DNA of 33,344 bases, taken from assembly GCA_022361155.1 (NCBI GenBank), contig JAKSBK010000006.1, positions 1-33,344 on the forward strand, written 5' to 3'. The notes under the pieces are model-generated. The model saw only the letters and a program-made list of their open reading frames with translations. It had not been told where the DNA came from and ran no database searches. This document shows, piece after piece, positions 1-33,344 of this stretch (position 1 is the first letter of the stretch; each line of letters begins with the position of its first letter). Source of the DNA: Pseudomonadota bacterium (lineage in GTDB: Bacteria; Myxococcota_A; Polyangia; Polyangiales; JAKSBK01). The translations under genes were made by a program, and so were the position numbers.

Positions 1-200
1 CGAGCCCGGTGCCGTGACCGGTGCGGGTGCGTCTCACCGGTGGGGCATCGGCGGTGCGTTTTTACCGGGTGCACACTGCGCTCCGGACCTTGAGATCAGT
101 AAAATCAACAGCTTGAGGGGGGCGCGGCGGCGGATGGCCCGCACGCCGCCGGCGAACGCCTGCCGGCGAGCCTGCCCAGCATCGGCCACCAACCTGCAGC

Positions 201-254
201 GCCGTGTCGAACCGAACCGCCGTGTCGAACCGAACCGCCGTGTCGAACCGAACC
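201..254. repeat. Three perfect tandem copies of an 18-bp unit
   Basis: The unit gccgtgtcgaaccgaacc occurs three times head to tail (201-218, 219-236, 237-254) without a mismatch. It lies 13 bp beyond the stop codon of the leftward lipoprotein gene, so it is in its 3' flank. There are no spacers, so it is not a CRISPR array. The unit length is a multiple of three, but no convincing gene covers it. The rest of 1-266 shows nothing else I can support. Confidence 0.9.
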
Positions 255-266
255 GCTGGGCTAAGA

Positions 267-968
267 CTAATCCGCCTGGTTCAGGTCCGGCATGCGCGAG
301 CAGGGGGCGTTGACGGTGCCCGCGATCCAGTCCCCGCTCGGCCCCGCGCTCAATCCTCCTCCCCCAAGCACGGCAAAGAAGGTGAAGCCGACGAAGCCGT
401 CCTGAGAGAGGATCCCCTGGGGGTCCACGGTGCCCGACAGCTGGTGCATCATCAGGTAGCTGCCCCCGCCACCCACCGACGACTCCTCAAAGATGGTGCG
501 TCCGTGAAACATGGGTTTGACCTCGAAGTCCATCCGAATCGTATTGCCCGCAGACTGGGGTCCCAACTCGTAGCGCGCGGGGAATCCAGCAACTTCCGGA
601 AGAAAATTGTGGCCCTTGATCTCGATCTGAAAACCGTGGAGCTCCTCCATGGCTCCGCCGCGAGGCGTGTACAAGATATCCATATCCGCCTCGATTTCGT
701 CGAACACGCAGCCCGTGCGCGTGGCGGGGTCGAGGCACTCGTATTCAATGCGACAATCCTCATGGGGTGCCGGTCCGTCGATGTCTTCGTGGACAGAAAT
801 GCCGTCCATGCAGCCAAAGATGTGAGCATGCTGCATGTTTCCAGGGTAGGGAGGCGCGTCCGACATCATGGCGCACCAACCATCGCGCCCCGCTGAGTCG
901 CCGGAGCCGCAGGCTACGGTCCCCAACAGGAGAGCGAAGATAGCGAGCTGTGGAACGATGCGTGTCAT
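267..968 (-). CDS. Predicted lipoprotein of unknown function
   Basis: A 233-aa protein that I do not recognise. The N-terminus has a basic start, a hydrophobic stretch (about residues 4-19) and a Cys at position 20 in the context GTVAC, which fits a signal peptidase II site, although -3 is Thr. The mature part has several further cysteines (WCAMM, FGCMDG, EDCRIEYEC, TGCVF, APCSR), suggesting a disulfide-stabilised extracytoplasmic domain, and a Gly-rich segment near residue 180. The ATG at 968 is preferred because AAAGGA lies about 10 nt upstream; a TTG at 977 is the alternative. It is divergent from the beta-propeller gene at 1165, and the 196 bp between them may hold both promoters. No family can be named. 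Confidence 0.75.
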   Translation of the reverse strand: MTRIVPQLAIFALLLGTVACGSGDSAGRDGWCAMMSDAPPYPGNMQHAHIFGCMDGISVHEDIDGPAPHEDCRIEYECLDPATRTGCVFDEIEADMDILYTPRGGAMEELHGFQIEIKGHNFLPEVAGFPARYELGPQSAGNTIRMDFEVKPMFHGRTIFEESSVGGGGSYLMMHQLSGTVDPQGILSQDGFVGFTFFAVLGGGGLSAGPSGDWIAGTVNAPCSRMPDLNQAD

Positions 969-1164
969 TATCAACAAGTCCTTTCACTGGGACGCCCGGC
1001 TGGCGATCGCGTCAGGAACTCGCGCACAGTCTGCCACCAGAACTACCAGGCCCGCAAGGCTCGGACCGAACGAATCCGGGCGAAAACGCGCTTCCCGGCA
1101 GCGATCGTTTGGTCCGGCGAGATCTGTGTAACCGGTCCGACCGCCAGGCGACGAACAGCAAACA

Positions 1165-2469
1165 GTGACCCGGCGTCCAAGCGACCGCGTGGTGAGCCTG
1201 TCCGTGAGCGTTGCGGCGCTCGCGGCTGCGTCGGGAATCCAGATCGAGCGCGGCCGCAGGGCGCACGAGCCCGAGTCTCCCGGGCTGACCGTGGAGCATG
1301 GACCTGCTGCCATGGTGGACCGGAAAGCGCCCGCGGTGGCTCGCGACGGTCCGGCACAGCACGCGCTTCGCTGCAGTGCGACGGGCTGCTCGATCGCGCC
1401 CGGGCGCGGCCCTTGCCGAAAACCCATCGAGCCCGTGCTTCGCTGGCGCTTCGAGACGGGCGGCCCCGTCACCGCCAGCCCGGCACTGTCCCCGGATGGC
1501 GGGTCCGTGTACGTCGGATCGCACGATGGTTACCTGTACGCTCTCGACCGGCATGGGAAGCGGCGCTGGAGCCGGTTTCTCGGTGGCAAGGTCTACTCGG
1601 GGGCTCTGGTGGGCAAGAACGGGCACGTGTTCGTGGGCTCGGACGCTCGTGCCCTGTGGTCCTTCAGCGCGACCGGCGAGCTGCGCTGGCGATTCCGGAC
1701 AGCCGGGGAGGCTGACACCACCCCGGCCCAGGCGCCCGACGGGACACTGTACTTCGCGGCAGGCGCCAGCCTGTACGCGCTCGGCGCCCAGGGTCGCGAG
1801 CTGTGGCGCTTGCGCGTGCCGGCAAAGATCTACTCGAGCCCAGCGCTGGGGCCCGACGGAACCATCTACACGGGCAGCCAGGACGATCACCTGTACGCCG
1901 TGGACCGCGCAGGTCGCGTACGCTGGCGCTACCGCACCCGCGGCGACGTGGACGCAGCGCCCCTGGTCGGGCAGCACGGTAACGTCTACGTTGGATCGGA
2001 TGACGATCGGCTGTATGCGCTGTCAGCGGACGGGCGCCTGCGCTGGGCCGCGAACCTGGGCGGCCACGTGAGAGCCCGGCCTGCCCTGGACGCTCACGGT
2101 GGTGTGATCGCGAGCAGCTTCGGTCCCAGAGCCACGATCCTGAGCCTGGACGCCAGGCTGGGGCGCGTACGCTGGCACCATCGACTACCGCTCGCGTACT
2201 CCACCGAGGCGGGCAGCCGTTCTGGGGCCGTGGTCGGCGTGCGGGGAAGCATCTACGTGGGCGCGCACGATCACAAGCTATACGCGTTCGACCCGCACGG
2301 ACGGCTGCGCTGGACATATCGCACCGCAGGCAGGATCGACTCGACCCCGACCCTGGGGCCGGACAACGCCCTGTACTTCGGGACCCGAGGCGGCGCGGTG
2401 TACGCTCTCACGGATTCGGCGCTCCGATGCGAGCAGGCGTCAGCAAACGAACGCCCGCCAAGCCCTTGA
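1165..2469 (+). CDS. Secreted PQQ-type beta-propeller repeat protein
   Basis: A 434-aa protein. From about residue 93 to 425 it consists of about eight repeats of roughly 40 residues with the PQQ/BamB-like pattern: an x-W-x-(F/Y) strand, then SPALGPDGTIYTGS, then DDHLYAVDRAGRVRWRY. Seven or eight such blades form a closed propeller used for protein or ligand binding; the sequence does not show whether it binds a cofactor. The start is GTG. Residues 9-24 are hydrophobic and Ala-rich, consistent with a weak signal peptide. A Cys-containing linker (RCSATGC, GPC) precedes the propeller. GTG codons at 1192 and 1195 are alternative starts. It is monocistronic, with a strong hairpin 190 bp after the stop. 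The fold is sure; the role is unknown. Confidence 0.85.
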   Translation: MTRRPSDRVVSLSVSVAALAAASGIQIERGRRAHEPESPGLTVEHGPAAMVDRKAPAVARDGPAQHALRCSATGCSIAPGRGPCRKPIEPVLRWRFETGGPVTASPALSPDGGSVYVGSHDGYLYALDRHGKRRWSRFLGGKVYSGALVGKNGHVFVGSDARALWSFSATGELRWRFRTAGEADTTPAQAPDGTLYFAAGASLYALGAQGRELWRLRVPAKIYSSPALGPDGTIYTGSQDDHLYAVDRAGRVRWRYRTRGDVDAAPLVGQHGNVYVGSDDDRLYALSADGRLRWAANLGGHVRARPALDAHGGVIASSFGPRATILSLDARLGRVRWHHRLPLAYSTEAGSRSGAVVGVRGSIYVGAHDHKLYAFDPHGRLRWTYRTAGRIDSTPTLGPDNALYFGTRGGAVYALTDSALRCEQASANERPPSP

Positions 2470-2659
2470 CGCTGTTGTGGGGCCTGGCGGTGACGTTGCG
2501 GGCAACCGGGTAGGGGTCCGTCCAGGTATGCTCGAGCGGTTACTGCTGGATGAAGCTCTGGATCTCGAGCCGGGCTTCCGCCGCTGACGCTGGCGGCAAC
2601 AGTCGAAGACTGGCACACGGGTTGCTTCGAGATTCCATGTCCACTCCTGACGTTCCTTA

Positions 2660-2686
2660 GGAGGGGCCCTGAAAACGGGCCCCTCC
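2660..2686 (+). terminator. Strong GC hairpin between propeller gene and ridA
   Basis: A perfect 10-bp stem (GGAGGGGCCC / GGGCCCCTCC) with a 7-nt loop TGAAAAC. It lies 190 bp after the propeller gene stop and 62 bp before the ridA start. No U-run follows, so it may instead be a factor-dependent terminator, an RNA-stabilising end or a ridA leader element. The stem is clear; the role is inferred. Confidence 0.5.
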
Positions 2687-2748
2687 GTCCATTGCTGCTA
2701 TCCTGCGACCTGCCCGTAAGGGGTTGGTCGCAAGAGCGAGGTGAAGCG

Positions 2749-3135
2749 ATGGAACGTCGTCGGCAGATCGTTGCTAGACAGGCACCCGAGGCTGTGGGTC
2801 CCTACTCGCACGCCATCCGAACCCAGGAGCTGGTGTTCTCGTCTGGTCAGATTCCACTCGATCCGGCGACGGGCACCCTTGTCGATGGCGGCATCGTGGA
2901 GCAGACGCACCAGGTCATGAAAAACCTGCTGGCCGTGCTCGAGGCGGCCGGCTGCACCCTCGGGCAGGTGCTCAAGACGACGATCTACCTCACGAACATG
3001 GACGACTTCCGGGCCGTGAACGAGGTGTACGGCAGTTACTTCGAGGGGTTGGTGCCACCAGCGCGCTCCACCGTGGCGGTGGCGGCGCTGCCCTTGGGAG
3101 CACGGGTGGAGATCGACGCGATCGCTCAGCTCTAG
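2749..3135 (+). CDS. ridA: RidA family enamine/imine deaminase
   Basis: A 128-aa protein matching the RidA (YjgF/YER057c/UK114) family over its full length. RidA trimers hydrolyse reactive 2-aminoacrylate and related enamines released by PLP enzymes such as threonine dehydratase, sparing other PLP enzymes. The key residues are visible: Tyr19 in GPYSHA, Arg106 in PARST (carboxylate binding) and Glu121 in VEIDAIA. The FSSGQIPLDP motif is at 30-39. The length is typical. The ATG at 2749 has GAGGTGA just upstream; the open frame continues upstream to 2692, but that extension has no family counterpart. The stop codon overlaps that of the convergent lipoprotein gene by 4 bp (CTAG). It is cytosolic. 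Confidence 0.95.
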   Translation: MERRRQIVARQAPEAVGPYSHAIRTQELVFSSGQIPLDPATGTLVDGGIVEQTHQVMKNLLAVLEAAGCTLGQVLKTTIYLTNMDDFRAVNEVYGSYFEGLVPPARSTVAVAALPLGARVEIDAIAQL

Positions 3136-3767
3136 TAGTAGTCCTCTCGCGACGCCACGAATTGCAGGCGCATGCCGGATACGTAGTCGAACTCGGCGTA
3201 CAGCCGCCCCGCTCGTAGGCCGGCGTCACCGTAGTGCCAGCGGGTCACGGTGCTCTGATCGCCGTAGGCCCGCTGCCGTTCGTCGAGTTCTTCGTGAGCG
3301 ACCTCGACATCGTTGCCGGTGTACCCGTCGGGCATCTGCGAGAGCGGTACCGACAGCACGATCTTGCTGCCCGCCGGCGCCTGCATCTCGGGACTGAGCT
3401 GCAAGGTGGGCCCAAGAGGTGTCTGGTCGTCGTAGTTCGAGAAGGCGGTCGTGGGCTTGGCCTGCATGAACACGACGTCGGTCGCTTGCCGCAAGGTGCC
3501 GGCGGGAATCACGATCCTCGCCCCGTTGTCGAGCTCGAGCGTGGCACCGCCGCGACCCACGGCGACCGTCATCTGCTTGCCACCCCGTCGCTGCACCGGA
3601 GCGACGGGGCCAGGGGCGGTCGCGTCATCCCCGCTCCGGTTTGCCATGCGCTCATGTCCCGCGCCGGCCCGGTTGGCCTTGGCTGTGGGCCCCGACGTGC
3701 CCGCCGCGCCTCCGCAGCCAATCCAGGCTATGCTTGACAATGCGATCGACCAACGTGCGACGTTCAT
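3132..3767 (-). CDS. Predicted lipoprotein with ZU5-like domain
   Basis: A 211-aa protein. Residues 1-17 form a lipoprotein signal (basic start, hydrophobic core, IAWIGC then Gly-Gly). A polar Ala/Gly linker runs to about residue 65. It is followed by a beta-rich domain with the pattern GGATLELDNGARIVIPAGTL, then PLGPTLQLSPE and KIVLSVPL. That layout resembles ZU5-type domains often found in secreted proteins of myxobacteria. The ATG at 3767 has GGTGGGA about 6 nt upstream, which decides the start; an open frame continues upstream to 3887 without signal-like sequence. It is divergent from the DUF58 gene across a region holding a 9-bp inverted repeat. The lipoprotein call is firm; ZU5-like is tentative. 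Confidence 0.8.
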   Translation of the reverse strand: MNVARWSIALSSIAWIGCGGAAGTSGPTAKANRAGAGHERMANRSGDDATAPGPVAPVQRRGGKQMTVAVGRGGATLELDNGARIVIPAGTLRQATDVVFMQAKPTTAFSNYDDQTPLGPTLQLSPEMQAPAGSKIVLSVPLSQMPDGYTGNDVEVAHEELDERQRAYGDQSTVTRWHYGDAGLRAGRLYAEFDYVSGMRLQFVASREDYY

Positions 3768-3828
3768 TTCATCCCACCTTCGCGCCCCCGCCACCCGGGC
3801 TTGCCCCTTTGCGCGAGGAGCGCGCCAA

Positions 3829-3861
3829 CGTACCTGCAACGGCCGCACAGCCGCAGGTACG
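3829..3861. promoter_or_regulatory. Inverted repeat, candidate operator in a divergent region
   Basis: Perfect 9-bp arms CGTACCTGC (3829-3837) and GCAGGTACG (3853-3861) are separated by 15 bp. It lies between the lipoprotein gene (start 3767, leftward) and the DUF58 gene (start 3905, rightward), 62 bp from one start and 43 bp from the other. This suits a dimeric regulator of one or both genes. It could also form a hairpin in the DUF58 leader mRNA. Confidence 0.45.
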
Positions 3862-3904
3862 GGACGCGCGCCCGAAGCCGCCGGCATAGATCGGGGGACA
3901 GCTC

Positions 3905-5350
3905 TTGGCCCTCATGCAGTCTAGTGTAAGACAAGGTCAGGCAACAGCCCGTTTGGCAACACAGCGAGGCCCACACGGGCACGCGCTTGCGTTCCAGTTG
4001 ATCAAGAACTTTCCAACAAAGCTCCTGGGATCGCTCGCTCGTCGCCTCGGCGCTCTGCGCCGGGCGAAGCCGCTGTGGACACGCTGGGCCGACTGGTTTC
4101 CGCTGACGCCCTTGGGCCTGCTGTTTGTGGCCGGCGCCGCCTTCGTTCTTCGCGTCATGGCCCACGCGCAGCTCGACATGGTGCTGTTGGTGGTCGGGTA
4201 TGCGGGCTTGGGACTGGGCGCGCTGAGCTTGGCCGCCGTGGCCCTGGGAGCGCTCGGACTCAGGTGGCGGCTGCGCCGGCAAGAGGCGAGCGAGGCCGAG
4301 CCGCTGTTGGCCGAGACCGCGGCGAGCCTGCCTACGAGCTTCGAGCTGCCCGCCTTGACCTGGCTGCCGCTCCTGCACCTCGACTGGCAATGGCTCGAGC
4401 CCGAAGGCGTAGAAGTGCAGCCGGAAACGAGCGCCGCTCGCCGAGCAGAGCAGGTGAGGTTCCAGCGCAGGGGCCAGTTTCGCCGGACAGTTCGACGCAT
4501 CGTGGTCAGCGACGTGTTCGGGCTGGCCGCGCTCGGCCTCAGGCAGCAGGCCAGCCTGGCGCTCGATGTCCTACCCCACCTGGGCAAGCTCGCGCGTACT
4601 CCGGTGCTGCGCTCGCTCAGTGGTGGCGACGACCTGCCGCATCCCATGGGAGTCGAGTCCGGGGACCGGCTCGAGCTGCACCGTTACGTCCCGGGGGATC
4701 CGGCGCGGTTCATTCACTGGAAGGCCTATGGGCGCACGCGAAAGCTCATGATTCGCAAACCCGAGCGTGCCCTGGCTCAGGCTCAACGCACCGCGGGCTA
4801 CTTGGTGGCGGGGCCTTTGGACGAGGCGAGCGCCGCCGTTGCGCGAATGGCCCTGGAGCGCAACCTTCTTGGCCGAGATTGGGTCTTCGGTAGCGACGAG
4901 GACCCCTTTCCCGTGACCCGGCTCGAAGCCGCCCTGGCGACCCTGATGCGTTCGGGCGGCCTGCACGAACAAGGTGCGCTGGGGCTCGAGGAGTTCCTGC
5001 GCCAGGCCGAGCGCAGCGGCCCGGTGAGCGCGGTCGTGTTCGTCCCCGCGCAGCCGGGGTCGTGGCTGGATCGGGCCGTCGCGGCTTCGCGCAAGCCCGG
5101 TCGCACCGTGCGCTTCGTCGTCGGCGTGGACGGCATCGCCTCGGCAAGCCAGCCAACCCATGTGGCACGGCTGCTCTTGTTGCCGCAAGCATCGGGCCAC
5201 ACCCCCGCGGCGCCGCTACGCGAAGTGCTGCGCAGGCTCGGCGAAACGCGCTGCCAGGTCAGCATCTACGATCGTGTTTCGGGACGCCAGCTCAGCGAGC
5301 TTCACCTGCGCGATCAGGGTGGGCGCCAGGGCGTATCGGGGGGAGCGTGA
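3905..5350 (+). CDS. DUF58 domain membrane protein
   Basis: A 481-aa protein. Two hydrophobic helices (about residues 69-85 and 92-118) anchor it to the inner membrane. The DUF58 signature follows: GDRLELHRYVPGD at 253-265, then RFIHWKAYGRTRKLMIRKPE at 268-287, which matches the family motif Y-x2-GD-x2-R-x-IHWK-x2-AR. DUF58 proteins are usually encoded with MoxR ATPases and transglutaminase proteins, as here, and act in envelope assembly or maturation in ways not well defined. The first possible start is TTG 3905, with GGGGGA 6 nt upstream; ATG 3914 and TTG 3998 are alternatives. The stop overlaps the next gene's start by 4 bp (GTGA), implying translational coupling. The family call is firm. 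Confidence 0.88.
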   Translation: MALMQSSVRQGQATARLATQRGPHGHALAFQLIKNFPTKLLGSLARRLGALRRAKPLWTRWADWFPLTPLGLLFVAGAAFVLRVMAHAQLDMVLLVVGYAGLGLGALSLAAVALGALGLRWRLRRQEASEAEPLLAETAASLPTSFELPALTWLPLLHLDWQWLEPEGVEVQPETSAARRAEQVRFQRRGQFRRTVRRIVVSDVFGLAALGLRQQASLALDVLPHLGKLARTPVLRSLSGGDDLPHPMGVESGDRLELHRYVPGDPARFIHWKAYGRTRKLMIRKPERALAQAQRTAGYLVAGPLDEASAAVARMALERNLLGRDWVFGSDEDPFPVTRLEAALATLMRSGGLHEQGALGLEEFLRQAERSGPVSAVVFVPAQPGSWLDRAVAASRKPGRTVRFVVGVDGIASASQPTHVARLLLLPQASGHTPAAPLREVLRRLGETRCQVSIYDRVSGRQLSELHLRDQGGRQGVSGGA

Positions 5351-7533
5351 ACGCTCGCATCAGGTCCTCGGAAGCAGACGAGCGCAACCTCACCCGAGTG
5401 CTGCGGTTTGTGGTGTACCTGCTGGGGGGCCTCGCTTTTGCACTGCCCCTGACGCTGCCCTATGTCGCTCTCGGGGCAGCGCTGGGCGCTGCAGCCGGCT
5501 CGGAGCTCGGCCTGCGGCTGGCACGCTCGCGCTGGCGGCTGCACGCCATCGTGGCGGCTGCGGCGGCAGGATCCGGCCTCGTGCTCGTGCTGCGCGCGGC
5601 GCTCGTGGGCAGCGCCACGCTCGCCGCTAAGCTCGGGCCCACTTCGGCGCTCGCGGTCGGAGAGAGCATCGGGTTCGGCCTGGGTGCGCTGTGTGCCGCA
5701 ACGGGCCTGCGCGCCGCCGCGGCTCGCTGGCGCTCGATCGCAGTGCTCGAAGTCGCGTGCGTGGCGTTGATCTTCGCGCAGCTGGTCGCCGCCCACCGGC
5801 GGGGAGCGATCAACCGGCCCTTCGAGATCGCCGATCCGATCATCGAAGCGGGCGGCGATCCGGGGCTCGTGTTTCTCGGGCTCGGCGCCGTGACGGCGGC
5901 CGTCATGCTGCTCGTGCTCCTGAGCGAACGCAGCATCGCGCGCGCGGGCTTGCACATCGCGGTCGTCAGCGCCTTGGTGCTGTTTGTTGCGACCAGCACC
6001 GAACACTTCAACTTGTTCGCAAAGAAGCAACAAGATGCCTTGGGGCTGCGGGGAAAGCCCGACAAGACGAGCAAAGGCGACGAACGAGGAGGACGCAACC
6101 GCAACCGCAGCGGCAGCAATCAGCGAGATCTCGATTTTCGGGACAACTACCACGAGTCCAATCGCCAGACTCCGGTGGCGGTGGTGCTGCTGCACGACGA
6201 TTACTCGCCGCCGAACGGCATGTACTACTTCCGGCAAGGCGCCTTCAGCCAGTTCAACGGGCGCCGGCTGGTGCGCGCAACCCGACACGGCCTGGACTCC
6301 GACGTCGCCGCGAGCTTTCCGGCCGAGCCCACGACCGTGGCCGAGGTACCGAACGCCGAAGGGGATCGAGCGACCCTCGACACGACCGTGGTGCTTCTTA
6401 CCGACCACATGCAGCCTTTCGGTCTGGAGTCGCCGATCCGGATGGCTCCCGCACCCAACCCCGATCCCACGCGCTTCAGGCGCGCGTACAGGGTGACCTC
6501 GGCGGTATTGACCAGCGACGCCTTTGCGCTGCTGGGACGCGAAGCAGGAGGCGAGAAGCTCACCGGAGAAGCCCTCGACCATTACACCGGTCTGCCGGAG
6601 GACCCACGCTACGGGGCACTGGCACACGAGATCCTCGATCGGGTGGACCCTCATCTGCGACACGATCCCATGGTACGGGCGCTCGCCATCGCGTCGTACC
6701 TGAGCAAGCAGGGGGTCTACAGCCTGCGAAGTCGTCATGCCCGCGCGGCCGATCCCACCGCCGACTTCTTGTTTGGAGACAAGACCGGCTACTGTGTACA
6801 CTTCGCCCATGCCTCGGCATACCTGATGCGCGCCCTGGGCATGCCTGCCCGCGTGGCCACGGGCTACGTCGTGGACGAGTCCTCGCGGCAGGGCGGTTCT
6901 GCGATCCTGCTTTCCGGGGAAAACTCCCATGCCTGGCCCGAGCTCTACCTCGAAGGTACGGGCTGGGTGATCGCCGACGTGTTTCCGGAGCGCAGCCTGG
7001 ATGCTGCGATGCAGCCGCCCGATCCCGACTTGCAGCGCCTGCTCGGACAGATGGCACGTGGCGAGCGACCGCTGCTGCAGAGCGAAGAACGCAGCTTCAA
7101 GCCCATCCTGGCCTCGCTCCGCGAAGCATCGCTCGCCCTGGCTCGCTTCCTGCTCGTTGCACTCGTGCTCGCGCTGGCGCTGCTGTACGGCGTCAAGACC
7201 TGGCGTCGCATTGCGCCGAGCTTCGCCGGGCCAGGCGCCATGGCGCGCGTGGCGTACCGTGCGGAGCTCGACCGACTTGCCGAGCTGCAGCTCAGGCGGC
7301 GTGCAGGCGAATCGCGCGAGCGCTTCGCGACCCGGATCGAGGCTACCTGCCCGTCGTTCGCGGGTCTCACGCGCTGGCACCTGGCAGCCGCGTACGGCAG
7401 CCGGAGAAACCCCGAATCCTCCGAGCTGCAGCTCAGCGCTCACCGGGTGCGCAGCGAGCTGCGTCGCAGTGTGCCGTGGTGGCGTAGGATGCTTGGTATC
7501 TTGATCCCGTGGTCATGGCTGCAAAGTCGCTGA
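5347..7533 (+). CDS. Transglutaminase-like membrane protein (TgpA type)
   Basis: A 728-aa protein. The N-terminal 220 residues contain about six hydrophobic helices. A charged, flexible stretch follows (about 236-262, rich in Lys, Arg, Asn and Gly), then an extracytoplasmic domain with a transglutaminase core: Cys483 in TGYCVHFA, His528 in ENSHAWPEL and Asp544 in IADVFPE form the expected catalytic triad. One more helix (about 597-615) and a cytoplasmic tail close the protein. This is the layout of TgpA (DUF3488/transglutaminase/DUF4129) proteins. The start is GTG 5347, fused to the DUF58 stop (GTGA), with a G-rich Shine-Dalgarno-like run just upstream. The open frame reaches back to 5062 inside the DUF58 gene, but that part is out-of-frame coding. 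It is probably a peptide-acting enzyme of the periplasm; the substrate is unknown. Confidence 0.9.
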   Translation: MNARIRSSEADERNLTRVLRFVVYLLGGLAFALPLTLPYVALGAALGAAAGSELGLRLARSRWRLHAIVAAAAAGSGLVLVLRAALVGSATLAAKLGPTSALAVGESIGFGLGALCAATGLRAAAARWRSIAVLEVACVALIFAQLVAAHRRGAINRPFEIADPIIEAGGDPGLVFLGLGAVTAAVMLLVLLSERSIARAGLHIAVVSALVLFVATSTEHFNLFAKKQQDALGLRGKPDKTSKGDERGGRNRNRSGSNQRDLDFRDNYHESNRQTPVAVVLLHDDYSPPNGMYYFRQGAFSQFNGRRLVRATRHGLDSDVAASFPAEPTTVAEVPNAEGDRATLDTTVVLLTDHMQPFGLESPIRMAPAPNPDPTRFRRAYRVTSAVLTSDAFALLGREAGGEKLTGEALDHYTGLPEDPRYGALAHEILDRVDPHLRHDPMVRALAIASYLSKQGVYSLRSRHARAADPTADFLFGDKTGYCVHFAHASAYLMRALGMPARVATGYVVDESSRQGGSAILLSGENSHAWPELYLEGTGWVIADVFPERSLDAAMQPPDPDLQRLLGQMARGERPLLQSEERSFKPILASLREASLALARFLLVALVLALALLYGVKTWRRIAPSFAGPGAMARVAYRAELDRLAELQLRRRAGESRERFATRIEATCPSFAGLTRWHLAAAYGSRRNPESSELQLSAHRVRSELRRSVPWWRRMLGILIPWSWLQSR

Positions 7534-7575
7534 TGAAGCCCGCCCCCAAGACTCGCCGCTGAAGGACATGTGCCG

Positions 7576-8685
7576 ATGACGCATTCGCAAGCTGCACCGG
7601 TTGCCCCACCCGACCTGAGCTTCGAGGCCGCCCAGCGGGTCGTTCAACGACTCTCCGAACGCCTGCGGACAGCCGTCATCGGCCGGGACGAGGTGATCGA
7701 GCTCGTCCTGGTGGCGCTGTTGGCGGACGGCCACGTGCTGCTTGAAGACTATCCGGGCTCCGGCAAGACCACGCTCGCGAGGGCTCTGGGCGATTCGCTC
7801 AGCGACACCACCACCGACGCAATCGACGCGACCGACGCAATCGGCGCAATCGACGCACCGATCGTGCCCTTCCGGCGCATCCAGTTCACCCCGGACCTGT
7901 TGCCGAGCGATGTGACGGGGGCGACCGTGTTCGAACCGGACAGCAGCACCTTTACATTCAGGCGCGGCCCTATTTTCGCCCACATCGTGCTGGCGGACGA
8001 GATCAACCGAACCTCGCCCAAGGTGCAGGCCGCCATGCTCGAAGCCATGGCGGAAAAGCAGGTGACGGTCGACAACCACACCTACAAGCTCGACGAGCTG
8101 TTCTTCGTCGTTGCAACCCAAAACCCGCTCGACGTGGCGGGAACCTATCCCTTGCCCGTACCGCAGCTCGATCGCTTCCTCTTCAAGATCGAAATGACCC
8201 ACCTCGAGCGCACGGCGGAGCTCAGGGTGCTGGACAACTACCCCAAGACCAGCCTGGAGCTCGCTGCCGAGCGCCCTCGTGTCTCGCGCCAGGAGCTGCT
8301 CACCGCACGCGCTCTGATCCGCCAGCACGTGGCGCTGACCCAGCCCGTGCGCGAGGCGCTGGTCGACCTGGCGCGGGCCCTGAGGGATGATCCGCGCGTG
8401 CTGCAGGGCGCGTCCACACGCTCCCTGGTCTTGTTGATGCCGGCGCTGCAGGCGCGCGCTTTTGTCAACGGACGTGACTACGTTGCGCCCGAAGACCTGG
8501 AGCATCTGGCGCCGCGGGTATTCGCGCACCGCATGGAGTGCGTGCCAGGGGTGGATGACAAGGCCGAGGTCGTGCGATCCAACGCCGGTCCGGTCATGGA
8601 AACGCTCGCCAGGCTGAGCTTGAGGCGGCGCCCGGCGACCCCCGCGGCTCCGGCACCCAGCCTCGAGGACGACCGAAACCCGTGA
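7576..8685 (+). CDS. MoxR family AAA+ ATPase
   Basis: A 369-aa protein with the MoxR core. Walker A is YPGSGKTT (Lys64), Walker B is VLADEINR (Asp141, Glu142), sensor 1 is TQNP (181-184), and the family blocks RIQFTPDLLPSDVTG, MLEAMAEKQVT and PLPVPQLDRF are present. MoxR ATPases work as chaperone-like partners of nearby DUF58, VWA or transglutaminase proteins. The ATG at 7576 is chosen because GAAGGA sits 9 nt upstream; a GTG at 7570 is too close to it. An unusual Asp/Ala repeat insertion (about residues 81-95) sits between Walker A and the RIQFTPD block. It is the third gene of the cluster, 42 bp after the transglutaminase stop. The family is certain; the substrate is unknown. Confidence 0.95.
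   Translation: MTHSQAAPVAPPDLSFEAAQRVVQRLSERLRTAVIGRDEVIELVLVALLADGHVLLEDYPGSGKTTLARALGDSLSDTTTDAIDATDAIGAIDAPIVPFRRIQFTPDLLPSDVTGATVFEPDSSTFTFRRGPIFAHIVLADEINRTSPKVQAAMLEAMAEKQVTVDNHTYKLDELFFVVATQNPLDVAGTYPLPVPQLDRFLFKIEMTHLERTAELRVLDNYPKTSLELAAERPRVSRQELLTARALIRQHVALTQPVREALVDLARALRDDPRVLQGASTRSLVLLMPALQARAFVNGRDYVAPEDLEHLAPRVFAHRMECVPGVDDKAEVVRSNAGPVMETLARLSLRRRPATPAAPAPSLEDDRNP
7816..7860 (+). repeat. Five 9-bp tandem units inside the moxR-type gene
   Basis: Five consecutive 9-nt units based on gacgcaatc (variants gacgcgacc, ggcgcaatc, gacgcaccg) encode the triplet repeat D-A-I/T/P in frame. They sit at residues 81-95 of the MoxR ATPase, where related proteins run almost directly from the helix after Walker A into the RIQFTPD block. 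It looks like an in-frame microsatellite expansion. Confidence 0.85.
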
Positions 8686-8695
8686 GCAGCTCGAC

Positions 8696-10666
8696 GTGAA
8701 GAGCGGAGCCCGCTTGCCACTATGCGCCGCCCTCATGGGTCTCTTGGCTCAGCCTGTGGCCGCGCAGATCGAAAAGGTGCCCCTGACCCGCATCACGGGG
8801 CTCGACGCGAGCGAAGAGGAGCTCGCAGCCTGGAAACTGGTAGAAGCTCGCCGGCACATCAAAGCTCGCGAGCAGGCGGAGGCCATCTTGAAGGAGCGGC
8901 CCCGCTCGTTCGTCGCCCATCTCGTGCTGGGATTCGTCCACCATTACGGCGAAGCGGACTTCCCGAGAGCGCTGTACCACCTAAAGCTGGCCGAACAGCT
9001 GTTCGAGCGGCGTTTCGGCCATCGAGGGGGAGCCGATACATCGTGGCGCTGGCACGCGCAGCTGCTGCGGGAGCTCGCGTGGGCGCACGGTGACCTGGAA
9101 CATCACGCAAAGAAGCTCGAATACATTGCCAAATACAATTCCCTGTATGAGCCGGACATGATTGCCGAGCGCGCCTGGCCGCTCATGAAGCTCGGACGCT
9201 TCGAGGAAGCACGACTATCGGCCCGCCTTGGGCTGGCGACCGACATCCAGAGCCAGCGCAGCACGGCCTACAACGCGCTGTGCGCCATCGAGTTCGAGGC
9301 CGGCAACGACGGCAGCAGCTACGAAGCCTGCAAGCGCGCCGTGGACGCCTCGCAAGACGGCCTCGGTCCGGCATCGGCGGTTGACCTTACCAACCTCGCC
9401 GAGGCGGCACGCTCGCTGTTCCGGCTCGATGAGGCCGAGCGCGCCAGCCGCGAAGCCACCGAGGCGCGCCTTGCGTACTACGGCAACCCGTGGATGGAGC
9501 TGGCTGAGCTCTACACCCGGGAAGGACGCTTCGGGGAAGCCCTCGGGGCGCTGCGCGAGGTTCCACGCTACCGCGCGCGCAGACCTCCGTATGCGCGCAA
9601 TGCCGATCGCAACGAGTCGCGTCGCGCTCTGGCGGCCTTCTTGCTCCTGGCGGGCCGCGCTGACGCCGCTGCCCGCATCACGAGCAAGGCGCTCGTCGCA
9701 CCGGACCGGCGTGCCCACAACAGCCGCGATCCGGCCCAGGACCGGGTGATCGTGGCGCTGCTGGGGCGTCTGGCAAGGCGCATGCAAGCGAGCCTGCGGC
9801 TCGAGGCAGCGTCGATAGAACCCGTGTACAAGCGGCCGCTCGCCTGGCTCACGGCCGCTTGGCTGCGCTTCGAGGGTTGGCGCTCGGGAGCCTTGGCGGC
9901 TCGCTTGCTGTCGGACAACGCTCGCCTGGTGGGCACGTTCCAGATCGGCAGCGCCAAGAGCGCGGTGGCGCCGCCGTGGCTGGTGGGTGAGATCATCCGC
10001 ATCGTGGGTCCTGGAGTGGCAAGCGAGGCGCTGCGTTTGGCCCGAAAGCAAGACAAGCGTCCACCGGCGAACGCTTACTACGACGCCTTCCTGGCCGAAG
10101 CAGCGCTCGAAATGGGCGAGCACGAGCGAGCGCTCGACCTTGCCAGCAAGGCACTCGATGGCCTGCCTCGAGCCGAGAAGCTGCTGCGGGCCCGTACCCA
10201 GGCGCTGGCCGCACACAGCGCTTGGGAGCGGGGTTTGAGCGAAAGGGCGCGCGGCTACTACGACGGGGCGTGCCAAAGCGATCCCGGCGTGTTTCGCAGG
10301 CTCGAGCTGGCCCTGCCGGCACGCTTCGTCGTTCGGGGCGGTGGGCTCGCCGAGCGTGCGGCCGAGCTGCTGGCTCGGTCCCCACGACTTCGCAGCGAGG
10401 ACAACGGGCTCGCCGTGCACGTGCAGGGCGATGGCAGCGGCGGTCAGGTGTGCCTGGCCGCGTCCCACGGCGCCGTGCTGGGCTGCGCTCGCGTACGCGC
10501 GGATGGCAAGAGCGATGCGGATGCGCTTGCCCGGAGCCTTGTCGAACGCTTTCACGCAGAAGTATTCGCGCCGCGGGTGGACCTGGCGCAAACCGACATC
10601 CACTCGCTGGACGGCTCGACTGCGGTGGGACGCGATATGTTCCAGGTGCTTTTCGACCTGGAGTAG
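8696..10666 (+). CDS. Secreted TPR-like repeat protein
   Basis: A 656-aa protein. Residues 1-23 form a signal peptide (KSGAR, hydrophobic core, AQPVAAQ cleavage region). Much of the rest, to about residue 530, is alpha-helical with TPR-like pairs; the clearest segments are RFEEARLSARLGLA, RLDEAERASREATEA, RFGEALGALREV and EHERALDLASKALDGLP. The last 110 residues look like a separate beta-containing domain (VHVQGDGSGGQVCLAASHG, AVLGCARV) that I do not recognise. It starts at GTG 8696, 10 bp after the MoxR stop, so it is very likely co-transcribed. Related clusters often contain a TPR/VWA Bat protein; no VWA domain is seen here. It is probably a periplasmic scaffold for the cluster. The TPR fold is likely; the function is inferred only from context. 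Confidence 0.8.
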   Translation: MKSGARLPLCAALMGLLAQPVAAQIEKVPLTRITGLDASEEELAAWKLVEARRHIKAREQAEAILKERPRSFVAHLVLGFVHHYGEADFPRALYHLKLAEQLFERRFGHRGGADTSWRWHAQLLRELAWAHGDLEHHAKKLEYIAKYNSLYEPDMIAERAWPLMKLGRFEEARLSARLGLATDIQSQRSTAYNALCAIEFEAGNDGSSYEACKRAVDASQDGLGPASAVDLTNLAEAARSLFRLDEAERASREATEARLAYYGNPWMELAELYTREGRFGEALGALREVPRYRARRPPYARNADRNESRRALAAFLLLAGRADAAARITSKALVAPDRRAHNSRDPAQDRVIVALLGRLARRMQASLRLEAASIEPVYKRPLAWLTAAWLRFEGWRSGALAARLLSDNARLVGTFQIGSAKSAVAPPWLVGEIIRIVGPGVASEALRLARKQDKRPPANAYYDAFLAEAALEMGEHERALDLASKALDGLPRAEKLLRARTQALAAHSAWERGLSERARGYYDGACQSDPGVFRRLELALPARFVVRGGGLAERAAELLARSPRLRSEDNGLAVHVQGDGSGGQVCLAASHGAVLGCARVRADGKSDADALARSLVERFHAEVFAPRVDLAQTDIHSLDGSTAVGRDMFQVLFDLE

Positions 10667-10705
10667 CTTGCCAGGGTCTCGACGATCGGCGGGCCAAAGC
10701 TGAAT

Positions 10706-13336
10706 CTAATTGCTAGCCGAGGCTGGCCGTCCCTTCTTGTGCTTCTTGCGGCGCGACTTGCGGCCCTTGCCCCCGTTGGAGCTCTTGTGGCCGGAGGCTC
10801 TCTTCGACTTCACCGGCGCGTCCCTGGCCTCGACTTCGGTCTCGGCCCCGACTTCGGTCTTGGCCTCGGCTCCGGTCTGACGGGCTTCGGCTTGGGGCGC
10901 GCCGGAAGCCTGCTCGCCGGCTCCACTCGCCACCGTCGCGGCGCCTGGCGACCCTGCGCTGGCCTCGCCCGGCGCTGCCGGCGCTGCAGCGGTGGGGCTC
11001 GGCTCCGGACTGCCGCTCGTCTTTGCCGCACCCCCGGCAGCTACGGCTGCGCCGCTTCCCTGTTCCTTGGTGCCGCCCAATCCCAATGCTGTGCGCCGGT
11101 CCGAGTACGCAGAATAGGCCAGGTACGAGCTGACCAGAAAGATGCCGAACGAGACGATCATGCCCATCGCGGTGAAATGATCGTCGGTCCAGGGCCAGAA
11201 CGTGGGCGCCATGCAGGTGAGCATGGACATCGCACAGGCCACGATGGCCGGTAGTTTGTGACGCTTCCAGAGCAGTCCGTACGCCAGCAGGAAACCGTAG
11301 TAGTAGCAGGTGAGCTCCGCCATGACCGGAATCAGGCCCGCACCGACGCAGGCCGCCACCCAGTCCTTTTCTCGCTCGACCGCGATGGCCACCATGAACA
11401 GCACGCTCGCGATCAGCAAAAGGAGCAGGGGCTTGCGCGCTGCGTAGGTCTCACGCTTGCGTTCTTTCCAATCGCCGAACGGATCGGACAAGTCGTCGTT
11501 GCGCATGCCGATGGCACGTTTGTCGAACTCGAACCCGATCGCCGTCTTCAGGCCCATGTTGTTGGTGAGCGGAGTATCCAGGTGCTTCGCGCTGTTCTGC
11601 GCGAACACGACCCACGAGCTCAGGCTTCCCGTGGCCACTGCGGAAAGCGGCATGAGCGCCGCCAGCGCGACCAAACAGCCTGCGGCAAAGCGTTTGTGCT
11701 CCGAAGATAGGACCCACCGGCGCTCACGCACCATGTACATCAGGGCCTTGAGGATCATGGCGATGACGACGAAGCCGGGGAAGATCCGCAGCAGCGCCGC
11801 GTAGGTCAGTGCGAGCCCGCCGCTGAACATCTTGTCCTTGCGCAGCAGGCACAGCCCGAGCACCAGGAACGCTATCCAGTCCATCCGCAGGTAGGCGCCG
11901 CCGGTCCAGAAGTAGCGCGCGGGGAAATTCGTACCCCACCAAAGCAACGCCACGCACATGCTGCGCCAGCCAAAGGCCCACCACACGGCCGCCCACATGC
12001 CGATCAGCAGCACGGAATCAACGATGCCCAGACCGATGATCGTGTTCCAGCTCTTGATCGGGAAGGTCGCTGCAAGCGCCCGGCCGGCGATGGTCCATAC
12101 CGGGGTGGCGTTGAAGCCGTGGTCGGTTTGCGACTGATCCCAGCGATCGGCCGGAAAGAAGCCGCGGAACTTGCGTATGTCTGCGCGAAACTCCTCCCAG
12201 CGCTCCTTGCTGAAGTGTCGCGTGCACAGCGTGGGGTCCTTGATGATGTGTTCGGTGCTGCCGAGCTCGTTGGTGACCAGGTTGCGCATCTTGCGGTCCT
12301 TGACGCGCTGCAGGTGTCCGTCGGCAATGTCCGCGGCGGTCGTGCATTCGTACAGGCGCGAGTACCCGAGCTCGGGCGCGTACTTTGCGCCCACGTAGTA
12401 GTGGTAGTGCTCCCAGATGTGAATGTAGTGGTCGTAGTGGAAGTGACCCAGATTCCAGAACAGCAAGAAGGAAAAGATGCCGAATCCTGCCAGCAAACCG
12501 TCGCGCAGCTTCTTGAGGTAGTGCGGGCGGCCGCGGCGGTGCAAAAGGAAAGTCCACAACAGCAGCAGGCCGCCGAGCCCGGCGGTCAGCCCTTTGAGGA
12601 ACACCACGACGCTGTCGTCGATGGCAGCCCAACCGGTCTTCTCGGGCGGAAAGGTCAGCGCGGGTGACCAGTTGGCCGGCTGGTTGCAGTAGGCCTGGAG
12701 CTCGGACACCGAGTAGAACTTGTCGCCGCCTTGCGGCATGACCCGCAGGTAGCGGACGGTTTCCACGCGCGGCAGCCGGCCCCAGCGCGTGCGCAGGCCC
12801 TGAGCGGGAAACACGGCAACGGCCGTCCACAGGGTCTGGTAGCTCTGCCCGTCCAGCGAACCCTGGATCTCGTAGATGTCGTTGTTGTCTCCTTGGACGA
12901 GCACCGCGCCAACATTGCGCGGGCGCCCAAAGTCGACCATCAGGCCGGTCGTCTCCTTTTTGAGCACGACGGCCGACGGCGACGACCAGAAGCTGCTTTC
13001 TACGGCGAGCACCCCGTCGGCGGCCACCCTGGGGTTGCCCTTGAGGCCGTCACCGTAGACGCGAGCTGTCTGAACCACATTGGTCGAGTCGCAGCCGCTG
13101 CTGGACCAGGCCCCGCTCGGCACGGGCGTCGCGGGCTGGGCGCCAGGCGAGCCGGGAGCCGGGGCTCCTTCTTTCTTGGCGGCCGCCGCGGCAGCCTCGG
13201 GGTTCGTGGCGGTTTGCTGCGCTCCAAGGGGCCCGCTGCAGGTCAGGACAGCAGCCGACGCAACGAGCAGATACTGTGCATAGAAACAGGTAGCGCGAGG
13301 TCTCTGCTGCGCCGCTTGTTTCGAGGACGTAGTCAC
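10706..13336 (-). CDS. F5/8-type C domain fused to GT-C-like membrane protein
   Basis: An 876-aa protein. Residues 18-40 are a signal sequence or signal anchor. An Ala/Pro linker leads to an F5/8-type C (discoidin) domain at about 82-217 (WSSP, LMVDFGRP, YEIQGSLDG, RYLRVMPQG, SVSELQAYC), a fold that usually binds carbohydrate or lipid. A polytopic part starts at about 243, with some ten hydrophobic segments. An acidic and aromatic motif (YDHYIHIWEHYHYY, residues 301-314) sits in the first large loop, where GT-C glycosyltransferases carry their acidic residues. Segments such as GGAYLRMDW and LLRIFPGFV recall the GT87/DUF2029 group. The tail (about 760-876) is Ala/Gly/Glu-rich and ends in a Lys/Arg cluster. 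The start is GTG 13336 with GGAAGG close upstream. It is last in a leftward operon, 91 bp after the barrel gene. The discoidin call is firm; the transferase role is inferred. Confidence 0.8.
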   Translation of the reverse strand: MTTSSKQAAQQRPRATCFYAQYLLVASAAVLTCSGPLGAQQTATNPEAAAAAAKKEGAPAPGSPGAQPATPVPSGAWSSSGCDSTNVVQTARVYGDGLKGNPRVAADGVLAVESSFWSSPSAVVLKKETTGLMVDFGRPRNVGAVLVQGDNNDIYEIQGSLDGQSYQTLWTAVAVFPAQGLRTRWGRLPRVETVRYLRVMPQGGDKFYSVSELQAYCNQPANWSPALTFPPEKTGWAAIDDSVVVFLKGLTAGLGGLLLLWTFLLHRRGRPHYLKKLRDGLLAGFGIFSFLLFWNLGHFHYDHYIHIWEHYHYYVGAKYAPELGYSRLYECTTAADIADGHLQRVKDRKMRNLVTNELGSTEHIIKDPTLCTRHFSKERWEEFRADIRKFRGFFPADRWDQSQTDHGFNATPVWTIAGRALAATFPIKSWNTIIGLGIVDSVLLIGMWAAVWWAFGWRSMCVALLWWGTNFPARYFWTGGAYLRMDWIAFLVLGLCLLRKDKMFSGGLALTYAALLRIFPGFVVIAMILKALMYMVRERRWVLSSEHKRFAAGCLVALAALMPLSAVATGSLSSWVVFAQNSAKHLDTPLTNNMGLKTAIGFEFDKRAIGMRNDDLSDPFGDWKERKRETYAARKPLLLLLIASVLFMVAIAVEREKDWVAACVGAGLIPVMAELTCYYYGFLLAYGLLWKRHKLPAIVACAMSMLTCMAPTFWPWTDDHFTAMGMIVSFGIFLVSSYLAYSAYSDRRTALGLGGTKEQGSGAAVAAGGAAKTSGSPEPSPTAAAPAAPGEASAGSPGAATVASGAGEQASGAPQAEARQTGAEAKTEVGAETEVEARDAPVKSKRASGHKSSNGGKGRKSRRKKHKKGRPASASN

Positions 13337-13427
13337 GATCCTTCCGCCGCGGGGACCCGGGCGGGTCGCCAACGCTGCCCGACATAGACGCTCGCCTCCC
13401 AAAGCGCAACTATGACCTCCGAGGGCG

Positions 13428-14267
13428 TCACAGCCTCACATACAGCGAGCCCCTCAGGTACGGGCCCGAGCGGGAGAGCGAACCGAGCTCGGCCGTGCGC
13501 GGCACGATCGCGTCCGGGGCCAGATCCGCAGGCTGCAAGCGCAGCGTGGTAGAGCTGGAAAGCAAGAATCCCGCCTCGAAGAGCAGGCCCGCTCGGGTCT
13601 GCCGCATGAACCTGATGCCGGCCCGGCCGAGCCACCCGGCAGGGGTCTCGAGCCTGGCTCCCAGACCGAGCATCGCTATCAACGCAGTGCCCTGGTCCTT
13701 GTAACGTGAAGCCGGCAGCGAGGGATCGAAAGGGCCCTGGGGCAAGACCGGAGCGTCGCCGCCGAGCCGGCCGAGCTGCATCCGGAGCAGGCTCGCGCCC
13801 AGACCCAACCGCAGCTCGGGCCAGAGCCACGCGGCGACTTGATGGCGCAGCGAAAGCGACGCGCTGAACGTGTGTGTGCGCAGGCGAGCCAGCTGCTGGC
13901 GCTGGAATTGCGCTTCGTCGGCAGCGAGCTTCCAGCTGAGCTCGACCGCGAGCACACTGTGCGTCGTGGGTCGCATCCCATCGTAGCCCACAAAGGCTCC
14001 GGCGTTCCTGGAGACATCGTCGTCGGAATACAGATCGAATCCGTGGCTCCCGATCTCGATGGCCTGGATTTCCAGGCCGAGTGAAAGCGGATTGCTCGAC
14101 TCGGTGCGCGCGCCAGGGCTTGGCTCTGGTCCGGCGCTCGGTCCAGAGGTCGACTGGCTGCGCGCAACAGGTGCGTGCAGCAGGACGGCCGTCATGCAGC
14201 ACGCCGCGCCCAGCGCGCGCGCAAGCCGGTGCTTGGGGACGCATGCTGGTTCGTCTGATCGGTTCAC
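13428..14267 (-). CDS. Probable outer-membrane beta-barrel protein
   Basis: A 279-aa protein. A signal peptide (KHRLARALG, a hydrophobic stretch, cleavage near VARSQ at about 34) leads into a short Ser/Pro linker. Alternating polar/hydrophobic strands rich in Leu, Arg and aromatics follow: HSVLAVELSWKLA, THTFSASLSLRHQVAAWL, PELRLGLGASLL, and a final RGSLYVRL ending in a hydrophobic residue, as barrel proteins often do. About ten strands can be guessed. GTG 14267 overlaps the upstream lipoprotein stop by 4 bp (GTGA), which sets the start and implies coupling; the frame stays open to 14546 inside that gene. It may provide an outer-membrane pore or anchor for the two propeller lipoproteins encoded before it. 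The barrel call is from pattern only. Confidence 0.7.
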   Translation of the reverse strand: MNRSDEPACVPKHRLARALGAACCMTAVLLHAPVARSQSTSGPSAGPEPSPGARTESSNPLSLGLEIQAIEIGSHGFDLYSDDDVSRNAGAFVGYDGMRPTTHSVLAVELSWKLAADEAQFQRQQLARLRTHTFSASLSLRHQVAAWLWPELRLGLGASLLRMQLGRLGGDAPVLPQGPFDPSLPASRYKDQGTALIAMLGLGARLETPAGWLGRAGIRFMRQTRAGLLFEAGFLLSSSTTLRLQPADLAPDAIVPRTAELGSLSRSGPYLRGSLYVRL

Positions 14268-15904
14268 GGCATGCCTCGCTTGGCGTCCAGCTCGATCGCC
14301 GTGTCCGGACCCCGCAACAGGTCTGCCAGCAGAAAGCCCCGCAGCGCGATCGCTTCGCCGCGAGCAGGTTCCATGCGATCGAGCAACGTCAGGTGACCCC
14401 CAAAGGTGTTGTGTACGACCGCAACGGTGGCTGCGGCCGGGGAAAGCAAGACCTGGGCGATGCTCGCATCGAGCTCGACCTGCTGGGCGTGAAAGCTGTC
14501 GAGATCCAGCATACCGAGCTGGCGCTGCCCCTTGGCTCCCACCCACAGTCGCGCCTCGTCGGTGTGGAAGCTCGTCTGAGCCAAGTCGAGGTGCGCGTCG
14601 ATGGGCGCGACCGTCCGGTCCTGCACCCGTAGCAGGCTAAGCGCCGGAGCCGGACCCTGACTCGAATGGTGCACGAGCAACACCACGCCTCGCTCGAGCA
14701 TCGGGACCACCCGCTCGACCGGCGCGGCCAGCCGCAGGGTTTCCAGGTTGCGACCTTTACGGGACTCGATCTGTTGGAGGCTGAGGAAGCTCAGCCAAAC
14801 GCTTCCGTTCCCGTAGAGCAGCGCCTCGGGCTTGCCCGAGTCGCGCCCGTCGTCGAGCATCAGCAATCGACTCGCCGCCGTCTCGAGGGCCACGCGCGTC
14901 GAGCGGCTCGATGCGGCATCGATCACCCACAGGTCGTTGCTGCCCGGCGACAGCACCAGCAGCTGGGCGCCCTCGGGCGAGCGGTACAGGCCCATGTCGC
15001 TGGGGGTACGCCCGGCGCCAACCTGGTTGATGGAGACGCGAAAGTCTCCGCGGGCCGACTCGGGGTCCTCGTGCAGCTGCAGGGCGTAGGCGTCGTTCGA
15101 CTGATTGCCGCGCACGTAGATGCGCGCATCGTCCACGCCGAACAGCACCTGTTCGGGGAGACTGGGGTTGCCTGCGGTGGTGAGCTGAACCGTGTGCTCG
15201 CTCAGCGTCTCGAGGTCGAGCAAGGTCACGTAGGAGTCAAACAAGACCACCGCCAAGGTGCGCGTGGTGCCCGCGATCGTCATCCCGGGCGAAAAGACCA
15301 CGCGACGCGGCGCTTCACCGAAGCTGCGCAGCGTGCGGCGGTGCGGGTTGTCCTCGGAGGGTTGCTGTTGCAGGTCGACGATCGCTATCTCGTTTCGATT
15401 GAACAGCAGCTGGCCTCCACCCGAGACGCCGCGGAAGTAGAGCAGGGCATAGCGCCCGTCGTGCGACTGCTCGATGGCATCGAACGGCGCTGCTATCTCG
15501 TAGCGGGCTCGCGGCGTGTTTCCTTCGACGCCCAGCACCGCGAGCTCGGCCGGAAGGGGGGCCGAGCCGGCTCGGGCCGGTCCGCCCGCACACACGACCA
15601 AGAGCTCCTCGGTTGCATCCGCGGCGCTTGTTGCGCGGTGCACGCTCAGCCTTGGCTCGAGCGGCAGATCGACCCGCTCGGTCCGTGGCTGTGGATCGGC
15701 GAGATCGAGGCGGTGGGCCACGTGCGAGGTTTGGTTGATGAACACGACCTGAGTGCCGAGCAGCGTGGCCTCGGCGTGAAACACTTGAGGCTCGTCGAAG
15801 AAAGGCGGGCGGTCACCGCAGCCGGCGAGCAACAGCATCCCGACCCCAACCCAGCTCCCAACACGGCACCGGGCGCGCGGGCGCAAAGGCAAAGCGTACG
15901 TCAT
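14264..15904 (-). CDS. Lipoprotein with WD40/YVTN-like beta-propeller
   Basis: A 546-aa protein. The lipoprotein signal is clear: Arg-rich start, hydrophobic core and LLAGC with Cys29. The mature part reads as a propeller of repeated strands with DGRYALLYF, RRVVFSPGMT, LAVVLFDSYVTLLDLETL, ARIYVRGNQ, SNDLWVIDAAS, RLLMLDDGRD and GMLDLDSF; this alternation of value, label and time-course-like phrases is typical of YVTN/WD40-type repeats. No catalytic residues are apparent. It lies 10 bp after the upstream lipoprotein gene and overlaps the barrel gene by 4 bp, so all are co-transcribed. The Shine-Dalgarno site before ATG 15904 is weak (GAGGCC). It is probably anchored in the outer membrane as a binding scaffold. 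Confidence 0.8.
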   Translation of the reverse strand: MTYALPLRPRARCRVGSWVGVGMLLLAGCGDRPPFFDEPQVFHAEATLLGTQVVFINQTSHVAHRLDLADPQPRTERVDLPLEPRLSVHRATSAADATEELLVVCAGGPARAGSAPLPAELAVLGVEGNTPRARYEIAAPFDAIEQSHDGRYALLYFRGVSGGGQLLFNRNEIAIVDLQQQPSEDNPHRRTLRSFGEAPRRVVFSPGMTIAGTTRTLAVVLFDSYVTLLDLETLSEHTVQLTTAGNPSLPEQVLFGVDDARIYVRGNQSNDAYALQLHEDPESARGDFRVSINQVGAGRTPSDMGLYRSPEGAQLLVLSPGSNDLWVIDAASSRSTRVALETAASRLLMLDDGRDSGKPEALLYGNGSVWLSFLSLQQIESRKGRNLETLRLAAPVERVVPMLERGVVLLVHHSSQGPAPALSLLRVQDRTVAPIDAHLDLAQTSFHTDEARLWVGAKGQRQLGMLDLDSFHAQQVELDASIAQVLLSPAAATVAVVHNTFGGHLTLLDRMEPARGEAIALRGFLLADLLRGPDTAIELDAKRGMP

Positions 15905-15914
15905 CTTATGGGCC

Positions 15915-17822
15915 TCACTTGCGTATCCGGCTGTTGAGCTCGAAACCCGTTACGGTCTGCGCCTCACCCGAGTTCCAGTGCACGAAGGTCACGCGTCCCT
16001 CGGGGTGCTCCTGACCCACGAACGCGTGCTCCGTGCCCGGCACCGCACCCACCGAAAGGGGAGGGCTGCCAAGCCGTGTGGTCGAAATCTGGAGGCTCTC
16101 GAGCGCGATGCGCTGAACCTCACGCACGTGCTGCAGATCGTTGCGAATCAGCACGAAAAGATGGCTGTTCGCGGGCATGACCGCGAAAGGCCCAACATCG
16201 GCTTGAGTCACCTGCAGCTTGACGAAACCGCTCGCGATGTTGAGCAGGCTGTAGGCAAACGACCGATCGATGACTTGGTCCGGGGTGAGGCCGGGCTCGT
16301 TCGGATCGGCCGGGTCGCGCGTGTGCACGATGAGCGCCGTTCGGGCGTCGGGTGCGATGGCCACGCCCTTGATGGGCTTGCGAAGCCGGACACCGCGAAC
16401 GGTGTCGGCCAGCGGATTGAGCTCGACGAGGCCGATACGCTCCACGGCAAAGGCTGTCGTGTACACAAGCGCCGAATGGTTGTCGGGCGTGATGCTAACC
16501 GAGCCGACGATGTCGCCTGCGAGCGGGATGCTGCGCACCAGACCGGGGTCGCTGAACCCGCTCGGAATTGGAATCCGCAGCAGCAGCTGGGGATCGCTCA
16601 GGACGGCCAGCGCGAACTCACCGCTCGGAGCCAAATCGAGATCGGTCACGGCCACCGGTTGCCTCGCCGTGGGCGTCCGTGACCTGCGCTGCGCCGAGTT
16701 GGGCGCGTCGGTCGCGTCCAGGCCTGCATCGAGCGGTTGCCAAGCGTCGCTGCGCGCATCGAGCTCGGCGTCCAGCGCCTGCACGGCATCGACGTGCGCG
16801 TCGCTTGCGGCGTCCGCGCCCGCGTCCGGGGCGACGGGAGGCGACGGCGCGGGCCCGAGCGCTCCGGCGACTTCACTCAGCTCGAGCGAGGTGACCGCAC
16901 CCGAGGACAGCTCGACCAGCCGCACCGTACTGTCGTGCTCGCGGCGAGCGATCGCGTAGCGACCGTCGTTCGTTATCGAGACGTCTTTGGAAAACGCGCC
17001 GGTGTCGGGCCCGAGCGGGATCAAGCGTGCGATCGAGGCTTGCCTGAGCGAGCCGAGCGGCAGCTCCGAGATGCCGTCTTCGGTAACCACGAATGCGGTC
17101 GAGCCGTCGTCGCTGAAATGCACCGAGAGCGGCCGGAAGCCCACGGTGACGTTGACCGCCTCCTCCGCACCCGGCGCCAAGGTTGCGACCGTGAGGTCCT
17201 GAAAGCTGCCCGTGGGATCACCGGGCCTGCGGGCATGGATGTCGAAGTACAGCACCGCGTGGCTCCCCGTGGGGCTGACCGCGATCCGGTTGCAGCCGGC
17301 AACCACAGGCAGCGTGTGTGTGGTCGTGCGGCCCTTTTCGGTACGCAGAACGGTCGCGTCGTCGGAAGCCACGTTGAGCACGATGGCCTGGTCGCCAGTG
17401 CCAAAGGTGCGCACCACCCGCGGCTTGTCGCCCGCCTCGACGATTTCGATCGCCAGCGAGCGCGCATCGATGACCGCCACCAAGTTGCTCTTCGGGTTGG
17501 CCACGTAGACCTGGTTTTCGCCCGCTTGCGGCTGCTCGAAATTGGTCGGCAGCTCGATCTCGGGCGGCCGTGGTGCCATCGGTGGGATCCCCGCTGCACC
17601 GCCAATGCCGAACCCTCCAGGAGCTCCGTGCGGGCCGGTCGGGGAGCCCCCGCCGAGGCCCGGGCGCGGTGCAGGCGTACGCGGATCCGCGTGCGCCGCC
17701 CCGGCCCGCTCCTCGGACGAACCGCAACCCGCAGCAAGCGCTGCGATCGCACCCAGGATCCAGGCTCCGCGCCGAGCGCAAGCCAACGGTCTGCCCGGGG
17801 CGGCCCCGCGGCCATTCTCCAC
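15915..17822 (-). CDS. Lipoprotein beta-propeller with Asp/Ala-rich insertion
   Basis: A 635-aa protein, counted from GTG 17822. The signal has ARRGAW, then a hydrophobic core and LAAGC with Cys33. A Gly/Pro-rich linker precedes a YVTN-like propeller: NQVYVANPKSNLVAVIDARS, GCNRIAVSPTGSHAVLYFD, STAFVVTEDGISELPL, VSITNDGRYAIA, VSITPDNHSALVYTT, GVAIAPDARTALIVHT. Between blades lies an insertion of about 45 residues dominated by Asp-Ala (encoded at about 16703-16836). It resembles the downstream lipoprotein, so the pair may be an old duplication. It is first in the operon. The start is uncertain: the frame is open to 18062, and ATG 17981 or GTG 18062 would give a long non-signal-like N-terminus, so 17822, preceded by a G-run, is preferred. 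Confidence 0.78.
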   Translation of the reverse strand: MENGRGAAPGRPLACARRGAWILGAIAALAAGCGSSEERAGAAHADPRTPAPRPGLGGGSPTGPHGAPGGFGIGGAAGIPPMAPRPPEIELPTNFEQPQAGENQVYVANPKSNLVAVIDARSLAIEIVEAGDKPRVVRTFGTGDQAIVLNVASDDATVLRTEKGRTTTHTLPVVAGCNRIAVSPTGSHAVLYFDIHARRPGDPTGSFQDLTVATLAPGAEEAVNVTVGFRPLSVHFSDDGSTAFVVTEDGISELPLGSLRQASIARLIPLGPDTGAFSKDVSITNDGRYAIARREHDSTVRLVELSSGAVTSLELSEVAGALGPAPSPPVAPDAGADAASDAHVDAVQALDAELDARSDAWQPLDAGLDATDAPNSAQRRSRTPTARQPVAVTDLDLAPSGEFALAVLSDPQLLLRIPIPSGFSDPGLVRSIPLAGDIVGSVSITPDNHSALVYTTAFAVERIGLVELNPLADTVRGVRLRKPIKGVAIAPDARTALIVHTRDPADPNEPGLTPDQVIDRSFAYSLLNIASGFVKLQVTQADVGPFAVMPANSHLFVLIRNDLQHVREVQRIALESLQISTTRLGSPPLSVGAVPGTEHAFVGQEHPEGRVTFVHWNSGEAQTVTGFELNSRIRK

Positions 17823-18069
17823 CCCCAACCCCCCGACATCTGTGTCGCGCTCGGTTGCGACCCTGGCAACACTTGCCCCCTGGCACGCAGGCTTTGCGTC
17901 CCTGCTGCGCCCTGCACCTTGCCGCTGCCGCCTGTGCGTACCCGGCCAACACCCACGATCCCGCTGTGCTCTTGCCTGCATGACGCTACCTGAAGCGAGA
18001 AGTATGCCACACTGGTCGCCGCAGAGGTCCGGGCACGCACGAGCTACAGACTCGGTGCCCACTCGGGAG

Positions 18070-18093
18070 GGATCGGCTCCCTCGAGCCGATCC
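18070..18093. promoter_or_regulatory. Perfect inverted repeat in divergent region
   Basis: Arms GGATCGGCTC (18070-18079) and GAGCCGATCC (18084-18093) flank a 4-nt CCTC loop. The stem is perfect over 10 bp. There is no U-run on either side, so an operator or an mRNA leader hairpin is more likely than an intrinsic terminator. Confidence 0.4.
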
Positions 18094-18153
18094 GGGTTCG
18101 GCCCTGTCTTCGGCCGGGAAAGAGGCAGGCAGCCGGGGACGGCGATGTGTTAG

Positions 18154-18233
18154 GGAGTGTTTTCGACATCGGACCGAGAGCCCACGATTCCGAGGGTCTC
18201 GGGATCGACGGGAGCATCTTGAAGACACTCTCC
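18154..18233. repeat. 80-bp imperfect palindrome
   Basis: Outer arms agtgttttc (18156-18164) and gaagacact (18221-18229) pair fully if one G-U pair is allowed. Inner arms ccgagagccc (18174-18183) and gggtctcgg (18194-18202) pair over nine positions with one bulged G and a 10-nt loop. The result is a two-tier stem, as in REP-like elements or structured RNAs. It occurs once in this window. Confidence 0.4.
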
Positions 18234-18397
18234 AGTACCTGGGGCTCGAAGCCAGTGCCGCGTTCTTCACGCTTTCCAACCAGGGAGCGCGCACCAGGTA
18301 GGGCTCGGCCGACCCCGAAGGCACACGTGCCTGCCGGTGGCGCCGGGTCAGGCATGCTTTCGTTGGGAGAGCAGCGGCGCCTGCACAGGGCCTTTGC

Positions 18398-21300
18398 ATG
18401 GCGAACCTGACGCGCCGACGCGAAGCCGGAGGACGGCCCGCGCCGCCGGACGCAGTACGAAGCCGGCCGGTGGTCGCGCGGCGTTCGGCCGGCTCGACCG
18501 CGGCAGGTGTTGTGCTTGCGGCGCTGGGCGCGTTCCTGTGCGCGTTGTCCGCTCCGCTCTGGTGGTTTGGCAGCGGAATACTGGTGGCGCTGGCTACCGG
18601 GTTGTGGGTGTCCACACGGCCCCGGCATGCGGAGCTGCGCGCCTGGTGGCTGGCGCCGCGCCACCTGGGTCCCCTCGAGATCGTCCCGCTCAAGACGATG
18701 CTCGAGCTCGGCTCGCTGGCGCTGCTGGTGTGCATCAGCATCCAGATGCTCGGCGAGCTCGCGGGCGGCGATCGCCCGATCTCTCACGATCATCCCGTCC
18801 ATTACTTCAAGGCCTGGCAGCTCGAGCGCCATCTCGTGCACGAAGGTCGCGTGCTCGGTTGGACGCACCGCTGGTTCGCGGGCTACCCGGTCAACTACCT
18901 GTACCCGTTTCTCGGCGACCTGTGGATCAACGCCGTCCGCTGGCTGGGGTTCGGCTCGCTGAGCCTGAGCCAGGCGTACGGGATCGGAATCTGGCTCTTT
19001 TATCTGTTCACGGGCTACGCGCTTTACCGCTACGGCTCCGAAGCGGCTGGGCGTGCCGTAGGTCTGCTCGCAGCGCTGGCGTTCATGACGGATACCTCCG
19101 CCTTTCGCGAGGGCGGCTGGACGTACGCGGTCCACTTCGGTGTTTGGCCCCAGAGCCTTTCGCTTGCTTTCGGCCTGCTGGGGCTCTCGCGTCTGCCCGC
19201 GCTGGTGAGCGGGCGCAGGTTGGCCCCCGTGGCGGGCTTCGGGCTGTGCCTTGGGCTCGCGTTGCTTGCGCACCCCGTGCAGCTCTTGCTTTTGCCTCTC
19301 GTTGTGCTGCTGGCAGGGGTCGCGGCGGCTTTTTCCCCGCATGCTCGGGTTGGCGCGGCGCTGCTGCGAGTCCTCGTTGGGACCCTGCTGGCCCTGGTCG
19401 TTTCGAGCGCCTGGCTGCTGCCTTTCCTGTCAAGCCGCCGCTTCGCCTCGTCCATGGGTCTGTGGTGGAAGAGCACCCACGAGCTTGGCTACGATTTGAT
19501 GCAGCTCGATGTCTTCGAGGGCACGCTCGGCTTGGTGCTCGCGTTCGGTGTGCTCGGAATTGTCCTCATGCTGCGCAGCCGCGACGTGCTGCTGCTGTTC
19601 ACGGCGCTGATCGCCCTGTGCGTTCCCGTCCTCTTCGGCAGCACGTTCGTGGACGAGTTTCACTTGCCGGCGCTGTCGAGCTCCTTGCTCAAGGTGCAGT
19701 TCGTACGCATGTCCACGATGGTCAAACCGTTCTGGTTCGTGGCGGCGGCCTACCTCGTCGTCGCAGTCACGCGTGGCCTGCCACGGCTGCGGCCACGATC
19801 GGCGAGCAGCGAGGCGGATCCGGGCGCCCGTGGGACCCCGGAAGGGACACAAGAGTCCGGCTTTGCGAAGCTGCCCGTGTCCAGGCGGACCTCGAGTCGG
19901 GCGCAGCCCGCGCCGCGCTACATGGCGGCGGCCTTTGTGCTAGCCGTCCTTTTGAGCCCGATCGCGCTCGCCTTCGGGCAAGCCTACTGGAGCACGCACG
20001 TCGAACGCCATCTCGAGCTCGCGAGTCAGCGACCCTACGGCCGGGAGCGTCGTGCCCTGGTGCGCTGGGCCCGCCAAGCCCTGCCATCGGATGTGTTCTA
20101 CCGCGTCGCCCTCGTCCCCGCCCACAAGCACGATCACAGCTTGATGGATCTGGCGACGCAAATCGACAAGCCCATCTTCAAGACAGGTTTCACCCCCTGT
20201 TCCAACTTCGTGTTCAAGCTCGGGGGCTACGATCGCGAAACCCTGGAAAGCGTCAATGTCCGCTACGCCATCGCGCAGCGGCGCTTGCCGGCGAGCGATT
20301 TCGAGCTGTTGCGCGAGTTCGGGCCCCTGAGGTTCTATCGCTTCAAAGGCTGGAGGCCGGAGCCCTTCCGAATCCTGCAGGGTGGTGGTCGGGTCGACGT
20401 GCTGCGCTTTGACGACGAAGAGATCGTGTTGCGCGCGCACCGGGGTGCGTTCGGCATGCTGCGCTTGAACGTTTCGTACTTCCCGCGCTGGCGCGCCTAC
20501 CACGACGCCAAGCGCATCCGCATCATGGCGAGCTCGCTCGACAACAAGGCTCGGCCAAGCGCGTTCATCACCACGGAGCTGCTGCCGGGCAGCTACCGGT
20601 TCGTGTTCGAGCGTCATTGGGTCGACCATCTGGCCGCGGCGCTCTCGGGGCTGGCTTTGCTCTTGGTCCTGGCCCTGTGGTTGGCCGACCGGCGGCCAGG
20701 CTCGTTTGCGTGGCTGAGCAGGCCGCTTGCGTGGCTCACCGAGAAGGCCGAGCGCCTTTGCGAGCCTGCCTGGGCGCGCGCGCGCTTGGCGGCAGGGCTG
20801 TGCCTGGCAGCCGCGTTGCTGTTGGTCGGGGTAGCGCTGGCGCTGTGGCAGCCGGCTATCGACCTCGCGCCTTCGGGCAAGCGCGAGCGGGTAAGGCGGG
20901 TGCGCTACGATTTCGTCGAACGCCTGGCGCACGCCGAGGCGCAGGTGCGCCACCGCAAGAGGAAGCGTCGCTGCCAGGCGCACAAGGACCAGTTCCTGTG
21001 CCCGAATCGACGCGGCACCTTCTTGCCCGGCCAGTACGTCGCTTCCGAGCCCGCCACCATCGAGGAATACACCATGGTGCGCTGCGTTCGGGCCACCCCC
21101 GACAGCGGAGGGACACTGGAAATCAGCTTCCGCGACGTTCCCCGAGGCGAGGCACTGGTGGGCTACTACGGCGTTCCACACGCGTCCGAGATCGGCCCTC
21201 GGGAATCGTTTGATTTCAGCGTCCGAGTCGACGGCAGGCGGATACACCGCGGCGCTGCCAGACCCAACACCGGCCGCCGCTGGCTAATCGAGAAGCTCCA

Positions 21301-21406
21301 ATCGAACAAGGCACGCAAGCGAGCCGACGTGACGCTGGCCATCCACGCGAAGCACGTCCGCCGGCACAGGTTCTGCTTCAACCTGCAGATGGTGGACTTG
21401 CATTAG
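18398..21406 (+). CDS. Large GT-C-like membrane protein, PTPS-related type
   Basis: A 1002-aa protein. After a basic cytoplasmic N-terminus come roughly 11-13 hydrophobic helices (from about 33 to 530, plus ones near 750 and 805). The first periplasmic loop has SHDHPVHYFKAWQL (129-142) followed by RWFAGYPVNYLYPFLGDLW (158-176), the hallmark of the '6-pyruvoyl-tetrahydropterin synthase-related' membrane domain (PF10131), which belongs to the GT-C-like integral membrane glycosyltransferases; the pterin name is historical. A periplasmic beta-rich region and a basic C-terminal domain with three Cys follow. ATG 18398 has ACAGGG about 9 nt upstream. It is monocistronic and divergent from the discoidin/propeller operon. 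It probably transfers sugars from lipid-linked donors outside the membrane; the acceptor is unknown. Confidence 0.82.
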   Translation: MANLTRRREAGGRPAPPDAVRSRPVVARRSAGSTAAGVVLAALGAFLCALSAPLWWFGSGILVALATGLWVSTRPRHAELRAWWLAPRHLGPLEIVPLKTMLELGSLALLVCISIQMLGELAGGDRPISHDHPVHYFKAWQLERHLVHEGRVLGWTHRWFAGYPVNYLYPFLGDLWINAVRWLGFGSLSLSQAYGIGIWLFYLFTGYALYRYGSEAAGRAVGLLAALAFMTDTSAFREGGWTYAVHFGVWPQSLSLAFGLLGLSRLPALVSGRRLAPVAGFGLCLGLALLAHPVQLLLLPLVVLLAGVAAAFSPHARVGAALLRVLVGTLLALVVSSAWLLPFLSSRRFASSMGLWWKSTHELGYDLMQLDVFEGTLGLVLAFGVLGIVLMLRSRDVLLLFTALIALCVPVLFGSTFVDEFHLPALSSSLLKVQFVRMSTMVKPFWFVAAAYLVVAVTRGLPRLRPRSASSEADPGARGTPEGTQESGFAKLPVSRRTSSRAQPAPRYMAAAFVLAVLLSPIALAFGQAYWSTHVERHLELASQRPYGRERRALVRWARQALPSDVFYRVALVPAHKHDHSLMDLATQIDKPIFKTGFTPCSNFVFKLGGYDRETLESVNVRYAIAQRRLPASDFELLREFGPLRFYRFKGWRPEPFRILQGGGRVDVLRFDDEEIVLRAHRGAFGMLRLNVSYFPRWRAYHDAKRIRIMASSLDNKARPSAFITTELLPGSYRFVFERHWVDHLAAALSGLALLLVLALWLADRRPGSFAWLSRPLAWLTEKAERLCEPAWARARLAAGLCLAAALLLVGVALALWQPAIDLAPSGKRERVRRVRYDFVERLAHAEAQVRHRKRKRRCQAHKDQFLCPNRRGTFLPGQYVASEPATIEEYTMVRCVRATPDSGGTLEISFRDVPRGEALVGYYGVPHASEIGPRESFDFSVRVDGRRIHRGAARPNTGRRWLIEKLQSNKARKRADVTLAIHAKHVRRHRFCFNLQMVDLH

Positions 21407-21619
21407 TCTATTTGGCAAGTTGGTAGCAACCGCATTCCAATCGAAGACAGCCGTGCCTCGGGAAGGGACGCCCGGGAAACAGCCCGTAACCGCCCCGGAG
21501 AGTTGGAGGCACCCCAAAACCCCAAGCATGCAGGCCCGGCGCCAAGTGCACCCTTCGCTTCTCGCGGCCCTTGTAGTTGTCAAGAGCCGAGACTCGTGCG
21601 TTCTTGCAGCGTCATGTTG
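21407..21619. other. Non-coding spacer
   Basis: Between the membrane protein gene and the decayed leftward gene. No open frame with family features, tRNA-like arm or strong hairpin was found. Confidence 0.5.
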
Positions 21620-22081
21620 CTAAAGCGTGACCGCCACGCCCGCCCTGGCCATGGCGTCGACGTAGCTGTAGTAGCTCAGGGTGTCCTCGTGCAGCTCGAT
21701 TTCGAGACCGGCGCTGAGCTGCCAGTGAGCGGCGGTGTCTGTGCGGGCTTACCCGACCCAGCCGTTCAGCGATTTCGAGCGTGCGCCCCCAATAGGGCAG
21801 CGAGACACCCGAGAGCAGGCGCCCGGTATCGGGATGCCTGCTGATGCACTTTCCGGAGTGAATCGCTCGGGTGGTGCGGCCCGATGCCGCTCATCGCTGC
21901 CCGGCAGCAAGGCGCGCAGCACGAGATCTTCGCCCCGACCTTGCGCAGTCATGGTGAGGTTGACGGTGTAGAGCGTTTCCGGGATCAGAAGGTCCGCGCC
22001 GTAGCCGAGTGCGACGACCTTGTAGGCGGCAATCGCAAGCGCTGGAAGCGTCAGGAGCGCAATGAGGAGCCGCGAGCGCAT
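21620..22081 (-). pseudogene. Decayed UUP1-like gene remnant
   Basis: ATG 22081 opens a frame that begins MRSRLLIALLTLPALA, then YKVVALGYGADLLIPET and YTVNLTMTAQGRGEDLVL. This is the usual start of the UUP1 family ('inactive transglutaminase fused to seven transmembrane helices', normally about 500 aa). Sense-like sequence then shifts frame twice: TGRLLSGVSLPYWGRTLEIA in a second frame (about 21780-21850) and HWQLSAGLEIELHEDTLSYY up to ARAGVAVTL in a third, ending with the stop at 21620. The first frame alone stops at 21749 after 110 aa. I read this as a gene broken by frameshifts and a large deletion; the tail may derive from another, barrel-like gene. None of the 7TM part remains. A functional short protein of 110 aa is possible but less likely. 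Confidence 0.6.
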
Positions 22082-22284
22082 GTATGCAGTTCCACCTAAT
22101 CAAGAATCCAGGACACTGGCAATTCGGTGTCCGAGCGGACAGGGGCGCGCGGGTTTTCGACTCCGTACCATCTACGTAGTCCAGGTAGCTCGGCCGTCAA
22201 GGCCCGGCTGGTGCGGGCAGGCGCAGGCCGGGGATGCCCCATTCGGGCTCCACAGTCCCTGCTGCTCATGCTATCGGCAGCCCC

Positions 22285-23985
22285 ATGCTTCTGTGTTTGC
22301 GGGTCCACAACTTCGCGATCATCGAGGAACTGGAAGTCAGTTTCGAACCCGGGTTGAACGTGCTCACGGGCGAGACCGGGGCTGGCAAATCGATTCTCGT
22401 TGATGCGCTCAAGCTCGTCTTGGGCGGGCGCGCACGGGCCGAGGTCGTGCGAGCTGGCGCAAGCTCGGCCGAGATCGAGGCTCTGTTCGACATAGCGGAC
22501 GACCCGCAGGCGCTCGAGCGCCTCGACGAGGCTGGCTGCCGAGAACCGGGGGATGAATTGGTAGTGCGAAGGGTGATTCAGCAAACGGGCCGCAGTCGCG
22601 CCTACCTGAACGATCGCCTGGTACCCGCGAGCCAGCTCGTACGGCTCACACAAGGACTGGCGGACATCTCTTCGCAGCACGAACACCACACGCTGGTCGA
22701 TTCCGGCCGCCACTTGGTGTTTCTGGACGCCTTCGGTGAACTGACAAGCCAAAGCCAAGCCATGACGGCGGCCTACCAGCGGCTGCTCGAATCGAGCAAA
22801 CGCCTGGAGCAAACACGCAGCTCGGTGCGATCGCGCATGGAGCGTGAGGACTTGCTGCGCTATCAAGTTGGCGAGATCGAGCAGGTCGAGCCGCAGCCGG
22901 GAGAGACGCAGCGGCTCAGCGAGGAACGCAACCGCTGCCAACATGCCGAGCAGCTCGGTCTGCTTGCAGCCGGCGCCGAAGAGATTCTCTACTCGGCAGA
23001 CGGTGCCGCTTGCGAACGGCTTGCATCGGCTGCGCACAAGCTCGAACAGGCGGCCAGGCTCGACGTCGGACTCGCCGAGCTGGCGGGGCAGCTCACTTCG
23101 CTGCAGACCCAGGTCGAGGAAGCGGCGCGCGATGTCGGCCACTATGCCAGGAGCATAGAGACCCAACCCGAACGGCTCGCCGAGGTGCAGGCGCGCCTCG
23201 AGCAGCTCGAGCGGCTGGAACGCAAGTATGGCGGCAGCCTCGAAGCGGTGCTCGAGCACCACGAACAAGCGGTCGAGGAGCTCGGCCAGCTCGCGCGTGC
23301 GAGCGACGATCTCGAGGACTTGAGCACCGAAGTGCAGGCCGCCGTCGCCGCTGCTGGCGACGCGGCCCGCAGGCTGTCGGCGGATCGAAAGCGCGTGGCG
23401 GCCAGGCTTGCGAAGACCGTGAGCGATGAGCTGGCTTCGCTCGGCATGGGCCACGCCAAGATCTTGGTCGAGGTGGCTCAGCCCGCAGGCAAGGAGGGAG
23501 AGCTCAACCTTCTGGGCGCAAGACTGCTTCCGACCGGCATCGACCAGGTCGAGTTTCTGATCGCCACCAACCGCGGCGAGGTGCCTCGAGCATTCGGCAC
23601 GATCGCCAGCGGAGGAGAGCTCTCACGCGCGATGCTCGCGCTCAAGCGCGCCCTGGCAGGCCTCGGCCCGGCCGGCGTGTATGTGTTCGATGAGGTGGAT
23701 GCCGGCGTGGGGGGTGCGGTAGCGGAGGTGATCGGCCGCAAAGTCAAAGAGGTGTCGGCCCACCATCAGGTCATCTGCGTGACGCACCTCGCGCAGATTG
23801 CGGCCTTCGCGGACGCGCACTTTTCGGTGGCGAAGCACGTGCGGGCAGGTCGCACGCGCAGCCACATCCGCCGCCTTGCCGAGGCGGAAAGGGAGGGGGA
23901 GCTCGCGCGCATGATCGGTGGGCTTCGTGTGACACGCAAGACGCTGGCGGCGGCCGCGGAGATGCTGCGGGCCACGGAGCAGTAG
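22285..23985 (+). CDS. recN: DNA repair protein RecN (SMC-like ATPase)
   Basis: A 566-aa protein, the normal size for RecN. It is a cohesin-like ABC ATPase that acts early in double-strand break repair together with RecA. Walker A is GETGAGKS (29-36), preceded by LRVHNFAIIEELEVSF. A long Glu/Arg/Gln-rich coiled-coil arm runs through the middle (about 150-370). The ABC signature SGGELSR is at 442-448, Walker B is VYVFDEVD (Asp469, Glu470), and the switch region is CVTHLAQIAAFAD. ATG 22285 begins at the conserved N-terminus; the frame is open 51 bp further upstream, but that part lacks family similarity. No clear Shine-Dalgarno or LexA-type box was seen upstream. It lies 106 bp before the ALDH gene. 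Confidence 0.95.
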   Translation: MLLCLRVHNFAIIEELEVSFEPGLNVLTGETGAGKSILVDALKLVLGGRARAEVVRAGASSAEIEALFDIADDPQALERLDEAGCREPGDELVVRRVIQQTGRSRAYLNDRLVPASQLVRLTQGLADISSQHEHHTLVDSGRHLVFLDAFGELTSQSQAMTAAYQRLLESSKRLEQTRSSVRSRMEREDLLRYQVGEIEQVEPQPGETQRLSEERNRCQHAEQLGLLAAGAEEILYSADGAACERLASAAHKLEQAARLDVGLAELAGQLTSLQTQVEEAARDVGHYARSIETQPERLAEVQARLEQLERLERKYGGSLEAVLEHHEQAVEELGQLARASDDLEDLSTEVQAAVAAAGDAARRLSADRKRVAARLAKTVSDELASLGMGHAKILVEVAQPAGKEGELNLLGARLLPTGIDQVEFLIATNRGEVPRAFGTIASGGELSRAMLALKRALAGLGPAGVYVFDEVDAGVGGAVAEVIGRKVKEVSAHHQVICVTHLAQIAAFADAHFSVAKHVRAGRTRSHIRRLAEAEREGELARMIGGLRVTRKTLAAAAEMLRATEQ

Positions 23986-24091
23986 GCGCGCGGGCATCGC
24001 ATCCACCCTGCGCGGCCGGCCTCGACCGGTTATGCTTGGACGGACCCTAGGGCGACACGTCTCGAGCAGGTGTCGCGATTGCGAGGTAGCC

Positions 24092-25555
24092 ATGAGTCTG
24101 GTCGACGACGTGCGAGTGCACTACCAGCAGCCGCAGGGCTTGTTCGTTGCTGGCAAGCAGGTACCGGCGGCTTCGGGAGCAACGTTGGAGATCGTCAATC
24201 CTGCGACATCGGAGCCTTTGGCGCGCGTGGCCGCCGCGCAGGCACAGGACGTGGACCTGGCGGTGGCTGCCGCCCGGGAGGCCTTCGAACGTGACGACTG
24301 GCGCGGTCTCGCACCCAGCAAGCGCGAGCAACTGTTGTGGCGCATCGCCGAATTGCTCCAAGAGCACGCCGATGAGCTCGGTGTGATCGAGAGCCTCAAC
24401 AACGGCAAGACCCTCAGCGAGGGCAGAGGTGACGCGGGCGCGGCAGCTGACTGCTTTCGCTACTACGCGGGATCGGTGCGCCGCCTGAGGGGCGAAACGA
24501 TGGATGTCGACGCGCCCAGTTTGGTCTACACCCTGCGCGAGCCCATCGGCGTGTGCGGCCAGATCGTGCCCTGGAACTATCCCCTGCTGATGGCCAGCTG
24601 GAAGGTCGCCCCTGCGCTTGCGTGCGGCTGCTGCGTGTTGCTCAAGCCGAGCGAATGGACCCCGCTGACCGCCCTGCGGCTGGCCGATCTCTGCAAGCAA
24701 GCGGGAGTGCCGGACGGCGTCGTCAACGTATTGCCGGGCGACGGGCCGGTGGCGGGTGAGGCGATCGCCCGTCACATGGGCGTCGACAAGTTGGCCTTCA
24801 CCGGCTCGGTAGCGACCGCACGCAGCTTGCTCAAGGCCAGCGCCGAATCGAACCTCAAGAAACTGAGCCTCGAGCTCGGCGGCAAGTCGCCGCTGGTGGT
24901 GTTTCCGGACGCGGATCTGGATGCGGCCGCCAAGGCCGCGTTTTGGGGCATCTTCGCGAACAAGGGTGAGGTCTGCAGCGCGAGCTCTCGCTTGCTTGCG
25001 CACCGGGATATCAAGGAGCAGCTGGTCGATAGGCTGGCCAAGATGGCAACGACGATGCGGGTTGGCGATCCCCTGGATCCGGGCACCGAGATGGGAGCCA
25101 TCGCCAATTCCAAACAATACGACAAGATCATACGCTACCTCGAGCTGGGCAAGCAGCAGGGTGCACGGGTGGCCGCCGGAGGCCAGGCCCTGGGAGGCAA
25201 GGGCCTGTTCGTGCAGCCCACCGTGTTCGACGATGTGACGCCGGATATGACCGTGGCCAGCGAGGAGATCTTCGGGCCGGTGCTGTCGGTGCTCGGCTTC
25301 CAGCACGAGGAGCAGGCGCTCGAGATCGCCAACGCGAGCATGTACGGGCTGGTGGCTGCGGTGTTCACGAAAGACGTGTCCCGCGCCCACCGCGTGGCCA
25401 GGGGCCTACAGGCCGGGGTGGTATGGATCAACCGCTGGAACGGCTTCGACTGTGCGGCCCCGTTCGGTGGCGTCAAATACAGTGGCTGGGGCCGCGAGCT
25501 CGGCGAGCACGCGATCGATCTCTACACCCAGACGAAGTGCGTCTGGGTCGCTTGA
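24092..25555 (+). CDS. NAD(P)-dependent aldehyde dehydrogenase
   Basis: A 487-aa protein of the ALDH superfamily with all catalytic residues in place: Asn162 (VPWNYP), Lys185 (LLKPSEWTPL, cofactor binding), Glu261 (LELGGKSP) and Cys295 (GEVCSASSR). It also has EEIFGPVL and the C-terminal PFGGVKYSGWGRELG. The last motif and the overall length fit betaine-aldehyde or broad-range ALDHs (ALDH2/BetB-like) that oxidise aldehydes to acids; the exact substrate cannot be read from sequence. NKGEVC replaces the common NQGQVC, a mild variation. ATG 24092 has GAGGTAG 5 nt upstream. The 3' end overlaps the convergent MYXO-CTERM-like gene by 83 bp. No choline or betaine genes are nearby, so a betB label is not justified. 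Confidence 0.93.
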   Translation: MSLVDDVRVHYQQPQGLFVAGKQVPAASGATLEIVNPATSEPLARVAAAQAQDVDLAVAAAREAFERDDWRGLAPSKREQLLWRIAELLQEHADELGVIESLNNGKTLSEGRGDAGAAADCFRYYAGSVRRLRGETMDVDAPSLVYTLREPIGVCGQIVPWNYPLLMASWKVAPALACGCCVLLKPSEWTPLTALRLADLCKQAGVPDGVVNVLPGDGPVAGEAIARHMGVDKLAFTGSVATARSLLKASAESNLKKLSLELGGKSPLVVFPDADLDAAAKAAFWGIFANKGEVCSASSRLLAHRDIKEQLVDRLAKMATTMRVGDPLDPGTEMGAIANSKQYDKIIRYLELGKQQGARVAAGGQALGGKGLFVQPTVFDDVTPDMTVASEEIFGPVLSVLGFQHEEQALEIANASMYGLVAAVFTKDVSRAHRVARGLQAGVVWINRWNGFDCAAPFGGVKYSGWGRELGEHAIDLYTQTKCVWVA

Positions 25556-26000
25556 ACAGGCCGATCATGGCAAGCGCGGCGAGCCATGCCCAGCCGCGCC
25601 AGGACCCAGCTCCGGCGCCCGAACCGGGTGCCGAGCACAGGCAAGCCCGCTCCTCGGCGTGGCCCACTGGGGGTGCGCCTCCCGCACCGAGGTAGTCCAT
25701 GGCAGCGCCGCCAGAACGCTTCCGCAGCGAGCTCTGGCGGCGCGCCACATCGGCTTCGACGGGGGACGGCACAGCGGTTTGGGCGGATGGCACAGCGGCT
25801 TGGGCAGGCGGCACAGCGGCTTGGGCAGGCGGCACAGCGGCTTGGGCAGGCGGCACAGCGGTTTGGGCATGCGCCGCGGGCACGGGTGCGACGACCAGCG
25901 CGCCGAGCAGCAGTCCGCACGTCCCCAGCTCTGCAGGTCTTCCGCTCCGAGCGCCAGAGAACCCGGCCGCAGCCGCTTTTTTGTGGCTGATGTGGGACAA
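25473..26000 (-). CDS. Secreted heptad-repeat protein, MYXO-CTERM-like tail
   Basis: About 175 aa if begun at TTG 26000. A basic HKK precedes a hydrophobic stretch (about 27-42) and an AHA|Q cleavage site. Next come near-identical AQAAVPP heptads (about 46-80), a Ser/Arg-rich segment, then a C-terminal block ACLCSAPGSG (119-128), WAWLAALAMIGLF and KRPRR (150-154). Cys-x-Cys, a Gly/Ser spacer, a helix and an Arg cluster is the arrangement of the MYXO-CTERM sorting signal, which anchors proteins to the myxobacterial surface. Canonical tails end at the Arg cluster; here 21 more residues follow, overlapping the ALDH gene. The start is uncertain: GTG 26024 and a codon at 26144 are alternatives and none has a good Shine-Dalgarno. 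The signal peptide, repeats and tail in one frame argue that it is real. Confidence 0.65.
   Translation of the reverse strand: MSHISHKKAAAAGFSGARSGRPAELGTCGLLLGALVVAPVPAAHAQTAVPPAQAAVPPAQAAVPPAQAAVPSAQTAVPSPVEADVARRQSSLRKRSGGAAMDYLGAGGAPPVGHAEERACLCSAPGSGAGAGSWRGWAWLAALAMIGLFKRPRRTSSGCRDRSRARRARGPSHCI
25771..25875. repeat. Five 21-bp tandem repeats
   Basis: Five head-to-tail 21-bp units, consensus acagcggcttgggcaggcggc, start at 25771, 25792, 25813, 25834 and 25855. The middle three are identical; the outer two differ at a few bases. On the minus strand they encode the AQAAVPP heptads of the secreted protein, and being a multiple of three they can change copy number without a frameshift. There are no spacers, so this is not CRISPR. 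Confidence 0.93.
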
Positions 26001-26132
26001 TGGTATACATGTCGATGAGGGCACTCCGTAGTTCGAATCAAGGCGGCAGCCGGCGCGCGGTCGCCCCAACTGGCAGCCACCGCTCACGGTGGCAAGCGGC
26101 CGCGGTGTGCGCCCGGAAAGGGATCTGCGATC

Positions 26133-26663
26133 ATGATGAGCCATTCAAGTAGTCTCGCCTCGGTGTGCAGCCTGCGGCCAGACGCGCAGGTGGATCCGAA
26201 GGGCGAACACGCCGGCGAGCGCCCCCAGATAGATAGCGATATCCGCGCCATTCTCAAGGCACCGCGCCCGGAACAGGGAGCGGTGGTGATCCCGCTCCTG
26301 CCCCGAATCCGGCAGCGTTCTTATCGCCGCTTTGCGCCTCAGGGCGTCTACGGCAAGACGCCCCGATGGATCGTGTCTCCTGAGCGTACCGCCGCCCGCG
26401 GGCTGTCGCCGGAGCCGCGGCCGGTCATGCGCTCGCCGCTACCGGTAGCGTTGCGAGAGCTCGGTTTTGCCGTGGCCATGTTGAGCGCCGGGTTGACGGG
26501 CTCGTGGCTTCAGGGTCGAGCGTTGAACCACTGGGCCGAGGCCAATCTGGCGGAGCTGAGATTGCCCGAGTCGCGCACCTTCGAGCCGCTTGGCATCACC
26601 CGACCCGTGCTGGGCAGCCCCCTGCACGAGGGTTTGGTGCTTGACCTCCACGATCGCTTCTAG
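26133..26663 (+). CDS. Hypothetical protein with one possible membrane helix
   Basis: A 176-aa protein with no recognised family. The first 100 residues are polar and rich in Arg and Pro. A Gly/Ala-rich hydrophobic stretch (about 111-125, ELGFAVAMLSAGLTG) could be a membrane helix, followed by a 50-residue tail ending LVLDLHDRF. Codon third positions are strongly G/C, like neighbouring genes, which supports coding, but no clear Shine-Dalgarno precedes ATG 26133 (or 26136). It is divergent from the MYXO-CTERM-like gene. It may be a real lineage-specific gene or a chance open frame in GC-rich DNA. Confidence 0.45.
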   Translation: MMSHSSSLASVCSLRPDAQVDPKGEHAGERPQIDSDIRAILKAPRPEQGAVVIPLLPRIRQRSYRRFAPQGVYGKTPRWIVSPERTAARGLSPEPRPVMRSPLPVALRELGFAVAMLSAGLTGSWLQGRALNHWAEANLAELRLPESRTFEPLGITRPVLGSPLHEGLVLDLHDRF

Positions 26664-26743
26664 CCCGCATCGGTCACCAACTTCGAGCCCGATCGGTCGA
26701 GGTGCCGGTGATAACGGCCGATCCGCAGTCGAAGCGCCGGAGG

Positions 26744-26759
26744 CATAGTAGACACTATG
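26744..26759. promoter_or_regulatory. Short AT-containing palindrome upstream of zinc-ribbon gene
   Basis: CATAGT (26744-26749) and ACTATG (26754-26759) are perfect inverted arms around AGAC. It stands out because the surrounding DNA is GC-rich. It lies 141 bp before the 55-aa gene and 80 bp after the preceding stop, a position suitable for an operator or promoter element. Confidence 0.3.
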
Positions 26760-26900
26760 TTGAGGACGCTGAGACGAGGACGCGGCTGTTTGCGCGGGTA
26801 GATCGGCCGATGGGGCCGGAGGCTGGTGACCGATGCGGGCTAGGGGCCCCTGACCCTTGTCCCTCTCCGGAGGTACACTGCGGGGCGGAGGCGAGTGCCC

Positions 26901-27068
26901 ATGAAGTGTAAGAGCTGCGGCGAAAGCGTAGAGGAGCTTGTGGTGGTGCGGGTGGAAGGTCGCCGCCGCAAGGTATGCGAGGACTGCGCAGAGCAATTGG
27001 CCGAGCAGGATGACATCGCCGAAGAGGCCACCAACGCGATGCGTGGCATGATGGAGTACAAGGGTTAG
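26901..27068 (+). CDS. Small zinc-ribbon protein (55 aa)
   Basis: ATG 26901 opens a 55-codon frame starting MKCKSCGESVEELV, with RRKVCEDCAEQLAEQDD in the middle and a Met-rich end (NAMRGMMEYKG). Two CxxC pairs (Cys3/Cys6 and Cys26/Cys29) form a classical zinc ribbon; an acidic helix follows. GGAGGCGAG lies just upstream as the Shine-Dalgarno. Its stop codon overlaps the stop of the convergent kinase gene by 4 bp (TTAG). Small proteins of this design can bind nucleic acid or a protein partner; no function can be named. Spacing of the cysteines, the good ribosome site and the tight packing make it convincing despite its length. Confidence 0.8.
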   Translation: MKCKSCGESVEELVVVRVEGRRRKVCEDCAEQLAEQDDIAEEATNAMRGMMEYKG

Positions 27069-29101
27069 CGATACTCGACGCGGAAGCGCGCGGTAACTGC
27101 GGACGGCGGTTTCTGGTATGTAGCGACGCCAAACAACGAACGGCGCACGCACTGACCGAGTGCAATCCGCTTGGCACCCTTCACGATCACTCGGTCAACA
27201 TGGCCTCCCGGGTTGAGACCCAGGGTGACCTCTACCGGCCGGGAGCCCTGATGCGGCGCCGCCTTGAAACAGGCTCTGATCTCGGCGCGCGCGCGCAGCA
27301 GACCGGCCCGCACCACAAAAGCCGACAGGGGTCCGCTCACGGCCAGCCGCGTGAAGTGGACCCAGCGATCCCGCGGTTTCGGCAAGGGACCCGGGTTCGG
27401 GGGGATGACCGCTGCGGCACCGCCGACCTTGGATGAGGCGACCGGCTCCCTTTTGGTGACCGTGGCTGTCCGGGTGCGGGCCGATTCTGCGCTTGGGGTG
27501 TTGCTCGATGCGGCACGCGCCCGTCCGGTTGCTGCCGCAGGCAGCCTGCGTTGGCCGGGGTGCTCGATCGCCAGGTTCCGATGGTCCGGGCTTGGCTTAC
27601 CTTGCCGGCGCCGGCGTCGCTCACTGCGGCGGCCCCTGGCGTCGCCCTTACGCGGCCGGCGCGACTTTGCCGAAGCCGCGGCTCGTCGCCGGCTGCCTGA
27701 TGTAGGGGATCGACTGGGCCGGGCCGCGCTCGGCGGCCGGTCAGGCCCGCGCGCGGACGGAGTTACCCCCGCACCGGTTGGCCCGCGTGTTTCCAACCGG
27801 CGATCGTGTTGCTTCGAGGCTGCCTCGGCACGGAGCTCGTGGGCGTCCAGCCGATTCGTCGCTCGTTCGGGCGCTTCTGGCATGGGAGCCGGCCGGACGC
27901 GTGCAACGGTTGCGGATGACCCGGGGGTTTCGACCGCGGTCTCGGGTGCTTCGGTCGCTGCGGGCGGACTGCCGGACGCCGGCCGCTTTGCTGGCTGCTT
28001 CGATGCGCCTGGCGCCCTGGTAACGGGGTCAGCCTCGATATCGTGCGCTGCGCCCGATGCGGCCGGTGCCCCGGCTGTCTCGCCTCCCCACAACGGCGAG
28101 TCAGGGGCGAAGCTCCAGGTGACCACGACAGCTGCCGCCACGAGCGACACGGCTCCAGCTACGACCGGCGCCACGCGCCTCGCGCGACGGCCGGGCGCCG
28201 AGGCAACCGCGCGGGTGCGCTTTGGCGGTGTCGCGAAGGGAAGCAGCGCGTCAGCAAAGGCATCGGCGTCCTGCCAGCGGTCTTCGGGCTGTTTCGCCAG
28301 AGCGCGCATGACCACCCGCTCCAGACCGCGAGGCACCTCGGGTCGCAGGCGGCGGATCGGCCTGGGTTTTCCGCGCGCGATCTGCCCGATGATCTCGGTC
28401 ACGTCCTCACCGTCGAACGGCAACTGCCCGGTAAGCGCCTCGTAGAGCACGACGCCGAGCGCGTAGATATCGCAGCGAAGGTCGATATCTATGCGGCCTG
28501 CTACCTGCTCGGGGGACATGAACTCCGGTGTGCCGAGCAGGTGTCCGGGTTGGGTCAAGCGCGGCCGAGGGCCCGAGGTGCGTATGTCGCTCTTTTCCTG
28601 GCCATCGAACGAGACTTGGCAAATCCCGAAATCCAGCACCTTGATGATGGGCTCTCCCCCTTCCGGGTCGTCGCACAAGAACAGGTTGTCCGGTTTCAGA
28701 TCGCGGTGGACGATTTCATGGCGGTGAGCCGAGGCGACCGCGCGTATGGCGGGCAAGATCAGACGCACTGCTTTGGCCGGGTCGAGGGCGCCACGGCCTA
28801 CGACGTCCGCCAGCGACCGTCCTTCCAGCCGCTCGATGACCATGTAGACCGACTCGCCGTCCCTGCCTACGTCGTACACCTTGACGATGTTGGAGTGGTC
28901 GATGCTGGCGATCGCGCGCGCCTCCCGCAGGAATCTCTCGGTCACTTCGGTGTGTCCGGCCCAGGCTGGCAGCATGTACTTGAGGGCCATGCGCCGATGG
29001 GTGTGGACATGGGTGACAGCAAACACCTTGCTGGTTCCGCCCGAGCCCAACAGACCGCCGACCAGGTACTTTCCGGCGACGATGTCGCCCCGCCGCGGCA
29101 T
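27065..29101 (-). CDS. Transmembrane Ser/Thr protein kinase (PknB-like)
   Basis: About 678 aa. The Hanks-type kinase domain covers residues 12-290: Gly loop LGSGGTSKVF (18-27), Lys41 in MALKYM, HRDLKPDN (132-139), DFG (157-159), TPEFMSPEQ in the activation segment and DIYALGVVLYE. All catalytic residues are present. One helix follows (about 311-330), then a low-complexity extracytoplasmic stretch rich in Pro, Ala and Arg. The C-terminal 75 residues (RACFKAAP, VEVTLGLNPGGHVDRVIVKG, GQCVRRSLF, TARFRVEYR) resemble the AgmX/PglI-type C-terminal domain of myxobacterial gliding and signalling proteins. ATG 29101 has GGGAG close upstream; GTG 29122 (with AGGGAG) and GTG 29116 are equally possible. 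Targets are unknown. Confidence 0.9.
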   Translation of the reverse strand: MPRRGDIVAGKYLVGGLLGSGGTSKVFAVTHVHTHRRMALKYMLPAWAGHTEVTERFLREARAIASIDHSNIVKVYDVGRDGESVYMVIERLEGRSLADVVGRGALDPAKAVRLILPAIRAVASAHRHEIVHRDLKPDNLFLCDDPEGGEPIIKVLDFGICQVSFDGQEKSDIRTSGPRPRLTQPGHLLGTPEFMSPEQVAGRIDIDLRCDIYALGVVLYEALTGQLPFDGEDVTEIIGQIARGKPRPIRRLRPEVPRGLERVVMRALAKQPEDRWQDADAFADALLPFATPPKRTRAVASAPGRRARRVAPVVAGAVSLVAAAVVVTWSFAPDSPLWGGETAGAPAASGAAHDIEADPVTRAPGASKQPAKRPASGSPPAATEAPETAVETPGSSATVARVRPAPMPEAPERATNRLDAHELRAEAASKQHDRRLETRGPTGAGVTPSARGPDRPPSAARPSRSPTSGSRRRAAASAKSRRPRKGDARGRRSERRRRRQGKPSPDHRNLAIEHPGQRRLPAAATGRARAASSNTPSAESARTRTATVTKREPVASSKVGGAAAVIPPNPGPLPKPRDRWVHFTRLAVSGPLSAFVVRAGLLRARAEIRACFKAAPHQGSRPVEVTLGLNPGGHVDRVIVKGAKRIALGQCVRRSLFGVATYQKPPSAVTARFRVEYR

Positions 29102-29122
29102 GCGCTCCCGGGCCACGCTCAC

Positions 29123-29649
29123 AGTGCTCCCTGGCCTGCCTATGCCTCTGAGGGCCCGTGGCACGCTAACCTGTGCAAATCGCAGAGGGCCGGACGCCGC
29201 TGGCAAGGCGCGACCACGGGGAACGCCGTGGATATTTCTTGCAGGACGAACACAGCCAACGACCTTTGGAGCCTAAGCATAGCGTCAGCTAGACCTACCA
29301 AGAGCAGCCACCTGGCCAAGGGTGACGCCGTCCGGCGGCAATAGGGGCAACCCATGCTACATCCTAGCACCATGTGGGAAGAGGTGCGAATAGAACCCGA
29401 TCCGATCACCCGCGCTCCCGGCCCTGCCCCTTCTCTTACTTAGCCATGGCTCGCGCACGACCTGCCGCGATGCCGATCAGCAGCGCCCGGCCGGCGAAGA
29501 TCGCTTGGCGGATTCATGGCACGGCTTGCATGCGCGGTCAAAGGATCAACACCGGCACGCCTTAGGTGCGCGCGCTCGGGAGCGCCTGGCGCTATCATCG
29601 GAGCACGACCACGCCGCGACCCCGTCCTGCGCCCCGAAAGAACGCCCCA
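29123..29649. other. Spacer upstream of kinase gene, no gene found
   Basis: About 530 bp between the kinase start and the peptidase stop. Short open frames exist on both strands (for example 29447-29566 on +) but lack ribosome sites and recognisable motifs. No tRNA, strong terminator or repeat was seen. The kinase promoter should lie in its left part. Confidence 0.5.
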
Positions 29650-31839
29650 TCAGGATCCCTGCGGTTGGTCGAGCCCCAGCAGGTGCAGGAAGAACGCGTA
29701 GACCAGCGCGCGGCGCCGCAAACGCTTGAAACGCCCTGAAGCGCCGCCGTGACCGCTTTCGAGGTCCACGTCGAGCACCAGCAGATGGTCATCGGTTTTG
29801 TGCGTGCGCAAGCGGGCCACCCACTTCGCCGGCTCCCAATACTGCACCTGCGAATCGTGCACGCCCGTCGTCACGATCAGGTGAGGGTAATCCTGGCGTT
29901 TGACATTGTCGTACGGCGAATAGGACAGCATGTAATCGTACGAATCCTTGTTGGCCGGGTCGCCCCACTCGTCGAATTCGTTGGTCGTGAGCGGAATGCT
30001 CTCATCCAGCATGGTGGTGACCACGTCCACGAAGGGAACTCCCGCGTGCATGGCGAGATAGAGCTCGGGGCGCATGTTGGCCACCGCGCCGATCAACAGT
30101 CCTCCCGCACTCTGACCCTCGGCTACGACCTTGCTGCCATGGGCATACTTGAGCTCCACAAGACGCTCGGTGACGTCGATGAAGTCCGTGAAGGTGTTGA
30201 GCTTCCTGAACATCTTGCCGTCTTCGTACCAGCCGCGTCCGAGCTCTTGACCGCCTCGCACGTGAGCGATGGCGATCGCGATTCCACGATCGAGCAGACT
30301 CAGCCAGCCGCTGCGAAAATAGGGGTCGCTCGAGCTCCCATAGGAACCGTATCCGTACACGAAGAGCGGGCTGCTTCCATCCCGCTTGAAGCCCTCGGGA
30401 TAGACCAGCGAGACGGGCACCTGGGTCCCGTCGCGGGCGGACACGAACAGGCGCTCGGTAGCGTAGTTCGACGGATCGAACCCCCCAAGCACTTCATCTT
30501 GCTTGAGCAGCTTGCGTTCGCGCGTTTCCATGTCCATTTCAAACACCGAATCGGGTGTCACCGGCGAACTGTAGGCGAAGCGCAAGCTCCGCACGTCCGT
30601 ACTCGGATTGTCATGTGATGCGGCGACATAGACCTGCTCCGGGAACTCGATGTAATAGCCCGGGTGGTCTTTGTTGGTTGTTCCTCGCGGCACGACGCGA
30701 AGCTGCCGCAAGGCGTTGAGACGCTCACCCACGACGAGGTAGTCAGCGAAGGGGAGCACGTCGGTCAGCAACACGTCGTTGCGATGCGGAATGACCTCAC
30801 GCCAGGCCTTCTTGTCGGACGAGCGTTCGACCTTCACCTTCATCAAGCGGAAGTTCTTGGCCTTCCAGTTCGTTCGAATGTAGAAGACGTCATCGATGTG
30901 GTCGATCTGGTACTCGTGATTCGGCTCTCGCGCCAGCACGGCGCGAAACGTTCCGTGGGGGTCGTTGGCCGAGAGCACTCGCGACTCGGTAACCAGCGTA
31001 CTGTCGAGATCGATCACGACGAGCTCGCGCGAGCGTGAGCGCCGCACACGCAGATAGAAAGCTTCGTCCGGCTCGTCGTGAACCAGCACGTCCTGGTCGA
31101 GCGGCGTGCCGAGCGTATGACGCCATACCTGATGCGTGCGCAGCGTGCCGAGTTCCTTCTTGACGTAGAAGATGGTCCTGTCGTCCGCGGCCCAGGCCAG
31201 CGAGGTCGACACGTTTGGGATGGCGTCCAGGTAGTGCTCGCCGGTGCGCAGGTCCTTGAAGCGGAGCGTGTAGAGACGTCGGCTGCCCGTGTCGTCGGCG
31301 TAGGCAAGAATCTGCTCGTTCTCGCTAACGGTCAGTCCCGCAGCCGCGTAGTACGTCTTGCCCCGCGCGAGCTCGTTCGCGTCGAGGATCACCTGCTCCG
31401 GTGCTTCCATGGAGCCATGGCGGCGGCAATAAATGGGGTACTCCTTGCCCTGCTCGTAGCGAGAGTAGTACCAGTAGTTGCGCCGGCGCGTAGGCACGTC
31501 GCGGTCGTCTTGCTTGATGCGACCCTTGAGCTCCTGGAACAGCGCCTGCTGCAGCCCGTCGGTGGAGCCCAAGACCTTCTTGAGGTAGTCGTTTTCGGCT
31601 TTGAGGTAGGCCAGGACCTCCGGGTCCTTACGCTCGTCGTCTCGAAGCCAGTAGTATTCGTCCACGCGCGTGTGACCGTGTGTCGTCAGCTCGTGAGGTT
31701 TCTTGTGCGCAAGCGGGGGTTGGGGCCGGGACGGGATGGAACTCACGGGTGCTCTCCTGTTCTGGACGCTGTGGGCCGCGCCGCAAGCAAGACAAACGAA
31801 TCCTGTGGTCAAGAAGCCGACCGCCTGCAGTAGATTCAT
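29650..31839 (-). CDS. ptrB: Oligopeptidase B-type serine peptidase (S9A), exported-like
   Basis: A 729-aa prolyl-oligopeptidase family enzyme. An N-terminal beta-propeller gating domain (about 80-430; RVDEYYWLRDD, RRRNYWYYSRYEQGKEYPIYCRR) is followed by an alpha/beta-hydrolase domain with Ser577 (GQSAGGLL), Asp662 (GVHDSQVQYWEP) and His697 (ESGHGGASGRF). ARDGTQVPVSLVYP and SYGSSSDPYF fit oligopeptidase B, which cleaves short peptides after Arg or Lys. Unlike cytosolic PtrB, the first 25 residues are hydrophobic and end VCLACG, resembling an export signal or a weak lipobox. ATG 31839 has CAGAGG 5 nt upstream; GTG 31845 overlaps that site. It is monocistronic. The family is firm; B versus prolyl type is probable, and the location is inferred. 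Confidence 0.9.
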   Translation of the reverse strand: MNLLQAVGFLTTGFVCLACGAAHSVQNRRAPVSSIPSRPQPPLAHKKPHELTTHGHTRVDEYYWLRDDERKDPEVLAYLKAENDYLKKVLGSTDGLQQALFQELKGRIKQDDRDVPTRRRNYWYYSRYEQGKEYPIYCRRHGSMEAPEQVILDANELARGKTYYAAAGLTVSENEQILAYADDTGSRRLYTLRFKDLRTGEHYLDAIPNVSTSLAWAADDRTIFYVKKELGTLRTHQVWRHTLGTPLDQDVLVHDEPDEAFYLRVRRSRSRELVVIDLDSTLVTESRVLSANDPHGTFRAVLAREPNHEYQIDHIDDVFYIRTNWKAKNFRLMKVKVERSSDKKAWREVIPHRNDVLLTDVLPFADYLVVGERLNALRQLRVVPRGTTNKDHPGYYIEFPEQVYVAASHDNPSTDVRSLRFAYSSPVTPDSVFEMDMETRERKLLKQDEVLGGFDPSNYATERLFVSARDGTQVPVSLVYPEGFKRDGSSPLFVYGYGSYGSSSDPYFRSGWLSLLDRGIAIAIAHVRGGQELGRGWYEDGKMFRKLNTFTDFIDVTERLVELKYAHGSKVVAEGQSAGGLLIGAVANMRPELYLAMHAGVPFVDVVTTMLDESIPLTTNEFDEWGDPANKDSYDYMLSYSPYDNVKRQDYPHLIVTTGVHDSQVQYWEPAKWVARLRTHKTDDHLLVLDVDLESGHGGASGRFKRLRRRALVYAFFLHLLGLDQPQGS

Positions 31840-32065
31840 GGACACCTCTGTTTACGAGCTAGGTTCTGTCCGAAATGGCTCTGCTATTCCTCGGTCCGCG
31901 CCTGCGGGCGCGCTCGCTCTGGCATCGGCTCTGAGCAGAAACGGGGGGTTCGGAAAGGAGCGAGCTAGGGCAAGGAGAGGGTACGTTCATAGCACGATTG
32001 CCGCCTCGCAAGCTCACGCCCAGCTTGCGGTCGCGTAGCAGGTCCAGGATACTAGGGGCTGGCGG

Positions 32066-32536
32066 ATGAATAACCGATCCGTTTCGCCGGTTCTGACCAC
32101 CGCTGGCTATGTTGCTCCTGTTCTTCCGCGGGCCCTAAGTACATACATGCATCCGGCTGCCCAGTATCTTCGTGAGCGGATCGCCGACCTGCAGGCAGTC
32201 TACCTTTTTGGCTCACAGGCAAGCGCCGAGGCCAGCCCTCGGAGCGACGTTGACCTGGCGCTGTTGGCCGAAAGGCCGTTGAATGCTGCCCGCCGCTGGC
32301 GGCTGCAGGAAGAGTTGGCGAGCCTGCTGAGACGGGACGTGGATCTGGTCGACTTGCGTTCGGCCTCCACGGTAATGCGCGTGCAGGTGATCGATCGCGG
32401 GCTGGTGATTGCGGACGTGCAGCAAAACGCGCGCGAGCTGTTCGAGGCCATCGCTCTGAGCGACTACACCCGACTGAACGAGGAGCGCAAGGCGATCATC
32501 GAAGACATCCGCGAGCGCGGCAGCGTATATGGATGA
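32066..32536 (+). CDS. mntA: MntA-type nucleotidyltransferase antitoxin
   Basis: A 156-aa minimal nucleotidyltransferase. The active site YLFGSQASAEASPRSDVDLALL (46-67) has the family pattern GS-x10-D-x-D (Gly49, Ser50, Asp61, Asp63), and a third carboxylate is offered by DVDLVDL (91-97). MntA proteins add AMP units to a Tyr of the partner HepT and so neutralise it. The gene overlaps hepT by 8 bp, the usual gene order and coupling. ATG 32066 has AGGGG about 8 nt upstream; ATG 32147 would give a 129-aa protein closer to the usual length, and residues 1-27 have no family features, so the start is uncertain. Confidence 0.88.
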   Translation: MNNRSVSPVLTTAGYVAPVLPRALSTYMHPAAQYLRERIADLQAVYLFGSQASAEASPRSDVDLALLAERPLNAARRWRLQEELASLLRRDVDLVDLRSASTVMRVQVIDRGLVIADVQQNARELFEAIALSDYTRLNEERKAIIEDIRERGSVYG

Positions 32537-32939
32537 CGTCGCGGTCAACAAGGCAGCGAGTATCGAGCGCTGCATCAAGCGCATCAACGAGGAGTATCGC
32601 GGCGACGCGAGCAATCTGCGCGCGAACATCACTCGCCAGGATTCCATCGTTCTCAATCTTCAGCGGGCCTGCGAAGCAGCTATCGACCTTGCCATGCACC
32701 TGGTGCGCAAGCACAAGTTGGGCGTGCCGCAAGAGACGCGTGAGGCCTTCGAAAAGTTGGAGTCCGCAAGCGTGCTGGATGCACGACTGTCCCGTTCGCT
32801 CCGGTCGATGGTGGGGTTTCGCAACATCGCGGTCCATGACTACCGCAAGCTCGATCTCGAGATCGTGCAGGCCATCATCGATAAGCACCTCGACGATCTG
32901 CTCGAGTTCACGCGACTGACGCTCGAGCGCGAGGCCTAG
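32529..32939 (+). CDS. hepT: HepT-type HEPN toxin (RNase)
   Basis: A 136-aa all-helical HEPN protein. The catalytic R-x4-H-x-Y motif is intact: Arg98, His103 and Tyr105 in FRNIAVHDY. Arg and His form the RNase site across the dimer; in the characterised Shewanella pair the Tyr is the AMPylation site used by MntA. Other family features are QRACEAAIDLAMHLVRKHKLGVPQ (45-68) and a final helix with DLLEFTRLTLE. ATG 32529 lies inside the end of mntA. The complete active motif suggests a working toxin kept in check by MntA, either as a stress or a phage-defence module. No other defence genes are seen beside it. Confidence 0.9.
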   Translation: MDDVAVNKAASIERCIKRINEEYRGDASNLRANITRQDSIVLNLQRACEAAIDLAMHLVRKHKLGVPQETREAFEKLESASVLDARLSRSLRSMVGFRNIAVHDYRKLDLEIVQAIIDKHLDDLLEFTRLTLEREA

Positions 32940-32967
32940 GGCCTAGCTTGACACTTTTTTACAAGGA

Positions 32968-32995
32968 CGCCACGGCTTCGGGCACTGGCGTGGCG
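32968..32995. other. Hairpin after hepT
   Basis: CGCCACG (32968-32974) and CGTGGCG (32989-32995) pair perfectly over 7 bp with a 14-nt loop, starting 29 bp after the hepT stop. A T-run (32955-32960) lies before, not after, the stem on the + strand, so it does not fit a standard intrinsic terminator. It may still stabilise the mRNA end. Confidence 0.3.
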
Positions 32996-33051
32996 CCATT
33001 GTACTATCGATCGAATCGAGCGAGGCAGCGGCCCTGAAAGCGTTGGCGCCA
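32991..33051. promoter_or_regulatory. Paired TGGCGCCA palindromes upstream of sugar kinase
   Basis: The 8-bp palindrome TGGCGCCA occurs at 32991-32998 and again at 33044-33051, each followed by T, 53 bp apart (about five helical turns). Both lie in the 200-bp gap before the sugar kinase gene. The layout suits two sites for one regulator; in GC-rich DNA a chance pair cannot be excluded. Confidence 0.3.
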
Positions 33052-33140
33052 TCCCGACGCTGTGGCAAAGTTTAGGGCGTGGAGGAGCGCCGCGTCGGCG
33101 CGTTGACGGCCGCAAGAAACTCAAAGAGAGCACCAATTCC

Positions 33141-33344
33141 ATGAGCACCATCGTCACGTTCGGAGAGGTCATGCTGCGGCTGTCGCCGCCGGGTTACACG
33201 CGCCTCACGCAGGCCACGTCTCTGGACCTCAAGTTCGGGGGAGCGGAGGCCAACGTTGCCGTGGCGCTCGCGCAGCTGGGTCTGGATGCGCGCTTCGTGA
33301 CCGTTCTGCCAGACAACGACCTGGCCCAAGCCTGCATCAATCAG
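33141..33344 (+). CDS. kdgK: PfkB-family sugar kinase, KdgK-like, partial (3' cut)
   Basis: The first 68 codons are present; the gene runs off the window. The N-terminus TFGEVMLRLSPPG, then FGGAEANVAVALAQLGL and FVTVLPDNDL, is the substrate-binding start of PfkB/ribokinase-family kinases. The exact form GEVMLRLSPPG with RLTQA and GGAEANVAVALA is what 2-keto-3-deoxygluconate kinases show, which phosphorylate KDG to KDPG for cleavage to pyruvate and glyceraldehyde-3-phosphate. The ATP site and catalytic Asp lie outside the window. ATG 33141 is preceded by AGAGAG about 10 nt upstream. KDG specificity is probable, not proven. Confidence 0.85.
   Translation, partial: MSTIVTFGEVMLRLSPPGYTRLTQATSLDLKFGGAEANVAVALAQLGLDARFVTVLPDNDLAQACINQ

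Follow-up and report, generated by a model that had tools for sequence, protein, structure and literature searches.

Five neighboring genes, encoding two GT-C-like membrane proteins, two propeller lipoproteins and a small outer-membrane barrel, raise the question of whether they work together or have merely come to lie side by side. They are found in a stretch of 33,344 nucleotides (referred to here as the window) that makes up contig 6 of a 608-contig draft assembly of the order Polyangiales. The original prediction took all five for one system that assembles or displays a surface sugar or glycoprotein, and its genes, coordinates and spacings were recovered unchanged when re-derived from the sequence (Table 1). 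Along the leftward run LP1, LP2, barrel and GTC1, consecutive genes are separated by 10, -4 and 91 bp, and GTC2 is divergent from these four genes. LP1, LP2 and the barrel (17822-13428, here called module A) sit between GTC1 and GTC2 (module B). No paper on this gene combination appeared among the literature titles listed, and a promoter and terminator scan of the locus gave a result near chance level. The window also contains a familiar set of genes on the plus strand (3905-10666; DUF58, a transglutaminase with DUF4129, a MoxR-type ATPase and TPR genes, all in the same direction), which is convergent with GTC1 and ends 39 bp from its 3' end. Farther away, two small overlapping genes (32066-32939, plus strand) look, by eye only, like a nucleotidyltransferase/HEPN toxin-antitoxin pair.

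Table 1. The five genes of the locus, with window coordinates
Gene	Module	Position	Strand	Length (aa)	Features
LP1	A	15915-17822	-	635	Propeller lipoprotein
LP2	A	14264-15904	-	546	Propeller lipoprotein; 4-bp overlap with the barrel gene
Barrel	A	13428-14267	-	279	Small outer-membrane barrel; signal peptide, barrel at C-terminus
GTC1	B	10706-13336	-	876	Discoidin/CBM32-like domain plus polytopic GT-C-like region
GTC2	B	18398-21406	+	1002	PTPS_related-type GT-C; periplasmic beta domains

A direct search of the order's 77 genomes found LP1 and LP2 in one and the same set of 36, always adjoining and on one strand, the exception to this pairing being an additional lone LP1 copy in G034. The small barrel gene follows them in many loci, often with the identical 4-bp overlap, and across the phylum, 126 of 379 genomes match the LP2 profile. 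GTC2, searched for in the 77 genomes of the order, has close homologues in seven genomes of one family (f10). In all seven, the LP1-LP2 operon lies on a contig other than that of GTC2 (module A versus GTC2: C391 versus C71 in G015, C291 versus C277 in G028, C616 versus C845 in G038, C17 and C15 versus C137 in G034, C422 versus C2 in G022, C233 versus C635 in G043, and C404 versus C953 in G009); these genomes are drafts in which the true distance between module A and GTC2 is unreadable, and the contigs of G022, G028 and G034 span 36 to 115 kb. G005, G020 and G026, among others, carry module A but give no GTC2 match, and the reverse holds for G011, G029 and G035, in which GTC2-like genes are found but module A is not. 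The pairing of LP1 with LP2, their location on other contigs in f10 and the spread of LP2 over the phylum indicate that module A is a widespread operon, separate from GTC1 and GTC2. Its position between these two genes is, among the genomes seen, peculiar to the lineage of the window. The leftward run is, then, a conserved three-gene operon followed by an independent gene, GTC1, although, with so short a spacing, module A may be cotranscribed with GTC1 in this strain. Two variants of the module A loci were also seen. In three genomes of family f12, LP1 is tandemly duplicated upstream of LP2 (L091, L092 and L093), and in five f10 loci, a DUF1015 gene adjoins LP1, identified by Pfam in L082 (E 5.7e-98) and by clustering in L081, L084, L085 and L087.

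These distributions bear directly on the idea of a single system in which transferases, lipoproteins and barrel jointly assemble or display a surface glycan. It drew its strength from four closely spaced genes in the same direction and from a set of proteins that together span the envelope. However, the different contigs in 7/7 f10 genomes with GTC2 and the occurrence of either module in genomes lacking the other make it improbable, and as a conserved system, the five-gene set is not supported: in no other genome examined do LP1, LP2 or the barrel lie beside the two GT-C genes. The associated idea of sugar transfer stands for GTC1 and GTC2, a conserved pair in which GTC2 has a predicted GT-C fold, but nothing ties the propeller and barrel genes to glycans. 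It is even less likely that the adjacency is an assembly artefact, with two contigs of different origin joined. An assembly of 608 contigs and an arrangement found in no other genome would be compatible with such a join, but both flanks match other contigs of the same genome in their tetranucleotide profiles (r = 0.94-0.96, the 3- to 4-kb module segments being too short to test well), and each module is common within the order. We favor, with moderate confidence, two functionally separate conserved modules that adjoin by chance in this lineage, module B being a periplasmic glycosylation pair and module A having merely landed between its two genes.

The linkage of GTC1 to GTC2 could be tested in six of the seven f10 genomes (the G009 contig breaks off within GTC2), and each of the six has a GTC1 orthologue adjoining GTC2 and facing away from it. 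The two genes form a conserved pair, the f10 orthologues having identities of 42-56% by segment for GTC1 and 41-44% for GTC2. At L163, a locus from a different family of the class, a GTC1-like gene lacking the discoidin domain adjoins GTC2 and is convergent with it. The occurrence of GTC1 was assessed by local searches of the retrieved loci, plus two further assemblies. The latter carry divergent GTC1 homologues (L043:9887-12313 and L044:4392-7001; 33-34%) near a DnaK-like gene. Within the stretch seen, neither has GTC2, so the pairing may not be obligatory.

Structure prediction bore out the GT-C assignment for GTC2. The model (pLDDT 78) has a GT-C fold, and its best PDB matches are AglB, STT3, ArnT, Emb and PglB (E 1e-7 to 5e-4), which include oligosaccharyltransferase (OST) catalytic subunits, with modest TM-scores (0.15-0.34 by query length and up to 0.55 by target length). 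The last C-terminal beta domain is CBM51-like. Proteins in other genomes match this region only (L018, L019, L020 and L023; query residues about 829-996), which indicates that the domain also exists outside GTC2. R437 is nearly invariant, as are D131 (in 14 homologues) and H135 of the first outer loop; judged by alignment rather than by superposition on the catalytic site, these residues fit the GT-C features set out in PMC7801869. The first annotation had been more specific, placing GTC2 near PTPS_related (PF10131), a GT-C clan family of unknown function (PMC7801869). That family was matched by 7 of the 14 GTC2 homologues (best E 5.4e-8), while the window protein itself stays below the cut-off (8.7 versus 26.4 bits) and differs from the family in its extra periplasmic beta domains.

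GTC1 has a more unusual architecture, with a signal-anchor-like N-terminus, a periplasmic discoidin/CBM32-like domain (about residues 84-217, window 12686-13087), a polytopic GT-C-like region and a low-complexity C-terminal tail. Taken alone, the window protein gives an F5/8C score of 21.9 bits, under the Pfam cut-off of 28.2, and PF00754 is matched by all eight aligned homologues (best E 1.3e-10). The N-terminal domain of the GTC1 model (pLDDT 77) matches CBM32 structures (Foldseek E 2e-5, TM by target 0.66-0.74), and the best 50 Foldseek matches of the model are exclusively discoidin/CBM structures. With both a sequence match and a predicted jelly-roll fold, the discoidin domain of the original prediction is genuine. 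Its companion claim, the GT-C nature of the membrane half, found weaker backing. This part has no match to a Pfam GT family even at E 10, and six GTC1 homologues left GT87 (PF09594) unmatched at E up to 10. Run against PDB sequences, the profiles of GTC1 and GTC2 returned nothing useful, the lone match from one of them being a designed protein. An hhalign comparison of GTC1 with a small GT87 alignment reached E 0.001 (GTC2 and controls, 0.14-0.73) but a probability of 20%. E309, in the first outer loop, is E or D in every homologue covering the position, including L163, and this long loop carries a DHG.N motif. Together, these features weakly suggest a GT-C-like or GT87-like membrane half. Alternatively, GTC1 might be no transferase at all but a polytopic anchor in the membrane, or an acceptor-binding subunit, whose discoidin domain offers the glycan to GTC2, which would be the sole enzyme of the pair. 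The missing GT family match would fit this, as would L033 and L035 (both from a single genus of family f3), where a GTC2-like gene and a sulfatase-fold gene are grouped with a discoidin protein, the discoidin domain being on a separate single-span membrane protein. However, the conserved E/D309 and the DHG.N motif, the GT87 alignment, weak as it is, and the L163 protein, which has the membrane part but no discoidin domain, make this alternative unlikely, and we retain GTC1 as a candidate second transferase. A discoidin membrane protein was also found near a GTC2-like gene in L038.

The surroundings of module B in relatives point to glycan metabolism. In five of the six f10 loci (L026-L030), a gene for a sulfatase-fold membrane protein is located directly upstream of GTC2, between GTC2 and GTC1. 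The motif STRLSFP is found in L026, L027, L029 and L030, and a Thr aligns with the nucleophile position in L027. A canonical formylglycine (FGly) sulfatase was ruled out for this gene, since Thr takes the place of Cys or Ser at that position. Thr nucleophiles are typical of phosphoethanolamine and phosphoglycerol transferases. The gene is absent from the window, where no remnant was found, and from the sixth locus (L025, G022), and the best homologue elsewhere in the genome of the window is just 34% identical. In L025, an MBOAT gene and then a GDSL gene come after GTC1, a pairing as in AlgI/AlgJ-type acetylation systems. Other GTC2 neighbors are a GT2 with DUF2304 (L027), a Gfo/Idh oxidoreductase (L028, with a clustered relative in L029) and an epimerase with a GT2 (L029). 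Among more distant GTC2 homologues of the class, GT2 synthase genes are found beside 15 of 30 loci versus 0 of 20 control loci (p = 8e-5, a value that overstates the case, since the GTC2 loci are interrelated, kinship was uncorrected and the controls were module A loci). Of these 30 loci, two adjoin a sulfatase-fold gene and one (L163) a GTC1-like gene, most having neither.

Several known systems offer a frame for module B. GT136 pentofuranose systems are three-component periplasmic glycosylation systems (PMC11127046), and CBMs contact the acceptor glycan in EmbC, AftD and GT136 (as summarized in PMC11127046). Module B resembles the GT136 systems in having a putative GT-C enzyme that bears a CBM-like domain and works outside the inner membrane, and in the polyprenyl-phosphate sugar synthase linked to many related loci. 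In contrast to them, it pairs two GT-C-like proteins, often with a sulfatase-fold enzyme, the synthase of its relatives is of the GT2 type, and no GT2 synthase or flippase gene was recognized by reading the window. The mycobacterial arabinofuranosyltransferases EmbC and AftD likewise join a GT-C fold to acceptor-contacting carbohydrate-binding modules, but they belong to a different phylum, Pfam gave no family-level match to them for module B, and GTC1 carries its discoidin domain at the N-terminus. On the simplest reading, and by analogy with EmbC, AftD and GT136, module B probably transfers sugar from a polyprenyl-phosphate donor to a CBM-held envelope glycan. A GT2 synthase encoded elsewhere would make the donor, from which GTC2 would pass the sugar to an envelope glycan or glycolipid, and GTC1 would act as a second GT-C-like enzyme, its discoidin/CBM32 domain holding the acceptor glycan. 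In the relatives, a further, probably phospho-type, group could be added by the membrane enzyme of the alkaline-phosphatase superfamily whose nucleophile position is Thr.

For module A, the identification of LP1 and LP2 as propeller lipoproteins was confirmed. LP1 matches TIGR03866 and TIGR02276, and its profile matches hydrazine synthase beta and 6-phosphogluconolactonase-like structures (1.3e-7), while the LP2 profile matches the surface-layer propeller 1l0q (1.2e-5). The lipobox cysteine is invariant in 11 sequences of LP2 (C29) and nearly invariant in LP1 (C33). The outer-membrane barrel held up in the main, by its signal sequence and barrel-type homologues: OMP_b-brl is matched by 2 of the 11 aligned sequences (best 1.6e-8), and the window protein itself matches nothing. 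A propeller lipoprotein acting with a barrel is also known from BamB in the BAM complex. The closest likeness is perhaps to BtuB-BtuG, a barrel/propeller-lipoprotein complex (PMC10404256), since module A also encodes a propeller lipoprotein with an outer-membrane barrel. However, this is an analogy only: module A encodes a pair of propeller lipoproteins, and its barrel, at about 280 aa, is below the size of a TonB-dependent transporter. It is plausible that LP1, LP2 and the barrel form a stable complex, which would be located in the outer membrane.

Tentatively, and with less confidence than in the separation of the two modules, both may be described more fully. Module B would be an undescribed periplasmic glycosylation machine of Myxococcota, with two GT-C-type proteins, one fused to a discoidin lectin domain, and a Thr-nucleophile membrane enzyme of the alkaline-phosphatase superfamily, building and capping a surface glycan. 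Module A would be an equally undescribed outer-membrane complex found across the phylum, made up of a small barrel and the two propeller lipoproteins. Even though the five-gene system fails, both modules are conserved, and one speculative system is replaced by two testable ones. Module B lends context to PTPS_related, which it connects to a GT2 synthase, a lectin domain and a transferase-like alkaline-phosphatase-superfamily enzyme. As LP2 is present in a third of the sampled genomes of the phylum, a single knock-out in a tractable myxobacterium could supply a function for many genes that are still unnamed.

Follow-up and report, generated by a model that had tools for sequence, protein, structure and literature searches.

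The gene described here raises two questions: whether an F5/8-type C (discoidin) domain is genuinely joined to a glycosyltransferase-like membrane protein in one polypeptide, and what such a domain would do there. On the minus strand of the window (the whole stretch of 33,344 nucleotides that was analysed), the gene occupies positions 13336-10706; it has a GTG start and encodes 876 aa. The open frame spans 10706-13402 on the minus strand; the GTG at 13336 is preceded by GGAAGGATC, a GGAAGG ribosome-binding sequence is located upstream of it, and this start agrees with the end coordinate given in the earlier sequence-only reading. The parts of the gene are as follows.

10706-13336, minus strand: whole gene (876 aa), with signal sequence, linker, discoidin, extra transmembrane helix, GT-C domain and low-complexity tail
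13208-13336, minus strand: N-terminal signal sequence, about residues 1-43 (sequence read directly; cleavage site placed by eye)
12686-13093, minus strand: F5/8-type C (discoidin/CBM32-like) domain, residues 82-217, Cys82 to Cys217 (profile, model, structure alignment, alignment rows)
12539-12613, minus strand: extra transmembrane helix, residues 242-266, between the discoidin and the GT-C core (helix in the model)
11081-12529, minus strand: GT-C glycosyltransferase domain, PimE/GT87-like, residues 270-752 (relatives' profile scores, model, structure alignment)
12383-12418, minus strand: first juxtamembrane helix, residues 307-318, with the predicted catalytic acid E309 and the invariant Y313 (model, alignment)
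12410-12412, minus strand: codon of E309
10709-11080, minus strand: Ala/Gly/Pro-rich low-complexity tail with a basic stretch at its end, residues 753-876 (sequence)

The basic loop HRRGRPHYLKKLR follows directly after the extra transmembrane helix, and the low-complexity tail is shorter in six close relatives than in the window protein. In its own 5.4-Mb genome the protein had no second match at E<=0.001, and its module was the only one of its type at E<=0.01; the same genome contains four further PF00754 matches, on contigs C187, C122 (two) and C332, and two other GT87 matches.

Folds of the module and of the membrane domain

The structural analysis was based on an AlphaFold model made with 37 sequences (pLDDT 90.6, pTM 0.82). 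An earlier model made with 7 sequences was poor (pLDDT 62.3), and its structural matches pointed the same way.

With the window sequence alone, PF00754 matched residues 101-212 at E 2e-4, which is a weak match since its 21.9 bits are below the curated cut-off of 28.2. The same profile matched 25 of the 37 aligned proteins (the window protein included; the module is present in 35 of them) at E<=0.01, with a best value of 1.1e-10, and a beta-sandwich is modelled with confidence within residues 92-216. Because the profile matches recur and the fold is confident, a chance discoidin match was ruled out. Among the matches listed from the Protein Data Bank, CBM32 and fucose-binding structures aligned with the module at Z 12.9-15.2. 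The CBM32 of AlyQ (7d29) gave Z 15.2 with an rmsd of 2.4 A over 126 residues, and 4a42 gave Z 15.1; the pectin-binding 2jd9 (Z 13.4) and the pneumococcal fucose-binding 2j1r (Z 13.6) also aligned. The model and these CBM32 alignments bear out the jelly-roll that had been claimed for residues 82-217. Sequence searches against solved structures were weak, the best being 4a42 at E 0.035, with E 0.13-1.4 in an earlier search. IFT25 (2yc2, Z 15.0) and PP25 (1tvg, Z 14.9) align with the module as well as CBM32 does, and both are, as we take it, discoidin folds that are not lectins. Since non-lectin domains share the CBM32 fold, glycan binding cannot be deduced from the fold by itself.

A Cys pair joining the N- and C-terminal ends occurs in many, though not all, F5/8 type C members. 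The two cysteines that had been said to bound the domain, Cys82 and Cys217, are indeed at these positions. Both are present in 25 of the 35 module-bearing rows and neither in 9, as expected of a predicted disulphide; in row L057 the first Cys is missing only through trimming one residue after it. Seven residues, D150, D153, S160, G180, R184, D205 and E212, are invariant in all 35 rows.

The membrane domain aligned with PimE (9dm5) at Z 18.4, with an rmsd of 3.9 A over 350 residues, and with ALG3 at Z 15.6, so that the suggested GT-C assignment, here GT87/PimE-like, is supported, and both folds are established by computation. PimE, a polyprenyl-phosphate-mannose-dependent GT-C mannosyltransferase, is a member of GT87. 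Its match starts at residue 274, past the extra transmembrane helix (242-266). Only the GT-C part (model residues 199-670) is covered by the PimE alignment, so the discoidin and the extra helix are without a counterpart in PimE. The window protein gave no match to Pfam GT87 (PF09594) at E<=1, and its enzyme part is without a name in Pfam or NCBIfam. The module-less relatives L019 and L020 scored 34.0 and 35.2 bits with PF09594 (cut-off 25), and the module-bearing L046 and L049 scored 18.1 and 18.6 bits, under the cut-off.

The acidic-aromatic loop noticed in the sequence-only reading, YDHYIHIWEHYHYY, corresponds to residues 301-314 and lies at window positions 12395-12436, outside the interval 12550-13336 in which it had been placed. 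The model places E309 at the tip of helix 307-318, with Y313 four positions further on. Among the 37 rows, 29 have D and 8 have E at position 309, Glu being found in the clade of the window protein and Asp in most other members, and all 37 have Y at position 313. The same 37 rows also keep H306, K/R318, Y319, E322, D405, H406, N409 and D440. The D/E309 and Y313 pair, established by these computed alignments, was found again in 17 of 17 rows of a second set, six of which are without the N-terminal module. In the PimE report, D58 is put forward as the catalytic base; it sits at the JM1 tip, where it forms a hydrogen bond with Y62, and the D58A, D58N and Y62A changes each abolished activity (PMC12041525). 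PimE and the window protein thus share a GT-C fold over about 350 residues and an acid at the tip of a juxtamembrane helix with Tyr at +4, whereas the catalytic acid is Asp (D58) in PimE and a putative Glu (E309) here. Judging from the alignment and the model, the acidic-aromatic loop is likely to be the active-site loop, with E309 and Y313 matching D58 and Y62.

Distribution and inheritance of the fusion

Relatives were detected in 8 of 28 genomes in an order-level search, the window's own included. In the phylum-level search, the module profile gave a match at E<=1e-8 in 35 of 282 genomes, with the window's own once more among them, and 32 of the 282 (32 of the 35 matched) have the fusion, i.e. 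module and GT-C in one frame. Thirty loci were fetched, five of them being the window and genes already known; 29 have module and GT-C, and one (L037) is cut by the contig end. Three further loci with the fusion are L060-L062. The three matched genomes in which no fusion was seen are those of the cut L037, of L063, which encodes an AftB-like protein, and of L064, which encodes an SGNH protein. The named relatives are metagenome-assembled genomes, such as Sandaracinaceae bacterium and Myxococcales bacterium; most are labelled Myxococcota and one Pseudomonadota, and we assign the organism of the window to Myxococcota as well. A freak fusion, a frame error and a misassembly were ruled out, because the same domain order recurs in many genomes and the reading frame of the gene is open throughout.

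The pairwise identities of the module and of the enzyme part are correlated (r 0.71 over 595 pairs), and none of 2000 permutations reached this value, the highest being 0.24; therefore, the two parts have been inherited together. The mean pairwise identity is 38% for the module and 39% for the enzyme. We concluded that proteins with this pairing form an ancient and conserved myxobacterial family, the fusion and its conservation across the phylum being computed results. In a tree of the GT-C part, 2 changes of label are needed and the starred branches force 1; because of the long branches of L023, L025 and L026 this outcome is unsure, and the tree is compatible with a single origin of the fusion without demonstrating it. 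As for a mobile gene, a search of the plasmid collection with the module gave no match.

That GT-C enzymes can carry a sugar-binding module is a known principle, as three reports show (PMC3044687, PMC6034362, PMC11127046). The window protein shares with each of the enzymes concerned the combination of a GT-C enzyme with an additional module, putatively sugar-binding in the window protein, and differs from each in the kind or place of the module. The mycobacterial arabinosyltransferase EmbC presumably belongs to a different GT family from the window protein. It has an extracytoplasmic sugar-binding module, which is lectin-like and, in contrast to the module studied here, C-terminal; in EmbC, Trp mutations are reported to abolish both binding of the acceptor and extension of LAM (PMC3044687). 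For the arabinofuranosyltransferase AftD of C. glutamicum, an actinobacterial enzyme, a CBM was predicted at 619-740, in the C-terminal half, and the authors consider it together with two other proteins, one binding polygalacturonate and one a pneumococcal lectin (PMC6034362), which we infer to be 2jd9 and 2j1r. The GT136 ribofuranosyltransferase ORF12, of a different GT-C family, carries an immunoglobulin-like module towards its C-terminus. The report on this enzyme describes an interaction of the acceptor with the modules of EmbC and AftD, and binding of the backbone of the acceptor glycan by the module of ORF12; the latter module did not seem to be needed for catalysis in the assays used (PMC11127046). 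EmbC and AftD were not among the 50 structure-alignment matches listed, which does not argue against a structural similarity.

The sequence-only reading would have been set aside had the fusion proved widespread and already described. It is widespread in the phylum and its principle is in print, but the exact combination was not found: the literature searched, which covers few subscription journals, gave no report of this fusion among the titles listed. The combination of a discoidin with a GT87-like enzyme and its phylum-wide conservation thus appear not to have been described in that literature. It extends to this pair the rule that a GT-C glycosyltransferase carries an acceptor-binding module, as in the actinobacterial arabinan enzymes and the GT136 enzyme.

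Sidedness, proposed role and gene neighbourhood

The signal sequence, the extra helix and the basic loop suggest that the discoidin and the active-site loop probably share one side of the membrane, the periplasmic one. By the positive-inside rule, the basic character of the loop HRRGRPHYLKKLR after helix 242-266 makes this loop probably cytoplasmic and would place the module and the active-site loop together on the opposite, periplasmic side. The enzyme is predicted, very probably, to add sugars to glycans outside the cell membrane.

We consider it fairly probable that the protein as a whole is a polyprenyl-phosphate-sugar-dependent GT-C enzyme of the GT87/PimE kind, whose periplasmic discoidin holds the acceptor at the active site. 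The extra transmembrane helix would keep the discoidin next to the active site, on the periplasmic (outer) face of the inner membrane. The donor sugar would be taken from a polyprenyl-phosphate carrier; E309, oriented by Y313, would act as the base that deprotonates a hydroxyl of the acceptor, and this hydroxyl would attack C1 of the lipid-linked donor sugar; the chemistry would be inverting. The discoidin would bind the acceptor glycan, or a lipid-linked form of it, and keep it at the active site. By analogy with the modules of EmbC, AftD and GT136 ORF12, binding of the acceptor by the discoidin is likely. Catalysis need not require the module, since six relatives (L019, L020 and L023-L026) are without the N-terminal one. 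If used as an isolated-domain probe, the strongly conserved module would offer a handle on the polymer built by these enzymes.

A large polytopic membrane protein of about 1000 aa, at 18398-21406 in the window, is found near the gene in six of the seven close loci; the seventh (L010) sits on a contig of 4916 bases. Its homologue in L007 gave a sub-threshold match of 23.9 bits to PTPS_related. A sulfatase-type membrane protein is near the gene in four close loci (by BLAST only in L007, L008, L009 and L011, with its duplicate L070), and a transporter, read by eye as MFS, in three. The profile of the large membrane protein gave no match in the 3.7-19.5 kb of sequence surrounding each of 16 distant members. 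Clustering of the neighbouring, unannotated frames, which mixes in antisense frames and yields one putative 17-locus cluster, gave no common glycan gene cluster for the distant members, and no operon was seen to be conserved beyond the close group. A neighbour that is, by eye, DnaK is common to five distant loci (L060, L066, L069, L075 and L077).

Other carriers of the module and rival explanations

A widened module profile matched 43 of the 282 genomes at E<=1e-4, and of its 14 weakest rows 12 were fetched and read. Four of these (L085, L086, L087 and L089) are AftB-like proteins with a C-terminal module; L084 is a PMT_2 protein (37.1 bits, cut-off 26.1), also with a C-terminal module; L090 is a module-plus-GT-C protein; L088 is a short frame with a helix and the module; and L091-L095 are five ordinary-looking discoidins on single-helix proteins. 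A joint profile of the five AftB-like proteins (L063 and the four above), all with a C-terminal discoidin, matched AftB in the Protein Data Bank at E 3e-42. AftB, a terminal arabinofuranosyltransferase, does not belong to the GT-C family of the window protein, and the mycobacterial enzyme is reported to have a mixed alpha/beta C-terminal periplasmic domain (PMC12041299). The relative L026 has a C-terminal module and no N-terminal one, and its motif was read by eye as DANDDY.

The C-terminal modules of L063, L026, L084 and L085 scored E 1e-9 to 4e-6 in hhalign. Of the ordinary discoidins, L001 scored E 0.038 and L092 E 1.3e-9, and because of the latter value hhalign fails to separate the module type from ordinary discoidins. 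The idea that one type of module is shared therefore rests on a motif, DxNDxY, which was picked after the rows had been inspected. Every one of the 35 N-terminal modules in the alignment has the form D.[NG]D.[YF], and all seven C-terminal or TM-anchored modules (L063 and L084-L089) have at least the looser D.[NGD]D.[YF], L089 having the looser form only; DxNDxY is absent from nine of nine ordinary discoidins (L091-L095, L001, L002, L003 and L005). The second half of the motif, GD..x[SA]x, is missing in L087, and the motif is absent from the SGNH/AlgX-like L064 and L065 and from L062 and L090, two divergent proteins with module and GT-C. These absences argue against a strict signature. It is possible, though we put it forward only tentatively, that in Myxococcota one discoidin type (approximately DxNDxY ... 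GDxxYS) is a shared address tag on unrelated membrane glycan enzymes, all steered to one extracytoplasmic polymer. The enzymes covered would be GT87-like (tag at the N-terminus, or at the C-terminus in L026), AftB-like and PMT-like (tag at the C-terminus). A more distant version of the module on AlgX-like SGNH proteins would be added to these.

The discoidin might instead be a docking or folding element without a sugar ligand: it would bind a partner protein (for example, the nearby large membrane protein) or stabilise the GT-C core. The joint divergence of module and enzyme would agree with this, as would the invariant module residues, mostly acidic, Arg and Gly, the large membrane protein kept in six of the seven close loci, and the equally good alignment of discoidin folds such as IFT25. 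However, the module is kept in the 16 distant members that gave no match to the large membrane protein in the flanking 3.7-19.5 kb, and it is found on three different GT-C families, at either end, a pattern more in keeping with a common ligand than with a single partner. We regard a docking or folding role as unlikely. Still less probable, in our judgement, is binding of the module to membrane lipid head groups, by which it would orient the enzyme or gather its lipid-linked substrate. Factor VIII C2 binds such head groups; it is among the Foldseek matches (3hnb, E 5e-5, rank 7) and was ranked first with the earlier, poorer model, and the substrates of the enzyme would be lipid-linked. Yet the better model ranks several CBM32 and fucose-binding modules over factor VIII C2 in Foldseek, and the module has a membrane anchor of its own already, in its transmembrane helix.

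The enzymatic side of the preferred reading, in which the GT-C domain is an active glycosyltransferase and the discoidin holds its acceptor, has to be weighed against the case of PIG-U of the GPI transamidase, a catalytically dead GT-C-like scaffold. The putative PIG-U aligned with the GT-C domain at Z 13.3-14.1 among the matches listed (14.1 for 9ub7 chain B, a GPI transamidase subunit that we take to be PIG-U), and L055 gave a weak PIG-U match of 15.5 bits (cut-off 24.5). That the domain is such a dead scaffold is nevertheless very improbable, as PimE aligns better, at Z 18.4, and all 37 rows retain an acid at position 309 as well as Y313, along with eight further positions.

Discoidin modules on other GT-C proteins

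In five AftB-like GT-C proteins from other genomes of the phylum (L063, L085, L086, L087 and L089), the discoidin makes up the C-terminal ~100 aa. The DxNDxY motif of the family's discoidin module is present in these C-terminal discoidins, taking the form DGDDRY in L089, and a joint profile of the five proteins matched AftB, a terminal arabinofuranosyltransferase of a GT-C family other than that of the window enzyme, with an E value of 3e-42. The motif was also found in a PMT_2-type protein:

L084, 897-2831, + strand: PMT_2-type GT-C protein with DxNDxY discoidin at the C-terminus

Discoidin or discoidin-like modules on SGNH/AlgX-like proteins and in a short frame

In L064 and L027 (the latter the same place as L065), transmembrane helices and an SGNH/AlgX-like domain come after a discoidin-like module; the SGNH/AlgX-like domain scored above the Pfam cut-offs in L064 and slightly below them in L027. 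These two proteins are possibly glycan O-acyltransferases. The DxNDxY motif occurs in a short frame, where the profile match crosses one stop codon:

L088, 2585-3100, + strand: 172-aa frame, single transmembrane helix and DxNDxY discoidin

Neighbours of the discoidin-GT-C gene and other window frames

Window, 18398-21406, + strand: polytopic membrane protein, ~1000 aa
Window, 13428-18062, - strand: three successive frames separating it from the discoidin-GT-C gene
L007, 3291-5600, - strand: sulfatase-domain protein
Window, 25473-26144, - strand: frame with repeated AQAAVPP-like unit

The large membrane protein is kept close to the discoidin-GT-C gene in 6 of the 7 close loci; a Pfam run gave no family above cut-off, and the protein may be a second membrane glycan enzyme. 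None of the three intervening frames had a Pfam match at E<=1, and two of them gave beta-propeller-repeat matches below the NCBIfam cut-offs.

The sulfatase-domain protein, with homologues in L008, L009 and L011, adjoins the discoidin-GT-C gene in these four close relatives; the L007 protein, the one run against Pfam, showed a MopE-type metal-binding motif below cut-off. A gene read by eye as DnaK lies near the discoidin-GT-C gene in five distant loci (L060, L066, L069, L075 and L077). The AQAAVPP-like unit is probably a low-complexity repeat.
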